From NCBI RefSeq assembly GCF_900019265.1, contig NZ_CYGX02000008.1:61381-125380 (forward strand): a stretch of DNA of 64,000 nucleotides, written 5' to 3'. The position numbers were made by a program, and so were the translations under genes. The notes below the pieces were generated by a model, which saw only the letters and a list, made by a program, of their open reading frames with translations, was not told the origin of the DNA and searched no databases. The DNA is from Paraburkholderia ribeironis. GTDB taxonomy: Bacteria > Pseudomonadota > Gammaproteobacteria > Burkholderiales > Burkholderiaceae. Shown here piece by piece: positions 1-64,000 of the stretch (positions are counted from its first letter, which is position 1; the number at the start of each line of letters is the position of its first letter).

Positions 1-1
1 G

Positions 2-1051
2 TTGATCGAACGTGAGCCGGCCTTGCTGGTGCGCGCTTCGTACAACAATCAGGCGCGCGTTCACAACGGCTATCACTATCCGCGCAGCTTCACGACGGCC
101 TTTCGCAGTCGCGTCAATCTACCTCGCTTCGTGCGCGACTTTCCCGACGCCGTAAAGCGCGACTTCACCAAGGTCTACGCGATCGCGCGGCGCAATTCCA
201 AAGTGACGGCGCGGCAGTTCGAGCGGTTTTGCCGCGAGATCGGCGCGAGTCTCGAACCCGCTCCGCAGGCGATTCGCGATCTGTTCGAACCGCGCCTGAT
301 CGAGCAGGTGTTTCTGGTGGAGGAGTACGCGTTCGATTCAACCCGGCTCGCGGACTGGGCAAGGCGCGAACTCGCCGAACTCGACGTCGAGGTCAGGCTG
401 AATACGCGAGTTGAGCGAATTCACCGGCAGGGCGACGGTTTCGTGCTGGAGTGCGACGATGCGAACCGTTCGGCGTTGCACGCCCGATACGTTTTCAACT
501 GCACGTATAGCGGTCTGAACCAGTTCGCCGGCGACTTTCATGGCACGCAGACGAAATTGAAGCACGAGATCACCGAGATGGCGTTGGTCGAGACGCCACC
601 GGAATTGCGCGGGCTTGGCGTGACCGTGATGGACGGCCCGTTCTTCTCGATGATGCCGTTTCCGGCTCGCGGCCTGCACACGCTCTCGCACGTGCGCTAT
701 ACGCCGCATTCGAGCTGGATGGATGCGCCGGGCGAAGACCCGTACAAAAGATTGCACGAGTATCAGCGCGACAGCCGCGTGGACCGCATGATGCGGGACG
801 TCGGGCGCTACTTTCCGGCAGTTTATGATGCGCGTTACGTCGACTCGCTGTTCGAGGTCAAAACGGTCCTCGTGAAAAACGAAGGTGACGACGGTCGCCC
901 GATATTGTTCGAGCAGTATCCGGCGTCGAATGGCCTCTATTCGATCCTGGGCGGCAAGATCGATAACATCTACGACGTGCTCGAGAAGCTGGACGCGGAG
1001 ACCTTCGTTGCCACTTCGCAAACACACACGGTATTGGGAACAGGCAAATGA
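2..1051 (+). CDS. FAD-dependent oxidoreductase, DAO-like (5' end outside window)
   Basis: The reading frame is open from the left edge, so the start lies upstream and the N-terminal Rossmann GxGxxG segment is not visible; TTG at position 2 is only the first codon in the window. The visible 349 residues include an early NGYHYPRS stretch and a C-terminal ILGGKIDNIYDVLE segment, both typical of the C-terminal part of D-amino-acid-oxidase-type FAD enzymes. The stop overlaps the next gene in ATGA, so the two are probably translationally coupled. The substrate is unknown. Its place ahead of sugar-handling genes suggests it oxidises a sugar or amino-sugar precursor, which is inference only. Confidence 0.7.
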   Translation: MIEREPALLVRASYNNQARVHNGYHYPRSFTTAFRSRVNLPRFVRDFPDAVKRDFTKVYAIARRNSKVTARQFERFCREIGASLEPAPQAIRDLFEPRLIEQVFLVEEYAFDSTRLADWARRELAELDVEVRLNTRVERIHRQGDGFVLECDDANRSALHARYVFNCTYSGLNQFAGDFHGTQTKLKHEITEMALVETPPELRGLGVTVMDGPFFSMMPFPARGLHTLSHVRYTPHSSWMDAPGEDPYKRLHEYQRDSRVDRMMRDVGRYFPAVYDARYVDSLFEVKTVLVKNEGDDGRPILFEQYPASNGLYSILGGKIDNIYDVLEKLDAETFVATSQTHTVLGTGK

Positions 1052-1842
1052 ACGATGCATTGATTGGATATTCGGGGTTCGTAGGATCGACCCTGCTGAA
1101 GCAAAAGCATTTCGACGCGCAATTCCGCTCGACCAACATTGAACAGATCCGCGGGTCGTCGTTCGGTCTGGTGGTCGGCGCGGGTGCACCGGCGCAGAAG
1201 TGGATTGCGAACGCGCAACCCGAGGCGGACCGCGAGAAGATCGAAGGGTTGATCGCGCATCTGTCGACGGTGAAGTGCGATACGTTCGTCCTGATCAGCA
1301 CGGTCGACGTGTTTCGCAATCCGGTCGGCGTCGACGAGAACACGCCGGTGGACGAGCAAGGCTTGCATGCGTATGGCTTGCATCGGCGCCTGCTGGAGAA
1401 ATTCGTCGAGACGCACTTTCCCAGCCATCTGATCGTCCGTCTGCCAGGGCTCGTTGGACCGGGACTTCGCAAGAACGTGATTTTCGATTTTCTGAACGGC
1501 AACAATCTTCATGCGATCGATAGCCGCGGCTCCTTCCAGTTCTATCCGATGGTGAATCTCTGGCATGACATTCAGACTGCGCTCGCTGCGGGTCTGAAGC
1601 TCGTGCATCTGACCGCCGAGCCGATCACGGTGGCCGAAGTGTCGGAGGCGGGCTTCGGCAGACCGTTCGATCAGGCGACCGTGGCGCAACCCGCCAGCTA
1701 CGACTTCCGCACCGTGCATGCGGGGCTGTTCGGCGCCACCGGCTCGTATCAATACAGCAAGCGGGAGACCATTCAGGCGGTCCGCGCGTATGCGCAATCC
1801 GAGCCGCTGAAGGCCGCTGCCGGATCGGCGGGGCACGCATGA
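1048..1842 (+). CDS. NAD(P)-binding sugar-nucleotide epimerase/reductase-like protein
   Basis: This 264-residue protein begins with a degenerate Rossmann motif (IGYSGFVGSTLL), which departs from the usual GxxGxxG of extended short-chain dehydrogenases. A later VLISTVDVF strand and the HAYGLHRRLLE segment sit where the catalytic YxxxK would lie; the lysine position is replaced by arginine. It may therefore be a reductase or a non-canonical epimerase rather than a true GalE-type enzyme. It overlaps the preceding gene in ATGA and the following gene (start 1839) by four bases. A role in making an unusual nucleotide sugar is inferred from the neighbourhood. Confidence 0.65.
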   Translation: MNDALIGYSGFVGSTLLKQKHFDAQFRSTNIEQIRGSSFGLVVGAGAPAQKWIANAQPEADREKIEGLIAHLSTVKCDTFVLISTVDVFRNPVGVDENTPVDEQGLHAYGLHRRLLEKFVETHFPSHLIVRLPGLVGPGLRKNVIFDFLNGNNLHAIDSRGSFQFYPMVNLWHDIQTALAAGLKLVHLTAEPITVAEVSEAGFGRPFDQATVAQPASYDFRTVHAGLFGATGSYQYSKRETIQAVRAYAQSEPLKAAAGSAGHA

Positions 1843-2672
1843 GAATCGCCATTTCGAACATTGCATGGGAAGTCGCCGACGATCAACACGTCGCGGACAT
1901 TTTGCAACAGTATCGCGTCGATGCAATCGACGTTGCGCCGGGCAAGTATTTTCCGGACCCGAAGACCGCCGAGGCGGCCGACATCGCACGCGTTCGCGGA
2001 TGGTGGTCGGGGCGCGGTATCGCCATCACCGGAATGCAGTCGCTGCTGTTCGGGACCACCGGGCTGAATGTGTTCGGCACGGCCGAATCTCAGCAGGCGA
2101 TGCTCGAGCATTTGCGCGCGGTGTGCCGGGTCGGTGCGGGCCTGGGCGCACAACGGCTCGTATTCGGTTCACCGCGCAATCGCGATCGCACCGGACTCAC
2201 CGATGATGCCGCGCACGATATCGCGGTGACGTTCTTCCGCCGCGTCGGCGACATCGCTGCCGAGCAGGGGGTGTTCGTTTGCCTCGAACCCAATCCACCG
2301 TGCTATGGAGCGAACTTCATGACCAATAGCCGCGATACTGCCACGGTCGTGTCGGCCGTTGCGCATCCTGCGATCCGCATGCAGCTTGACACGGGCGCGG
2401 TCACGATCAACGAAGAAAACGTGCGCGATGTCGTGACGCAATACGCGCAGCTGATCGGCCATGTCCACGCGAGCGAACCCAATCTCGTCACGCTTGGCGA
2501 AGGCGGAACGAATCACCGCGCGGTCGCCGACGTATTGACCGAGCTGTTGCCGCAGCAGGTGGTGTCGATCGAAATGCTCGCACCGAAATCCGGCTCGGCC
2601 ATGGACGCGGTTCGTCGTGCCGTCGGCGAGGCCGTTCGGTGCTACCGCTCCGATGGGGGAGCGTGCGCATGA
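1839..2672 (+). CDS. Sugar phosphate isomerase/epimerase, TIM-barrel (AP endonuclease 2 / xylose isomerase-like)
   Basis: The 277-residue protein has the alternating pattern of a xylose-isomerase-like TIM barrel. CLEPNPP, RMQLDTGAV, IGHVHASEPN and VSIEML carry the Glu, Asp and His positions that bind the divalent metal in this family. These enzymes interconvert small sugars or related polyols. The gene overlaps both neighbours by four bases in ATGA, so it belongs to the same transcript as the FAD and Rossmann proteins. The actual substrate cannot be read from the sequence. Its link to glycan precursor synthesis rests on context. Confidence 0.7.
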   Translation: MRIAISNIAWEVADDQHVADILQQYRVDAIDVAPGKYFPDPKTAEAADIARVRGWWSGRGIAITGMQSLLFGTTGLNVFGTAESQQAMLEHLRAVCRVGAGLGAQRLVFGSPRNRDRTGLTDDAAHDIAVTFFRRVGDIAAEQGVFVCLEPNPPCYGANFMTNSRDTATVVSAVAHPAIRMQLDTGAVTINEENVRDVVTQYAQLIGHVHASEPNLVTLGEGGTNHRAVADVLTELLPQQVVSIEMLAPKSGSAMDAVRRAVGEAVRCYRSDGGACA

Positions 2673-3025
2673 AGTGGCTGATTCTGGTGCTGGGGATTGC
2701 GTCGAATGCTTCCGCAAGCGTGCTGGTCAAGATCGCGATGATGCCGCCGCGGCGCTTCCCGAGTCTTAGCGATCCGATCGGCGCGCTGAAGAATGGGCCG
2801 TTCTGGCTGGGCCTCGCGCTGTACGGCGCGGCCTTTCTGCTGTACGCCGCGGCGCTTAGCCGGCTGCCGTTGAACGTGGCACAACCTGTGCTGACCGCCG
2901 GCGCGATTGCGAGTGTGGCGGTTCTGTCAGTGGTGATATTTCGTGAGCCTTTTCCGTGGACCGTCGGTGCGGGAATCCTGTTCATCATCGCAGGCGTTGC
3001 GCTCATTACGGCCCGCGTAGGGTGA
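2669..3025 (+). CDS. Small multidrug-resistance / EamA-type membrane protein, possible lipid-linked sugar flippase
   Basis: The start at 2669 is chosen because it gives an ATGA overlap with the upstream stop; an in-frame GTG at 2639 would overlap by 34 bases. The 118-residue product has four hydrophobic helices, the size and topology of SMR proteins and ArnE/ArnF-like half-EamA transporters. The helix with LPLNVAQPVLTAGAIAS resembles the conserved third helix of that superfamily. A DPM1-like glycosyltransferase follows and a large membrane protein comes after that. A job moving a polyprenyl-phosphate sugar across the inner membrane is therefore plausible but inferred. Drug efflux is the alternative. 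Confidence 0.65.
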   Translation: MKWLILVLGIASNASASVLVKIAMMPPRRFPSLSDPIGALKNGPFWLGLALYGAAFLLYAAALSRLPLNVAQPVLTAGAIASVAVLSVVIFREPFPWTVGAGILFIIAGVALITARVG

Positions 3026-3047
3026 GATAAAAGGATCACAGACTTCA

Positions 3048-3857
3048 ATGAAACTCGACATTCCCCAGCAAGTCCGCGCGACGTGGCAGGTTCCCGCTTG
3101 CAGGATTCAGATGACGTCGGAATCGCGCAGCCCATGGTGCGTCGTGATTCCGGTGATCAACGAAGGCGCGCGCATTCGCAATCTGCTCGAACGGATGGCG
3201 GCACTCGGTATTCCCGTCGCAGCGGATGTGATCATCGTCGACGGCGGCAGTACCGATGGTTCGCTCGATCTCGAGTTCCTGAAGAGCAAGGGCGTTCACA
3301 CGCTGTTGCTCAAGACGGGGCCCGGCAAGCTGAGCGCGCAATTGCGCTGCGCTTACGCGTTGGCGCTGGATCAAGGGTACGAGGGCATCGTCACGATCGA
3401 CGGCAACGACAAGGACGACCCTGACGCGATTCCCCGCTTCATCGAAGAGTTAAAGCGTGGTGTGGATTTCGTGCAGGCGTCACGCTATCTGGCTGGCGGC
3501 ATCGCGGAGAACACGCCCAAGTCGCGCGATCTGGCAATCCGGCTGATTCATGCGCCAATGCTCAGTCTCTTTTCCGGTTTTCACTGGACCGATACGACCC
3601 AGGGCTTCCGGGCCTATAGCCGCAAGATGCTGCTCGATTCGCGTGTCGCACCGTTCAGGGATGTCTTCTCGACGTACGAGTTGCTCGCGTATCTGTCGTA
3701 TCGCGCGCCGAAGCTCGGCTACCGGTGTCTCGAAGTCGCGACCACGCGACGTTATCCGAAGGGCGAGGTGCCGACGAAGATCAGTAGTGTGAAGGGCAAT
3801 CTGTCGGTGTTGCAGGTGCTGTTCAAGGCGTGCTTTGGGGCTTATAACCCGGTGTGA
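3048..3857 (+). CDS. Family 2 glycosyltransferase, DPM1/GtrB-like without membrane tail
   Basis: The 269-residue protein is a compact GT-A enzyme: VVIPVINEGARI opens the nucleotide-binding fold, VDGGSTDGS follows, TIDGNDKDDP supplies the DxD-type metal site, and QASRYLAGG and TRRYPKGEVPTKI are typical of polyprenyl-phosphate sugar synthases. It lacks the two C-terminal membrane helices of GtrB or ArnC, so it resembles the single-domain dolichol-phosphate mannose synthase type. It probably loads a sugar onto undecaprenyl phosphate at the cytoplasmic face. The neighbours on either side would supply flippase and final transferase. An internal ATG at 3111 is a possible alternative start. Confidence 0.75.
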   Translation: MKLDIPQQVRATWQVPACRIQMTSESRSPWCVVIPVINEGARIRNLLERMAALGIPVAADVIIVDGGSTDGSLDLEFLKSKGVHTLLLKTGPGKLSAQLRCAYALALDQGYEGIVTIDGNDKDDPDAIPRFIEELKRGVDFVQASRYLAGGIAENTPKSRDLAIRLIHAPMLSLFSGFHWTDTTQGFRAYSRKMLLDSRVAPFRDVFSTYELLAYLSYRAPKLGYRCLEVATTRRYPKGEVPTKISSVKGNLSVLQVLFKACFGAYNPV

Positions 3858-3895
3858 AATGAAAGCGCGACTCGCACGCGCGTAAGCTGCGACGA

Positions 3896-6800
3896 ATGAG
3901 CTGTTCAATGCAAAACCAACTAACAAACACAGAAAAGACCAGCGTGGTGGTGGCGTCGGCCTCGCTGGCCGCTGCCGCGCTGGCGCTGGGCTTGCGCTTT
4001 ACGCTTGCGCCGACGTATGCCGATTTCATTGTCGGCAGCATTACATGGGGAGCCAATACGAAGTTTCAGGATATGTTCGCGCCGCTGTTTTTCATGGGCG
4101 TGTTGCTTGCCGGCCTGGCATTTCTGTCGGCGCAGATCAGGAAACTTAAGAGCCATGGTACGCAGTCTGCATACGCGCAAGATCTTGCGGAGCAACTGCT
4201 GTGGTGGTCGATTCCGTCGGTCGTGGTGATCGCGGGACTGATTGCCGGCTCATCGATCGACAGGACCATACAGCTGGTTTCCGCGGCTGGGTTGCTGATA
4301 CTCGGCGTATCGGCGTGGTTGCAGGCGGATAAGTCGGAGCGCGTGTCGCCATGGGTGACCGGGCTGAGTCTGTTCTCGGCATTCCTGCTGGCACTCGTAC
4401 CGCTCGAAATTGCGCTCGTGCTGGGCCGCGCGCCGGTTGGCCTCGCGGGACCGATCGACGTGACACGCTACGCCAAGGTATCGCATCTGCTGATCGGCGG
4501 GCTGTTTTTGCTGGTGTTGGCTTCGGCCTTCACGCCCCGACTCGTGTTGCGCATCCTGCCCAAAAGCGTCGTCGTCGGCCAGTTGGGATTACCGCTGTTT
4601 TTCCTGACGCTTTATCCGGCGCGGCTCGCGCTGCCGGACGGCTCACTGACCAAATATTCGACGACGTGGGCGTTGAAGGCGCTCGCGATCGCGTTGGTCG
4701 TCGCCGGTGTGGTCGACGTGTTTCGGCGCTACGTCGGCTATTGCCGCGATGACAGGCAGAGCTACAAGGTACTGTTCTCGCCGCTTGCATTGTTTGGGCT
4801 GCTGATTGCTTTCAAGTTTGGCAATACGATCGGCCCGTCAATTTCCCCGAATGACTACGAGTTTGGACAGAACCTGCTCGGCTGGTCGTCGTACCTGAAG
4901 GGTGTGGCTCCCTATGTCGGCTATATCTCTCCTCACGGCTTCATGGAGGACGATTTACCCGGACTACTCTCGGTCGTGTTCTATGACGGCACGGCGGCCA
5001 GCATTTTCGATGCAACCCGGCTGAGCTCGACGCTGCTGGCGCTCGTCGCTTTCTTCGCGCTCTTTGAATTTTCCGGGAGCCTGGGTCTCGCGCTGGTCTC
5101 GACATTCTTTATTGGCGGCAGAACGGCTTTTCTGTTTTTCACGCCGTTCATGTGCTTGTGGTTCAGTGGCGCACTGCGGGCGCAGCCTGCGCGTTGGCTT
5201 GCGGTATGGCTTGTGACGGCGTCGATGGTAGTGCTGGGCGTGCCGCCGGCGGGTCTGCTGCTTGCTGCGGCGTCCGGCATATTGGCGCTCGAAGCGGTAT
5301 GGCGCATGTGGCGTGGCGGCGAGCGCGAAGGTTGGAAAACATTGGCAGCGGTCTGCGTGGCGTTTCTGGTGCTTGCGCTGGCGACTCCGTTGGCCGCCAT
5401 GTTGATCGGCGCGATCCGGTATGTACTCGAAAACGGTCCCATCAATCAGGTTGCGTACGGCATTGCGTGGGAGAACAGCTGGAAGCCAGGCAGCCCTAAG
5501 TCCGGCCTTGTTTTCGAATCGATCAGGATGTTGTGGCTTGGTGCACCGGCATTCTGTTTGATGATGGTGTACTCAGGCATCAAGAATCGCGCGACCAAAA
5601 CCGCGACGTTTCTGCCGGCGGTCGTGGTGATGCTGTTCGCGCTGCTGCTGACGCCTTACTCGATGGGGCGTATCGATCCAGGTGATATGTCTCGCGCGGG
5701 CCTGGCGGCAATTTTCGGCTGGTCCGTGTTGATTCCCATCATTGCGTGGCACTCGACTCTGAGGTTCAACCGCGTGGCATTGGTCGTGCTTGTCGCGGGG
5801 ATGAGCGCAACGTTGACGTACACGACGCTCGCCTTTTCCACGGCCGTATCTGCGGTATCGTCATTTACGCCGATCGGGCCGCTGAAAAACGGCGCGGACG
5901 TGGGGATGCCCAACGTCGGGCACGCGATGGTGCAAGATGAGCAATGGGCGCGGCTCATCAAGCTCAACACGTTGCTCAATAGCAAGCTGGCGCCGGGTGC
6001 GGGCTACCTCGATCTGACGTCGCACAATGCGCAGACGTTCTATTTCGGCAGGCCGGTCACGATGGCGGTGACGGCGGCTTACAACATGGCGCCGGTTCGA
6101 CAGCAGCAACGAGCGGTCGAAAGGCTGTCGCGCGATTTGCCCAGCATCGCGCTGCTCTCGGCGGACAACATCACGTACGATGGCGGCGGCCTCGCGTTGA
6201 GAGACCCTGTGTTGTACCGGTTCGTGATGGATCGCTATACGCCGGTGTGGGCGGACGGCGCCATCCTCGGCTTTAGCGCGCCGGCGATGGCCGCCACGCA
6301 GGGGCAACGCCTGACCGTCGGAATGAGAGACCTGACGGACGACAAATGGGACCGGGGCGTGAGCCGCACCGAAGCCGCGTTGTCATTGGACGTGAGCACG
6401 CCGATGTCCGCGTTCGCGCCCGGCACACAAATTCGTTTGCATAACGGCGAGACGCACAAGGTCGCAAAGCTGTCGGCTGAACAGCATGTGATCTGGCTCG
6501 ACGGCGGACCGCTCGACCCTGCGCAGGCTGGCTATCCGGGTGTCATTGATGTGACGCTGGAACCGGCACTGCAAGCGCAATACCGGTTGGCGCTGCAGGA
6601 CACATCGTTTGCGAAGCCTGAGTTGGGCAAGATTCCGGTGGCTTGGGGGCGTTCGGACCGCTCGCTGTCGAAGAAAATGACCCAGGTCACGACGCTCGAC
6701 GCGTTGCCGCCGACCCTGCACGATCTGCAAGCGGAGTCAGGCGTCTACAAGGTGACGGGCGGCAATCCGCAATTGAGCTTCGACCTGTCTACGCTCAACG

Positions 6801-7093
6801 TTTCGGGTCACGGCGCTGGGCTGCTGCGCTTCGAGTTTGCCTGCATGGACCGCCGCGCGACGCCGCGGTTCAAAGTGGCGTGGTGGGGCGACGCGCAGTC
6901 GGGTCCGGCCGAGGCTGCCCATTTGACCTTCACGGGCGACGACGGCGTGCTGATCGTCCCGCTGGATGCCTATCCGCGATGGCTCACGCTGCAACGAGTG
7001 CTGGGTCTGCAAATGACCCTCGCCGACGCGAACGCGTGCGGGACATTTGGCATCAGGAACGTGGCGCTGTATCAGCGCAATATTTTCCGCTAG
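3896..7093 (+). CDS. Large polytopic membrane protein, possible GT-C transferase
   Basis: I do not recognise a named family. The 1065-residue product has about 600 residues rich in hydrophobic helices, then a roughly 400-residue polar C-terminal region probably on the periplasmic side. A loop near residue 320-350 carries acidic residues (SPNDYEFGQ and MEDDLPG) where GT-C enzymes keep catalytic acids. It is the last gene of the plus-strand run, 38 bases after the GT2 gene, and ends 43 bases from a convergent methyltransferase gene. An undecaprenyl-phosphate-sugar-dependent transferase acting in the periplasm fits the context. A polymerase or a sugar acyltransferase cannot be excluded. ATG at 3908 is an alternative start. 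Confidence 0.6.
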   Translation: MSCSMQNQLTNTEKTSVVVASASLAAAALALGLRFTLAPTYADFIVGSITWGANTKFQDMFAPLFFMGVLLAGLAFLSAQIRKLKSHGTQSAYAQDLAEQLLWWSIPSVVVIAGLIAGSSIDRTIQLVSAAGLLILGVSAWLQADKSERVSPWVTGLSLFSAFLLALVPLEIALVLGRAPVGLAGPIDVTRYAKVSHLLIGGLFLLVLASAFTPRLVLRILPKSVVVGQLGLPLFFLTLYPARLALPDGSLTKYSTTWALKALAIALVVAGVVDVFRRYVGYCRDDRQSYKVLFSPLALFGLLIAFKFGNTIGPSISPNDYEFGQNLLGWSSYLKGVAPYVGYISPHGFMEDDLPGLLSVVFYDGTAASIFDATRLSSTLLALVAFFALFEFSGSLGLALVSTFFIGGRTAFLFFTPFMCLWFSGALRAQPARWLAVWLVTASMVVLGVPPAGLLLAAASGILALEAVWRMWRGGEREGWKTLAAVCVAFLVLALATPLAAMLIGAIRYVLENGPINQVAYGIAWENSWKPGSPKSGLVFESIRMLWLGAPAFCLMMVYSGIKNRATKTATFLPAVVVMLFALLLTPYSMGRIDPGDMSRAGLAAIFGWSVLIPIIAWHSTLRFNRVALVVLVAGMSATLTYTTLAFSTAVSAVSSFTPIGPLKNGADVGMPNVGHAMVQDEQWARLIKLNTLLNSKLAPGAGYLDLTSHNAQTFYFGRPVTMAVTAAYNMAPVRQQQRAVERLSRDLPSIALLSADNITYDGGGLALRDPVLYRFVMDRYTPVWADGAILGFSAPAMAATQGQRLTVGMRDLTDDKWDRGVSRTEAALSLDVSTPMSAFAPGTQIRLHNGETHKVAKLSAEQHVIWLDGGPLDPAQAGYPGVIDVTLEPALQAQYRLALQDTSFAKPELGKIPVAWGRSDRSLSKKMTQVTTLDALPPTLHDLQAESGVYKVTGGNPQLSFDLSTLNVSGHGAGLLRFEFACMDRRATPRFKVAWWGDAQSGPAEAAHLTFTGDDGVLIVPLDAYPRWLTLQRVLGLQMTLADANACGTFGIRNVALYQRNIFR

Positions 7094-7136
7094 CAATGAA
7101 CTGGCTTTGGCGGTCGCTCTCTGCTGATTGCAAGGA

Positions 7137-8036
7137 TCAACAGGGAGCGAGCGCGAAGTGCAACGCCCGTCTGGCTTTCCAGAACGGACGTCCGGGCGCA
7201 TCGTCGCGGACTCCCGTTTCCATCCGGCGCCAACTATTCACAATGTGAGATTTGTCGTTAGACGGCTTGAGCGCAACGAAGAACTCCATATCATTTCGCG
7301 CGGTGTCGAAGAAGTTGACGCAGGCAAGATCGATCAGGTCGAGTTCCGCCATTTCACGGAATAGACGCGCAAACGAGCGGGGCGAAAATACCCAGCAGTG
7401 CACGTCGTGATAGGCCCCATTTTCGAGGCAGTCTCGCGCCACATCCAATGCGGTTTTGACGTCGTGGTGCCGCTCGGTCGAGAAGGGGTCGAGGGGCGAC
7501 TTCCAGGCCGAGATGCAATCCACCTTGGCGACGTTGAGGCAATAGTCGATCAGGATCTGTGGCTGGGGAACCCGTGCGCGTATCAGGTTGCTGTACAGGA
7601 CCGAAGCGATGCGCGTCTCTTCACGGAAGTAATCGAACGTGAAGCGTTTGTCCGGGACGATCAACCGCACCTCGCCGCCGGGATTCAGGACGGAACGCAG
7701 TTCGCTCAACCATGCTATGAGATCCGGCACGTGCTCGATGACATGTGACGCGACCACGTAGTCGACCTGCCTTCCGCCCAGTGCCTGTTCGAGCGTGTTG
7801 GCGCCCCAGACGGCGTCCACCTCGACGATCGCGTCCGCGTGTACGTTGGGGTCGTCCTTGTACTTGTCACGCAGTGTCTGCGTATCGGCGTGATCGACGT
7901 AGATGACGGGCCCGTCGTCCTTGAGAAGAAACGGCCGGCATAACGCGCCGATCTCCAGGCCGAGACTGTCCTTCTGATTGAGGCCGGCGAGGAGCTTTTG
8001 CTTTCGGGTGAGGGAAGAACGGACTGTCGAAATCAT
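7137..8036 (-). CDS. Class I SAM-dependent methyltransferase (glycan operon)
   Basis: The start is supported by AGGAGA seven bases upstream. The 299-residue protein has GLEIGALCRPF as its SAM-binding glycine motif, then IYVDHAD, a VASHVIEHVPD post-I motif and GGEVRLIVPDKRFTFDYF. This is the pattern of methyltransferases found in polysaccharide clusters. It is clearly a paralog of the adjacent gene at 8131-9291, sharing long stretches from the SAM site through DVHCWVF. It is the last gene of the minus-strand glycan operon. O-methylation of a sugar, perhaps capping a chain end, is inferred from context. Confidence 0.75.
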   Translation of the reverse strand: MISTVRSSLTRKQKLLAGLNQKDSLGLEIGALCRPFLLKDDGPVIYVDHADTQTLRDKYKDDPNVHADAIVEVDAVWGANTLEQALGGRQVDYVVASHVIEHVPDLIAWLSELRSVLNPGGEVRLIVPDKRFTFDYFREETRIASVLYSNLIRARVPQPQILIDYCLNVAKVDCISAWKSPLDPFSTERHHDVKTALDVARDCLENGAYHDVHCWVFSPRSFARLFREMAELDLIDLACVNFFDTARNDMEFFVALKPSNDKSHIVNSWRRMETGVRDDAPGRPFWKARRALHFALAPC

Positions 8037-8130
8037 GGGTCTCCTGCGCCAGGCAAGTTATCCAGGTCTTAGTTGAGCCGTTACGATAGCCAGGCGTTCT
8101 GTGCGACGAGCGGCTTGGCGAGCGTGGCCA

Positions 8131-9291
8131 TCACATCGTTCCTAATTCAACCGGAGGCTTTGCAGCCGCAGCCGTGGATGACGGGCGGATTGGACGTCCT
8201 TCACGCCAACCAAAATGCTTGTAATGAGTGACCGGGTCCGCGCCCGCGTGGAAAACATCCGGGTTGGCCGCGAGATAATCGGCAGGAACAAAACCAGGTG
8301 GGAAGATGGTGGGTTCGACAGGGTCGAGGTCGCTGCTTTGTCCTGAGATACGTTGAGTGGGCCATGCGTCGAGCCGCCTCGCGCGCAATGCTTCCAGCTT
8401 GCGGCGAAGCCGCCAGAAGGGAACGCCTGGCGTTGCGTTGCTGGCTGCGTGTTCCATTCGCAGCCAGCTGTCGGCTATATGTTTCCGGTCGAGGGAACGT
8501 CTCAGGATGACTGAAAATTCCAGTTCGTTCTTGACCGTATCGCTGAAATGCTCGCATGCAAAATCGAGCAGACCGAGTTGACATAGGTCGCCCATGAGTT
8601 TTGCGAACGACCTCGGCGTGAAAACCCAGCAATGCACATCGTAGTACACGCCATTCTCGAACGCATCGCGCGCGACGTGGATCGCACCCTCTGCAGCGTG
8701 AGATTGCCCCCCAGACTGAGGATCAATGCGCTTTTGCCATGCCTCCACGGTATTGACTTCAACGGCATTCAGGCAAAAATCGAGCACAGAATAGGGATGA
8801 GGAATCCGTGCGCGTTCGATATAGCTCGTCAAGACTTCAGGCAGACGACTCTCCCGGCGAAAATAGTCGAAAGTAAAACGTCTGTCGGGAACGACGAGGC
8901 GGACTTCGCCTGTCGGTTTGAGCACAGCCGCCAGTTCGCGTAGCCAAGTCACGAGATCCGGAACGTGCTCCACCACGTGTGACGCGATCACATAATCGAC
9001 ATACCGGCCGCCAATGGCTTCGTGCAGGGTGTTTTTGCCCCAGATGGCGTCGACGTCGACGATTTCATCGGCAATGACATGAGCGTCGTTTTGATATTTT
9101 TGACGCAGCCGCTCAGTGTCGGTGTGGTCGACGTAGATAATCGTCCCGGCATCGCTTCGCCGTACGAGGGGGCAACAGAGCGGACCTATTTCCACACCGA
9201 CACTGCTTTGAATATCCAAACCGTTTAGCAGATGGTTTCGGCGTTTTTCTTTAACACCAGGAATCTCGTGACCGTTATCTTCCTTCCGCAT
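8131..9291 (-). CDS. SAM-dependent methyltransferase with C-terminal NPDV-type module
   Basis: An in-frame codon exists at 9492, but ATG at 9291 has a strong GAGGAGG Shine-Dalgarno site, so the shorter 386-residue form is preferred. Residues 1-310 or so match the paralog at 7137-8036: GVEIGPLC SAM site, ASHVVEHVPD, VPDRRFTFDYF and DVHCWVF. The C-terminal 50 residues add a separate module, FVPADYLAANPDV then AGADPVTHYKHFGWREGR. That module is a short motif found appended to glycan-related enzymes and some secreted proteins. The paralog lacks it. Its purpose is unknown; a binding or localisation role is a guess. Confidence 0.75.
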   Translation of the reverse strand: MRKEDNGHEIPGVKEKRRNHLLNGLDIQSSVGVEIGPLCCPLVRRSDAGTIIYVDHTDTERLRQKYQNDAHVIADEIVDVDAIWGKNTLHEAIGGRYVDYVIASHVVEHVPDLVTWLRELAAVLKPTGEVRLVVPDRRFTFDYFRRESRLPEVLTSYIERARIPHPYSVLDFCLNAVEVNTVEAWQKRIDPQSGGQSHAAEGAIHVARDAFENGVYYDVHCWVFTPRSFAKLMGDLCQLGLLDFACEHFSDTVKNELEFSVILRRSLDRKHIADSWLRMEHAASNATPGVPFWRLRRKLEALRARRLDAWPTQRISGQSSDLDPVEPTIFPPGFVPADYLAANPDVFHAGADPVTHYKHFGWREGRPIRPSSTAAAAKPPVELGTM

Positions 9292-9389
9292 GTTGCCTCC
9301 TCGAGTCGAATTCGACTTGTCAGTAGCAACCGCTGGCAGTGTTTGAGATTGTTTTACCGTACCTTGGCAGCAATCGGTAATTTCTTCAA

Positions 9390-10121
9390 TTACGCACGGG
9401 TGATAAAAAAGACATCCTGATGATTGTCCCAGCCGCCGGGACGATATTCGAGGATGGTCAAGCCATTGTCGTTGCAAAGGTCGCCGACCCAATTGTGCGG
9501 AATCAGCGCAATCCCATAGCTGTCTCCGATGTAATCGACCGTCTTCGCCTCAAGCGAGTGGTCGGGCAAGTAGTTGACGAAGCCAAACTGGCCCGCATCG
9601 TAACTGCTCAGCAAATGGGCGCGTGCAGTCTCACCGATCTGATAGCAGTCCGCCGTCTCCAGAATCTCGCGCGAACGGGCACCATGTGTGGTAACGACCG
9701 CGACGCCGCCAGGTTTCAATTTTTTGAAAAAATGCCTCATGACCGTACGGGCATTGTGCCCGGACAGGTGAGTGATCAGTGAGCCGAGCGCGGCGACTTC
9801 GAAAAACGAATCGGGGACATTCTGGAACTCATAGACCGGATCGACAATGGAGTAGCCTGTAACGCCGAATGTCGCCACGCAGAATTCGACGGCCGGCACC
9901 ATGATGTCGGCCACGTGTACCTTTTGCGGATCGAATCGAGCGGCGAGGTGACGTGTGACCCGTCCGTAACCGCATGGCAGTTCGAGCACGTTTGGTGAAT
10001 CGGCTTGTGCAAGTTTGGCCGCATAGGAAACGAACTCCGCCATCTGGGTTCCGACGGATGCGTAGTGCTCGGTGGACCCATGAAACATGTCGTCGTGTGG
10101 GTGGATGAGTGCTGACTGCAT
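9390..10121 (-). CDS. Class I SAM-dependent methyltransferase
   Basis: ATG at 10121 has AAGAGGT just upstream and is preferred to a TTG at 10136, giving 243 residues. VLELPCGYGRVTRHLAARF is the SAM-binding motif I, VHVADIMV follows as motif II, and GGVAVVTTHG is motif post-II. It is unrelated in detail to the two paralogous methyltransferases downstream and looks like a generic methyltransferase domain. It sits in the same direction as the glycan operon with about 97 bases before the next gene. The acceptor is unknown; a sugar hydroxyl or carboxyl is likely from context. Confidence 0.7.
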   Translation of the reverse strand: MQSALIHPHDDMFHGSTEHYASVGTQMAEFVSYAAKLAQADSPNVLELPCGYGRVTRHLAARFDPQKVHVADIMVPAVEFCVATFGVTGYSIVDPVYEFQNVPDSFFEVAALGSLITHLSGHNARTVMRHFFKKLKPGGVAVVTTHGARSREILETADCYQIGETARAHLLSSYDAGQFGFVNYLPDHSLEAKTVDYIGDSYGIALIPHNWVGDLCNDNGLTILEYRPGGWDNHQDVFFITRA

Positions 10122-10285
10122 GGTACCTCTTTTCAACCGTAGTTAGAGCCCTTGTGGGACGTCTGGAGCGCACGGAGAGACAGATCGCCTGGCAGCGGAG
10201 CGGCGCCGGACACGCACAGTGCATGTACTGCTTCTACCGAAGAAAGCTCTTACTTGATCGCCCTCGGCAGGATGGCTGGTTCTGA

Positions 10286-11164
10286 TTATGATTGATGAAC
10301 TGGCTGTCCGGTATGAGGATGCGGCCGCGTCGCATAGAAATCAAAAAAATGCTTTTGCCACAATGCGCAGACCAGATCCATCTGATCGACTAGCGCAGCA
10401 TCGAACACGGTCGACGCGTCCGCTTCATCGATCTTCGCCCGCATGCGGTCGAGCAGCAGCTTTTCATAGTCATTGATGCAATAGTCGTGGACCTCTTGCG
10501 CACCGAATGCATAGGCCGAGCAGGGCAGTTCGGGATGCAGGGAGATATAGGTGCTGAACAACCGTTCGACAATAAAGGGCAAAAACGGCGCCGGGTCCGT
10601 ATGCATCGTATCCGTCATGACGGCTAGCGCCGCATCGTGCGATGGGTTCGCTTCGAGAAAGTCGGCAATTGGAAGCAGCGTGCGGCCGACGTACTCGTCC
10701 CAGAACCGTTGCGAGCCCACCCAGAAGTTGCAGTATGCCAACGATTTCGGACCATGCCGTGGCGTATCGCGAATCGTCACACTCACGCCGCTCGCATCCA
10801 GCAGTGCCTGAGCCGCTTGCATCAAGCCGGGATGTGCGTGTTCACCCTGCATCCAGACGTTGTACGACCAGTACGCGAGTTGAGGAAAAGGATTGATGAA
10901 GCAGATATCGGAGTCTGAATGGCGTTGCACGAAATCGAGGAACGCGGCACCGGAGATCTTCGACTTGAGCGTGAATTTCGGGGAAAAGAGTCCGGTGAAA
11001 TCGTGCCGAAGATGATCACCGTTGCGGTACATGTCGATCAGGATCTTGAATTCGCGCCACTCGGGGCGCGAATTATCGGCTCGCACGAGGGGTAAAAATT
11101 CCGCGCAGTTCAGCGTCTGATCCGGCGAGTAGATCGGCTCGAATACCGCGACGGTTTTGCTCAT
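10286..11164 (-). CDS. Uncharacterised glycan-operon protein
   Basis: I do not recognise this 292-residue protein. The start at 11164 is chosen because it overlaps the upstream stop in ATGA. There is no signal peptide and no convincing membrane segment. The sequence is rich in aromatic residues and His, with a segment around INPFPQLAYWSYNVWMQGEHAHPG and a HDYCINDYEKLLLDRM helix. There is no visible GT-A DxD or GT-B EX7E motif. Translational coupling to the histidine phosphatase gene and the surrounding glycosyltransferases suggest a cytoplasmic role in glycan assembly, possibly a divergent transferase. A 164-bp gap downstream separates it from the methyltransferase. Confidence 0.6.
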   Translation of the reverse strand: MSKTVAVFEPIYSPDQTLNCAEFLPLVRADNSRPEWREFKILIDMYRNGDHLRHDFTGLFSPKFTLKSKISGAAFLDFVQRHSDSDICFINPFPQLAYWSYNVWMQGEHAHPGLMQAAQALLDASGVSVTIRDTPRHGPKSLAYCNFWVGSQRFWDEYVGRTLLPIADFLEANPSHDAALAVMTDTMHTDPAPFLPFIVERLFSTYISLHPELPCSAYAFGAQEVHDYCINDYEKLLLDRMRAKIDEADASTVFDAALVDQMDLVCALWQKHFFDFYATRPHPHTGQPVHQS

Positions 11165-11754
11165 ACGTGACCTGCACGTTCGAGGCAGTAGCGGTTCAGG
11201 TCCGCGCGCCATTTCAGATAGGTAAACGATGCATTCGGCACGGTGAAGCTGGGATAGTGCGTCTCGATCGGCACTCCGAGCAGATGCTGCAGCACCACGC
11301 TGATGGGGCCACCATGGGCGACCGCAACCATCAGGCCGGCGTTCTGGACCTGTGGCTTGACTTCCGAATCAACCCACGCTTGCACTCGCTCGGCCATATC
11401 CAGATGCGATTCGCCCTGTTCGTAGCGGTTCCGGATGTTCTTGTTGAAATCCGGATAGGCTTGATTGAAATCCGCCTCGAGCCACGATCCGTATATGCCG
11501 GGATGGGTTTCTGCAAGCCTCGCGTCGAATACCATCGGCCGCGACTCGCCGAAAAGCAGTTCGGCGGTTTGACGCGCGCGAGTCCACGGGCTGCAGTAAA
11601 TCTGCGACGGCTGAAAGGCAAAGCGTTCGAGCGTCGCGGCGAGATTGACCGATTGGGCTTTGCCAAGTTCGGTGAGTCCGTCTTTGTCCGTCGAAATCAG
11701 CAATCCTTTGGCGTTGGCGACGGATTGGCCGTGTCTGATCAGTAAGAGATCCAT
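11161..11754 (-). CDS. Histidine phosphatase family protein (phosphoglycerate mutase-like)
   Basis: The 197-residue protein starts LLLIRHGQSVAN, the catalytic RHG signature of the branch 1 histidine phosphatase superfamily. CSPWTRARQTAE and a later VAVAHGGPI supply the second arginine and the second catalytic histidine. Family members remove phosphate from sugars, nucleotides or cofactors. Embedded in a glycosyltransferase operon and coupled by ATGA to the unknown gene downstream, it probably dephosphorylates a sugar intermediate, as GmhB-like steps do. A housekeeping phosphoglycerate mutase is unlikely given the location and small size. Confidence 0.75.
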   Translation of the reverse strand: MDLLLIRHGQSVANAKGLLISTDKDGLTELGKAQSVNLAATLERFAFQPSQIYCSPWTRARQTAELLFGESRPMVFDARLAETHPGIYGSWLEADFNQAYPDFNKNIRNRYEQGESHLDMAERVQAWVDSEVKPQVQNAGLMVAVAHGGPISVVLQHLLGVPIETHYPSFTVPNASFTYLKWRADLNRYCLERAGHV

Positions 11755-11768
11755 AGGGCGTATTCCAA

Positions 11769-12824
11769 TTAAGCTGGGTTCTCGTCGGTCACGAGTTCCA
11801 GAAAAGTCTTCGCTGGTCCGGCGAGGCCGAACCGCTCATGCGTATCCACGTAAGCCTTGAGTCGCATCGAATCACGCAGTTGCCGGTCCTGATACAACGC
11901 TTCCATCGCGCTGGCCCATTCTTCCCCCGTGTTGTTCACGAGCAAGCCGGTGTCGCCGTGCGAGACCGCCTCTTCGTAGACGGGCGAGCGCGAGTAGATT
12001 CCCGGAATACCCAGGCTGCCGTAGTCGATGTACTTGATGCACGATTTGCAGCTATTGAAGAAGAGCGTGCCGGGATCCTCGCGACCGCCCAGCGGGACGA
12101 TCGAGAACAGATAGCCGGCGTCGCGAATGGCCGCCTTGTACGCTGCGTTTTCCAGAAAGCCCTTGGAAACAAGTCGCGGAATGCGCGACATCTCGGGGAA
12201 CCCGTCGCCCCAGAACTCGAAAGTGACATCGGGATGGCGTTCCAGGAATTCGACGACGACCTTGAAAAACTCTTTCCTGAACTGGACGAGCTTGATGCCG
12301 TCCGTGTTGGAAAACAGGATTTTGGGCGGATTCGTTTCGTGCCACGTCGAAGGGTCGGACGGTAGCGCGTGATGATCGAACCCATTCGGGATGACGACGA
12401 CCGATGGCCTGATCTTGCGCAGCTTGTCTCGCAGGGCCTCGTTCGAGACCGTGGCAATCGACGCCTGGCGGATCAGCCAGGTGATGTTGGCCAGCAAGTC
12501 ATCGTTCAGATCGGTGACGCTGTACATCGGCAAATCGATGATCCAGTCGTCCATATCGTAGATGGTGCGCAGACCGAGGTCGTTGGCCATGCGCATGACA
12601 TCGGTTGCGCGATTCGAACTGTGCTTGTTGAACAGCACGGCATCGAACCGGCGCAACTGCCCGACGGTGACCTCGCTTTCAACGATCTCTTCCCATTCGA
12701 GCATGCCGTTGTGGGCCATATAGCCCAGTAACGGGCCAAAGCGCGCGGCAATCGAGCGCGACATCAATCTGTCGTGCGATAGCGAGATTCGCTGAACCAC
12801 CAATAAGCGCGGAATCTTCGGCAT
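11769..12824 (-). CDS. Glycosyltransferase, GT-B fold with YDMDDW motif
   Basis: ATG at 12824 lies one base after the stop of the upstream gene, which favours this start over the in-frame codon at 12899 and gives 351 residues. The N-terminal half ends in IYDMDDWIIDLP at about residues 88-99, a motif seen in one group of polysaccharide-cluster family 4-like transferases. The second half has IYSRSPVYEEAVSHGDTGLLVNN, the usual end of a GT-B nucleotide-sugar domain. The canonical EX7E is not obvious. It is the fourth gene in the minus-strand glycosyltransferase chain. The donor sugar cannot be assigned. Confidence 0.7.
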   Translation of the reverse strand: MPKIPRLLVVQRISLSHDRLMSRSIAARFGPLLGYMAHNGMLEWEEIVESEVTVGQLRRFDAVLFNKHSSNRATDVMRMANDLGLRTIYDMDDWIIDLPMYSVTDLNDDLLANITWLIRQASIATVSNEALRDKLRKIRPSVVVIPNGFDHHALPSDPSTWHETNPPKILFSNTDGIKLVQFRKEFFKVVVEFLERHPDVTFEFWGDGFPEMSRIPRLVSKGFLENAAYKAAIRDAGYLFSIVPLGGREDPGTLFFNSCKSCIKYIDYGSLGIPGIYSRSPVYEEAVSHGDTGLLVNNTGEEWASAMEALYQDRQLRDSMRLKAYVDTHERFGLAGPAKTFLELVTDENPA

Positions 12825-12825
12825 T

Positions 12826-13809
12826 TCAGATACTTTCCCGTGCGAGCAGCGCAGCGATTTGCGGACCGATGATGGATGCGGAGTGATGGGCCATCGCACG
12901 GTCGTAAGTTGCAGCTACCTTGGCGTGCCGGTCGGTGTCGTTGATCGCGCCCGCGATCGCCGAAGCTATCGAGTCCACCGAGTCCGGCGACGCGTACCAG
13001 ACACCGTTTTCAAAGTGCTCGCGCTGCCAGGGGCCGTCGGACATCACCAGAGGTTTCTGCATGATGGCGCCTTCCAGGCTAGATCGGCCAGGCGGATCGA
13101 TGCTCGGTTCCGCAATCACGCTGCAATTGGCGATGATCGAGCGGAGCAGGGCACTGCAAGGCTGGATGAACGGCAGGAAGGTGATTCCGGAATGAGCCTC
13201 CGCGACGCATTGCCGATAGTAGTCGTCGTCGCGGGCTCCACCCACGAACAGGGCGTCCAGCTTGAGTTGATTCAGCGCGCGGATGGTCTGCAACTGATTT
13301 TTGATGGGTTCGATCAACCCCAGGCATAGTGCGAAGTCCGTAGCGTTGGAAACCGTCGACAGCAGATCTTTGTCGGGTTGCGCGAGAAAGCGGTTCGACA
13401 CGCAGGTGGGCAGGATTTCGATTTTCTCCGCCGGCACCCGGATGTATTGCGTGAAGTTGTCGAGTTCCGCCTGAGACTTGAATAGCAGCTTGTGCGCAAT
13501 CCGCGTAATTTCCTCGACGCGCTCGACCTCGCTGGCCGGAATGGGGCCGAGCCACCAGACGTTCGGCCAGAGGAAGATGCGCTTGTTTCTGACTGCTGCT
13601 TCGCGCAGGATCGCGTGGCTGTCGGCGTGCACGGAGAAATGAATCACGCCGTCGTAGAAGCTCAGCGGGCGGCTGCCGATGCCATAGATGTCGATGTGGA
13701 CGCCGGAAGCCTTGAGTATTTCCGCCACCTGGACGAGTTCCGATTCGCCGCCTCCGCTAACGGTGAAAGCGGTGCTGTACGTTGTCAGAATGAATTTAAG
13801 GCCGGTCAT
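12826..13809 (-). CDS. Glycosyltransferase, family 4-like
   Basis: The 327-residue protein opens with ILTTYSTAFTVSGGGESELVQVAEIL, the start of a GT-B fold with a glycine-rich acceptor loop, and the same arrangement as the protein encoded at 20207-21178. The C-terminal half has EPSIDPPGRSSLEGAIMQKPLVMSDGPWQREH, occupying the position of the retaining EX7E element though with altered spacing. It overlaps the upstream gene by ATGA and runs to one base before the next start. Both overlaps point to one transcript. The donor and acceptor are not identifiable. Confidence 0.72.
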   Translation of the reverse strand: MTGLKFILTTYSTAFTVSGGGESELVQVAEILKASGVHIDIYGIGSRPLSFYDGVIHFSVHADSHAILREAAVRNKRIFLWPNVWWLGPIPASEVERVEEITRIAHKLLFKSQAELDNFTQYIRVPAEKIEILPTCVSNRFLAQPDKDLLSTVSNATDFALCLGLIEPIKNQLQTIRALNQLKLDALFVGGARDDDYYRQCVAEAHSGITFLPFIQPCSALLRSIIANCSVIAEPSIDPPGRSSLEGAIMQKPLVMSDGPWQREHFENGVWYASPDSVDSIASAIAGAINDTDRHAKVAATYDRAMAHHSASIIGPQIAALLARESI

Positions 13810-14873
13810 GCGTTGCTCCGCTGTGCGTCTGCTTCAACAAGTAAGTCTTGCCACGCAGAATCGCTGGTGCGCTGAAGGATTTCGTTTGCGTGCGCGACAT
13901 ACGCCGAATCGATCCGGTTCCCCGCTGCAGATTTGCTGAGGCGGTTTGCGATCGCCAATGCCCAGACGGAGAGATCGGCTTCGGGCGCGAACACCCAGTC
14001 CGGCAGGCAGAGCTCCTGGGCCGCCGTGCCGCCCCGGACAAAGACCGGCTTACCGAAGTGCATCGCTTCGAGCACGGGCACGCAAAAACCTTCGTGCCGG
14101 CTCATCGCGAGCAGCGCGCTGGTGGCGTCGTAGCAGTCGAACAGATCCGCGTCGTCGAGCGTGCCCTTGAAGTCGACGCGCTCCAGCACGCCTAGCCGCC
14201 GTGCGTGATTGATCAGAAGCTTCTGGTACTCATAGTTCGGTGAGCCGCCGACGATCGTCAGCGTCGCGTCGAGCTCGCGCTGTTTCAACAGCGCGAGGAT
14301 GTCGATTCCGTCCTCGATGCGCTTGTGCGGCACGACGCGGCCCACCATCAGCAGATTGGGCTCGCGTGAACTGGCGCCCGCCGCAGCCGCTTCGCGCTGG
14401 AAGACCGGCATGTCGGCAAACACCGGTGGAATGACTTTCACCGCCGCGACATCGAGCATGCCGGCAAGGCTTGCCGCGGTGCTGTGCGAATTGGCCACCA
14501 CGACATCGAATCCGGCGAGCAGGGGCAATTGCGCGAGGGCCAATTCGCACAAGCGTGCAGTCGGCGGTTCGAGTTCGCGCAGCAGCTGCGGATCGGTCAC
14601 GCCATGGAAGTAGCAGATCTTTCTGCAGTTCAGTGCGAGCAGCCGTTCGAGATAGGGATCGAAGATCGAATAGCTCAGCAGCACCACGTCGTCTTCAGCC
14701 ACGGTGGCGAACAACTCTTCAAGCGGTCGAACACCGGACATGCCCACGTCGTAGAACTGCGCGTAGAGTTCCGCGGCAAGGCCCAGCCGCGAGGCCGCTC
14801 GGGCGATGCCCAGGCAGTGGTTGCCCACCGCGTCGCCAGAGAAAATATCCGGAGCACACACGCGCAGCGTCAT
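13806..14873 (-). CDS. Family 4 glycosyltransferase
   Basis: ATG at 14873 overlaps the upstream stop in ATGA, giving 355 residues; an in-frame upstream extension to 14972 lies inside the repeat-fusion gene and is unlikely. The protein begins LRVCAPDIFSGDAVGNHCLG, and LMVGRVVPHKRIEDGIDIL introduces the donor domain. EGFCVPVLEAMHFGKPVFV gives the EX7E motif typical of retaining GT4 enzymes, with a following GGTAAQEL loop. It follows directly from the 1058-residue repeat-glycosyltransferase gene and probably adds an adjacent sugar in the same chain. Confidence 0.8.
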   Translation of the reverse strand: MTLRVCAPDIFSGDAVGNHCLGIARAASRLGLAAELYAQFYDVGMSGVRPLEELFATVAEDDVVLLSYSIFDPYLERLLALNCRKICYFHGVTDPQLLRELEPPTARLCELALAQLPLLAGFDVVVANSHSTAASLAGMLDVAAVKVIPPVFADMPVFQREAAAAGASSREPNLLMVGRVVPHKRIEDGIDILALLKQRELDATLTIVGGSPNYEYQKLLINHARRLGVLERVDFKGTLDDADLFDCYDATSALLAMSRHEGFCVPVLEAMHFGKPVFVRGGTAAQELCLPDWVFAPEADLSVWALAIANRLSKSAAGNRIDSAYVAHANEILQRTSDSAWQDLLVEADAQRSNA

Positions 14874-17800
14874 TTGCCCTTTACCTCCGCAAGCCTCCGC
14901 GCGTACGCGCGCGCGACCGCTTCGACCGAATAGTCTCGAACAATGCGTTGCTGGCCCGCCTTCGCGATGCACTCGCGTAGCGCGACGTCGTCGATCACGC
15001 GCCTGAGTTGTTCAGCCGCGATCGAAACGTCCGGGTCGCACCAGTACTGGCCCTCGGAGAACAGATAGTCGCCAGCACGCAGCGGGATGAGATCCCCGTC
15101 CACCAGGAAGGCCGTATCGGGTTCGCAGAAGTCGACGTTGCCCGAGAAATTGGTCACGACGACCGGCTGACCCAACGCCATCGCTTCGGCAATCACGCGT
15201 CCGAACCCTTCGCTACGATGGAGCGAGATGTAGCTGTCGCAGCAGGCCATGAAGTCGATTGAGTCCTGGCGGCTCAGACGTTCCGACACGATGTGAATGC
15301 GGCTATCGCCGGCGGTGGTATCGCACACGGCGCGCCATACCGGATCGTCGTCGCGCACGTTCATCGCCTTGATGACGAGCCCGACGCCCGGCGAGGTCTC
15401 ACCGAAGGCCTGCCGGAATGCCTGCACACCGGCGAGGGGATTCTTGCGGCTAAGCCACGAATTGCCGTCGAACATCAGATAGAACAGGAACTCGTTGGCC
15501 GGCAGGTTGAAGCGTGCGCGATCAGGATGCACCGGCGCGGGCACTTCGACCGCCATCGGCATGCGATAGACCGGCGTGTCGCCCAGCCGGCTGTAAACGC
15601 TCTGGACGAATTTGCTTTGCGCCCAGATCTCGTCGACCATCTGATGGACCTTGCCGAACGCGCTGGGCCAGTGAGGCAGCTCCCACGGCCACGCGCCGAT
15701 CTTGTGCGTGGGCGCGTCGATCAGCTTGCGGCCGCCTTCCAGCGCGAGGCGCACCATCTCCGGCGCCGGCAGGCAAATCAGGCTGATGCCGTACTTGAGC
15801 TCGTCGCTCAGCAGGTGATCGACCGACGTGTCCAGCTTTGCCGGCCCGGACATCGGCGCATTAACGAGGACGACCGGTGTCGACGTCAGTTGGAGAACGC
15901 GCGCGGCCATCCGTGCATCTTCGCCGAGGCCCAACACCCCTTGCGGAAAGCCCACGATGTTCACCCCGAAACCATATCCGTGTTCGACACGGGCGTAGTA
16001 ACGCGGCGGTTCGTCTGACTTCGCACCAGCGGGGGTTTCCCCGCGATGGACCTTCAGCGAGCCCAGCAGCGGATACTCGTGACCGCCGAATTCATTCCAC
16101 CAATGCACCAGCTGTTCGCGGCCCGCGTCGGTGCGGATGTCAAAGGCGGCCCGCAGGTCCGGGCGCTCGTTGGCGATCATCTCCAGGAAACGAGCGACCG
16201 GCGACGCACCGGCCGCCTGCTCGTCGCCCATACGAGCCAGCGCATCGGCCAGACCTCTCGCGGACCACTTGATCGCGTGGTACTCGTTTTGACCGCTCTG
16301 ATTCCACCATGACAGGTAGTTCAGGCGAGCGCCGAAGCTGTCGAGGTTGAACGCGGTTTGCAAGTCGGGGCGTTCGTTGTGGATCAGGCTCAGAAATCTC
16401 GGGATAAGCGGCAACGCGCAATGTTCGCCCGGTTCCATCTCGAACAGTTCCGCCGGCAAACCTGGTGTGACCCATCGAATCGACGGGTACTGGGACTGTC
16501 CATGCTCTACCCACCACGAAAGAGCGTTAAGGCGGCCGATAAAACTGTCCTCGGCGCAAAAGGCCTGTAGGTCCACCCGCTCGTCGAGGATCGCCCGCAG
16601 GAAGCGCGGCAGGGGCAACCAATCGGGGTGCGCGCCCCAATCCATCTCGAACAATGGGCCGGGCACGCCGGCTGGCACCCACTTGATCGCGAGATACTCG
16701 TCTTTACCGTCGTCGTCCCACCACGTCAGGAAGCTCAGGCGCGCGCCGAAGCTGTCGAGGTTGAATGCCGACTGCAGATCGGGTCGTTCACTCCAGATGA
16801 GACGCAGGAATCGCGGAATGAGTGGCAAAGCGCAATGTTCGCCGGGCTCCATATCGAACAATGCCGCGGGCAATGCCGACGCGTCCCAGAGAATCGCCGG
16901 GTATTGGAACTGTCCATGTTCGACCCACCACGAAAGAGCGTTGAGGCGGCCGATAAAACTGTCGAGATTGCAGGAGCCCTGTAAATCCGGCCGCTCCTGG
17001 AGGATCAGCCGAAGGAATCGCGGCACCGGCAGCCAGTCGGGGTGCGCGCCCCATTCCATCACGAACAGGGGCGCGGGCATGCCGGGCGGTACCCACTTGA
17101 TCGCCCGATACTGGAGTTGTCCGTGTTCCAGCCACCATGAAAGGCAACTGATCCGCCCGGTAAAGCTCAGCAGGTTGAATGCGGTTTGCAGGTCGGGCCG
17201 CTCCTTGATGATCAAGGAGATGAAGCGCGGAATGTCCAGACCTTCGTCGTCGACCGGCTGTTCCGGCTCAAGCATGGCCCTGCCGATCGGCGGGGCCGCC
17301 CACCTGATCCGCGCATACTCGCGGTGGCCGTGCTCTTTCCACCAACTGAGGCAGGCCAACCGGCCGGTGAACGTGTTCAGGTCGAATGCGCTGCGCAGGT
17401 CGGGGCGTTCGGTCGCAATGAGCGCGAGGAAACGCGGAAAGGGCATTGCGTCGGCATCGGCATCGTCGATCGCCTCCACCAGTTTCGGCCACGAGACGGG
17501 CACACTCCACGTCACTCTCGGACAGGCAGCCTGACCATGCGCTTCCCACCAGTCGAGGCAATTCAGATAGCCGGTCAATGTGCCAAGATCGAACGCGCTG
17601 GACAGATCGTTCCGGGTGCCGACTATCATCGTGATCAACCTGGGCAGTTGCAGCCCGGCTTGTTCACACACCGTTTGCGACTCGAGCATCGTCTCGGCGA
17701 GATGCCTCGTATCGAGCACGCTCGGCGCGGTCGAGCCCAGCCAATAGGTGACGGCGCGTGGATGCCGCGCGATCAGCGACTCGTTATCGAGTTGATGCAA

Positions 17801-18046
17801 GTACTCCAGGTCCTCAGGACGAAGGACCCACTCGAAGTCGGGATAAGTTTCCCGCGCCGTCATTTCCCACCAGAAATAGAGCGTCAGCCGGTCATCGAGC
17901 GCCTTCGAATTGAAGCGCGCCAGATCGGCTCTGAACTTCATCAGAAAATAGATCGCGCTCGGCAGGCAAAACAGCTCGCTCGGCGATGGGTGGCGGTACT
18001 CGGCCAGCCACCCGGTCTTGTTCGTTCTCCCCGCCTGATTAACCAA
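14870..18046 (-). CDS. Family 4 glycosyltransferase fused to tandem 69-residue WW repeats
   Basis: This is a 1058-residue two-part protein. Residues about 28-663 hold repeats of the pattern (I/L)PRFLxLIxxERPDLQxAFNLDSFxxRLxxLSWWxxHGxxEYxxIxW. The WW pairs fall at residues 166, 235, 304, 373, 442, 511, 580 and 649, exactly 69 apart; a degenerate copy has WW at 59. Residues about 690-1058 are a GT-B enzyme with VNIVGFPQGVLGLGEDAR, a WLSRKNP donor-domain start and EGFGRVIAEAMALGQPVVV as EX7E. TTG at 18046, overlapping the upstream TAA, is the probable start because the first degenerate repeat precedes the ATG at 17941. The repeat family was not recognised. It may scaffold protein or glycan contacts. 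Confidence 0.8.
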   Translation of the reverse strand: MVNQAGRTNKTGWLAEYRHPSPSELFCLPSAIYFLMKFRADLARFNSKALDDRLTLYFWWEMTARETYPDFEWVLRPEDLEYLHQLDNESLIARHPRAVTYWLGSTAPSVLDTRHLAETMLESQTVCEQAGLQLPRLITMIVGTRNDLSSAFDLGTLTGYLNCLDWWEAHGQAACPRVTWSVPVSWPKLVEAIDDADADAMPFPRFLALIATERPDLRSAFDLNTFTGRLACLSWWKEHGHREYARIRWAAPPIGRAMLEPEQPVDDEGLDIPRFISLIIKERPDLQTAFNLLSFTGRISCLSWWLEHGQLQYRAIKWVPPGMPAPLFVMEWGAHPDWLPVPRFLRLILQERPDLQGSCNLDSFIGRLNALSWWVEHGQFQYPAILWDASALPAALFDMEPGEHCALPLIPRFLRLIWSERPDLQSAFNLDSFGARLSFLTWWDDDGKDEYLAIKWVPAGVPGPLFEMDWGAHPDWLPLPRFLRAILDERVDLQAFCAEDSFIGRLNALSWWVEHGQSQYPSIRWVTPGLPAELFEMEPGEHCALPLIPRFLSLIHNERPDLQTAFNLDSFGARLNYLSWWNQSGQNEYHAIKWSARGLADALARMGDEQAAGASPVARFLEMIANERPDLRAAFDIRTDAGREQLVHWWNEFGGHEYPLLGSLKVHRGETPAGAKSDEPPRYYARVEHGYGFGVNIVGFPQGVLGLGEDARMAARVLQLTSTPVVLVNAPMSGPAKLDTSVDHLLSDELKYGISLICLPAPEMVRLALEGGRKLIDAPTHKIGAWPWELPHWPSAFGKVHQMVDEIWAQSKFVQSVYSRLGDTPVYRMPMAVEVPAPVHPDRARFNLPANEFLFYLMFDGNSWLSRKNPLAGVQAFRQAFGETSPGVGLVIKAMNVRDDDPVWRAVCDTTAGDSRIHIVSERLSRQDSIDFMACCDSYISLHRSEGFGRVIAEAMALGQPVVVTNFSGNVDFCEPDTAFLVDGDLIPLRAGDYLFSEGQYWCDPDVSIAAEQLRRVIDDVALRECIAKAGQQRIVRDYSVEAVARAYARRLAEVKGK
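16117..17572 (-). repeat. Tandem 207-bp coding repeats inside the glycosyltransferase fusion gene
   Basis: Eight units of 207 bp encode the 69-residue repeats. Adjacent pairs are more alike at alternate positions: the repeats with WW at residues 373 and 511 share GAHPDWLP leaders, and those at 442 and 580 share GEHCALPLIPRFL. This suggests a 414-bp two-unit segment was duplicated most recently. DNA near 16500-16560 and 16916-16975 is almost identical over about 55 bases. Confidence 0.8.
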
Positions 18047-20210
18047 GATCTGCGATCCTCGAAGGCCATGCGAAAGAGAAGTCGTCGGCGTTCAGCGTCA
18101 GATTCGGCGAGTAGCAGGGGTCGTTCATCAACAGATCGCCCCAGCGCTGCCTGACCAGCTCGGATTCCTGGTTGAAGCGGATGATCTTCTCAGGCGTGTC
18201 TTCAGCGCCGCGCGTGGCCGACTCGTGGTGATACAACTCGGCATACGGCGTGAAAACGTTTCGGTAGCCCGCTTTGCGCACACGCAGGCAGAAATCGATG
18301 TCGTTGTACGCGATGTGCAGTTCCTCGTCGAGGCCGCCGACTTCCTTGTAGATCGATTGACGGATCAACAGGCAGGCGGCGGTCACGGCGCTCATTGCGT
18401 TGCGCAGGCGTGCGCGGGCAAAATAGCCTGCCATCGTGTTGGGGAAGTGCTTGTGGGCGTGGCTCGCAATGCCGCCCACGCCGAGCACGACGCCGGCGTG
18501 CTGGATGGTGTCGTCCGGATACAGCAGCTTGGCGCCGACTGCCCCCACACTCTTCTGCAATGCCACCGAGACCATTTCTTCCAGCCAGTCGGCGTTGATG
18601 ACTTCGATATCGTTATTCATCAGGCAGACGAAGTCGGCGCTGCTGCCTAGTGCGACGCGATTGTTCAGTGCCGAGTAATTGAATGGCGAGTCGTCGCGCA
18701 CGACCTTGATACGCTCGTCCTGTTGCAGACGCGCGAACAGATCGTGCGTTTCCTGTTTCACCGAACCGTTGTCGATGATCGTAATGCGGAAGTTCTGATA
18801 GCTCGACTTCTGGCGCACCGATTCGACGCATTGTTCGACCAGCGCCGCGGAGTCGCGTGTCGGAATGATGATGTCGACTGAAGGCAGCACGTCCGGCAGC
18901 GCGTACACCACCTTGTTGAACGCGTGAGTGCCCGGTGCGTGGATCGTGTGCGCGTTGATGTTGTTGCGCTGCAGGTGGTCGTCGATCGCGCGCATTGCCG
19001 CGATGTGCGCGTATGGCTTGGCTTCATGGCCGCTCGCGGTGCTCTCCGGAATGATCCGCCAGTGATAAAGCGGGCGTGGAACGTGATAGACCACGTCATG
19101 CCCGGCCCGATCGATCACGCGCAGCGCGAGGTCGTAATCCTGGGAGCCTTCGAGCCCGGTGCGGAAACCGCCGATCTCTTTCATTACCGACGTTTTGTAG
19201 ACGCCGAAGTGCGAGATCATGTTCTGGCTAAGGAACAGGTCGTAGTTGAAGTCTGACTTGAAGTACGGTTCCGAGCGAGCACCTTCTTCGGAGATCTTGT
19301 CTTCATCGCTATAGATCAGTGCTGCGTCCGGATGCGCGTTGATCATTTCGACCATGCAATAGAGCGCCAGCGGATGCAGTTCATCGTCGTGATCGAGCAG
19401 ACCGACGAACTCGCCGGTCACCAGCTGCAACGCCGTGTTGCTCGACTCGCTGATGTGGCCGTTCTTCGTGCGATAGGCGACCTTGATCTGTTCCGGATAC
19501 CGGGCGACATAATCGTCCAGCACAATTTTGACTTCGGCGTTGGTCGAGCAATCGTCTGCAATGCAGATTTCCCAGTTTTCGTAGACCTGGTCGATCACCG
19601 AGTCGAGCGCCTTGCGCAGCCACTTCTCCGGCGTGTTGTACGTCGGCATGAGAATGCTGACCGTGGGTTGCAACTCGAACGTTTTCGACCGTTCGCGCAA
19701 CCGCGGATAGATGGACGCGGGCGGTTCATGTGCGTCGAGCCATTCCTGATATGACTCGCCGACGATCGGCGCGGTAGCCGGCAGAGGACCGCCTCGCCAT
19801 GCCGCGATCCGGCGCGCGCGCGCCAGAAGTTCCTGCGAGCATTCCGATTCGTCGAGAAGTTCGATCTTCAGGTTTTGCACGGAGAAAGACGCCGGAAGTG
19901 CGATCGGGTCGAAACGAATCGGGCCGACCAGCGTGGGGAACGCAACGTCCTGTTCGACCTTGCCGCTCGCGTCGACGAGCAGGCCAATCGCGCTATGTTC
20001 GGACATGCCCGATCCCGCATCGACGTAAATCATGCAAGGAGATGACGCCGGCGTGTCGACCTTGAGCTCGAACGAAATATGCGCCGCTCGTTCTGACAGC
20101 GCTTCCCAACCCACCAGTTCGAACTGCGGGTCGTTGTTGGTGGCTTGCCAGGAGAAGGCGGGGTTCGAGGATATCTCGACGTTATTCAGAGGACGAAGTT
20201 CGAAGTTCAT
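18039..20210 (-). CDS. Two-domain family 2 glycosyltransferase
   Basis: ATG at 20210 overlaps the upstream stop in ATGA, giving 723 residues. After a roughly 180-residue N-terminal region of unknown role comes a first GT2 domain: VSILMPTYNTPEKW, then ADDCS and GLLDHDDELHP as the metal site at about 272-276, and later the YHWRIIPEST segment. A second GT2 domain starts near residue 443 with VDIIIPTRDSA, then IDNGS and CLMNNDIEVI. Paired GT2 domains are common in rhamnan or O-chain synthases that add alternating linkages. It is second in the minus-strand operon, immediately ahead of the repeat-fusion gene. Confidence 0.82.
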   Translation of the reverse strand: MNFELRPLNNVEISSNPAFSWQATNNDPQFELVGWEALSERAAHISFELKVDTPASSPCMIYVDAGSGMSEHSAIGLLVDASGKVEQDVAFPTLVGPIRFDPIALPASFSVQNLKIELLDESECSQELLARARRIAAWRGGPLPATAPIVGESYQEWLDAHEPPASIYPRLRERSKTFELQPTVSILMPTYNTPEKWLRKALDSVIDQVYENWEICIADDCSTNAEVKIVLDDYVARYPEQIKVAYRTKNGHISESSNTALQLVTGEFVGLLDHDDELHPLALYCMVEMINAHPDAALIYSDEDKISEEGARSEPYFKSDFNYDLFLSQNMISHFGVYKTSVMKEIGGFRTGLEGSQDYDLALRVIDRAGHDVVYHVPRPLYHWRIIPESTASGHEAKPYAHIAAMRAIDDHLQRNNINAHTIHAPGTHAFNKVVYALPDVLPSVDIIIPTRDSAALVEQCVESVRQKSSYQNFRITIIDNGSVKQETHDLFARLQQDERIKVVRDDSPFNYSALNNRVALGSSADFVCLMNNDIEVINADWLEEMVSVALQKSVGAVGAKLLYPDDTIQHAGVVLGVGGIASHAHKHFPNTMAGYFARARLRNAMSAVTAACLLIRQSIYKEVGGLDEELHIAYNDIDFCLRVRKAGYRNVFTPYAELYHHESATRGAEDTPEKIIRFNQESELVRQRWGDLLMNDPCYSPNLTLNADDFSFAWPSRIADLG

Positions 20211-21178
20211 TTTGTCAGCAGGGAATCGTAGAGGTCTTTCAGGGGAGACAGGACAGCTTGCCACGTCAGGTCGCGCGCCGTGTCCAGAGTGCCGGCGCGC
20301 GGTTGTGCGAGGGCCTCGCCGATCGACCGCGCAACGCTCTCCACATCCTGCGGATCGAGATAAGCGACGTGCCGCGCAAAGTATTCTTCGGTAGAGCCAA
20401 CTTTCGTCACCGCGATGCGTGCACCCGCGGCATGCGCTTCGAGCGCGGCGAGCCCGGGCGTCTCCAGCGTGCTGGGCAGCACGAACGCTTCGCAGGCCGC
20501 GTAGGCGGAGCGCAGCAGCGGCGAATCATGAGCGAGCGTGCCCGCATAGATGAGCTGGTCGCCGCCTTCCGCGAAGCACGCCTGCGCGTATTGCGGATCG
20601 CGTTGATGGCCGATCAGCACGAGCTTGAGGTCGGGGAACGACTTCATCGCCCTGATGAGCGCCAGCTGGTTTTTGCGCGGCTCGATATTGCCGACGTTCA
20701 GTACGAAGCGATCCTCGATCCTCAATTCGCTGCGGAACAGCTCCGGCGCGACCGGCTCATAAAAGCTCTCTTCGACGCCGTTGAGCACGCTGACGAATTT
20801 TTCGCGCGGCAGGTCGAAGATTCGCGCGAGCGTCTCGCACTCGATTTCCGAATTCGCCACCACCCGGTCCGCGAGCGAGAACTGATGATGAATCTCGCCG
20901 ATCGGATAAAGATGCTTCGTCTCCTCGGTCACCCAGAGACTAGACGAAACCACCAGCGGCAAGCCCAATTGTTTAACAAAGTTACAGAAGTGGACCGAGC
21001 CGCCGACGCATGAAAAGAAGTGAACCACATCGTGTTCGAGAAAGCGTGGGTTCCACGGATCGAACAACGTGACATCCACGCCATGAGCGGGCAGGTGTCT
21101 GCGATAGGCGAGCAACTGGATCTCTCCGCCGCCGGGGGTGTGGAAGGCCATGGGGTAGGTGGCGAACAGCACTTTCAT
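20207..21178 (-). CDS. Family 4 glycosyltransferase, first gene of the minus-strand glycan operon
   Basis: The 323-residue GT-B protein begins VLFATYPMAFHTPGGGEIQLLAY, with the glycine-rich loop near the N terminus. FVLNVGNIEPRKNQLALIRA starts the donor domain, and LETPGLAALEAHAAGARIAV is the EX7E motif. It is the most upstream gene of the run ending at 7137, so its promoter should lie in the 646-bp region between it and the divergent epimerase gene at 21825. The sugar transferred is unknown. Confidence 0.8.
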   Translation of the reverse strand: MKVLFATYPMAFHTPGGGEIQLLAYRRHLPAHGVDVTLFDPWNPRFLEHDVVHFFSCVGGSVHFCNFVKQLGLPLVVSSSLWVTEETKHLYPIGEIHHQFSLADRVVANSEIECETLARIFDLPREKFVSVLNGVEESFYEPVAPELFRSELRIEDRFVLNVGNIEPRKNQLALIRAMKSFPDLKLVLIGHQRDPQYAQACFAEGGDQLIYAGTLAHDSPLLRSAYAACEAFVLPSTLETPGLAALEAHAAGARIAVTKVGSTEEYFARHVAYLDPQDVESVARSIGEALAQPRAGTLDTARDLTWQAVLSPLKDLYDSLLTK

Positions 21179-21824
21179 GAATGGGCTCTATATGCTCAAA
21201 CGTTTTCTTTTCGTCAGACCAGCGCATCGTGCGACGCGTGCCGACACGGCGTCGGACACTGCGGACCTAAACGATGCGGAACGGCAATCCGTGAGAGGTG
21301 CGAGTGCGCCCGGGTCGGTATGCTGCGCGATCTTCGCACGGGGACGCGCTGCGCGGCTTCATGGCCTTCAGGCGCTGGCTCACCGCGGTGCGGGCCGCTA
21401 GTCGCTCACGCCACTCGGGGGCGAGCGTGAGTGTGCTGTCGTCGAGCACGTCGGATCGAAACCACGAATTCCACATGCGCGAATATGTTTGAGTTGTTAC
21501 GAAATGTAGGGGCTACACCCCGGTGGGCGTCCGTCCGCTTTATTATCACGGCCGAAGCCTTTCACCATGCATTCAGTTCTGCTTTCGGTCTGTTAGCCGC
21601 TGACGCATTCTAGCGCCTAAACATCGCGTGTAGCGGGCCGCGGCGCAAGTTGACCGCATACAATACGTTCCCAATCAGACTTCCAGAGAAGCACCGCCGA
21701 TGCCAGATTGTATCGTGTCTCATCCGCCATTCCTGTCGCATGCAATCAGGACAAGTTCTGAGCGCGCACGCTCGCGTTTCCTGGCATGGCGGGTCGGCTC
21801 GGTCGGTTCACAGGAAGTGCGCCC
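21179..21824. other. Divergent intergenic region, no supported gene
   Basis: This 646-bp region separates the minus-strand glycan operon from the plus-strand epimerase gene and must hold both promoters. The middle, about 21480-21620, is visibly more AT-rich than the coding DNA around it. Short open frames exist on both strands but none has a convincing ribosome site or recognisable product. I found no clear paired -35/-10 element and no JUMPstart/ops-like GGCGGTAG. Confidence 0.5.
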
Positions 21825-22784
21825 ATGACCCTATGTGTTCTGATCACCGGCGCTAACGGCTTCGTCGGCAAGGCGCTCTCGCGCGCACTGCTGCAGCGTG
21901 GTGATCGCGTCGTCGGTGTGGTGCGCCGCGCGCAAACGGTCGTCGACGGTGTGCGCGAATGGCTGCTCGACGCGGATGACTTTCAGGGCATCGAACAGCG
22001 CTGGCCGGTGGCGCTGCATTGCGATGTGGTCGTCCATCTCGCGTCGCGCGTCCATATGATGCGCGAAACCTTGGCCGATCCATTGCCGGCCTATCGCGCG
22101 ACTAACGTCGATGGCGCGTTGCGTGTCGCCGCCGCGGCGCGTCGCGCGGGCGCGCGCCGCCTGGTTTTCGTCAGCAGCATCAAGGCGGTGGCCGAGAGCA
22201 GCGTAGGCCGGCCGATCACGGAAACAGACGAGCCCGCACCATCCGATCCCTATGGCATCTCCAAACTCGAAGCCGAGCGCGCGCTCGTCGACTACGGTCG
22301 CAAGTCGGGTCTCGAGATCGTGATCGTGCGACCGCCGCTGGTCTACGGTCCGGGCGTGCGCGCCAACTTCCTGCAACTGATGAACGCGCTCGCCAAAGGC
22401 GTGCCGCTGCCGCTCGGTGCGATCGCCGCGCGGCGCAGCCTCGTGTTCGTCGACAACCTCGCGGACGCGCTCGTGCATTGCATCACCGACCCGCGTGCCG
22501 CCGGCCACACCTTCCACGTCACCGATGGCCGCGATCTGAGCGTTGCGGAGCTGGCGCGGGCGCTGGCGCAGCAACTGCACGCGCCGGCGCGCCTCGTGCC
22601 GGTGCCGGTCGGCGTGCTGCGCGTCGCCGGCCGCCTGACCGGCCGCACGGCGCAGGTCGACCGTCTGATCGGCGAGCTGCGCCTCGATAGTTCGCACATC
22701 TGCGAATGTCTTGGCTGGTCCCCGCCGCATACCGTCGAGCATGGCTTGCTGGAGACGGCCGCCTGGTATCGCGCGACGCATTGA
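21825..22784 (+). CDS. NAD-dependent epimerase/dehydratase (WbiG-like position)
   Basis: ATG at 21825 has AGGAAG nine bases upstream and is preferred over an in-frame codon at 21786, giving 319 residues. VLITGANGFVGKAL is the Rossmann GxxGxxG, VFVSSIKAV gives the catalytic Ser region and DPYGISKLEAE the YxxxK pair of the extended short-chain dehydrogenases. Order epimerase, WecA-like transferase, WbpM-like dehydratase matches wbiG-wbiH-wbiI in Burkholderia O-antigen loci. It probably makes the C4 epimer of the sugar loaded by the next gene. Confidence 0.82.
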   Translation: MTLCVLITGANGFVGKALSRALLQRGDRVVGVVRRAQTVVDGVREWLLDADDFQGIEQRWPVALHCDVVVHLASRVHMMRETLADPLPAYRATNVDGALRVAAAARRAGARRLVFVSSIKAVAESSVGRPITETDEPAPSDPYGISKLEAERALVDYGRKSGLEIVIVRPPLVYGPGVRANFLQLMNALAKGVPLPLGAIAARRSLVFVDNLADALVHCITDPRAAGHTFHVTDGRDLSVAELARALAQQLHAPARLVPVPVGVLRVAGRLTGRTAQVDRLIGELRLDSSHICECLGWSPPHTVEHGLLETAAWYRATH

Positions 22785-22845
22785 AACGCGTTGCAACCAA
22801 ACTGAACTGAACCGCACTGAACTGACTCCGGACTGCTGACTAACG

Positions 22846-23868
22846 ATGTCGATTGCTTCAGATCTTGCCTTTCCCGCCGTCCCTCTGTTGCTGTGGGGCG
22901 TCGTCGCGCTGGGCGCGTGCGCGGCGATTCTGTGGGCGCTGCTCACGAGCGGTCTCGCCTGGCGTCTCGCCACGGACATCCCCAACGACCGCTCGCTGCA
23001 CACCCGGCCGACACCGCGCGTCGGCGGCTGGGGTATCGTGCCGGTGACCGTGGTGCTGATCTGGCTGGCCGCGCCGGCGCTCTGGCTGCCTGCGCTGGCG
23101 GCGGCGCTGCTGGCCGCGTTGTCGCAAATCGACGACCGCCGCGGCCTGCCCGCGCGCATACGCTTCGGCGGCCACGCGGCGGCAGTGGCGGCGCTGATCG
23201 CCATCTACCCCGCCGAGGTGCCCTGGTGGGCGCTGGCGGCCATGGCGGTGCTGCTGGTCTGGCTGGTCAATTTATACAATTTCATGGATGGCTCGGACGG
23301 TCTCGCAGGCGGCATGGCGTTGTTCGGCTTCGGCGGCTACGCGATCGCCGCGTCTGTCGCGAACCATCCGGACTTCGCGCTCGCGCTGGCGTGCGTGATC
23401 GTGGCGGGCGCGGCGGCGGGCTTTCTGCTGTTCAATTTCCACCCCGCGCGGATTTTTCTCGGCGACGCCGGCTCGATCCCGCTCGGCTTTCTCGCCGGCG
23501 CGCTCGGCTACTGGGGCTGGCGCGAAGGCGTGTGGCCAGTGTGGTTCCCGGCGCTGTGCTTCGCGCCGTTCATTGGCGATGCATCGGTGACGCTGCTCAA
23601 GCGCCTCGTGCGCGGCGAAAAATTTTGGCAAGCGCACCGTGAACACTACTATCAAAGACTGGTGCAGTCCGGTTTGGGACACGCATCAACGGCATGGATT
23701 TGGTATTTGTTCATGGCGGCGGGCATAATGCTTGCTGTCTGGGCACTACAATTTGCTGTCCTGTATCAATGGCTGGTTGTCGTCGTTTGGGCTGCCGTGC
23801 TGGCGGTCGCCGGGCTATGCATTGATTGCCGCTGGCGCCGTTATGCGTCCCGTTCCAGGCAATCCTGA
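22846..23868 (+). CDS. WecA/WbpL-family polyprenyl-phosphate sugar-1-phosphate transferase
   Basis: The 340-residue integral membrane protein has about ten helices. It shows the family signatures NLYNFMDGSDGLAGG (Asp-rich catalytic loop) and FNFHPARIFLGDAGSIPLGFL (third cytoplasmic loop). These enzymes start O-antigen or glycan chains by moving a HexNAc-1-phosphate to undecaprenyl phosphate at the inner membrane. Between the epimerase and the WbpM-like gene it takes the wbiH/wbpL place, so its likely donor is the UDP-sugar those enzymes produce. The stop lies 11 bases before the next start. Confidence 0.88.
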   Translation: MSIASDLAFPAVPLLLWGVVALGACAAILWALLTSGLAWRLATDIPNDRSLHTRPTPRVGGWGIVPVTVVLIWLAAPALWLPALAAALLAALSQIDDRRGLPARIRFGGHAAAVAALIAIYPAEVPWWALAAMAVLLVWLVNLYNFMDGSDGLAGGMALFGFGGYAIAASVANHPDFALALACVIVAGAAAGFLLFNFHPARIFLGDAGSIPLGFLAGALGYWGWREGVWPVWFPALCFAPFIGDASVTLLKRLVRGEKFWQAHREHYYQRLVQSGLGHASTAWIWYLFMAAGIMLAVWALQFAVLYQWLVVVVWAAVLAVAGLCIDCRWRRYASRSRQS

Positions 23869-23879
23869 GGTTATACGCA

Positions 23880-25760
23880 ATGAAAAGATTCAAAGCCCGA
23901 TGGCTTTCGTTCAGTGCGTTTGCGTTCGATCTATGCGCGGTGGCTCTGGCCTGGATGCTGGCATACGTGATCCGTTTCAACGGTCCGGTGCCAACGCCGT
24001 TCTGGTCGAGCGGCATGCATGCGCTGGTGTGGGTGCTGCTGATCTACGCGGTCATGTTCCGCAGCTACGGGCTGTACCGGGGCATGTGGGTGTTCGCCAG
24101 CCTGCCCGATCTCGTGCGTATCGCCAAGGCGATTGGCGTCGGCGCACTGGTCGTCGTGATCGGCTCGGCGCTGCTGCAACCGGTGCCAGTCGTGCCGCGC
24201 TCCGTGCTGATCGTCTCGCCGATGCTGCTGTTCCTCGCGATGGGCGGCTCGCGCGCGCTCTATCGCGCGGCCAAGGAGTTCTACCGCTATGGCGGCCTGG
24301 TTGGCCAGGGCAAGCCGGTGCTGGTGCTCGGCGCGGGCAATGCCGGCGCGAACCTCGTGCGCGAGCTGAAGCGCTCGGGCGAATGGCGTCTCGTGGGTCT
24401 GCTCGACGACGACCTGGTCAAGCAGGGCCGCGAAATCTACGGCTACCGCGTGCTCGGCGCGATCACCGATCTGCACAAGATCACCGCCGACCTGAAAGTC
24501 GAGCACGTGATCATCGCCGTGCCGTCGGCGCCGGTGGAAGTGCATCGGCGCATCGCCACGCTGTGCGTGCGCGCTGGTGTGCGGGCGATGACGCTGCCCG
24601 CGCTCACGCCGCTCACCCAGGGCCAGGCGTTCCTGTCGCGAGTGCGTCAGATCGACCTCGAAGACCTGCTGGGCCGCGACCCGGTGACGATCGACACGGA
24701 GCATGTCGGAGCGCTGCTGAAGAACCGCGTCGTCATGGTGACGGGAGCGGGCGGCTCGATCGGCTCGGAGCTATGCCGGCAGATCCTGCGCTTCGGCCCC
24801 GTGCAACTGGTGGCGTTCGATATCTCCGAGTTTTCCATCTATCGTCTGAACGAAGAGCTGCGCGACAAATATCCCGAAGTGTCGGTGGTGCCGATCATCG
24901 GCGACGTGAAGGATTCGCTGCTGCTCGATCAGGTGATGGCGCGCTACTGTCCGCACATCGTGTTTCATGCGGCGGCCTACAAGCACGTGCCGTTGATGGA
25001 AGAAGTGAACACCTGGCAGGCGGTGCGCAATAACGTGCTCGGCACGTATCGCGTGGGGCGCGCAGCGATCCGCCACGACGTCGCGCATTTCGTGCTGATC
25101 TCCACCGACAAGGCCGTCAACCCGACCAACGTGATGGGCGCGAGCAAGCGCCTCGCGGAGATGGCCTGCTCGGCGCTGCAGCAGCAGGGCACGCGGCGCA
25201 CCCAGTTCGAAACCGTGCGCTTCGGCAACGTGCTGGGCAGCGCTGGCAGCGTGATTCCGAAGTTCCAGGAGCAGATTGCGCGCGGCGGTCCCGTCACGGT
25301 TACGCATCCGGAGATCACCCGTTTCTTCATGACGATTCCCGAAGCGTCGCAACTCGTGTTGCAGGCGTCGAGCATGGGCCGCGGCGGCGAGATCTTCATT
25401 CTCGACATGGGTAAGCCGGTGCGCATCGCCGATCTCGCGCACGATCTGATTCGCCTGTACGGTTTTAGCGAGGAGCAGATTCGCGTGGTGTTCACCGGTC
25501 TGCGGCCTGGCGAGAAACTTTACGAAGAACTGCTGGCGGACGATGAAACGACCACTCGCACACCGCATTCGAAGCTGCGCATCGCGCGTGCGCGTGAAGT
25601 GCCGGACAGCCTGGTCGACAATCTGCTGCCGTGGCTGATGCAGCACCGCGTGCCGACCGACGACGAAGTGCGCCGCGACCTGCGCCGCTGGGTGCCCGAG
25701 TACCAGCCGGCCACCACTGCCGCACTGCGCAGCGTGACGCCGGCGACGCGGGTGTCGTAG
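23880..25760 (+). CDS. Membrane-bound nucleotide-sugar dehydratase, WbpM/CapD family
   Basis: ATG at 23880 with GAGGT upstream gives 626 residues. Four membrane helices cover about residues 10-125. A CoA-binding-like Rossmann domain with VLVLGAGNAGANLVRE comes next, then the catalytic domain with VMVTGAGGSIGSELCRQ near residue 286. VLISTDKAVNPTNVMGASKRLAEM carries Met where most relatives have Tyr, the altered SMK triad known for WbpM-type C6-dehydratases. It should convert UDP-GlcNAc to the 4-keto-6-deoxy intermediate that leads to sugars such as QuiNAc or FucNAc. It ends 33 bases before a shared terminator. Confidence 0.9.
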   Translation: MKRFKARWLSFSAFAFDLCAVALAWMLAYVIRFNGPVPTPFWSSGMHALVWVLLIYAVMFRSYGLYRGMWVFASLPDLVRIAKAIGVGALVVVIGSALLQPVPVVPRSVLIVSPMLLFLAMGGSRALYRAAKEFYRYGGLVGQGKPVLVLGAGNAGANLVRELKRSGEWRLVGLLDDDLVKQGREIYGYRVLGAITDLHKITADLKVEHVIIAVPSAPVEVHRRIATLCVRAGVRAMTLPALTPLTQGQAFLSRVRQIDLEDLLGRDPVTIDTEHVGALLKNRVVMVTGAGGSIGSELCRQILRFGPVQLVAFDISEFSIYRLNEELRDKYPEVSVVPIIGDVKDSLLLDQVMARYCPHIVFHAAAYKHVPLMEEVNTWQAVRNNVLGTYRVGRAAIRHDVAHFVLISTDKAVNPTNVMGASKRLAEMACSALQQQGTRRTQFETVRFGNVLGSAGSVIPKFQEQIARGGPVTVTHPEITRFFMTIPEASQLVLQASSMGRGGEIFILDMGKPVRIADLAHDLIRLYGFSEEQIRVVFTGLRPGEKLYEELLADDETTTRTPHSKLRIARAREVPDSLVDNLLPWLMQHRVPTDDEVRRDLRRWVPEYQPATTAALRSVTPATRVS

Positions 25761-25793
25761 GTACGGCGACGGACGCTTGACGTCAACCATTGG

Positions 25794-25816
25794 AAAGGCG
25801 CCCCAAGCGCCTTTTT
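25794..25816. terminator. Bidirectional rho-independent terminator
   Basis: An 8-bp stem AAAGGCGC / GCGCCTTT with a 5-base loop is followed by a T run on the plus strand and, because the stem begins with AAA, a short T run on the minus strand. It lies between the convergent WbpM-like gene and the second WecA-family gene, and so probably serves both. Confidence 0.85.
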
Positions 25817-25819
25817 CAA

Positions 25820-26920
25820 TTACCGCTTCCCCTTCCTCACCACCATCCACCTCGGCGACTTGAAGCGCACGATGCTCATATACAGCCACACATAAGTCGC
25901 CGCGAACACCACCACGAAGCAGAACAGATGCAGCGTATGCCGCCAGAACAGCGTGGCCGGCACGACTGCGATCAGGCACAGCAGCCACAGATACGGCGAG
26001 GTCAGCGAATTGCGCCGCGTCAGCTCGCGTGCGGTGCGCGCGCCGACCGCCCAGCGCATCAGCCGCTTGTAGACCAGCATGTGCAGATGCACGCCGTCGG
26101 GAATCCCCGGCGACATGCCGCGAATGAACTTCTTCCGGTAGATCGAGAAGCAGGTCTCGAAGATCGGATACATGAACAGCAGCACCGGATACCACGCCGA
26201 CACATCGCGATTGCGCATCACCAGCAGGATCGACAGTTCGGCGAGCATGAAGCCGATGAAGTAGGCGCCACCGTCGCCGAGAAAGATCAGCCCCGCCGGA
26301 AAATTCCAGATGAAGAAGCCGAGCACCGCGCCCATCATCATGAACGACGCCGACAGCACGACCGGATCGGCCACCTGGAACGCCACGTAGGCGAGCGACG
26401 CGAACATCATGAACGCGACCATCGACGCGAGACCGTTGAAGCCGTCGATGATATTGATCGCATTAGCGAGCGCCGCGACAGCCAGCACCGTGACCACGAA
26501 CGAGATCGCCGCGTACGACAGCAGAAAGTCGAGCGGCGGCACACTGATGCGCGTGACCGCGATACCGAGCAGGAAAAAGGCCAGTGCGGCAGCCGCCATC
26601 GTGCAGACGAGACGCGCGAGCGGCGACACACGCTTGGTCAGGTCCTCGACGAGACCCGAACCGAACGCCGGCATGCCGCACGCGGTCAGCCCGAGAATGC
26701 CGCCCGACACGGCCGGATACGCACGATGCAACTGCAGCGCCGAGACGATCAGCCCGAGCAGAATCCCGGTCCCGCCGATGCGCGGCACCGGGCGCACATG
26801 GAATTTCTGCACGCCGGCCAGATCGGTATCGGTGGAGAATTTTTCATGCAGATGCGCATAGCGCACGATCAACAGCGTGATCAGCAGTGAAACGAGAAAG
26901 CCAAGCGCAAAACTGAGCAT
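25820..26920 (-). CDS. MraY/WecA-family glycosylphosphotransferase, second copy
   Basis: The N-terminal hydrophobic helix starts at ATG 26920, so 366 residues are annotated; the in-frame extension to 27082 is Arg-rich and unlikely. Helices alternate with the family motifs RPVPRIGGTGILLG, IDGFNGLASMVAFM and FPAGLIFLGDGGAYFIGFM. This is a second polyprenyl-phosphate HexNAc-1-phosphate transferase within 3 kb, tail-to-tail with the WbpL-like operon and differing in sequence from the first. It may initiate another glycan, such as an enterobacterial-common-antigen-like or teichuronic-type chain. The ribosome site is weak. Confidence 0.85.
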   Translation of the reverse strand: MLSFALGFLVSLLITLLIVRYAHLHEKFSTDTDLAGVQKFHVRPVPRIGGTGILLGLIVSALQLHRAYPAVSGGILGLTACGMPAFGSGLVEDLTKRVSPLARLVCTMAAAALAFFLLGIAVTRISVPPLDFLLSYAAISFVVTVLAVAALANAINIIDGFNGLASMVAFMMFASLAYVAFQVADPVVLSASFMMMGAVLGFFIWNFPAGLIFLGDGGAYFIGFMLAELSILLVMRNRDVSAWYPVLLFMYPIFETCFSIYRKKFIRGMSPGIPDGVHLHMLVYKRLMRWAVGARTARELTRRNSLTSPYLWLLCLIAVVPATLFWRHTLHLFCFVVVFAATYVWLYMSIVRFKSPRWMVVRKGKR

Positions 26921-27229
26921 GAAAGTGGGCCTGAGCAAAGACGCCGAATTATACAAACGAAACGCGCGGCGCCCGGCTCGCGGCGCGTGGGCGTCGATGG
27001 CGCGCGAGCCCACGCGAATCCCAGATAGTGAGGTTTGAGCGGCCGAAAACGGCTGAAAACGCGCGCCAGTCATGGATTCCACCTATGTGGCGCGGGTCGC
27101 GCACGGTCGTAAACCAGGATGCGGCGCAGTGTGCGTCACGCGCAACAACACGCAACAACGCGCAACAACGCGGCACGCGCGTGCGCCAATCTGTTGCGCC
27201 GCAACTCGGCAAGACGTTCCGGAGACCCA
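26921..27229. other. Divergent intergenic region with 10-bp tandem repeat
   Basis: This 309-bp region separates the MraY/WecA-family gene from the chemoreceptor gene. It contains three adjacent copies of CGCAACAAC(A/G) at 27141-27170, about 60 bases before the chemoreceptor start. No sigma-28-type flagellar promoter was found in it by eye. Confidence 0.5.
27141..27170. repeat. Three 10-bp tandem repeats
   Basis: Units CGCAACAACA, CGCAACAACG and CGCAACAACG are directly adjacent in the leader of the chemoreceptor gene. Confidence 0.85.
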
Positions 27230-28789
27230 ATGCTAAACAACATCACAATTCGTGGCGGGCTGACGCTGGTGATCAGCGTGTTCGTCGCTTTTCTTCTGAC
27301 GGTGATCGCGGTCGGCTACGGCGCGCTCAAGCTCGCCAACAGCAGCCTCGACGACACGCAGCGCAGCGCGATCGCGCTGTCGCATCTGAAGGCAAGCTCG
27401 GAGAAGCTGCTGCAGGCGCAGCTCGCGTTGGGCAGCTATCAAGCGCTCTTCAGCGTCGGCAAGCAGACCGACGAACTGCTGCCGGCCGCGCACAAAGTGC
27501 TGGTCGAATCGAATAAGGACTTCCGCAACTACATGGCCGGTTCGTTCGTGAGCGACGACGAGCGCAAGCTCGCGCAGAGCGTCGAACAGGCGCGCAACGC
27601 GCTGGTCGACAAGGCGATCGAGCCGGAGTTCAAGGCGCTCAGCGACTTCGACTTCAACACCTTCCGCACCATCCAGGGCGACACCGCGAACAGTCTCTAC
27701 GCGACCTATTCGAAGGCCATCGACGCGCTCGAAACCGCGCAGATCGGCAATCAGCATCAGCAGGCCGCCACCGGCGCGCAGCGCTTCCAGCTGGCGACGC
27801 TGCTGTTCGCCGCGATCGGCGCGATCTCGCTCGCGATCGGCGTGGTGGCGCGCGTCGGGTTGTCGGCGGCGCTGATCAAGCCGGTCAATGCGACTGTCAA
27901 GCACTTCGAGCGCATCGCCGCCGGCGATCTGAGCGTCGCCATCAACGTCAAGTCACGCAACGAGATGGGTCAGTTGCTGGCCGCATTGACGAAGATGCGT
28001 GATGGACTCGTCGAGACCGTCGCCAAGGTGCGCGGCAATACCACCGCGATCACCCGGGGCGCGAACGAAATTGCCTCGGGCAATGCGGATCTGTCGGCGC
28101 GCACCGAGCAGCAGGCGGCCGCGCTGCAGCAGACGGCCGCGAGCATGGAGCAGTTGTCGGCGACGGTGAAGCAGAACGCCGACAACGCGAAGCAGGCGAA
28201 CCGCCTCGCGCATGGCGCGCTCGACACGGTGACGCGTGGCGGCACGGTGGTGTCGCGCGTGACCGAAACGATGGATGGCATCAGCGAGTCGTCGCGCAAG
28301 GTGACGGAGATCATCGGCATGATCGAAGGGATCGCGTTTCAGACCAACATCCTCGCGTTGAACGCGGCGGTCGAGGCGGCGCGCGCCGGCGAGCAGGGAC
28401 GCGGCTTCGCGGTGGTGGCCTCGGAGGTGCGCAGCCTCGCGCAGCGCTCGGGCGCGGCGGCCAAGGAGATCAAGGAACTGATCGGCGAATCGGCGGCGAA
28501 GGTGGAGGAGGGCGCTTCGCTCGTGTCCGACGCGCAGAAGACGATTCACGAAGCGATGAGCGCGGTCGAACGCGTCACCGGCGTGATGAACGAGATCGAG
28601 GCGTCGGCGCTCGAGCAAAGCGACGGCATCGAGCAGGTCAACAAGGCGGTCTCGCAGATCGACGAAGTCACGCAGCACAACGCGGCGCTGGTCGAGCAGG
28701 CCGCGGCCGCGGCGAAGTCGCTGGAAGAGCACGCGGTTGCGCTGTGCGACGCGGTGGCGGTGTTTCGGCTCGATGCGAAGGCGGCATAG
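27230..28789 (+). CDS. Methyl-accepting chemotaxis protein
   Basis: ATG at 27230 has GGAGA upstream; the in-frame extension to 27119 is Asn/Arg-rich and not credible. The 519-residue receptor has a first membrane helix at about 8-30, a roughly 160-residue periplasmic sensor of mainly helical Tar-like type, a second helix near 190-212, a HAMP region, and the cytoplasmic coiled coil. The hairpin tip reads [31 protein letters not shown], the conserved CheA/CheW contact. There is no C-terminal CheR-docking pentapeptide. No chemotaxis genes lie beside it, so it is an orphan receptor with unknown ligand. Confidence 0.93.
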
Positions 28790-28849
28790 CCGAGGCTGTT
28801 GCTAACGCGGCCCGGCACCGAGGCCGGAGTTCGCGCGAGGTACGCTTCG

Positions 28850-28879
28850 GCACGGGTTCGGCAATCGCCGAGCCCGTGC
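28850..28879. terminator. Hairpin between convergent chemoreceptor and livF genes
   Basis: A 13-bp inverted repeat with one G-T pair (GCACGGGTTCGGC / GCCGAGCCCGTGC) and a 4-base loop lies seven bases beyond the livF stop. Neither side has a good T run, so termination is plausible rather than certain. Confidence 0.4.
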
Positions 28880-28885
28880 GTTGCG

Positions 28886-29620
28886 TCAATGACTCGTACC
28901 CAGATACGCGGCCTTCACCGACGGATCGTTGCGCAATTGCAGCGCCGGCCCATGCGCGGCGATCCGGCCGTTTTCCATGACGTAGCCGTAGTCGGCCACA
29001 TTGAGGGCCGCCGCGGCGAACTGCTCGACCAGCAGCATCGTCACGCCCTGGCCCTTCAGATTCTCGATGATGCGAAACACCTCTTCGACGAGAATCGGTG
29101 CGAGCCCCATCGACGGTTCGTCGAGCAGCACGAGTTCCGGGTTCAGCATGATCGCGCGGGCCATCGCCAGCATCTGCTGCTCGCCGCCGGAGAGCGTGCC
29201 GGCCAGTTGATGGCGCCGTTCCTTCAGACGCGGAAACAGTTCGATCGCGCGCTCCAGATCGGCGTTCACATCGCCGCGCGGCCGTGCCCAGGTGAGGCGC
29301 GCAAAGGCGCCGAGAATCAGGTTGTCGGTCACGCTCATCGTCGCGAACACGCGCCGTCCTTCCGGCGAATGCGCGAGTCCGAGCCGCGCGATACGATGCG
29401 AGTCGAGCGCGTCGATCCGCTTCGCGCTCGCGCCCACACCCATCGTGATCTCGCCGGCGCTTGGGCGGATCATGCCGGAGATCGCGCGCATCGTGGTGGT
29501 CTTGCCCGCACCGTTCGAGCCGATCAGCGTGACGACCGAGCCCTTCGGGACGTCGATCGAAATGCCGTGCAGCACTTTCACCTTGCCGTATCCTGCATGC
29601 AGATTCTTGACCGATAGCAT
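28886..29620 (-). CDS. livF: Branched-chain amino acid ABC transporter ATP-binding protein
   Basis: The 244-residue ATPase has the Walker A GSNGAGKTT, the ABC signature LSGGEQQMLAMARA, Walker B ELVLLDEPSMGL and the switch histidine in LLVEQF context, matching LivF length and sequence. It is the last gene of the livK-livH-livMG-livF block and pairs with the ATPase half of the LivMG fusion to power uptake. A 64-bp gap with GTGGGTCCC-type direct repeats separates it from livMG. Confidence 0.9.
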   Translation of the reverse strand: MLSVKNLHAGYGKVKVLHGISIDVPKGSVVTLIGSNGAGKTTTMRAISGMIRPSAGEITMGVGASAKRIDALDSHRIARLGLAHSPEGRRVFATMSVTDNLILGAFARLTWARPRGDVNADLERAIELFPRLKERRHQLAGTLSGGEQQMLAMARAIMLNPELVLLDEPSMGLAPILVEEVFRIIENLKGQGVTMLLVEQFAAAALNVADYGYVMENGRIAAHGPALQLRNDPSVKAAYLGTSH

Positions 29621-29684
29621 GTCTGTTCCTGTGAGTCTCGTGGGTCCCCTGGGTCCCGTGGGTCCCGAAAGAGGCCGGCGCGGC

Positions 29685-31625
29685 TCAGGCTGGTTGCCCG
29701 ACCGTCTCGCCGCCGAGATAAGCTTCGATGACTTTTTCGTTCGACTGGATGTCGGCCGGATTGCCTTCCGCGATCTTCTGCCCGAAGTCGAGCACCGACA
29801 CGCGATCGCAGACGCTCATCACGACGTCCATGTGATGTTCGATCAGCACGACGGTGATGCCGTGATCGCGCACCTTGCGGATGATCGCGACCAGCTCCTT
29901 GATGTCCGGCGCGGTGAGGCCGGCGGCCGGCTCGTCGAGCAACAGCACTTGCGGATCGAGCGCGAGCGCCCGCGCGATTTCGAGCAGCCGTTGCTTGCCG
30001 TAGGGCAGATTGCGCGCTTCTTCGCCAGCGGCGTGCTCCAGCCCGACAAACCGCAGCATGCCGAACGCGCGCTCGCGGGCCGCACGCTCCTCGCGCCGGT
30101 AACGCGCGGACATCAGCCCGACGTCCGCGAGATTGGTCCGGAATGTGTGATGCAGACCGACCAGCACGTTTTCGAGCGCGGTCATCTCGCCGAACAGTTG
30201 CACGTTCTGGAACGTGCGCGCGATGCCCGCCAGCGCGATCTGCGCCGAGGTCTTGCCCGCGAGCGACGTGCCGCGATAGTCGAGCGTGCCCGCAGTCGGC
30301 ACATAGATGCCGGTCAGCACGTTCATCATCGTGCTCTTGCCTGAGCCGTTCGGGCCGATCAGTCCGTGAATCGTGCCGCGCCGCACGGTCAGATCGACGT
30401 TGTTGAGCGCCTTCAGGCCGCTGAACTGCATCAGGATGCCGCGCAGTTGCAGGATGTCTTCCGCGCCGCCCGCGTGCACGGCCGCAATCGCGTCGCCGCC
30501 GCTCGTCGCGGGTTGGGTGGTGTCGACGGTGACCGTGCGCACCCGGCCGTGCATCACGATCTTGCGCACGAAACCGACCACGCCGTCCTGCAGGTAGTAC
30601 ACCACGAGCAGGATCATCAGGCCGAAGATGGTCAGCCGCCAGTCCGCGAGTGTGTCGATGCGGTACGAGAACGCGGCGAGCCCCACCGTGCCGAGCACCG
30701 GAATCGCCACCTTGCGCGGTGTCGAGACCTTGCGCGCGAGTGCCACGCCCGCGCCGATCACGACCACCGCCGCCAGCGCCGAGGCGACGGTGCGGAACAT
30801 GTCGATGTCATCGAGCAGCTTGGGCAGCAGCACGATGATCGCCGAGCCGAGCAGCGCGCCGCTGCGCGTCTTGCGCCCGCCCATGATGATCGCGAGCAGG
30901 AACAGGATGGTCAGTTCGAAGTTGTAGGTATTCGGCGAGATGTACTGCTCCGAATACGAGTAGAGGCAGCCGGCGAGACCGGCGAAGCCCGCGCTGATCA
31001 CGAACGCGTAGACCTTGTAGCGGTACACCGACACGCCCATGCAGTCCGACGCGATCGGACTGTCGCGCAGTGCTTCGAACGCCCGGCCCAGGTGCGACTT
31101 GAGCACGCGGTGCACGACGATCAGCGACACCACCAGCAGCGCCGCGACGAGCCAGTAGTATTCGACTTCGTTCATCGGCCGCGCGCCGAGCGACGGCTTC
31201 GGAATCTTCACGCCCATCGGCCCGTTGGTCAGAAAATCCATCTCGTTGATGAGGATCTGCAGGATCGTGCCGAACGCGAGCGTCACCATCGCGAGGTAAG
31301 GGCCGGACACGCGCAGCGCGGGCAACGCGAGGATCGCGCCGAAGCCGGCCGTGATGAGAATCGCGAGTGGCGCGGTGACGAAAAACGGCATGCCGAGCTT
31401 GATGAACAGCACGCCCGCCGTGTAAGCGCCAACCCCGAACAGCCCCGCATGCCCGAGCGAAACCTGGCCGGTGTAGCCGACCACGATGTCGAGACCGAAC
31501 AGCAGGATCGCGTAGATCATGATGGTCTCGAACAGATGGATGTAGTACGGGTTGCCCGACAGCACGGGGAACACCGCGAGCGCGATCAGCGCGAGTGCCG
31601 ACGCAATGAGTTTCTTCAGATTCAC
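29685..31625 (-). CDS. livMG: Fused permease/ATPase of branched-chain amino acid ABC transporter (LivM-LivG)
   Basis: GTG at 31625, eight bases after the livH stop and preceded by GAGGG, gives 646 residues; the frame stays open upstream through livH but that part is antisense-like noise. Residues 1-300 are a LivM-type permease with IVVGYTGQVSLGHAGLFG and LRDSPIASDCMG, the EAA-like loop. Further helices follow near 300-370. Residues about 395-646 are a LivG-type ATPase: GLIGPNGSGKST, NLPYGKQRLLEIARALA and LLLDEPAAGL. Fusing permease and ATPase fixes their ratio. The partner permease is LivH and the second ATPase is LivF. Confidence 0.88.
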   Translation of the reverse strand: MNLKKLIASALALIALAVFPVLSGNPYYIHLFETIMIYAILLFGLDIVVGYTGQVSLGHAGLFGVGAYTAGVLFIKLGMPFFVTAPLAILITAGFGAILALPALRVSGPYLAMVTLAFGTILQILINEMDFLTNGPMGVKIPKPSLGARPMNEVEYYWLVAALLVVSLIVVHRVLKSHLGRAFEALRDSPIASDCMGVSVYRYKVYAFVISAGFAGLAGCLYSYSEQYISPNTYNFELTILFLLAIIMGGRKTRSGALLGSAIIVLLPKLLDDIDMFRTVASALAAVVVIGAGVALARKVSTPRKVAIPVLGTVGLAAFSYRIDTLADWRLTIFGLMILLVVYYLQDGVVGFVRKIVMHGRVRTVTVDTTQPATSGGDAIAAVHAGGAEDILQLRGILMQFSGLKALNNVDLTVRRGTIHGLIGPNGSGKSTMMNVLTGIYVPTAGTLDYRGTSLAGKTSAQIALAGIARTFQNVQLFGEMTALENVLVGLHHTFRTNLADVGLMSARYRREERAARERAFGMLRFVGLEHAAGEEARNLPYGKQRLLEIARALALDPQVLLLDEPAAGLTAPDIKELVAIIRKVRDHGITVVLIEHHMDVVMSVCDRVSVLDFGQKIAEGNPADIQSNEKVIEAYLGGETVGQPA

Positions 31626-31633
31626 GGCGGCCC

Positions 31634-32509
31634 TCACACTTTCTTGATCGTGGTCTTGCCGAACAGCCCGGCGGGTTTCATCGCGAGCACGATCAGCAGC
31701 AGCACGAGCCCTGGCACATCTTTGTAGCCGGTGGAGATGTAAAAGCCGGTGGCGGTCTCGGCGATGCCGAGAATCACGCCGCCGACCACGATGCCCAGAC
31801 CGCTCGACAGTCCGCCGATGATCGCCACCGCGAACGCCTTGAGCCCGAGCACCGCGCCCATGGTCGCGCCGGTCAGCGTGAGCGGCGCGATCAGCACGCC
31901 GGCGAACGCGGCGGTCAGCGACGAGAGCGCATACGAAAACGTGATCACGAGGCCGGTGTTGATGCCCATCAGCGCGGCAGCGTCGCGGTCGTTCGCGGTG
32001 GCCACCACCGCCTTGCCGAAGATCGTCTTGCGGTTGAAGAACTCGACCGCCAGCATCATCACCAGCGCGCCGCCAACCACCAGCAGTTCCATCGGCAGCA
32101 CGTTCGCGCCGAGCACCTTGAGCGGCGCTTCCGGCAGCGGCGACGGGAAGCGCAGATCGTCGCGGCCCCAGATGTTCTCCGCGACGTTCTTGAAGATGAT
32201 GCCGAGCGCGATGGTCGACATGATCCAGCCGAATTCGGATTTGATCTTGATCGCGGGCCGCACCCCGATCCGTTCGACGAACGCGCCTTGCAACAGACCG
32301 AACCCGCACACGAGCGGGATCATCAGCCAGTAGTTGACGCCGAGCGAGACCAGCGTGAGGCCGACCAGCGCGCCGAGCATCAGCGCGTCGCCCTGGCCGA
32401 AGTTCAGCGTGCCGGAGGTGGCGAACGTGAGTTGGTAGCCGAATGCGATCACGGCGTAGATCATGCCGAGCGCAATGCCGCTATAGATGAGCTGCAGAAG
32501 AATGACCAT
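31634..32509 (-). CDS. livH: Branched-chain amino acid ABC transporter permease
   Basis: The 291-residue membrane protein has eight or so helices, the N-terminal GIALGMIYAVIAFGYQLTFATSGTLNFGQGD pattern diagnostic of LivH, and the conserved loop FGKAVVATANDRDAAALMGIN that contacts the ATPase. It lies 8 bases upstream of livMG and 211 bases downstream of livK. The intervening region contains a hairpin and 24-bp repeats that may set livH expression lower than livK. Confidence 0.9.
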   Translation of the reverse strand: MVILLQLIYSGIALGMIYAVIAFGYQLTFATSGTLNFGQGDALMLGALVGLTLVSLGVNYWLMIPLVCGFGLLQGAFVERIGVRPAIKIKSEFGWIMSTIALGIIFKNVAENIWGRDDLRFPSPLPEAPLKVLGANVLPMELLVVGGALVMMLAVEFFNRKTIFGKAVVATANDRDAAALMGINTGLVITFSYALSSLTAAFAGVLIAPLTLTGATMGAVLGLKAFAVAIIGGLSSGLGIVVGGVILGIAETATGFYISTGYKDVPGLVLLLIVLAMKPAGLFGKTTIKKV

Positions 32510-32626
32510 CGTCGAACGCCTTGGAGTTCACCGTCTATGAAGCAAAGCCGCCCCCGCTGGCAAGCGGGTGCGGCTTCGGAGCATGCTGCCGCGCTTGGGT
32601 TCGCGCGTATGTCTGCGCTTGCATTT

Positions 32627-32674
32627 GCGCTTGTACAGGAGCTTGCAACGGCGCTTGTACAGGAGCTTGCATTG
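32627..32674. repeat. Two 24-bp direct repeats between livK and livH
   Basis: GCGCTTGTACAGGAGCTTGC occurs at 32627 and again at 32651, a 21-bp perfect repeat with a 24-bp period; partial copies flank it. The repeat unit codes in frame on either strand, but no gene is supported here. Confidence 0.8.
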
Positions 32675-32682
32675 GCGTTTGT

Positions 32683-32703
32683 CCGGCGCGCGCTGCGCGC
32701 CGG
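32683..32703 (-). other. Intercistronic hairpin downstream of livK
   Basis: A perfect 9-bp stem CCGGCGCGC / GCGCGCCGG with a 3-base loop begins about 17 bases after the livK stop. There is no T run, so it is more likely an mRNA-stabilising or attenuating structure that favours the binding-protein message than a full terminator. Confidence 0.55.
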
Positions 32704-32720
32704 CTTCGCGCCTTTAGCGC

Positions 32721-33932
32721 CTAGTTCGACGCCAGCTTGCTGCGCAACTGGCTGCCGCCTTTGCGATCGGCCTCATACGCATAGATCACGCGGCCGCCCT
32801 TGACCTCGCCGACCACCGGCACGTTCGGGCTGATCGCTTCGTGGTCGTCGTGCGTGAACGGCTTGTCGTACACCATCACGACGCCCTCCACCTTGGCGTT
32901 GAGGTTTTCGAGCGCGGCGCGCACCTTCGGGCCATCGGTCGAACCGGCCTGGGTGATCGCCGCGGCCAGCAGATAGATCGAGTCGTAGCCTTGCGCGGCG
33001 GACACCGGCGAGTCGATGCGGTTGTTCTTCGGCTTGAATTCCTTCAGGTACGCGTCGATGAACGCCTTGCGCTTCGGCGTGTTGGCTTCCTGAATGAAGG
33101 TCTGCGGCATGCGCGCGCCTTCGCCGTTGGTGCTCGCGTTGTCGATGTAGTTCGCCATCGACAGGGTCCAGCTGCCGACCAGCGGCACTTTCCAGCCGAG
33201 CTTGGCCATGCCGTTGGCGATCTGCGCGAGTTCCGGCCCGATGCCGTAGGTCAGCACCGCTTCAGCGCCGGCCTCCTTGGCCTTGAGCAGCTGCGCGGTC
33301 ATGTCGACGTCCTTGATATTGAATTTCTCGACGGCGACCGGCTTCACGCCTTTGGTGGCCAGCGCCTTTTCGAGGTCTTCGCGGCCGAGCTGGCCGTAGT
33401 TGGTCGAGTCGGCGAGAATCGCGACCTTCTTGAAGCCGCGTTTGCTGATGGCTTCGTCGACGATCATCGGCGCCTGAATGCGGTCGGCGGCGGAGTTGCG
33501 GAATACGTAGTTGTCCGGTTGATCGGTGAACTGCTTCGTCACGACGCTGCCGGTCGCGACGTTGTTGAAGACCGGAATCTTCGCTTCCTGGAAGAAGCGC
33601 TGCGACGCGAGCGCCACGCCGGTGTTGATGTAGCCCACCACCGCGACGACTTTTTCCTTGTTGATCAGCTCTTGCGCGATCTGCACGCCGCGTTCGTTTT
33701 TCGCTTCGTCGTCGCGCTCCACCAGCACGATCTGATGGCCGAGCACGCCGCCGGCTTTGTTGATTTCGGCGGTGGCGAGACGCACGCCGTCGCGCATGCT
33801 CACGCCCATCGAAGACGAGCCGCCGGTGAAAGGTCCGTCGACGCCGATCTTGATCGGCTCGGCTGCGTAGCTGACGTTAGCGAGGGCGCACAGCGCGAGC
33901 GCGCTCACAACGCTCTTCAAGCGAATTCCCAT
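32721..33932 (-). CDS. livK: Branched-chain amino acid ABC transporter substrate-binding protein
   Basis: The 403-residue protein has a cleavable signal peptide (KSVVSALALCALANVSYAAE), then IKIGVDGPFTGGSSSMGVSMRDGVRLA, the Leu/Ile/Val-binding periplasmic fold start. It is the first gene of the transporter block. The likely ligand is Leu, Ile or Val, but close relatives bind other amino acids or aromatic compounds, so specificity is uncertain. The promoter should lie in 33933-34220, where a TATACT-like -10 hexamer can be read on the minus strand at about 34035-34040. Confidence 0.88.
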   Translation of the reverse strand: MGIRLKSVVSALALCALANVSYAAEPIKIGVDGPFTGGSSSMGVSMRDGVRLATAEINKAGGVLGHQIVLVERDDEAKNERGVQIAQELINKEKVVAVVGYINTGVALASQRFFQEAKIPVFNNVATGSVVTKQFTDQPDNYVFRNSAADRIQAPMIVDEAISKRGFKKVAILADSTNYGQLGREDLEKALATKGVKPVAVEKFNIKDVDMTAQLLKAKEAGAEAVLTYGIGPELAQIANGMAKLGWKVPLVGSWTLSMANYIDNASTNGEGARMPQTFIQEANTPKRKAFIDAYLKEFKPKNNRIDSPVSAAQGYDSIYLLAAAITQAGSTDGPKVRAALENLNAKVEGVVMVYDKPFTHDDHEAISPNVPVVGEVKGGRVIYAYEADRKGGSQLRSKLASN

Positions 33933-34220
33933 AACTGTCTCCGTAGCATGTCTTTTCTTGCACGGAGCCTCGATGCGGCTCCCATGCGCGCCGACCGGAC
34001 GTTCTCAGGATACCTGACCGTCCGTCGGTGAGGCAGTATAGGAACCGTAATGTCTGAGTAATATTCGGACTTACCCGCGTGGTGCAATCCCGCAATCGAC
34101 GGCGGCGCAGTCCGTGCGTCGCGACTCGCCAGATCCGCCGTCGATGTTCAGTCCAATTCAGCGCGCATCAGCGCGCCACCGCCGCTTTGGTCGCTTTGGT
34201 CGCTTCGACCACTTCGACCG
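33933..34220. other. livK upstream region with 9-bp repeats at its right edge
   Basis: This region holds the likely livK promoter on the minus strand. At 34184-34219 four 9-bp units (GCTTTGGTC twice, GCTTCGACC, ACTTCGACC) run straight into the galE remnant. No gene is supported here; a plus-strand open frame through it is antisense to the galE fragment. Confidence 0.5.
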
Positions 34221-34352
34221 CTTCATGCAAACCCGCGCGGATTGCCCGACTGCCAGCGCCAGTGATCCGCGCACATCTGCTCGATGCCGAACTGCGCACG
34301 CCAGCCGATGATGTCTTCGGCCGCGGCCGGATCGGCGAAACACGACGCGACG
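34221..34352 (-). pseudogene. galE: Displaced 3' fragment of galE
   Basis: These 132 bp match 38309-38440, the end of intact galE, with three differences by eye. In the galE frame the fragment encodes the last 42 or so residues and the TGA stop at 34223, with all the C-terminal residues I compared unchanged (ADPAAAEDIIGWRAQ to NPRGFA). Beyond 34353 the sequence is unrelated to galE. The fragment has no start and no ribosome site, and is best read as the far boundary of the insert that follows galE. Confidence 0.9.
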
Positions 34353-34499
34353 AGGCGTTATATCCGGACGACGAATTTGGCGAAAACTGGCCGGCCGTGA
34401 GCATACCCATGAACCACCGCGGTCAGGCAAGCGCTGACATGGCGCAGAATGCACTTTGCATGGACTTCTCCATCGTCAGGACACCTGACTACGAGCGTC

Positions 34500-34979
34500 T
34501 CACTGCGTTCGCTGCTTGACGTAGCTGACCGGCAAGTCGAATCTGGCCGACGGAAACTTCGTGGAAAGCGTCTGATAGAGGGGAGGCAGGCTGGAAAAGG
34601 TGTTCACGTGCAGTACGGTGATGCCCATTTGCGGGAAAGCCTGTATTTGCTGCGCCAGGCCGCCGGCCGCCGCACTGATTGCGCCCGTGTCCGGATAGAT
34701 CACGACAAGATCGTTCGTGCTGAGGCCCGCGAACCAGTCGCTTGACCGGATCACCAGCGTCGAATTCGGCTGTACGTTACCGTCCTGGTCGAGCGCCGCA
34801 GCATTCGGCATCGGCCACACGCTCGTGCTGCCGATCGTCACCGGGGCAGTCCGGCTCAACGGCTGCACCTGCGCCGCGGAGGCCCGGACACCCTGCCTGA
34901 GTGCCGTGCCCTGAGCGTGTGCGAGCACTGCGCACAGTAGCATCGCACCTGCCATGGTGACGAATCGAAACCAGCTCAT
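34500..34979 (-). CDS. Small secreted protein next to S8 protease
   Basis: I do not recognise this 159-residue protein. A clear signal peptide (MAGAMLLCAVLAHAQG) predicts export. The mature part has TSVWPMPNAAALDQDGNVQ, VIRSSDWFAGLSTNDLVVIYPDTGAIS and MGITVLHVNTFSSLP, the look of a compact alpha/beta domain. It begins 21 bases after the protease stop, so the two are probably co-transcribed. It could be an inhibitor, chaperone or substrate of the protease, but nothing in the sequence proves this. Confidence 0.65.
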   Translation of the reverse strand: MSWFRFVTMAGAMLLCAVLAHAQGTALRQGVRASAAQVQPLSRTAPVTIGSTSVWPMPNAAALDQDGNVQPNSTLVIRSSDWFAGLSTNDLVVIYPDTGAISAAAGGLAQQIQAFPQMGITVLHVNTFSSLPPLYQTLSTKFPSARFDLPVSYVKQRTQ

Positions 34980-35000
34980 CCTTTCTGACCCTCCCGTCCC

Positions 35001-36896
35001 TCAGTGACCGAGCACGTTGAGGGTGACACTCTCCACCCCCATCGGCCCGCCTTCGCGAGTATCCACGTCGACGAAGCGGACCTTCCATTCCCCCGAAGCA
35101 GCCTCGCCATTGAACGCGTTCGATGCGAGAAGCCAGTTGGAAACGGCTGCGCCGGTGTTCTCGAATCCGTTATAGGCGTTCTGCAGCACGCTGCGGGTGC
35201 CAGCTGGCGAGATTACCTCGACCGCGAGATCGCGGAGGTTCGCCGATACCATGTTGATCGACACTTGCACGTATTCGACCACCTGCGCAGGCCCGGACAC
35301 GTTCATCGGGATCTCCAGTCCCTGCGCGCTGCCTTGAGGCACCACCTCCACGCCGGCTGGGTCACCACGCAGATCCGCTTCCTCAGACGCCGTGTTGGTC
35401 AGCATGGACCCTGCGAGACGGATGTTGTACTGGCGGGCCATGTTGACCGCTGCCGCCGCATCGACGAGGCCGAAACCGTACCAGTTATCGAACCAGTTGC
35501 CGGCGGCATTGCGCGTCCAGGCGGGTTCCGGCACGTACGCCTCGCCCGATGGCAACTCCACGGTCGGCGGCACGCGCGTTGTGTCGATACGGCGCGCTGT
35601 CATCATCAGGATCCAGCGTATATCACGCCACGTCAGCGCCGGATTGGCCTGCAGCACCAGTGCGACAACACCGGAGACCGTCGGCGCTGACGCCGACGTG
35701 CCGTTCATGCTCGCCGTATAGTCACAATCGGGATTCAGCGCGGCGTTTATGTCGGAACCCGGAACGTCGAATGGATTCGTATCAGAATCAACCCCCCGGG
35801 TGCTTGAATATCCCTGATTGCAGCCGGTCAGGTCGGTCGTCACCATCGCCGGCCCGGCAGGCCGCCCACCGGCGTTTAATGGCCGCAAGCCAAATTCTCC
35901 TCCGAGCCCGGAAACGAGAATGTTGGAGCCACCAGATGAATAGCTGGAACGTTTGCCCACCGCGTTAACGGCTGCCGCCGTTGCGACCTGTGGCATCGCC
36001 CGTTCCGGACTGAAATTCGCGTTTACGCAGGTGACATCCTCTTTATTCGCGCTCTCGCAATCAACGCCGTCCGCGCTCTGAAACTCGTTGCCCGCCGACT
36101 GGACGATCAGCGCACCGAGGCCACCACGCATGGTCTCCAGGTGCTGCAGCAGAATGCTTTCGAAACCGCTCTCGAGGTCAAACTCTTGCGGCGATGATCC
36201 CGCACCGCCGTACGAAGCGTTGAAGACCGCGACGTTCTGCGAAAACGGGGCTCCGCCAAAGATGCTGAGGGTGTTGACTGGCGTCTGACAGTTCGCGGGA
36301 TCACAGAGATAGCGCGCCGCGCCGAGCGTTGCCTGTGGCGCCACGCCGTGCCCGCCTATGGCATTGTCAGCCGTGGCGGCGATAATCCCTGCGACCGCTG
36401 TCCCATGCGCGTCGCCCACACTCCCGACCGGCGGCGTTGGATCGTTCGCGTCAGCAGCCACAGGATCGAAATTGCGCAGCATCGATGCATCGATGCGGTC
36501 CTTCAGATCCGGATGTGCAATCTCGACGCCTGAGTCCACGACCATCACATTGACGCCGCGCCCGTTGATCCCCTGGCCCAGAGGCACCATCACGTCCAGA
36601 TCGATGCCGGGCGTTCCGGGTACACCGGTGAACACGTCCTGTCCAACATTCTGCAGGTACCACTGGTACATGACGAGTGGATCACCGGGATGAGCCGGCT
36701 CGCCGCCACCGCCACCGCCGCCACCACCACCACCACCATTACCGCCACCGTTGCTGCCACTGTCGAGGGTACCCCCGCACGCGGCGGCCAGCACTACCGC
36801 GCAACCGGATACGGCCAGTCTTCGCCACAGCCCGCGCGATCCTGTCCGGCCCTTTAGCGGACGTATCGCTTCACGGGATGATTCGGAATCCTCCAT
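35001..36896 (-). CDS. S8 (subtilisin-family) serine protease, lipoprotein with P-domain
   Basis: ATG at 36896 with GGAGA six bases upstream is preferred to the TTG at 36908, giving 631 residues. A signal segment ends in LAAAC, a probable lipobox with Cys near residue 40, followed by a 12-glycine tract. The catalytic triad is VVDSGVEI (Asp about 121), GDAHGTAVAG (His about 164) and NGTSASAPTVSG (Ser), with QSAGNE giving the oxyanion Asn. The last 130 residues resemble a proprotein-convertase P-domain (VISPAGTRSVL and GEWKVRFVDVD). It should sit lipid-anchored in the envelope or be released. There is no obvious I9 propeptide. Confidence 0.88.
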   Translation of the reverse strand: MEDSESSREAIRPLKGRTGSRGLWRRLAVSGCAVVLAAACGGTLDSGSNGGGNGGGGGGGGGGGGEPAHPGDPLVMYQWYLQNVGQDVFTGVPGTPGIDLDVMVPLGQGINGRGVNVMVVDSGVEIAHPDLKDRIDASMLRNFDPVAADANDPTPPVGSVGDAHGTAVAGIIAATADNAIGGHGVAPQATLGAARYLCDPANCQTPVNTLSIFGGAPFSQNVAVFNASYGGAGSSPQEFDLESGFESILLQHLETMRGGLGALIVQSAGNEFQSADGVDCESANKEDVTCVNANFSPERAMPQVATAAAVNAVGKRSSYSSGGSNILVSGLGGEFGLRPLNAGGRPAGPAMVTTDLTGCNQGYSSTRGVDSDTNPFDVPGSDINAALNPDCDYTASMNGTSASAPTVSGVVALVLQANPALTWRDIRWILMMTARRIDTTRVPPTVELPSGEAYVPEPAWTRNAAGNWFDNWYGFGLVDAAAAVNMARQYNIRLAGSMLTNTASEEADLRGDPAGVEVVPQGSAQGLEIPMNVSGPAQVVEYVQVSINMVSANLRDLAVEVISPAGTRSVLQNAYNGFENTGAAVSNWLLASNAFNGEAASGEWKVRFVDVDTREGGPMGVESVTLNVLGH

Positions 36897-37417
36897 AGGA
36901 TTCTCCAATCAAACTGCCGGATCTTCCAGCACGCGCACAGCGTACCTGCGGGCCAAACGGCAGGTGGTCACACTTTCGCTCTGGTGGTGTTATAGCAGAT
37001 CACTCAGTTGTGCGCGAAACGTTTTGAAGCACGTCCGCAGACGTACCCGTTTCGAAACTTTCCGGGCGGACCGCCGTTCGCACTGCGGTGGCGCGCCTCG
37101 ACCGGTCTCTGGGAAATGCACGACCGTGCTCTGCATGCGTTCTCAGGCCCGGCGCAGTGTCAGGCGACTGGAACCAGCCTGAATACCGATCGGTGTACTA
37201 CAGTGATGGGGTCGAGGCAGGCGAGGCCGCGCGGCTGGGCGTCGCGTTCAACGGGCGATGCCCACTTCGTTGGACCAACACCATCAGCCGTTCCTCTGGG
37301 TCCTCCACCGATTGATTGCTGCCTCTAATATTGAAGCTCTAGCAGGGAAACAACTGATCACTAGCCGCGTACGCGCGTCGTGCACCGACGCGGCACCGGT
37401 TCCAGCGCAGGGAAAAG
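36897..37417. other. Intergenic region in the insert, no supported gene
   Basis: About 520 bp separate the divergent protease and DUF4239 genes, so both promoters should lie here. Short plus-strand open frames around 37008-37328 have no ribosome site or recognisable product; one around 37170-37270 reads somewhat protein-like (YYSDGVEAGEAARLGVAF) and could be a gene remnant. Confidence 0.45.
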
Positions 37418-38200
37418 ATGATCTGGATAATCGATGTCGTTGCGCATCTGTCGGATTTCGCCATCCTCTTCACGGGTGGGATTTCGACCGCCGCCATCGC
37501 CGTGGCCATCGCGTGGATTGCACGGCGCGTGCTCGGACGGTACGGTCATGGCAATCCACGCAGCACCATCACGGATGTGGTCCACGGCAGCCTGCTGGCG
37601 TTCATCGTATTCGTCCTCGCACACGTGTTGAGTGACGTACGTGCCAATGAAGGCCGGGCGGCAGACCAGGCGTTGCGCGAAGCCTCGCTCGTGACACGGC
37701 TTGACCGCCAGCTACGTTCGATTGGCGGAACCGATGCTGAGGTGGCGCGCGATGCACTCAGAGATTACGTGCAGAAAGTGGCGGAGGACGACTGGCCCGC
37801 ACTCGCCAGGGCCGAGCCGGAATTGTCGTCGAGCGCGAACGAGGCGCTCGATCACCTGGTCGAAGTAACGCTGCGTGTCGCGGTCCACGCCCCGGCCTAT
37901 GCGGAGGAATTGCAGACGTCCTTACGCGAAATCGAAGACAGTCGCCAGATGCGGCTGGAAAATGCCACGCGCACGGTGCCGCGCGTATTCTGGTGGGTTA
38001 TCTGGGTCTTTCTGCTGGGCGCGATGGTGATGAACGGGCGCTTCCCAATCACGCCAGCAACGCTCGGCGTGATTGCATTACACATGGCTGCAATCGGCAT
38101 GGTGGTGGCGTTGATCGTGATCCTCGACGAGCCCTATCGTGGGCAGAGCGCAATTTCACCGGCCCCGATTGAGAAGGCCGTCGGGATCAGGATGCGCTGA
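37418..38200 (+). CDS. DUF4239 (bestrophin-like) membrane protein
   Basis: The 260-residue product has two N-terminal helices (about 8-35 and 62-85), a helical soluble middle of about 110 residues, and two C-terminal helices followed by VILDEPYRGQSAISPAPIEKA. That ending is the characteristic tail of DUF4239 proteins. Function is unknown; distant resemblance to bestrophins suggests a channel. It is the only plus-strand gene of the insert and ends 111 bp from the galE stop. Confidence 0.7.
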   Translation: MIWIIDVVAHLSDFAILFTGGISTAAIAVAIAWIARRVLGRYGHGNPRSTITDVVHGSLLAFIVFVLAHVLSDVRANEGRAADQALREASLVTRLDRQLRSIGGTDAEVARDALRDYVQKVAEDDWPALARAEPELSSSANEALDHLVEVTLRVAVHAPAYAEELQTSLREIEDSRQMRLENATRTVPRVFWWVIWVFLLGAMVMNGRFPITPATLGVIALHMAAIGMVVALIVILDEPYRGQSAISPAPIEKAVGIRMR

Positions 38201-38310
38201 CTGGAAGCTGCGCTTCGCACAGGACCCTGAATATCGGTCTTCGAGGGCCGTGTGCCACCCGTCTTCCGAATCGCGCCCGCGACCTCCGGCCCGTTGCCAG
38301 CCCCTCAGCT

Positions 38311-39333
38311 TCACGCAAAGCCGCGCGGATTGCCCGACTGCCAGCGCCAGTGATCCGCGCACATCTGCTCGATGCCGAACTGCGCGCGCCAGCCGATGAT
38401 GTCTTCGGCCGCGGCCGGATCGGCGAAACACGACGCGACGTCGCCCGCACGGCGCGCAACGATCTCGTACGGCACCGGCTTGCCGGACGCCTTCTCGAAC
38501 GCGCGCACCACGTCGAGCACGCTATAGCCCTGGCCCGTGCCCAAGTTCACGACGAAGCTGGCATCGCGCCTGACCAGCGCGTCGAGCGCGGCCAGGTGTC
38601 CGCGCGCCAGGTCGACCACATGGATATAGTCGCGCACGCCGGTGCCGTCGGGCGTCTCATAATCGCCGCCGAACACGCGCAGCTTTTCGAGCTTGCCGAC
38701 CGCCACCTGCGCGACGTACGGCATCAGGTTGTTCGGAATGCCGGCCGGGTCTTCGCCGATCAGGCCGCTCGCATGCGCGCCGACCGGATTGAAGTAACGC
38801 AGCGTGGCGATCCGCCACGATGGATCGGCCACTTCCAGATCGCGCAGGATCTGTTCAGCGATCAGCTTCGACTGGCCGTACGGGTTGGTGGCCGAGAGCG
38901 GAAACGACTCGTCGATCGGCGAGCTCTTCGGCACGCCATACACCGTCGCCGACGAGCTGAACACGAACTGCCTGACGTTGCGATCGCGCATCACACCGAG
39001 CAGGCTCAGCAGGCTGCCGACATTGTTGCTGTAGTACTCGATCGGCTTGGCCACCGACTCGCCCACCGCCTTCAGCGCGGCGAAGTGAATCGCGCCGGTG
39101 ATCGGGTGCGCGTCGAAGATACGGTTGAGCACCGCTTCTTCGCGAGCATCGTTTTCGTAGAAGGTCACGGCGCGGCCGGTGATTTTTTCCACGCGCCGCA
39201 GCGATTCGCGGCTGCTGTTCACGAGATTGTCGATCACTACGACGTCATAGCCGCCGTTCAGCAGTTCGACACAGGTGTGCGAACCGATAAAGCCCGCGCC
39301 GCCCGTTACCAGAATCGTGCCCTTCGTGGTCAT
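38311..39333 (-). CDS. galE: UDP-glucose 4-epimerase
   Basis: The 340-residue protein has LVTGGAGFIGSHTCVELL as its NAD site, SSSATVYG with the catalytic Ser region near 127-130 and NPYGQSKLIAE with Tyr152 and Lys156, all canonical for GalE. It interconverts UDP-Glc and UDP-Gal (possibly the GlcNAc/GalNAc pair) to supply the glycosyltransferases encoded upstream in the same direction. Its last 132 bp are repeated at 34221-34352. It is the final gene of the flippase-GT2-GT4-galE run. Confidence 0.93.
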   Translation of the reverse strand: MTTKGTILVTGGAGFIGSHTCVELLNGGYDVVVIDNLVNSSRESLRRVEKITGRAVTFYENDAREEAVLNRIFDAHPITGAIHFAALKAVGESVAKPIEYYSNNVGSLLSLLGVMRDRNVRQFVFSSSATVYGVPKSSPIDESFPLSATNPYGQSKLIAEQILRDLEVADPSWRIATLRYFNPVGAHASGLIGEDPAGIPNNLMPYVAQVAVGKLEKLRVFGGDYETPDGTGVRDYIHVVDLARGHLAALDALVRRDASFVVNLGTGQGYSVLDVVRAFEKASGKPVPYEIVARRAGDVASCFADPAAAEDIIGWRAQFGIEQMCADHWRWQSGNPRGFA

Positions 39334-39345
39334 GCTGTCACTCCG

Positions 39346-40530
39346 TTAAAGTAAGACACCCGTTATTTTCTGCACCAGGTCCTTATACGTTTCGACGACG
39401 ACTCGCTCGTCGAATTCTTGCGCGACTTTCTGCCGGCCGCGTTCCGCCATCGCGCGACGCTGCGCGCCGCTCATGTCGAGCATGCGCGCGAGCTGCGCGG
39501 CGAGACTATCTGCGCTGCGCGCTTCGCACAGCAATCCATTGACGCCGTTGGTCACCACTTCGCGGCAACCCGGCACGTCGGTCGCGACGATCGGCCGACC
39601 CATCGCCGATGCTTCCATCAGCGTGCGCGGCACGCCTTCGCGATACGACGGCAAAACGATGCAATCCGCATCGGCGATGAAGGGCCGCACGTCGTGCGCC
39701 TCGCCGAGATACTCGATGATGCCTTCCCGTTCCCACGCCGCCACCTCGTCGCGCGTGATCGCGCTCGGATTGTCGACGCCGACCGGACCGAGCAATTGGA
39801 ACCGCGCGTGCGGATAACGTTCACGCAAACGCCGCGCGGCCTCGACATATTCACCGACGCCCTTGTCCCACAAGAGCCGCCCGATCAGCACGAACCTGAA
39901 GTCCGGCCGCTGCGGCAACGGCGTGAACGCAAACTGCTCGAGATCGACGCCTTCGCCATGCAGGAGCCGCGCACGCTCAGGATGCACCAACAAATTCTGC
40001 TCGACAAACGCGGCCTGGTCGTCGCGATTCAGAAACCAGATCTCACGCGGGAAGCGGAACGCGAAACGATACAGTTTTTTTGCCACCTGCGCGGCCCGGC
40101 TCTGCTGGATGAACACATAGCCGAGTCCGGTGGTGACCGCAACCGACTGCACGCCCGCCAGCTTCGCAGCAATCGAACCGTAAATGTTCGGCTTGATCGT
40201 GTAGTGAAACACCACATGCGGGCGGATCGTCCGGTATTGACGGTACAGCGCGGCGAGCGTGCGCAGGTCGTCGCGCGGATTGGTGCCCTTGGAGGCGACC
40301 GGCAGTTCGATGCAGCGGCAGCCCATCGCGGCGAGCAGGGCGAACGTGCGGTCGCGCGGCGCGAGCACCGTCACGTCGACGCCGCGTCCGACCAGCATGC
40401 GGATCAGTCCTTGCCGATAGGTATAGATGGCCCACGCGGTGTTGCAGACCAGTGTGATGCGCAGCGCGGGCGTCGACTTCGGGGCAGGCTTCATGCGGTA
40501 ACGGGCTTGGCGGTGAATGGGGCGAGGCAT
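39346..40530 (-). CDS. Family 4 glycosyltransferase (PglA-like)
   Basis: The 394-residue protein has ITLVCNTAWAIYTYRQGLIRML, FHYTIKPNIYGSIAAKLAG, GRLLWDKGVGEYVEAAR and REGVPRTLMEASAMGRPIVATDVPGCREVV. The last gives the EX7E motif of retaining GT4 enzymes that extend lipid-linked HexNAc. ATG at 40530 is used although ATG at 40494 is equally possible; neither has a good ribosome site. It lies 12 bases upstream of galE and 39 bases downstream of the GT2 gene, consistent with one operon. Confidence 0.83.
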   Translation of the reverse strand: MPRPIHRQARYRMKPAPKSTPALRITLVCNTAWAIYTYRQGLIRMLVGRGVDVTVLAPRDRTFALLAAMGCRCIELPVASKGTNPRDDLRTLAALYRQYRTIRPHVVFHYTIKPNIYGSIAAKLAGVQSVAVTTGLGYVFIQQSRAAQVAKKLYRFAFRFPREIWFLNRDDQAAFVEQNLLVHPERARLLHGEGVDLEQFAFTPLPQRPDFRFVLIGRLLWDKGVGEYVEAARRLRERYPHARFQLLGPVGVDNPSAITRDEVAAWEREGIIEYLGEAHDVRPFIADADCIVLPSYREGVPRTLMEASAMGRPIVATDVPGCREVVTNGVNGLLCEARSADSLAAQLARMLDMSGAQRRAMAERGRQKVAQEFDERVVVETYKDLVQKITGVLL

Positions 40531-40569
40531 GGCGTAGTGCAGCGCGCGGTGAGGGACACGGTGAACGAA

Positions 40570-41400
40570 TCAGTGGCTGGCACGCGGCGCGAGCAACACG
40601 CGTTTGACCCGCTGCAGCGCGCGGTACGGCATCACCAGATGCAGCAGATTCTTCGCGAGACCCAGCCAGTCGTACGGATTGGCGGCGTTGAAGTAGCGCA
40701 GTTGCAAACGCAATGTCGAACCTATCTGGCGACGCCGCCGGGTCGCGCTGATGCCGCCTTCGTTCAGCTCATAGTAGAGCCCGAGTTCGGGCAGATTCGC
40801 GCAGTCGTAGCGTTCCATCAGGCGTACGAACAGATCGAGGTCTTCGGCGGCACGATACTCGGCGCGATAGTTGCCGACCGCGCGCACGGCGTCGATGCGC
40901 AGCATCATCGACGGATGCGCGAGGCACGAGCGAAAGAACCGCATGCGCCGGATCGCGTCAGGGTCGGCGGGCGGCGTCAGCATGAAGAGCGGCTTGCCGG
41001 CGCGCGTGACAACCTGGGTCCACATGCCGAGGCCAGCCACGTGCGGATGCTGTTCCATGAACGCGCGTTGCTTCGCGAGCCGTTGCGGCACCGCGCGGTC
41101 GCCCGCATCTATGCGTGCCGCATAGCGAAAGCCGCGCTGCGCAAGCGCGTCGATGCCGGTTTGCAACGCACGCTCGATGCCGCCGTTCTGCGCGAGGCGC
41201 AACACCTCGATGCGCAGATTGGCGAGCGCTGGCGCGACGATCGGCGGCGTGCTGCCGTCGTCGACGATCAGTACGTGCACCGGCGCGCTTTCGCTGAACG
41301 ACGCGAGCGTGAGATCGACGTCGGCCTGGCCGTTGTAGGCGGGCATCAGCACCGCGACATCATCGAGGGCCATCGGCGCGGTGGCGGATGAGTTCGTCAT
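40570..41400 (-). CDS. Family 2 glycosyltransferase
   Basis: The 276-residue GT-A protein has VAVLMPAYNGQADVDLTLASF, then VDDGSTPP, a YAARIDAGDRAVP segment in the metal-site region and AAEDLDLFVRLMERY near the catalytic base position (ED). It overlaps the flippase gene in ATGA at 41397, a tight coupling. It would add a sugar, possibly the galactose supplied by GalE, to a lipid-linked chain before flipping; that assignment is inference. Confidence 0.8.
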   Translation of the reverse strand: MTNSSATAPMALDDVAVLMPAYNGQADVDLTLASFSESAPVHVLIVDDGSTPPIVAPALANLRIEVLRLAQNGGIERALQTGIDALAQRGFRYAARIDAGDRAVPQRLAKQRAFMEQHPHVAGLGMWTQVVTRAGKPLFMLTPPADPDAIRRMRFFRSCLAHPSMMLRIDAVRAVGNYRAEYRAAEDLDLFVRLMERYDCANLPELGLYYELNEGGISATRRRRQIGSTLRLQLRYFNAANPYDWLGLAKNLLHLVMPYRALQRVKRVLLAPRASH

Positions 41401-42659
41401 GGGCGCAATTTGAAACGAATGTAATAAAGATTAACCGACGCAGCGGCCAGATAGCCGGCCGCGAGGCCCACCAGCGCGCCGTATGAGCCGAGCCTGGCAA
41501 TCGCCAGCAGATTAACCGCGAACGCGACGGCCAGCGCGAGCAGCCACTTGGCGAGCAGGACGAATTTGGCCTGGTACTTCAGCACCACCAGATTGCCGAT
41601 CGCTTCGATGCCGGCGGGCACGGACAGCCACACGGCCCAGCGGAAGATGCCGATCGCGCCTTCGAAGTCCGGCCCGAACACCCGGCGGATGATGAACCCT
41701 GCCAGCAGGTCCAGCACGAGCGCACCGCTCACCATCAACGCGGCGGTCATCGCCGTGAGCCGCCACAGGTTGCGCCGCAGTTGCGCAGCGTCCTGCACGC
41801 GATAGACGAACGCGGGCGCGATAGTCTGCGCTAGCATCAGCGCAAGCGTGATCCAGTTCTCGTTCAACTGCTGGGCGGCGGAATAGCGCCCGAGGTCGGC
41901 GAACGAAATCGCCCGTTCGAGCATCAGCCGGTCCAGTTTCAGGAAGAGATACATACAGATCAGGCCGAGCCAGAACACCGTGCCTGCGCTCGCGAAGTGC
42001 CTGAAGAGCGCGCGGTCGAATTGCCAGCCGAGCCGGCCGCCATGTCGGCGCATGAAGTAGATCAGCAGCACCGCGCCGATCGCCGCGGATTCGAGCGCCC
42101 AGAGCCAGCCAAAGCGTGCGGGCGCGGCTGCCGCGCGCACCAGCAGATAGACCAGCCCGGCCTTGAGCACGGCGGTGCTCATGCTGGTGAGCAACTGCGG
42201 CTTGCTGTACGTCATGCTTTGCAGCCACGCGTTGATCACGCCGACGAACGGTTCGCGAAACAGCATCGTCACCGCGAGGCCCGCGAGCATCGCGCCGACC
42301 AGCGGCTCGAAGACGTTGAGCGCGATGCCGAGCCACGTGAGCAGCAACGCCGCGACCGACACCGCGAAGCGCAACGCGAACGCGCTGCCGAGCACGGTGC
42401 CGAGTTGCGCGGGCGGCCGGCTGACGATGGTGGGCACGAGGATCTCCGCGCCGCATACCCAGGTGATCGGCGAGAGCACCAGCAGCAACGTGTTCGCGTA
42501 TTGCCATTTGCCGAAGACGTCCGCTCCGAAGTAACGCGCCAGCACACCGCTGATCGCGATCGCCACGCCGATCTGCGTAAGCCGTTCAAGGCCCAGCCAG
42601 ACGATATTCGTGAAGGCGCGCGTGACGTCGGGATTGGCGAAGCGTTTGAGCGTCAGCAT
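41397..42659 (-). CDS. Polysaccharide flippase, Wzx/MOP family
   Basis: ATG at 42659 gives 420 residues; an in-frame extension to 42701 is not membrane-like. About twelve hydrophobic helices cover the protein, with the N-terminal NIVWLGLERLTQIGVAIAISGVLARYFGADVFGKWQYA pattern of polysaccharide biosynthesis proteins of the MOP superfamily. It should move an undecaprenyl-linked oligosaccharide across the inner membrane. It heads the minus-strand run that ends at galE. No Wzy polymerase or WaaL ligase is seen beside it. Confidence 0.85.
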   Translation of the reverse strand: MLTLKRFANPDVTRAFTNIVWLGLERLTQIGVAIAISGVLARYFGADVFGKWQYANTLLLVLSPITWVCGAEILVPTIVSRPPAQLGTVLGSAFALRFAVSVAALLLTWLGIALNVFEPLVGAMLAGLAVTMLFREPFVGVINAWLQSMTYSKPQLLTSMSTAVLKAGLVYLLVRAAAAPARFGWLWALESAAIGAVLLIYFMRRHGGRLGWQFDRALFRHFASAGTVFWLGLICMYLFLKLDRLMLERAISFADLGRYSAAQQLNENWITLALMLAQTIAPAFVYRVQDAAQLRRNLWRLTAMTAALMVSGALVLDLLAGFIIRRVFGPDFEGAIGIFRWAVWLSVPAGIEAIGNLVVLKYQAKFVLLAKWLLALAVAFAVNLLAIARLGSYGALVGLAAGYLAAASVNLYYIRFKLRP

Positions 42660-42935
42660 CCGCGGGCCGCTCGCCGGTCCGCATGGGCGCAATGGGTGCA
42701 ATGGGCAGCGGCACCGTGCGCGTTCGCCCGCCTGGCCGGCCGTCGCGGCAACTTTACAAAAGCAGGGCGTCTAGGCATTAGAATGGCGTTGTTCAGGCTG
42801 GTCAGAAAAACGCAATTATAAGTTGGAACCGGATCGCTTCCGGCAAGGGCGCACGGCGGTGTGACACCGCCATGTTTTACCGATTTGTCTTCGGTGCGCC
42901 GGTCAAAATTTTCCATTGCACGCAAGTGAGCCAAC

Positions 42936-44330
42936 ATGATCTCCAAATCCATTTTCAAGGCGTATGACATTCGCGGTGTAATCGGCAAGACGCTCGACGC
43001 CGACGCTGCGCGCTCGATCGGCCGTGCATTCGGCAGCGAAGTGCGGGCGCAGGGCGGCGACGCGGTCGTGGTCGCCCGCGACGGACGCCTGTCGGGTCCC
43101 GAGCTGGTTCAGGCGCTGTCCGACGGTCTGCGTGCGGCCGGCGTCGACGTAGTCAACGTCGGCATGGTGCCGACGCCGGTCGGCTACTTCGCGGCCAGCG
43201 TGCCGTTGCAGCTCGCGGGCGGCGAACGTCGTGTCGACTCATGCATCGTCGTGACGGGTAGCCACAATCCGCCGGACTACAACGGCTTCAAGATGGTGCT
43301 GCGCGGCGCCGCGATTTATGGTGAACAGATCCTCGCGCTGCATCAGCGCATCGTCGACGAGAACTTCACGCAAGGCAGCGGCACGTACACCGAGTACGAC
43401 ATCGCCGACGCCTATCTCGATCGCATCGCCAGTGACATCAAGCTCGCGCGCCCGATCAAGATCGTGGTCGACACCGGCAACGGCGTGGCCGGCGGCCTCG
43501 CGCCGAAGCTGTTCAGGAAGCTCGGTTGCGAGCTGGTCGAACTGTTCACGGAGATCGACGGCAACTTCCCGAACCACCACCCGGACCCGGCTCACCCGGA
43601 AAACCTGCAGGACGTGATTCGCGCGCTGAAGGAGACGGATGCTGAAATCGGCTTCGCGTTCGACGGCGACGGCGACCGCCTCGGCGTCGTCACCAAGGAC
43701 GGCCAGATCATCTATCCGGATCGTCAACTGATGCTGTTCGCGGAAGAAGTGCTGTCGCGCAACAAGGGCGCGCAGATCATTTACGACGTGAAGTGCACGC
43801 GCAATCTCGCGAAGTGGGTCAAGGACAAGGGCGGCGTACCGCTGATGTGGAAGACCGGCCACTCGCTCGTGAAGGCGAAGCTGCGTGAAACCGGCGCGCC
43901 GCTGGCGGGCGAAATGAGCGGCCACGTGTTCTTCAAGGACCGCTGGTACGGTTTCGACGACGGCCTGTACACGGGAGCGCGTCTGCTCGAAATCCTCACG
44001 CGCGTGGCTGATCCGAGCAAGCTGCTGAACTCGCTGCCGAACTCGAACTCCACGCCGGAGCTGCAACTGAAGCTCGAAGAAGGCGAGAACTTCGAACTGA
44101 TCGCGCGCCTGCAGCAGAACGCTAAATTCACTGGCGCGGACGACGTCGTGAAGATCGACGGCCTGCGCGTCGAGTATCCGGATGGCTTCGGTCTGGCACG
44201 TTCTTCGAACACCACGCCGGTGGTCGTGATGCGTTTCGAAGCGGATAACGATGCGGCGCTCAAGCGCATCCAGGAAGACTTTCGCCGCGTGATCCTCGCG
44301 GAGAAGGCCGACGCGAAGCTGCCGTTTTAA
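42936..44330 (+). CDS. Phosphomannomutase/phosphoglucomutase
   Basis: The 464-residue alpha-D-phosphohexomutase has the phosphoserine loop VVTGSHNPPDYNGFK, the metal loop FDGDGDRLGVV, the sugar-specificity loop GEMSGHVFF and the phosphate loop near RSSNTTPVVVMRFEA. Length and loops match AlgC/CpsG-type PMM/PGM that convert Man-6-P or Glc-6-P to the 1-phosphates. It supplies nucleotide-sugar precursors for lipopolysaccharide core and O chains. It is transcribed divergently from the flippase and ends at a strong terminator. Confidence 0.93.
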   Translation: MISKSIFKAYDIRGVIGKTLDADAARSIGRAFGSEVRAQGGDAVVVARDGRLSGPELVQALSDGLRAAGVDVVNVGMVPTPVGYFAASVPLQLAGGERRVDSCIVVTGSHNPPDYNGFKMVLRGAAIYGEQILALHQRIVDENFTQGSGTYTEYDIADAYLDRIASDIKLARPIKIVVDTGNGVAGGLAPKLFRKLGCELVELFTEIDGNFPNHHPDPAHPENLQDVIRALKETDAEIGFAFDGDGDRLGVVTKDGQIIYPDRQLMLFAEEVLSRNKGAQIIYDVKCTRNLAKWVKDKGGVPLMWKTGHSLVKAKLRETGAPLAGEMSGHVFFKDRWYGFDDGLYTGARLLEILTRVADPSKLLNSLPNSNSTPELQLKLEEGENFELIARLQQNAKFTGADDVVKIDGLRVEYPDGFGLARSSNTTPVVVMRFEADNDAALKRIQEDFRRVILAEKADAKLPF

Positions 44331-44390
44331 CAATTGAAGCGGCGCGCGCTGCGATCCGGTTCAAGCCGGTTTGAAGCGCCGCCGCCGTCG

Positions 44391-44428
44391 AACGCGGCGC
44401 GGGTTTCACTTACCGCGCCGCGTTTTTT
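44391..44428 (+). terminator. Strong rho-independent terminator after phosphomannomutase gene
   Basis: A perfect 12-bp stem AACGCGGCGCGG / CCGCGCCGCGTT with a 10-base loop is followed by six T residues, 60 bp past the stop codon. Confidence 0.92.
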
Positions 44429-44468
44429 CGTGTAATCGACATGCGACGCGCTAGAATTGCCGTCCTCG

Positions 44469-44617
44469 TGAGAAAACGCCGGGCCGTCCCGCTTTTCTCA
44501 TCCCCTCGTGGAACCTGGCGCAAGGCGGCAGGTTGGGGGCGCTCCTGCTGAAACGCCGGGCGGCCTCAGGTCTTCCCACCCCTTCGTGGGGCCTAGGGTC
44601 CAAGGCAAGGCGGCAGG
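44469..44617. repeat. Imperfect ~77-bp tandem duplication upstream of waaC
   Basis: AAACGCCGGGC through CAAGGCGGCAGG occurs at 44474-44532 and again, diverged, at 44551-44617. Copy 1 starts inside an 8-bp inverted repeat TGAGAAAA / TTTTCTCA (44469-44476 and 44493-44500); copy 2 contains the palindromic CCCCTTCGTGGGG. It occupies the leader between the upstream terminator and waaC. Confidence 0.7.
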
Positions 44618-44673
44618 CAGGGACTCTTTCAATGCATCTTCGGGCCGGATAACCGGTTTTCCCACTCTTGAGC

Positions 44674-45669
44674 GTGCAAAAGATATTGATCGTGAGGGTG
44701 TCGTCATTGGGCGACGTCGTTCACAACATGCCGGTGATCGCCGACATCCGACGCCGCCATCCCGAGGCCGAGATCGACTGGCTCGTCGAGGAGAGCTTCG
44801 TCGGACTCGTGCAACTGGTGAGCGGCGTGCGGCGGGCGATTCCCGTGTCGCTGCGGCGCTGGCGCAAGCGCATCCTGTCGGCCGACAACTGGCGCGAGAT
44901 CAGCGCGTTTCGCCGCGCGCTCGCCGCCGAGCACTACGATCTGGTGATCGACTGCCAGGGGCTCATCAAGACCGCCTGGGTCGCGCGCATGGCGCGCGGG
45001 CCGCTCGTCGGCCTCGCGAACCGTACCGACGGCGCGGGCTTCGAATGGCCGGTGCGCTTCTTCTACGACCGGCGCGTGCCGATCGAGGCGCGCACTCACG
45101 TGGTGGAACGCACGCGGCAACTGGTGGCCGCGGCGCTAAACGACCCGCCGCCGCAACCCACCGACGACATCGACTTCGGCCTCGACACCGGGCGCGCCGC
45201 GCTGGCGCTGTCGCAGGCCAATCTGAACCTGCCGGTGCCGTACGTGGTGTTCGTGCATGCGACCTCGCGCGCCGACAAGCAATGGCCCGACGCCGCGTGG
45301 ATCGAGCTTGGGCAGTCGCTGGTGCGGCGCGGCGCGTCGATCGTGCTGCCGTGGGGCAGCGATGCCGAGCGCACGACCAGCGAGCGGCTCGCGAAGGAAT
45401 TCGGCGCGGCGGCGATCGTGCCGCCGAAGCTGTCGTTGCCCGCGGTGGTCGGCCTGATCGAAGGCGCGGCCGCGACGGTCGGGGTTGACACAGGTCTGGT
45501 TCACATCGCGGCGGCGCTGAAGCGGCCCACGGTCGAGTTGTACAATTTCTCGACGGCATGGCGTACCGGCGGCTACTGGTCGCCGGACGTCGTCAATCTC
45601 GGCTCGGCGGGCCAGCCGCCCACGCTGCAACAGGTCAAGTCGGCGCTGGCCGGTTATGGTCTGCTGTAA
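44674..45669 (+). CDS. waaC: Lipopolysaccharide heptosyltransferase I
   Basis: GTG at 44674 gives a start reading QKILIVRVSSLGDVVHNMPV, the WaaC N terminus; TTG at 44668 is an equally possible start two codons upstream. The 331-residue GT-B (GT9) enzyme has YDLVIDCQGLIKTAWVARMA, FVHATSRADKQWP and later TVGVDTGLVHIAAALKRPTVELY, the ADP-heptose-binding end. It adds the first L,D-heptose to Kdo in the inner core. The next genes, kdoO and waaA, act on the neighbouring Kdo residues, so this is an inner-core block. Confidence 0.92.
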   Translation: MQKILIVRVSSLGDVVHNMPVIADIRRRHPEAEIDWLVEESFVGLVQLVSGVRRAIPVSLRRWRKRILSADNWREISAFRRALAAEHYDLVIDCQGLIKTAWVARMARGPLVGLANRTDGAGFEWPVRFFYDRRVPIEARTHVVERTRQLVAAALNDPPPQPTDDIDFGLDTGRAALALSQANLNLPVPYVVFVHATSRADKQWPDAAWIELGQSLVRRGASIVLPWGSDAERTTSERLAKEFGAAAIVPPKLSLPAVVGLIEGAAATVGVDTGLVHIAAALKRPTVELYNFSTAWRTGGYWSPDVVNLGSAGQPPTLQQVKSALAGYGLL

Positions 45670-45755
45670 CCCGGGCCTGCTGTAACCCCTCGGTGCGCAG
45701 CGCGTGGCGCGGCTTGCGCGTACGCTCCGCGCACCTTCCGTTCTCCAGGGCAACC

Positions 45756-46640
45756 ATGAACGAAACCCAGATCATCGAAGTAGCGAACGCCGACTGGCAC
45801 GGACGCAACCTGTCCGTGCCGCGCGAGACGCTGCTCGCCGGCGTTGAACGCGGCAAGGTGCTGTACTTTCCGAACCTGCGCTTCGCGATCGAAGGCGGCG
45901 AACAGGCGCTGCTCGATCCCGCGCTCGCCGATCCGAGCCGCAAGAACATCAGCCTCGAACCCAACGGCGGCGCGCTGCATGGCGTGGCCGGCGACGCCGT
46001 CACGCAATCGGCGGTGCGCGCGTTGATCGCGCGTTACCAGGCCAATGCGCGCACGCTGGTCGACGGGCTCTTTCCCGAATACGACGGCAGGCTGCGCGTC
46101 GCGCCCACCAGCCTGCGGCTGCATCGGGTCGAGACGCGCGAGACCTCATGGCGTAAAGACGATAGCCGTCTGCACGTCGACGCATTCCCGTCGCGGCCGA
46201 ACTACGGCGAGCGGATTCTGCGCGTGTTCACCAATGTCAACCCGCACGGCGTGCCGCGCGTATGGCGCGTCGGCGAGCCGTTCGAGGACATGGCGCGGCG
46301 CTTCCTGCCGCGCATCAAACCGCAGATGCCGGGTTCGGCGTGGCTGCTGAACCTGCTGCACGTCACCAAGTCGCAGCGCAGCGAGTACGACCATCTGATG
46401 CTGCATTTGCACGACGGCATGAAGGCCGATCTCGACTATCAGAAGTCGAGCCCGCAGGAGACCATGCCGTTTCCGCCGGGCAGCGTGTGGGTATGTTTCT
46501 CCGACCAGACTTCGCATGCGGTGATGTCCGGCCAGTTCATGCTGGAGCAGACTTTCTTCCTGCCGGTCAAGGCGATGGCGCAGCCCGAATGCGCGCCGCT
46601 CGGCATTCTCGAGCGCCTGCAGAGCAGGGCGCTGGTTTGA
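45756..46640 (+). CDS. kdoO: Kdo hydroxylase (Fe(II)/2-oxoglutarate dioxygenase)
   Basis: The 294-residue protein starts at ATG 45756 with AGGG upstream. RLHVDAFPSRP places an HxD pair at His140-Asp142, and TSHAVMSGQF has a distal His at 254, together the metal triad of the dioxygenase superfamily; Arg residues follow for 2-oxoglutarate. Sequence and position between waaC and waaA match KdoO, described in Burkholderia and Yersinia, which hydroxylates the outer Kdo to Ko. That change makes the core more acid-stable. It follows waaC by 86 bp and may share its transcript. Confidence 0.85.
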   Translation: MNETQIIEVANADWHGRNLSVPRETLLAGVERGKVLYFPNLRFAIEGGEQALLDPALADPSRKNISLEPNGGALHGVAGDAVTQSAVRALIARYQANARTLVDGLFPEYDGRLRVAPTSLRLHRVETRETSWRKDDSRLHVDAFPSRPNYGERILRVFTNVNPHGVPRVWRVGEPFEDMARRFLPRIKPQMPGSAWLLNLLHVTKSQRSEYDHLMLHLHDGMKADLDYQKSSPQETMPFPPGSVWVCFSDQTSHAVMSGQFMLEQTFFLPVKAMAQPECAPLGILERLQSRALV

Positions 46641-46694
46641 GCGCCGCGGTGCTGGTGGGGATTGGGCGACGCGCGTGCCGCCGTGCGCCGGAGC

Positions 46695-46829
46695 GCGTGA
46701 AGCATGTTCAGCATGTGAAGCATGTTCAGCGCGTGAAGCACGTGAAGCACGTGAAGCACGTGAAGCACGTGAAGCATGTGAAGCATGTGAAGCACGCGCG
46801 GCACGTGAATAACGCGAAGCATGCGGAGC
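46695..46829. repeat. 15-unit 9-bp minisatellite in the waaA leader
   Basis: Fifteen consecutive 9-bp units of consensus RYGTGAAGC run from 46695 to 46829 and stop four bases before the waaA ATG; several units contain the CACGTG palindrome. The last diverged unit ATGCGGAGC supplies the only GGAG-like ribosome site. Because the unit is three codons long, all frames remain open, which explains spurious Val-Lys-His open frames here. Confidence 0.9.
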
Positions 46830-46833
46830 GCCC

Positions 46834-48147
46834 ATGCTGAGGGCGATTTATCATGCGCTCTGGTGGCTCATCGCGCCGCTTGCTGTGCTGCGTCTGTTGA
46901 TCCGTTCGCGCAAGGAGCGCGGTTATCGCGAGCATATCGGCGAGCGCTTTGGTTATTCGCGCGGCCGGCTGCCCGAAGACAACGCGCCGTTAATCTGGGT
47001 GCATGCGGTGTCGGTGGGCGAGACGCGCGCCGCGCAGCCGTTGATCGACGCGCTGATCAAGGCGCGTCCCGACGCGCGCATTCTGTTGACGCACATGACG
47101 CCGAGTGGCCGGGCGACCGGCACACAGATTTTCGGCGACACCGTGTTGCGCAGCTATCTGCCGTACGACATGCCGCATGCGGTGCGGCGGTTCCTGCGCA
47201 CGTGGCGGCCGTCGCTCGGTCTGGTGATGGAAACCGAAGTGTGGCCGACACTGATCGACGAATGCCGTCGCGCGGATGTGCCGCTCGTGCTGACCAATGC
47301 GCGAATGTCGGCGCGCTCGTATAAGCGTGCGGCCAAATTCGGCGGCGCGACCCGAGATGTGTTCGGTGGTTTCGCCCGCGTGCTGGCGCAGAGCCCGGCC
47401 GATGCCGAGCGGCTCACTGCGCTCGGCGCGCGCAACGTCGCGGTGCTCGGCAATCTGAAGTTCGACATGACTACGCCGCCGGAACTGGCGGCGCGCGGTC
47501 ATGCGTGGCGCGCGGCGATCGGCACGCGACCAGTGTGGGTCGCGGCGAGCACGCGCGAAGGCGAAGAGGCGTTGGTATTGCAGACGTTCGCGGCGCTCGG
47601 CATCGATAATGCACTGCTGATCCTGGTGCCGCGTCACCCGCAACGCTTTAACGAAGTGGCGGCGTTGGTCGAGAAGGCGGGCTTGCGGCTCGAGCGGCGC
47701 TCGAACTGGGCGCCGGACGCGAAGGTGGCGTCCGCGGCGTTGAGCACGAGCGGCCGCGTGCCGGCTTTGCCTGCCGGCGTGAACGTGTTGCTGGGCGATT
47801 CGATGGGCGAACTCGGCGCGTACTATGCCGCTGCGGATCTGGCGTTTATCGGCGGCAGTCTGTTGCCGCTCGGCGGGCAGAATCTGATCGAAGCGTGTGC
47901 GGTCGGTGTGCCGGTGCTGATCGGGCCGCACGTGTTCAACTTCACGCAGGCCACTGCGGATGCGGTCGCGGCGGGCGCCGCCTTGCAGGTGCAAGACCCA
48001 GCCGATCTGGCGCGAGCTTTACGCGAGCTGTTCGGTGACAAGCCGCGGCGGCTGGCGATGGGCGGCGCGGCGTCGGCCTTCGCCGCGCGTCACCGTGGCG
48101 CCACCGCGCGCACCGTGGATGTGTTGATGGCGTTGGTGCCGGAGTGA
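46834..48147 (+). CDS. waaA: 3-deoxy-D-manno-octulosonic acid (Kdo) transferase
   Basis: The 437-residue protein has an N-terminal membrane anchor (ALWWLIAPLAVLRLLI), then RKERGYREHIGERFG, IWVHAVSVGETRAAQPLI, VMETEVWPTLI, LTNARMSARSYKR and FIGGSLLPLGGQNLIEACAVGVPVLIGPHVFNF. These are the conserved segments of WaaA/KdtA (GT30). It attaches Kdo to lipid A at the inner membrane, an essential step. The ATG follows directly after the 9-bp repeat array and depends on it for the ribosome site. A related array lies between its end and ureG. Confidence 0.94.
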   Translation: MLRAIYHALWWLIAPLAVLRLLIRSRKERGYREHIGERFGYSRGRLPEDNAPLIWVHAVSVGETRAAQPLIDALIKARPDARILLTHMTPSGRATGTQIFGDTVLRSYLPYDMPHAVRRFLRTWRPSLGLVMETEVWPTLIDECRRADVPLVLTNARMSARSYKRAAKFGGATRDVFGGFARVLAQSPADAERLTALGARNVAVLGNLKFDMTTPPELAARGHAWRAAIGTRPVWVAASTREGEEALVLQTFAALGIDNALLILVPRHPQRFNEVAALVEKAGLRLERRSNWAPDAKVASAALSTSGRVPALPAGVNVLLGDSMGELGAYYAAADLAFIGGSLLPLGGQNLIEACAVGVPVLIGPHVFNFTQATADAVAAGAALQVQDPADLARALRELFGDKPRRLAMGGAASAFAARHRGATARTVDVLMALVPE

Positions 48148-48220
48148 TGCAGTGATGGAGTGACGCAGTGAATCAGTGACTTGTGGCGCAGAGGGCGTGA
48201 AGCCTCGGCGTGCGCAACGT

Positions 48221-48346
48221 GCGCGAAGCGTTTGAAGGGCTTGAAGCGTTTGAAGCATGTCAAGCGTGTGAAGTGCGTGAAGCGTGTGAAGTGCGTGAAG
48301 TGCGTGAAGCGTGTGAAGTGCGTGAAGTGCGTGAAGTGCGTGAAGC
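48221..48346. repeat. 14-unit 9-bp minisatellite between waaA and ureG
   Basis: Fourteen 9-bp units of consensus GYGTGAAGY occupy the gap between the convergent waaA and ureG genes. The unit core GTGAAG is the same as in the array upstream of waaA, so waaA is bracketed by two related arrays in the same orientation. Units are variable at their left end (GTTTGAAGG, GCTTGAAGC) and near identical at the right end. Confidence 0.88.
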
Positions 48347-48403
48347 GTGCATCGAGGCTGCGGCTTTCGAACCTTGGCCTCACTCCCCACTTCACTCCCC
48401 GCC

Positions 48404-49048
48404 TCACACCTTCAGCAATCCCTTCTTCTCGATAAACGCCACCACCTCGTTCAATCCGTCGAGCGCCTTCAGATTGCACATCACGAAGGGCCGCTCGCCG
48501 CGCATCTTCTTTGCGTCCGCAGCCATCACGTCGAGATTCGCGCCGACCATCGGCGCGAGGTCCGTCTTGTTGATCACCAGCAGGTCCGACTTCGTAATGC
48601 CGGGGCCGCCCTTGCGCGGAATCTTCTCGCCGCCCGCCACGTCGATCACGTAGATGGTCAGGTCCGACAGCTCCGGACTGAACGTCGCCGCGAGGTTGTC
48701 GCCGCCCGATTCGATGAACACGATATCGGCGTCAGGAAAGCGCGACAGCATGCGGTCGACGGCTTCGAGGTTGATCGACGCGTCTTCGCGGATCGCCGTA
48801 TGCGGGCAGCCGCCCGTTTCGACGCCCATGATCCGCTCGGCCGGCAACGCGCCCGCCACTGTCAAGAGACGTTGATCTTCCTTCGTATAGATGTCGTTGG
48901 TAATCGCGACGAGATCATATTGGTCGCGCATCGCCTTGCAGAGCATTTCGAGCAGCGTGGTCTTGCCGGAGCCGACCGGACCGCCGACGCCCACGCGCAA
49001 CGGCGGCAGTTTCCTGGTGCGGGCAGCTGGCTGATGAGGTGCGTTCAT
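48404..49048 (-). CDS. ureG: Urease accessory GTPase
   Basis: The 214-residue protein has [20 protein letters not shown] (P-loop), [18 protein letters not shown] with the CPH nickel-binding motif, [17 protein letters not shown] and [13 protein letters not shown] (guanine specificity). UreG hydrolyses GTP in complex with UreD and UreF to deliver nickel into apo-urease. It is the last gene of the urease operon. Confidence 0.96.
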
Positions 49049-49059
49049 GATGGATCGTG

Positions 49060-49740
49060 TTATGAGCGAAAGAGCCGCGAATACTGCGACTCGTGACGCG
49101 CCGACAGAATGCCGAGTTGCGGCGCGAACGTGTTGATGTTTTCCGGCGACGTGGCGAGCGCACGCGCGACGGCGGCGTCGATCGTCTCGCGCAATGCAAC
49201 GATGATGCGCTGGCCCGCGAGCTGTCCCAACGGCACGGCCTTCAACGCGGCGGCGGCCTGGTTCTCGACCCAGCTAAAAGCGTAAGCGGCGAGCGCGGCG
49301 TCGACGGCGGCGTCGTGCGCGTACGCGGCGAACGCGAACGCGGTGGGTTGCGCGAGCGGCGTGAGCGTTGCGAGCGTCGCGCGTCTTGCCGCATCGCCCC
49401 ATTCGAGCGACACGCACAACTGCCGCAGCGACCAGCCCATCTGTTCGGTTTCGCGGCGCAGCTCCGCGGACTCGCGGCTCGCGAGAAATTCGCCGTTGGC
49501 GTCGGCGAGACCCGCGGCGTCATGCGCACGCCAGCGTTCCATCTGATGCGCGAGAAACGGCAGCTCGCCGTGCGCGAGCACGTCGGTCAGGCCGCTCGCG
49601 ATCCACGCGCGGGCGGAATCGGCATCGGTGATCAGTTGTGCTTCGATCGCGGCTTCGAGTCCTTGCGAGTAGCTGAACGCGCCAATCGGCAGCGCCGGCG
49701 ACGCGAGATGCAGCAGCGCGGTGAGTTCAGCGATGCGCAT
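49060..49740 (-). CDS. ureF: Urease accessory protein
   Basis: The helical 226-residue protein begins [32 protein letters not shown], the UreF signature, and ends near LFRS. ATG at 49740 is used; ATG at 49749 three codons upstream is an alternative. Either start lies inside the His-rich tail of ureE, so ureE and ureF overlap by 14 or 23 bases. UreF bridges UreD and UreG in the activation complex and gates GTP hydrolysis. It ends 11 bases before ureG. Confidence 0.93.
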
Positions 49741-50395
49741 GATGCGCATGATGCGAGTGATGCGGGTGGCCGCACGATTCGTCGTGGTCGTGCGAGTGAT
49801 CGTGGTCGTGATCGTGCGAGTGGCCGTGGTCGTGCGAATGGTCGTTGCCATGCTCATGCGAGTGGCCATGCTCATGCCCGTGATGCTCACCGAACACCTG
49901 CTGCGCGAGCGCATAGTCTTCGGCGAACGTCTCGTCATGCCCATGCTTGTGCCCGCCGCCATACGCGCCGGACTCCGGCTGGAACGGCATCGACACCTGA
50001 TCGACCGTCGTGCCGATGCGCACCAGCATGTCGGCCAGCACCGGATCGTATTCGAGCTTCAGGTAATCCGCGCCCACTTCGACCGGCGTGTGGCGATTGC
50101 CGAGGTGATACGCGGCGCGTGTCAGCGTCAACGCATCTTTTGCGCGCACGACCAGCACCGCTTGCGGCGCGGCAACCACGCGCACGAGGCCGCCGTCGTC
50201 GGCGACGAGCACGTCGCCGTCGCGCAGCACGGTGCCGCGCGGCAGCAGCAGCGCGACTTCTTCGCCGCTGTCGAGCGTGGCCGCGAGCCGGCTCCGGCGA
50301 CGCTCGTCGAACGCGAGCGTCAGGGTTGGCGCGCGCTTCACCAGCACCGGTGCGAGCTTCAGATGCGGCGCGAGCAGTTTGTCGAGAGTACGCAT
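49727..50395 (-). CDS. ureE: Urease nickel metallochaperone with long His-rich tail
   Basis: ATG at 50395, two bases after the ureC stop, gives 222 residues. The N-terminal two-thirds match UreE, with [19 protein letters not shown] and [13 protein letters not shown], the latter in the metal-binding C-terminal domain. The last 75 residues are a His/Asp tract holding about 28 His ([15 protein letters not shown], then [13 protein letters not shown] and [10 protein letters not shown]). Such tails store or concentrate nickel. The tail DNA is a repetitive region that also carries the ureF start. Confidence 0.93.
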
Positions 50396-50397
50396 GG

Positions 50398-52104
50398 TCA
50401 GAACAGGAAGTAGCGTTGCGCCATCGGCAGCACGGTAGCCGGATCGCAGGTCAGCAATTGGCCGTCGGCGATTACCTGATAGGTTTCCGGATCGACGCTG
50501 ATCGCCGGACGCCACGCGTTGTGAATCATGTCCGCCTTCGAGATGTTGCGGCAGTTCTTCACAGCCACGATACGCTTGTTCAGACCGTAACGTTCGGCCA
50601 CGCCCGCGTCGGCGGCCAGCTGCGACACGAAGGTCAGCGACGTGCGCCCCAATGCGCCACCGCGCGTGGCGAACATCTCGCGATAGTGAACCGGTTGCGG
50701 CGTCGGAATCGACGCATTGGGATCGCCCATCTGCGCCATCGCGATCATGCCACCCTTCAGGATCAGCGACGGCTTGATGCCGAAGAACGCGGGTTCCCAG
50801 AACACCAGGTCGGCCCACTTGCCCGGTTCGATCGAGCCGACTTCATGCGCGATGCCATGCGTGATCGCCGGGTTGATCGTGTACTTCGCGACATAGCGCT
50901 TCGCGCGGAAATTGTCGTGGCGCGCGTTGTCCTCGGGCAGCGCGCCGCGTTGCACCTTCATCTTGTGCGCGGTCTGCCACGTGCGGATGATCACCTCGCC
51001 GACGCGGCCCATTGCCTGCGAATCCGACGACAGCATCGACAGCGCGCCGAGATCATGCAGGATGTCTTCGGCGGCGATGGTTTCGCGGCGAATGCGCGAT
51101 TCGGCGAACGCGATGTCTTCGGCGATCGACGGGTCCAGGTGGTGGCACACCATCAGCATGTCGAGATGCTCTTCGAGCGTGTTGACGGTGTACGGGCGCG
51201 TCGGATTGGTCGACGAAGGCAGCACGTTCGCTTCGCCGCACACCTTGATGATGTCCGGCGCGTGGCCGCCGCCCGCGCCCTCGGTGTGATACGTGTGGAT
51301 CGTGCGGCCCTTGAACGCGGCGACCGTCGCTTCGACGAAGCCCGCTTCGTTCAGCGTGTCGGTGTGGATCGCGACCTGCGTGTCGGTGTCGTCGGCGACG
51401 GACAGACAATTGTCGATCGCGGCGGGCGTCGTGCCCCAATCCTCGTGCAGCTTCAGACCGATCGCGCCCGCGGCGATCTGCTCGAGCGCCGGCTGCGGCT
51501 GGCTCACGTTGCCCTTGCCTAGAAAGCCGAGATTCATCGGATAACCATCGGCCGCTTGCAGCATGCGTTCGAGATGCCACGGACCCGGCGTGCAGGTGGT
51601 CGCGTTGGTGCCGGTGGCGGGGCCGGTGCCGCCGCCGAGCATGGTGGTCACGCCACTCGCGAGCGCTTCCTCGATCTGCTGCGGGCTGATGAAGTGTATG
51701 TGCGTATCGATGCCGCCCGCCGTCACGATCAGGCCTTCGCCGGCGATCACTTCGGTCGACGCGCCGATCGCAATCGTCACATTCGGCTGGATGTCCGGAT
51801 TGCCGGCCTTGCCGATCGCGGCGATGCGGCCGTCCTTGATGCCGATGTCGGCCTTCACGATGCCCCAATGGTCAAGGATCACCGCGTTCGTCACGACCGT
51901 ATCGACGACCTCGGCATGCACCCGCTGCGACTGGCCCATGCCGTCGCGAATCACCTTGCCGCCGCCGAATTTGACTTCTTCGCCGTAGGTGGTGAAGTCG
52001 CGCTCGACTTCGATCAGCAACTCGGTATCGGCGAGGCGCACGCGGTCGCCGGTGGTGGGGCCGAACATTTCCGCGTATGCGCGGCGGCCAATGCGTAGTG
52101 TCAT
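50398..52104 (-). CDS. ureC: Urease alpha subunit
   Basis: The 568-residue catalytic subunit has THIHF (His135 and His137), GLKLHEDWG with the carbamylated Lys218, AIHTDT (His247), [14 protein letters not shown] (His273) and MVCHHLDP with the flap His near 321. All nickel ligands and catalytic residues I checked are present, so it should be active. It hydrolyses urea to ammonia and carbamate in the cytoplasm. It follows ureB by 52 bp. Confidence 0.97.
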
Positions 52105-52156
52105 GGTGTGGGTCCGGAAATGAGCAGTGCGATTTGGGCCAGTGCCCTAAGGGGCA

Positions 52157-52462
52157 TCACAGCTTGCCCATCACCTTGCCGTTGAAGCCGTAGACGATAC
52201 GCTCGCCCGCCAGTTCGACCAGCTCGACCGTGCGTTCCTGACCGGGCTCGAAGCGCACGGCGGTGCCCGCCGCGATATTCAGCCGGAAGCCGCGCGCCGC
52301 ATCGCGATCGAAAGAAAGCGCTTCATTCACTTCGTAGAAGTGGTAGTGCGAGCCGATTTGCACCGGCCGGTCGCCGGTGTTCGACACGACCACCGTGATG
52401 GTGGTGCGGCCCGCGTTGAGCTCGTGTTCGCCGTCGTCGATCAGAAGTTCGCCGGGAATCAT
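52157..52462 (-). CDS. ureB: Urease beta subunit
   Basis: The 101-residue protein starts [18 protein letters not shown] and contains [30 protein letters not shown] and [15 protein letters not shown], all hallmark UreB segments. As in most proteobacteria, beta and gamma are separate polypeptides. It packs against UreC to complete the trimer. It follows ureA by 34 bp. Confidence 0.96.
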
Positions 52463-52496
52463 GCTTGCCTTATCGGATCAGGAGGGATCGGGAAGA

Positions 52497-52799
<303 letters not shown>

Positions 52800-52983
52800 C
52801 GAATGTATGCGTTGGTTGCGACGGTTGTGGTGCGGGTCTCGCCAAGGGTCTGAGGCGACCATCATAGGCGCTGCGCGTCGCGGCCGCGATCGACACGCGG
52901 CGCACGCGGCGCACGCGATCAGTCCACGACGGATGCAATGCCAGACGAGCCAGCCACGGTATCAAGTCCGGCTAACGGCGCGC

Positions 52984-53796
52984 TTACAGATCGGCCGGCA
53001 ACGGCGCGCCGAACCACTTCTTCGACATCGTGTTGAGCGTGCCGTCCTGCTTCGCCTGCGCGATCGCGGCGTCCACTTTCTGCTGCAGGCGCGGCTCGTT
53101 CTTGTTCATGCCGACGAAGCAGGGCGAATTCTTGATCACGAACTTCGGCTCCGGCCGGCGCGGCGGATTCTTCGCGAGAATCGCAGCCGCCACGATGTTG
53201 CCGGCGGCGATCAACTGCACCTGGCCCGACAGGAACGCGGCGATGGTTGCGTTGTTGTCCTCGAAGCGTTTGATGGTCGCATTTGGCGCCATCTGCGACA
53301 GGCCGATTTCTTCGAGTGCGCCGCGGGTTGCGCCGACCGTCTTGCCGGTCAGATCGGCGGGGCTGGTCACCTTGATGTCGGCCGGGCCGAACACGCCCTG
53401 GTAGTACGGCGCATAGGCAGTCGAAAAGTCGATCACCTTCTCGCGTTCCGGCGTCTTGCCGAGCGACGAGATCACCAGGTCGACCTTGCCCGTTTGCAGA
53501 TACGGAATCCGGTTCGCGCTATTGACCGGCACGAGTTCGAGCTTCACGTTCATCGACTTCGCGAGCAGCGCGGCGGTGTCGATGTCGTAGCCTTGCGGCT
53601 TCATGTCGGCGCCGACCGAGCCGAACGGCGGATAGTCTTCCGGCACGGCCACTTTCAGCACGCCGGCCTTCGCGATGGTGTCGAGCGTATCGGCGTGAGC
53701 GGCGACCGCATGAAAGGCGAGGTCGGCGGCGATGGGCGCGAACAGCAGTGCGGCGATCAATGCGCGGCGCGCGGGGCGGGGAAAGAGTCGTTTCAT
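52984..53796 (-). CDS. Polar amino-acid type ABC substrate-binding protein between ureD and ureA
   Basis: The 270-residue protein has a signal peptide ending near AVAAHAD, then LKVAVPEDYPPFGSVGADMKPQGYDIDTA, YLQTGKVDLVISSLGKTPEREKVIDFS and LTGKTVGATRGALEE, the standard family 3 solute-binding fold. No matching permease or ATPase lies beside it, and it interrupts the usual ureD-ureA adjacency. It might feed a distant amino-acid transporter, or bind a nitrogen compound co-regulated with urease. Two 14-bp repeats CGTGGTGGGGTAGT sit just upstream of its start at 53808-53835. Confidence 0.85.
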   Translation of the reverse strand: MKRLFPRPARRALIAALLFAPIAADLAFHAVAAHADTLDTIAKAGVLKVAVPEDYPPFGSVGADMKPQGYDIDTAALLAKSMNVKLELVPVNSANRIPYLQTGKVDLVISSLGKTPEREKVIDFSTAYAPYYQGVFGPADIKVTSPADLTGKTVGATRGALEEIGLSQMAPNATIKRFEDNNATIAAFLSGQVQLIAAGNIVAAAILAKNPPRRPEPKFVIKNSPCFVGMNKNEPRLQQKVDAAIAQAKQDGTLNTMSKKWFGAPLPADL

Positions 53797-53807
53797 GGTC
53801 TGTTAGC

Positions 53808-53835
53808 CGTGGTGGGGTAGTCGTGGTGGGGTAGT
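53808..53835. repeat. Two 14-bp tandem repeats upstream of the orphan binding-protein gene
   Basis: CGTGGTGGGGTAGT is repeated exactly at 53808-53821 and 53822-53835, followed by a partial third copy. The array begins 11 bases before the start codon on the minus strand. Confidence 0.85.
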
Positions 53836-54065
53836 CGTGGCGTGGTGGTGGTGGCGAGCCGGTCGGCTGCCGTCGGAGCGCGGCAGCATCGTGGCGCAGG
53901 GCTACGCAAGGTGTGTGCCATCGCGGGGGCTGCGGTTGCGGCCCGTGAGCACAGGTTGCGCACTTGATTGGGGTGCATGTGTGCGCCGCTGTGGTGCGTG
54001 ACCAGCCCTGCGAAGACGAAAGGCCGCTGCGGGGAGGAGGTGACCCGGGAGACGGCCCGGATGGA

Positions 54066-54947
54066 TCAGGTCGACCAAATCCGCAACGGCACAGCCGCAA
54101 CCCCATGCACAACCGGCCGCAATTGCAGCCAGCACCGCGTCAACGCGTGCTGCAGCGTCTCCATCGAGCGCGACACTGCACGCACGAGCACCACACCTTG
54201 CGTCACACACGAAGCGGCGGCGCGCAGCGAATCGTCGAATGGCAGTTGCGCGGTTAGCGACTCGGCAAGCGCGTCGTCGCAAGCCGCGCCGACGGCCCAC
54301 AAGGTTCCGTATGCGGGAAATCCGGCCAGCCCCTGGGCCGCATCGCGCAGCGGATCACGGGCGTCAAGGCTCGCGCGTTCGAGCCACAGCAACTCGCCAT
54401 GCGCGCCCACGATCCGCGACACTGCGCGCAAGCAGCCATCCGACCACCGTTCACCAGCCGCTTGCCGTCCGAGCTGGGTCGCATCCCATCCCAAAGCGGT
54501 AGCGCCCTCCGCCATGCTCAGCGAGAACTCCAGTTGCGCATTCGCATGATCGAACACGATATTGTTTTGCGGCAACCAGTCGAGTCTGGCCTGCTCGCCG
54601 ACGCGCACCGCGATTCGCTGATGCGCCGCGCGTCCGTTGGACTTGTACCACTTGGTTGCGCCGGGCGTGGTGATGACCGCATGCGCGCCGGCGCCGAGCG
54701 CGACGTCGATATCGAGCCGGTCGCCGCCCGCGATCCCACCCGGCGGATGCACGATGACCGCATGGCAGATCGAGCGGCCTTCCGGATAGAGCGGCCGCTG
54801 CACGCGCAACGGCCCATCATGCAGCCGATGCGCGAGTGTCGTGCGCTCGTCGTGTTTGACGAAGCCGAGTTCGAGACGGGCGCGCCATTGCGCATCCGCA
54901 TGAGCGTGCGCGTCGGCGAGCGTGGCGTGATTTTCGTGGAGCGACAT
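54066..54947 (-). CDS. ureD: Urease accessory protein UreD/UreH
   Basis: ATG at 54947 gives 293 residues. [67 protein letters not shown] and [14 protein letters not shown] are the UreD signatures. It scaffolds UreF and UreG on apo-urease and forms the nickel tunnel. The leader contains 12-bp repeats (GCGAATGGACGT, GCAAATGGACGT and weaker copies at about 54948-55000) that keep the frame open upstream. It ends 269 bp before the orphan binding-protein start. Confidence 0.93.
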
Positions 54948-54999
54948 GCGAATGGACGTGCAAATGGACGTGCGAATAGGCAATAGGCGTACGAATGAA
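54948..54999. repeat. 12-bp repeats in the ureD leader
   Basis: GCGAATGGACGT at 54948 and GCAAATGGACGT at 54960 are adjacent, followed by degenerate copies up to about 55000. The array starts immediately upstream of the ureD ATG. Confidence 0.65.
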
Positions 55000-55127
55000 C
55001 GTATGAGCGGGCGGGCTGAAACGGAGCTTGGGGCGCAACCCCGTTCGCGCGGAACGCATGTCGACCATGCGCGACGCGCATCACGCCCGAATGCGCCGAG
55101 AATAGCACGCGCGGTCGCGGCTGCCCG

Positions 55128-55820
55128 TCACACGGCGATCAACGCGCGCACGCCGTCCTTGTCCATGTTCGCCCCATCGCCGCCCGCGACGATCTCACCG
55201 CGGCTCATCACCCAGTACTGGTCGGCGATGTCCTTCGCGAAGTCGTAATACTGCTCGACGAGCAGCACCGTCATGCCCATCTCCTCGACCAGTTGACGCA
55301 GCGTGCGGCCGATGTCCTGAATGATCGACGGCTGGATGCCTTCGGTCGGTTCGTCGAGGATCAGCAGTTGCGGCTCGCTCATCAGCGCGCGGCCGATTGC
55401 GAGCTGTTGCTGCTGGCCGCCCGACAGATCGCCGCCGCGACGGTTGCGCATATCCTTCAGGACTGGGAACAATTGGTAGATGCGCTCAGGTATCTTTTTG
55501 GGCGCTTTCTTGCTGGCGGCGCCGACCAGCAGATTTTCCTCGACGCTCAGCCGCGGGAAGATATCGCGGCCTTGCGGCACATAGGCGAGCCCGTGCTCGA
55601 CGCGAGCATAGGTGGGCAGCTTCGTGAGCGGCGTGCCGCGCCAGGCGATCGCTCCGCTTCGCGTCGGCACCACGCCCATCAGGCAGCGCAGCAGCGTGGT
55701 CTTGCCCACGCCGTTGCGGCCCAGCAGAACCGTGAGCTTGCCGGCGGGCACGCTGAGCTTCACGTCACGCAGGATGTGGCTGCCGCCGTAGTACTGATTC
55801 AGTTTGTCTACTTCCAGCAT
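55128..55820 (-). CDS. urtE: Urea ABC transporter ATP-binding protein UrtE
   Basis: The 230-residue ATPase has LLGRNGVGKTTLLRCLMG (Walker A), RRGGDLSGGQQQQLAIGRAL (signature) and LLILDEPTEGIQPSII (Walker B). The NQYYGGSHILRDV start and GIQPS element distinguish UrtE from LivF. It is the last of the five urt genes and is followed 180 bp later by ureD, so imported urea feeds directly into urease. Confidence 0.94.
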   Translation of the reverse strand: MLEVDKLNQYYGGSHILRDVKLSVPAGKLTVLLGRNGVGKTTLLRCLMGVVPTRSGAIAWRGTPLTKLPTYARVEHGLAYVPQGRDIFPRLSVEENLLVGAASKKAPKKIPERIYQLFPVLKDMRNRRGGDLSGGQQQQLAIGRALMSEPQLLILDEPTEGIQPSIIQDIGRTLRQLVEEMGMTVLLVEQYYDFAKDIADQYWVMSRGEIVAGGDGANMDKDGVRALIAV

Positions 55821-55848
55821 GTCCGTTATGTCCGTTCGAATCCTTGAT

Positions 55849-56712
55849 TCACCGACCCAGGTAAGACTCGATCACCGTCTCGTCCCGCTTGACTTCGTCG
55901 AGCGTGCCGTGCGCGAGCACGCGTCCTTCGGCCATCACCGTCACCTTACCGGCCGCCCCCGACAACGCCGCGACGAACTCCATGTCATGTTCGACGACCA
56001 TCATCGAACAGGTGCCGCGCAGATGATTGAGCAAGTCGGCCAGCTGCATGATTTCGTCGTCGGTCATGCCGGCGGCCGGCTCGTCGAGCAGCAGCAGCGC
56101 CGGTTGCTGCATCAACAGCATGCCGATTTCGAGGCGCTGCTTCTGGCCATGCGAAAGCTCGCCGGCCAGCCGCCGCGCTTCGCTTTCGAGGCCGATCAGC
56201 GCGAGCGTCTCCTCGATGCGCGCCTGCGCCGCGCGATCCAGGCGCGCACGCAGCGAAGCCCACCAGCCCTTGTCGGTCTTCATCGCCAGTTCGAGGTTTT
56301 CCCACACGGGATGCTGCTCGAACACCGTCGGCTTCTGAAACTTGCGCCCGATGCCAGAGCGCGCGATCGACGGCTCGTTCATCCGCGTGAGATCGATCGA
56401 CTGGCCCAGAAACACCTTGCCTGAATCCGGCGCCGTCTTGCCGGTGATGACGTCCATCATGGTCGTCTTGCCGGCGCCGTTCGGACCGATGATGCAGCGC
56501 AGTTCGCCGGCGTCGATCGCGAGCGACAGCGCATTCAACGCGCGAAAACCGTCGAAGCTCACCGTCACGTCTTCGAGGTACAGGATCGTGCCGTGCGAAA
56601 CATCGATCTCGCCCGGCACCACCACATGCCCCATGTTCGCGACGCCGCTCAAGGAGCGCTCAGCGGGCGCTTCCGGTAACGCGAGATCAGGAACCATCGG
56701 ATTTTCGTTCAT
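55849..56712 (-). CDS. urtD: Urea ABC transporter ATP-binding protein UrtD
   Basis: The 287-residue ATPase has a roughly 40-residue N-terminal extension, then VTVSFDGFRALNALSL, IIGPNGAGKTTMMDVITG, LSHGQKQRLEIGMLLMQQP and LLLDEPAAGMTDDE. The long N terminus and TGK-type loop after Walker A fit UrtD. It overlaps urtC in ATGA and forms the ATPase pair with UrtE. Confidence 0.93.
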   Translation of the reverse strand: MNENPMVPDLALPEAPAERSLSGVANMGHVVVPGEIDVSHGTILYLEDVTVSFDGFRALNALSLAIDAGELRCIIGPNGAGKTTMMDVITGKTAPDSGKVFLGQSIDLTRMNEPSIARSGIGRKFQKPTVFEQHPVWENLELAMKTDKGWWASLRARLDRAAQARIEETLALIGLESEARRLAGELSHGQKQRLEIGMLLMQQPALLLLDEPAAGMTDDEIMQLADLLNHLRGTCSMMVVEHDMEFVAALSGAAGKVTVMAEGRVLAHGTLDEVKRDETVIESYLGR

Positions 56713-57923
56713 GAGCGGTTCCTCTTGCGCGTCACGAGTTCGACCAGCCCCATGATGCCGTTGGGCAGCAGCAGCGGGACCAGCACGAAGATCAGACCGA
56801 GAAAGAACAGCCAGTATTCAGGGAAGTTCGCCGTGAAGAAACTCTTCGCGCCGTTCACCGCGAAGGCGCCGACGATCGGCCCGATCAGCGTGCCGCGTCC
56901 GCCCACCGCGACCCAGATCGCCATTTCGATCGAATTGCCCGGCGACATCTCGCCGGGATTGATGATGCCGACCTGCGGCACGTACAACGCACCCGCAAGC
57001 CCGCACAACACGGCCGACACGGTCCACACGAACAGCTTGTACGCGAGCGGGCTGTAGCCGAGGAACATCAGGCGCGTTTCGCCGTCGCGCACGGCGGTGA
57101 CGACGCGGCCGAGCTTCGACGTGACGATCGCACGCGCGCCGAGGAACGCGGCGATCAGCACTGCGAACGTGATCAGCAGCAGCGCGGTACGCGTGCCTGG
57201 ATGCGTGATCGGAAAGCCGCCGATACGCTTGAAGTCGGTGAAGCCGTTGTTGCCGCCGAAGCCCGTTTCGTTGCGATAGAACAGCAGCATCGCGGCGAAG
57301 GTCATCGCCTGCGTGATGATCGACAGGTACACACCCTTCACGCGTGAGCGGAACGTGAAGAAGCCGAACACCCAGGCGACTACCGCCGGCACCAGCACCA
57401 CCAGCAGCAGCGCGTAGCCGAGGTGCTGGGTGCCTTGCCAGTACCACGGCAACTGGTGCCAGTCGAGGAACACCATGAAGTCGGGCAGGTCGCTGCCGTA
57501 CTTGCCGTCGTGGCCGATCGCGCGCATCAGGTACATGCCGATCGCGTAGCCGCCGAGCGCGAAGAACAACGCGTGCCCGAGGCTCAGAATGCCGCAGTAG
57601 CCCCACACGAGGTCGAGCGCGAGCGCCGCGATCGCGTAGCACATGAACTTGCCGGCGATCGTCATCGCGTACGCGGACAGATGCAGCGCGCTCGTTTCAG
57701 GCACCACTAGCGTGGCAAACGGCACGCCGAGCCCGAACCCGATGATCAGCGCGATCAGCGCGAGCCACGCGCGGCGCGACAGCAGCGCGGGACGCGGCGG
57801 CAAGCCGAGTGCGAAGCCGCCATGCAGGTCGCGGCTGGGGATCGTGCCGCCGCTCGTCGCGCCGACGGGAGAGGTGGAAGCCGACGAAGCCGGCGAGTTT
57901 GAGGATGAGGTGGCCGATGTCAT
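56709..57923 (-). CDS. urtC: Urea ABC transporter permease UrtC
   Basis: The 404-residue LivM-type membrane protein has YCGILSLGHALFFALGGYAIGMYL, FLDWHQLPWYWQGTQHLGYALL, NGFTDFKRIGGFPI and AVRDGETRLMFLGYSPLAYKLFVW, the last being the ATPase-contact loop. The GNSIEMAIWVAVGGRGTLIGPI segment is typical of UrtC. It starts one base after the urtB stop. Confidence 0.93.
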   Translation of the reverse strand: MTSATSSSNSPASSASTSPVGATSGGTIPSRDLHGGFALGLPPRPALLSRRAWLALIALIIGFGLGVPFATLVVPETSALHLSAYAMTIAGKFMCYAIAALALDLVWGYCGILSLGHALFFALGGYAIGMYLMRAIGHDGKYGSDLPDFMVFLDWHQLPWYWQGTQHLGYALLLVVLVPAVVAWVFGFFTFRSRVKGVYLSIITQAMTFAAMLLFYRNETGFGGNNGFTDFKRIGGFPITHPGTRTALLLITFAVLIAAFLGARAIVTSKLGRVVTAVRDGETRLMFLGYSPLAYKLFVWTVSAVLCGLAGALYVPQVGIINPGEMSPGNSIEMAIWVAVGGRGTLIGPIVGAFAVNGAKSFFTANFPEYWLFFLGLIFVLVPLLLPNGIMGLVELVTRKRNRS

Positions 57924-57924
57924 C

Positions 57925-59592
<1,668 letters not shown>

Positions 59593-59735
59593 GGTGGCCT
59601 TTGCAGATAAACCGGGGCGACCGTGCGGCAGGGACGCGGGCGCCTCTGCCGCGCGGTCGGTTGCTGTGTGCGCAACTTCATTCTCGGTACGAACTCACGG
59701 CGCGCTCGACGCGCTTGCCGTGAGATCACGTCGGC

Positions 59736-59767
59736 TCGCTACGCGGCTAGACGCGCGGTCGTAGCGA
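59736..59767 (-). other. Hairpin downstream of urtA
   Basis: An 8-bp inverted repeat TCGCTACG / CGTAGCGA spaced by 16 bases begins ten bases past the urtA stop. It has no T run. A similar hairpin follows livK, so both binding-protein messages may be stabilised relative to the rest of their operons. Confidence 0.5.
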
Positions 59768-59776
59768 ACGGGCCGC

Positions 59777-61075
59777 TCAGGCGACGCGCGAGCGTTTCAG
59801 AAACGCCGGGATCGAGCTGACCACGTCCGGCTTGCTCGCATTGCCGGCGATGAACGGACTCCACGGCTGCGCACGAACTGCCGTTTTGGTGCGCCACACC
59901 ACGTTGAACTGGCCGTCGGCGCGCACTTCGCCGATCATCACCGGTTTGTGCAGATGGTGATTGCCGTCCATCTCCAGCGTGAAGCCCGACGGCGCGGCGA
60001 AAGTCTGGCCGACCATCGCGACGCGCACCTTGTCGACCTCGGTGCTCTTCGCTTTCTCGACCGCCTGCTTCCACATGTGGATGCCGACGAAGGTCGCTTC
60101 CATCGGGTCGTTGGTCACGCGCTTCGCGCCGCCCGGCAGATTGTTGTCCTTGACCCACGTGGCCCATTGTTTCTTGAACTTCTCGTTGGCCGGGTTGCGC
60201 ACCGACATGAAGTAGTTCCATGCCGCGAGGTTGCCCACCAGCGGCTTGGTATCGATGCCGCGCAGTTCCTCTTCGCCGACCGAGAACGCGACCACCGGCA
60301 CATCCGACGCCTTCAGCCCCTGGTTGCCGAGTTCCTTGTAGAACGGCACGTTCGAGTCGCCGTTTACGGTCGAGATCACCGCGGTCTTGCCGCCTTGCGA
60401 GAAGGTCTTGATGTTGGCGACGATGGTCTGATAGTCGCTATGGCCGAACGGTGTGTAGACCTCCTGAATATCGGCTTCCTGGACGCCCTTGGACTTGAGG
60501 AACGCGCGCAGGATCTTGTTGGTCGTGCGCGGATACACGTAGTCGGTGCCGAGCAGGAAGAAGCGCTTCGCGCCGCCGCCTTCCGCGCTCATCAGGTATT
60601 CGGTCGCCGGAATCGCCTGCTGGTTCGGCGCTGCGCCTGTGTAGAACACATTGCGCGACATTTCTTCGCCTTCGTACTGCACCGGATAGAACAGCAGGCC
60701 GTTCAGTTCCTCGAACACCGGCAGCACCGATTTGCGCGACACCGAGGTCCAGCAGCCGAACACCACGGCGCACTTTTCCTGGGTGATCAGCTGGCGCGCT
60801 TTTTCGGCGAACAGCGGCCAGTTCGACGCGGGGTCGACCACCACCGGCTGCAGTTGGCGGCCCATCACGCCGCCGTTCTTGTTGATGTCCGCGATGGTCA
60901 TCAACGCGGTGTCCTTGAGCGACGTTTCGGAGATGGCCATCGTGCCCGACAGCGAATGCAGCACCCCCACCTTGATCGGGCCGCTAGCGGACTGCGCATG
61001 CGCGAACGGAACCCGGCCAGCAAGCGCCAGCGCGCCGGACATCGAACCGTACTTCAACAGACTGCGACGTTTCAT
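59777..61075 (-). CDS. urtA: Urea ABC transporter substrate-binding protein
   Basis: ATG at 61075 has AAGGGGAT upstream, giving 432 residues; an in-frame extension to 61336 would run through the promoter and is rejected. The N terminus KRRSLLKYGSMSGALALAG carries a twin-arginine-type motif, so export may be by Tat. GVLHSLSGTMAISETSLKD, FGCWTSVSRKSVLPVFEE, FYPVQYEGEEMS and LLGTDYVYPRTTNKI are UrtA signatures. It heads urtABCDE and lies about 80 bp downstream of a sigma-54-type promoter. Confidence 0.95.
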   Translation of the reverse strand: MKRRSLLKYGSMSGALALAGRVPFAHAQSASGPIKVGVLHSLSGTMAISETSLKDTALMTIADINKNGGVMGRQLQPVVVDPASNWPLFAEKARQLITQEKCAVVFGCWTSVSRKSVLPVFEELNGLLFYPVQYEGEEMSRNVFYTGAAPNQQAIPATEYLMSAEGGGAKRFFLLGTDYVYPRTTNKILRAFLKSKGVQEADIQEVYTPFGHSDYQTIVANIKTFSQGGKTAVISTVNGDSNVPFYKELGNQGLKASDVPVVAFSVGEEELRGIDTKPLVGNLAAWNYFMSVRNPANEKFKKQWATWVKDNNLPGGAKRVTNDPMEATFVGIHMWKQAVEKAKSTEVDKVRVAMVGQTFAAPSGFTLEMDGNHHLHKPVMIGEVRADGQFNVVWRTKTAVRAQPWSPFIAGNASKPDVVSSIPAFLKRSRVA

Positions 61076-61425
61076 GTATATCCCCTTGCCATTTGATGGT
61101 GACTGTTTATGGGCGTCGATTTCGGTCAGCAGGGCTGATGCCGCATGACTTGCCGCTCGGGTACTGCAAGCCACATGCCATGCGGCAAATCTGGCGCGAA
61201 CACCATGTCTCGCACGCTGCTGCGCGGTTGCCGCCCGGCTGGTGATGCGCGTTGCGGCGCGAAACTGGTGCACGATCGCCCGGTGCGCCTCGTTCGGGTG
61301 CGTGCCGCGCTGCAACGAAGCGCGCTCATTCGCCAAGGGCTACGAGCGGTGCATGACTGCCGCGCCTTTGTGCATGCACCGCGCTCTGCCTACACTGAAA
61401 GACCACACACGCGAGGAGACACGAC
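61076..61425. other. Divergent region between urtA and the aminotransferase gene
   Basis: This 350-bp gap carries the sigma-54 site on the minus strand. No gene is supported in it. The plus-strand promoter for the aminotransferase was not identified; its ribosome site GAGGAG lies at about 61412-61417. Confidence 0.5.
61165..61180 (-). promoter_or_regulatory. Sigma-54 (-24/-12) promoter of the urt-ure operon
   Basis: On the minus strand TGGCATGTGGCTTGCA matches the sigma-54 consensus TGGCAC-N5-TTGCA with one change, and the GG and GC pairs are exactly ten bases apart. Transcription would start near 61154, about 80 bp before urtA. A loose GTGCAC / GGTGCG pair near 61266-61286 lies where NtrC enhancers usually sit, but its spacing is off by one. 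Nitrogen control of urea uptake by sigma-54 and NtrC is well known. Confidence 0.65.
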
Positions 61426-62757
61426 ATGAACGAACCCGCCGGCGTCAGCCCACCCGACATGTCCGCTTTCTGGATGCCCTTCACCGCGAACCGGCAGTTC
61501 AAGAGCGCGCCGCGTCTGCTCGCGAGCGCGAAGGGCATGTACTACACGTCACACGATGGCCGGCGCATTCTCGACGGCACCGCGGGCCTCTGGTGCGTCA
61601 ACGCGGGCCATTGCCGCGACGAGATCGTTGCGGCGGTGCAGGCGCAGGCGGCTGAAATGGATTTCGCGCCGACCTTCCAGATGGGCCACCCAAAGGCATT
61701 CGAGGCCGCGACCAAAATCGCCCGCCATACGCCCGGCGATCTGAAACACATCTTCTTTGCGAACTCGGGCTCCGAGGCCGTCGATACCGCGTTGAAGATC
61801 GCGCTCGCTTATCACCTCGCGCAGGGCGAAGGGCAGCGCACCAGGATGATCGGCCGCGAGCGCGGTTATCACGGCGTCGGCTTCGGCGGCATTTCAGTGG
61901 GCGGCATCGCGCCGAATCGCAAGGCGTTTTCGGGTGGCCTGCTGCCTGCGGTCGATCACTTGCCGCATACGCTGAACCTCAAGGAGGCGGCGTTTTCGAA
62001 AGGGCAGCCGGCGTGGGGCGCGCATCTCGCCGATGAACTGGAACGGCTCGTCGCGCTGCACGATGCATCGACGATTGCCGCGGTGATCGTCGAGCCGGTG
62101 GCTGGTTCGACGGGCGTGCTGATTCCGCCGCAAGGCTATTTGCAGCGGCTGCGCGACATCTGCGACCGGCACGGCATCCTGCTGATCTTCGACGAAGTGA
62201 TCACCGGCTGGGGCCGCCTCGGCGCGCCGTTCGCCGCGCAATACTTCGGCGTCACGCCCGACCTGCTGACGATGGCCAAGGGCACCAACAACGCCGCCGC
62301 GCCGATGGGTGCGGTCGCGGCGAGCGCGAAGATCCACGACGCGATCGTGAACGGCGCGCCGGCCGGCATCGAACTGTTTCACGGCTACACATACTCAGGG
62401 CATCCGATCGCGGCGGCGGCGGCGTGCGCGACGATCGATCTGTACGAGCGCGAGCAACTGTTCGAGCGGGCCGCGCGGATGGCGCCGCTGTTCGAGAAGG
62501 CGATCCACAAGCTTAACGGCGAACCGCATGTGATCGACGTGCGCAACCTGGGACTGGTGGGCGGCGTGGAGCTCGCGTCGCGTGCGGACGCGCCTGGCGC
62601 GCGTGCTTATGAGGTGTTCGTGCGCTGCTTCGAGAAGGGTGTGTTGACGCGCTATACGGGGGACATTCTGGCGTTTTCGCCGCCGTTGATCGTCGAGGAG
62701 GCGCAGATCGAGGAGATCTTTGGGACGGTGGCCGAGGTGTTGAGGGAGACGGAGTAG
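61426..62757 (+). CDS. Omega-amino acid:pyruvate aminotransferase (class III, PLP-dependent)
   Basis: The 443-residue enzyme starts at ATG 61426 with GAGGAG nine bases upstream. FWMPFTANRQFKSAPRLL is the N-terminal signature of beta-alanine/omega-amino acid:pyruvate transaminases. FANSGSEAVDTALKIAL binds the cofactor phosphate, IFDEVITGWGRLG holds the cofactor Asp, and TMAKGTNNAAAP holds the Schiff-base Lys. It would move an amino group from beta-alanine or a related amine to pyruvate. It stands alone and is convergent with the DUF3443 gene. Its position beside the urea operon suggests, but does not show, a nitrogen-salvage link. Confidence 0.9.
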   Translation: MNEPAGVSPPDMSAFWMPFTANRQFKSAPRLLASAKGMYYTSHDGRRILDGTAGLWCVNAGHCRDEIVAAVQAQAAEMDFAPTFQMGHPKAFEAATKIARHTPGDLKHIFFANSGSEAVDTALKIALAYHLAQGEGQRTRMIGRERGYHGVGFGGISVGGIAPNRKAFSGGLLPAVDHLPHTLNLKEAAFSKGQPAWGAHLADELERLVALHDASTIAAVIVEPVAGSTGVLIPPQGYLQRLRDICDRHGILLIFDEVITGWGRLGAPFAAQYFGVTPDLLTMAKGTNNAAAPMGAVAASAKIHDAIVNGAPAGIELFHGYTYSGHPIAAAAACATIDLYEREQLFERAARMAPLFEKAIHKLNGEPHVIDVRNLGLVGGVELASRADAPGARAYEVFVRCFEKGVLTRYTGDILAFSPPLIVEEAQIEEIFGTVAEVLRETE

Positions 62758-62815
62758 GGCGCGCGTCGCGTCGTCAGGCGCGCATTGCATTGATCGCGGG
62801 CTGTGCGGACCGCGC

Positions 62816-62845
62816 AAGGCCGCCTCGTTTTCGAGGCGGCCTTTT
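62816..62845. terminator. Bidirectional rho-independent terminator
   Basis: A 12-bp stem AAGGCCGCCTCG / CGAGGCGGCCTT with a TTTT loop ends in four T residues on the plus strand and has AA on the other side. It lies between the aminotransferase gene and the convergent DUF3443 gene. Confidence 0.9.
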
Positions 62846-62874
62846 CAATCCCGGCATGCGGCGGCGACGCACGA

Positions 62875-64000
62875 TCAGAACGCGATAAACGGCCCGGTCT
62901 GTGTGCCGATCCGCGCGTTGCTGAGGGCGGTGTAGACGCTGCGCCCATAGAAGAACGGCAGCCCCCAGATGAACATGCCGGACGATGGCGAGCCGAGGCT
63001 GTCGTAGGCCGCGTACTGGTTGGCCAGCAGCGACGCGGCATTCGCGAGTGAGAACGACACGGTGGCGGGCGTGGAGCCGTTGCTGATGCCCGTGAGGATC
63101 GCGGACAGGCTAAGGGTGGTGATCGGCACGTACCAGTAGTTGCTCGTGTAGGGCACGGTGGAGTCCGCGAAGATGTTCGCATTGGAGCCGCTGTCGATCG
63201 CGCTCGTATAGGGTCTGCTCTTGTATGTGGTCGTGAAATAGCCGTACTGGTTGAGCGAGAGGATGTTCGGAGCCGATGGCAGCGCATTGTTCGTCTGCGT
63301 GCCGATGCCGAAGATCAGCTCGCCCGTCGCGGTTGCCTGTCCGCCCGCGGGCAACGCGGGCAGGCGGATGATCGTGCCGTTGTTGTCCGATGTGAAGTTG
63401 GCGACCGGATTCATGACCTGGGTGTCGAGCGGAACACGTGTGCTGGTGCATGACGTCGCGGACGTGCAGTAGTAGTACGCGGCCGGCAGGGACGTGCTCG
63501 CCGCCGCCGGGTTATCGCGTTGTGGCGGCGCGATGCCGACCACGCCATTCGCGCCCATATCGGTTACCGAGCCGAGGTTCGTGCCGCCGCGCGACATGCA
63601 GTCCGATGGGGTCGAGTACTTGCCGTCGGCGATCACCTGGATCGGCATATTGCTTGCCATCTTGCTGCCGATCGTGACGTCGGCGCGTTTGATGGACCCC
63701 CACGTATAGCCGGAGCCGAACACCGCGCACTCGGCGATCGACGCGTTACCTGTCGGATCGTCGGTGGCGCCGCTTTGCGCGGGCAGCCTGGCGCCGAGCG
63801 CCGAACCCAGCGCGCTGCCGAGCACGCGCACCCCGACCGAGCCGGTGTCGAGCTGCATATGGTCGATCGTTGCGCATTGAGTGGCGCCTTGACCCCCTGG
63901 GACGCATATCGTGACGCTTACGTACGGCATGTTGACGTAGCTTGTCCATCGTTCCACGGTGATGGGGACGGTGTTGGTGGGGGGTGTTGGTGTTGGTGTT
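62875..64000 (-). CDS. DUF3443 protein (5' end outside window)
   Basis: The frame stays open to the right edge, so the N terminus is missing; GTG at 63957 is an internal codon, because the upstream residues form a Thr/Pro linker (TPTPTPPTNTVPI) continuing out of the window. The visible 375 residues include MQLDTGSVGVRVLGSAL, GVVGIAPPQRDN, NILSLNQYGYFTTTYKS, SAIDSGSNANIFAD and MFIWGLPFFYGRSVYTAL, matching DUF3443, a family largely of Burkholderiaceae. The paired DTGS and DSGS elements recall pepsin-like aspartic proteases (retropepsin or A1 type). Export as a lipoprotein is usual for relatives. Function is undescribed. Confidence 0.8.
   Translation of the reverse strand, partial: TPTPTPPTNTVPITVERWTSYVNMPYVSVTICVPGGQGATQCATIDHMQLDTGSVGVRVLGSALGSALGARLPAQSGATDDPTGNASIAECAVFGSGYTWGSIKRADVTIGSKMASNMPIQVIADGKYSTPSDCMSRGGTNLGSVTDMGANGVVGIAPPQRDNPAAASTSLPAAYYYCTSATSCTSTRVPLDTQVMNPVANFTSDNNGTIIRLPALPAGGQATATGELIFGIGTQTNNALPSAPNILSLNQYGYFTTTYKSRPYTSAIDSGSNANIFADSTVPYTSNYWYVPITTLSLSAILTGISNGSTPATVSFSLANAASLLANQYAAYDSLGSPSSGMFIWGLPFFYGRSVYTALSNARIGTQTGPFIAF

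Follow-up and report, generated by a model that had tools for sequence, protein, structure and literature searches.

The DNA analysed here, referred to as the window, is a stretch of 64,000 nucleotides from Paraburkholderia ribeironis. Its minus strand carries a 1058-residue open reading frame (14870..18046; TTG start at 18046, stop at 14870), here called repeat-GT, in which a row of tryptophan-rich units precedes a predicted glycosyltransferase. Frame 1 of the plus strand contains several stops across this region, and long plus-strand frames of up to 395 residues overlap the gene. All near neighbours lie on the minus strand as well. Upstream is a protein with two GT2 domains (dual GT2, 18039..20264), whose gene overlaps that of repeat-GT by 8 bp, preceded by a further conserved neighbour, a GT4-type enzyme (20207..21178). 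Downstream follow gtC, another GT4-type enzyme (13806..14873), whose likely ATG overlaps the stop codon of the repeat gene in an ATGA; the glycosyltransferase gene gtB (12826..13809) and a histidine-phosphatase family protein (11161..11754), both assigned by domain scan and locus comparison; and gtA (11769..12899), a likely glycosyltransferase with Pfam matches below their cut-offs. Purine-rich stretches precede the starts of both the repeat gene and gtC. We compared 28 related loci (L001-L028). The GT4 neighbour was recovered in all 28, gtC and gtB in 27 each, gtA and the phosphatase in 26 each, and dual GT2 in 25, counted as best tblastn matches, with varying strand and order and with paralogues possibly included. 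In ten loci of the same genus, part of the neighbour set is inverted and more distant. The placement of repeat-GT in an operon with other glycosyltransferases, as proposed in the initial annotation, is borne out by the overlapping genes and by neighbours kept in 25 to 28 of the 28 loci. A conserved 308-residue protein without Pfam match (10286..11212, minus strand) is shared by the related loci, whose hosts range from Paraburkholderia to Polynucleobacter and Rahnella. Between dual GT2 and repeat-GT, the Rahnella locus L022 has a 588-residue protein (7196-8962, plus strand) that matches HAD hydrolases weakly.

What type of locus is this? Methyltransferases lie downstream of repeat-GT. At 21786..25760 on the plus strand, domains and gene order define wbiG-, wbiH- and wbiI-like genes (an epimerase, PF00953 and PF02719). 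To the left of the window, at a distance of 8-15 kb on the same contig, are rmlB-, rmlA-, rmlD- and manC-like genes together with a Wzm/Wzt-like pair, names that we presume from the Pfam domains. The pair (Wzm-like, PF01061, 67 bits; Wzt-like, PF00005, 73.8 bits) sits at about 51.6-53.2 kb of contig C61, 8 kb left of the window, and presumably exports the glycan of this cluster. Since the Wzm/Wzt-like pair, the rml/manC-like genes and the wbi-like genes occur together, this is likely an ABC-transporter (Wzm/Wzt) O-antigen locus. The names wbiG, wbiH and wbiI come from an O-antigen locus of B. cenocepacia (PMC5462993). Transposon insertion into a P. phymatum GT2 gene that adjoins genes of similar kinds is reported to abolish a rhamnose-containing O-antigen (PMC11841133). 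At 3896-7093 the plus strand encodes a 1065-residue protein that has some 14 hydrophobic stretches and gives no Pfam match; it also adjoins the cluster in L017 (84% along its length) and in partial form in L006, L007 and L019.

Tryptophan pairs occur at residues 59, 166, 235, 304, 373, 442, 511, 580 and 649 of repeat-GT. The last eight are spaced exactly 69 residues apart, just as the initial annotation had stated. It had also called the units exact repeats; this holds for their spacing and fails for their sequences, which are 25-77% identical in protein (77% being reached by one pair) and 38-79% in DNA. All units run on the minus strand. Unit 0 (WW59; residues 28-73, 17828..17965) lies inside a conserved N-terminal cap. 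By pair spacing and unit profile it is followed by unit 1 (WW166; residues 134-202, 17441..17647), unit 2 (WW235; residues 203-271, 17234..17440), the block of units 3 and 4 that underwent duplication (WW304 and WW373; residues 272-409, 16820..17233), an extra two-unit block of units 5 and 6 (WW442 and WW511; residues 410-547, 16406..16819), unit 7 (WW580; residues 548-616, 16199..16405) and the final unit 8 (WW649; residues 617-661, 16064..16198), after which a linker begins. TRF reports a 414-bp tandem repeat within the gene, equal to two units. The units hold 29 tryptophans in 534 residues, compared to 7 in 394 for linker and glycosyltransferase (GT) domain.

An iterated profile of the unit, with 47 positions and built on 329 units, gives each of the nine copies 51-85 bits; 1000 shuffles of residues 1-670 peak at 9.5 bits, and the other 395 frames of the window at 3.3 bits. 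In the whole genome, repeat-GT alone matches well (nine units, E<=1e-11); the next match has E=0.63. The copy around WW59 had been described as a degenerate ninth. At 51 bits with the unit profile, and with 81-89% identity in 14 close loci, it is on the contrary the best conserved unit between species as judged by sequence, and a decaying copy is ruled out by the same two observations.

The GT4-type catalytic domain spans residues about 690-1055 (14882..15979, minus strand). Both PF00534 (35.5 bits, cut-off 26.4) and PF13692 (34.7 bits, cut-off 27) match above their cut-offs, so that the C-terminal part of repeat-GT is a predicted GT4-type glycosyltransferase and the earlier description of a repeat region joined to such an enzyme is upheld. 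The E946-x7-E954 motif (EGFGRVIAE; 15185..15211, minus strand) is invariant in 34 aligned sequences, a set in which our protein (P0001) is joined by 33 of 50 further proteins retrieved with residues 90-680; we take it to be the EX7E motif in the C-terminal lobe of GT4-type enzymes. A Foldseek search with the full model of repeat-GT returns solved GT4-type enzymes as best matches (E down to 6.8e-12, TM by target about 0.6-0.7), and these enzymes, as we understand them, have the GT-B fold. As modelled, the GT domain is of the GT-B fold, with weak stretches within it. Catalytic domain, motif and Foldseek match are shared with other GT4 enzymes (PF00534/PF13692), whereas repeat-GT carries about 690 extra residues in front, mostly repeats.

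Does the repeat belong to a catalogued family? Pfam, NCBIfam and PDB sequence searches yielded no convincing match covering the units, in line with the initial annotation, which had recognised neither a TPR, ankyrin or HEAT repeat nor a known carbohydrate-binding repeat. No TPR, HEAT/ARM, ankyrin, LRR or other Pfam repeat matches repeat-GT above its cut-off. At E<=1, LRV_2 is the sole repeat family (14.5 bits, cut-off 27; residues 205-220, with no stretch passing), and carbohydrate-binding Pfam families (CBM) are absent. Two labels on relatives were discarded: PF20900 (Pasteurella toxin C3), a precomputed label on P0036, rescans at 25.9 bits, below its cut-off of 27 and with no stretch passing alone, and was taken as chance; DnaB_bind (PF10410) on P0041 scores 40.5 bits overall against a cut-off of 20.6 with no single stretch passing, and was taken as a repeat effect. 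In an AlphaFold2 model (pLDDT 86.6), a short-short-long pattern of helices recurs unit after unit; the longest helix of the array has 18 residues and there is no coiled coil. A regular packing of units is predicted from secondary structure and confidence values only. Foldseek and VIA-align comparisons with the PDB gave no clear relative. With the full-length model, matches to GT4-type enzymes prevail and reveal nothing about the array. Among viral structures, 36 matches were obtained at E<=10 and none at E<=0.001. No description of such a repeat was found in the open-licence literature. Our best reading is that the unit is an undescribed, glycosyltransferase-associated helical repeat. The module is new as far as searchable; that an O-antigen enzyme may carry a structural spacer is a known idea.

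How did the array arise? The window piece was aligned with those of 23 out of 24 loci. Between close species the units correspond position by position: the closest counterparts of window units 0-7 in other species are 59-89% identical, those of units 5 and 6 in the extra block 59% and 71%. Perfect periodicity had been read as a possible sign of recent expansion. With units matching those of other species at 59-89%, and ranging from 25 to 77% within the protein, this explanation is lost, and a recent, homogenised expansion is ruled out by the unit-for-unit matches. In the 14 close loci, identity to the window is 76-85% for the cap, 61-74% for inner units and 63-71% for unit 8; for the GT domain it is 86-89% in the 11 of these loci that were scored (18 of the 24 overall, the six without detectable motif being left out). 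Pairwise dN/dS in six comparisons is 0.09-0.16 for units, 0.07-0.14 for the cap and 0.04-0.10 for the start of the GT domain, values that indicate purifying selection on orthologous units.

Unit number itself is variable. Comparing copy number between relatives, as had been proposed, gave 5 to 10 units among 22 Paraburkholderia and Burkholderia loci (L001-L021, L023). Within the protein, the window block [5,6] is closest to [3,4] (65% and 74% amino acid identity; dN/dS between the copies about 0.3), and the seven-unit relatives L007, L008, L009, L011 and L019 have no counterpart of units 5 and 6. The duplicated block is [3,4] in the window, [4,5] in L001-L004 and L010, and [3,4,5] in L005, and these differing borders suggest more than one duplication event. 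In L005, one duplicated pair has a dN of 0.10, above its dS of 0.07. L006 was not counted as carrying the same duplicated block, because its units 6-8 resemble units 2, 4 and 5 (71, 61 and 65%); its unit 3 fell out of register in this comparison. A tree of GT domains was built from 105 of 121 proteins, after removal of the 16 in which the expected GT start motif was missing. On this tree, 52 of the 58 proteins in the Burkholderiaceae-type clade require no fewer than 17 changes of copy number; the others are P0033, from a short contig, and five rows that repeat a retained row exactly or almost so. The figure is rough, given the many weak branches and the chance that the start of some listed proteins is placed too late. 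Two proteins of Paraburkholderia sp. MM5384-R2, P0025 with 7 units and P0034 with 5, are identical over their last 552 residues, which take in the last two units and the GT domain, and differ before; unlike N-terminal arrays thus sit on the same C-terminal part, as gene conversion might leave them. The genome of P. fungorum (G642) encodes two repeat-GTs, separated by about 860 kb, the first in a window-like locus. The second (L113, 7683-10109, minus strand) has five units and lies beside RgpF-GT2 and GT2-methyltransferase genes. In L024, repeats and GT part are in different frames.

The unit is not restricted to this genus. A search with residues 90-680 yielded 51 proteins, the window's own included, all 51 with GT4 Pfam domains; a search with an Azospirillum member yielded 43, of which 42 have GT4 domains and the exception, P0061, looks cut off. 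Counting the source genome each time, the unit is present in at least 32 of 144 genomes of the genus, at least 5 of 200 of the family and at least 12 of 398 of the phylum, lower bounds obtained by scoring the best candidates per genome. By sequence, then, the unit occurs across Proteobacteria, beside glycosyltransferases wherever domains are readable. Few units precede distant GT4s, compared to the 5-10 of the Paraburkholderia and Burkholderia loci, and P0041 has 15 of about 67 residues. In the phylum search, L086, L087, L088 and L091 are weak matches (below 20 bits with the unit profile), and L079, L082, L083, L085 and L089 have one or two units within long frames. Plasmids gave 55 matching records; among the matches listed, 24 of 30 begin at residue 629 or later and cover mainly the GT part. 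In P0045 of Rhizobium rhizogenes, the unit sits in a longer, near-identical tandem duplication of about 114 residues.

Three architectures end in a GT4 domain. In that of the window, a conserved cap is followed by units; in P0048, P0053 and P0054, several units follow a front half that by eye resembles GT8-like proteins; in G014 and P0041, 8 or 15 units of about 67 residues follow a front segment without convincing Pfam match. In addition, one unit alone is found near the C-terminus of the GT8-like proteins P0062, P0063, L078, L080, L081 and L084. Their GT8-like front half, with an LDPDI motif, is missed by Pfam in five of the six, P0062 among them; the one GT8 match, in P0063, scores 21.6 bits and stays below its cut-off of 24.3. 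Do stand-alone copies exist, as the initial annotation had wished to see checked? A profile of three to four units, run against proteins of about 153-487 residues, gave four matches (P0060-P0063), none of them built solely of units: P0060 and P0061 are on short contigs and look cut off, and P0062 and P0063 have the GT8-like front half. This search, which found no protein of units only, scored only candidates sharing exact words.

What might such an array do? The initial annotation had offered that it could hold the growing glycan, measure its length or recruit partner enzymes; recruitment and spacing agree best with our findings. We tentatively propose, at somewhat less than an even chance, that the array is a docking and spacer arm holding the catalytic domain at a set distance from partner enzymes in O-antigen assembly. 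The N-terminal cap would dock on a partner, either another glycosyltransferase of the operon or a membrane complex, the array would set reach and geometry, and the GT4 domain would add one sugar. Gain or loss of units would re-tune the reach to a given polysaccharide, and repeat-GT and its partner enzymes would likely build O-antigen. This proposal builds on the position of the units between two ends in several architectures, on a unit number that varies while the enzyme is little changed, and on the coupled genes. Multiprotein assembly complexes have precedent in ABC-transporter O-antigen synthesis (PMC11231755). The partner, the membrane contact and the polymer of the arm are putative, and the duplicated L005 pair with dN above dS counts against it. 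The argument from conserved ends is weakened, since the dN/dS of the cap is hardly below that of the units; the ends are better kept than the middle by identity, and for the cap hardly so by dN/dS. Because the second P. fungorum repeat-GT adjoins other enzymes, there would be no fixed partner. Close loci carry 7, 9 or 10 units where the downstream neighbour set is inverted and 7 or 9 where it is co-oriented, an overlap that rules out a copy number fixed by the gene set.

Could the array instead be a molecular ruler, in which polymerising and terminating sites are kept apart by a distance that depends on unit number and in turn determines O-antigen chain length, like the coiled coil of WbdD? 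The varying copy number on a little-changed catalytic domain, the P0025/P0034 pair within one strain and the downstream methyltransferases would suit such a role, as would a locus resembling the ABC-transporter type, in which rulers are known (PMC11231755). We nevertheless hold it unlikely, for the distal domain is a GT4 and not a known terminator, and the model lacks a coiled coil. An alternative that we rate as similarly improbable is a glycan-holding groove, where conserved aromatics in each unit bind the growing chain and render the glycosyltransferase processive. In 83 inner units of the close clade, P2, L15, W33, W34, G38 and W47 are conserved at 100% and R12 and D14 at 98%; together with the tryptophan richness of the units, the invariant W33, W34 and W47 could also be explained by a sugar-binding surface, which speaks against the arm. 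Among 28 diverse units, however, only R12, D14 and W33 are invariant. The second tryptophan of the pair is replaced by F, Y, A or C in this set and by I in another unit, and W47 is absent from the 67-residue unit type, a pattern expected of core rather than ligand residues; nor, as noted, does a carbohydrate-binding Pfam family match.

Least probable to us is a passive domain for solubility, membrane association or oligomerisation, with a unit number that drifts without functional meaning. Frequent copy-number change is what drift predicts, and L025 has one detectable unit and L027 and L028 one or two, by count; the low dN/dS of the units and their position-specific conservation across close species argue otherwise. 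A broader notion, which we consider doubtful, combines an R-x-D-L...W module, a hitherto unnamed repeat fold serving as a general plug-in of proteobacterial surface-polysaccharide glycosyltransferases, with a Paraburkholderia copy number acting as an adjustable ruler of stacked helical repeats in place of a coiled coil. Were it true, gain or loss of whole units would allow species to alter the length of their O-antigen or the reach towards the acceptor.

Repeats on a glycosyltransferase have a familiar counterpart in the TPR-fused O-GlcNAc transferase, a GT41 enzyme in which a solenoid of 34-residue TPRs binds protein substrates; unlike it, repeat-GT has no TPR Pfam match. Closer to the present locus are the coiled-coil rulers of WbdD and WbbB (PMC11231755): like the array, as we read it, they are extended regions that can be tuned in length, carried by a protein of an ABC-transporter O-antigen complex, and they provide a scaffold for other enzymes. 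They are coiled coils, whereas repeat-GT has units of short helices: a WbdD-type coiled coil between polymerase and terminator is absent from the predicted array, which has no helix above 18 residues. They also control length, a role that is hypothetical for repeat-GT, whose enzyme is a GT4 and not a known terminator. Similarly, the K. pneumoniae O4 terminator ORF7 (PMC11231755) shares with repeat-GT a helical, repeat-like segment inside an O-antigen glycosyltransferase. In ORF7, a chain terminator that depends on Kdo (GT137), the TPR-like helical bundle is followed by a coiled coil, while the unit of repeat-GT has no TPR Pfam match and a period of 67-69 residues.

A question in many ABC-transporter systems is how the glycosyltransferases of an O-antigen cluster come together and at what distance from one another they act. 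Variants that differ naturally in copy number, set on catalytic domains that have changed little, offer material for relating arm length to chain length or partner choice, and the arm, if real, would represent a novel means by which bacteria tailor their surface sugars. The O-antigen of Paraburkholderia matters in plant symbiosis: a P. phymatum mutant without rhamnose-containing O-antigen is reported to be defective in symbiosis with Mimosa pudica (PMC11841133). Elsewhere in the window, two nearby arrays of 9-bp tandem repeats were observed at 46692-46823 and 48219-48345, AGCACGTGA-like and GAAGCGTGT-like.
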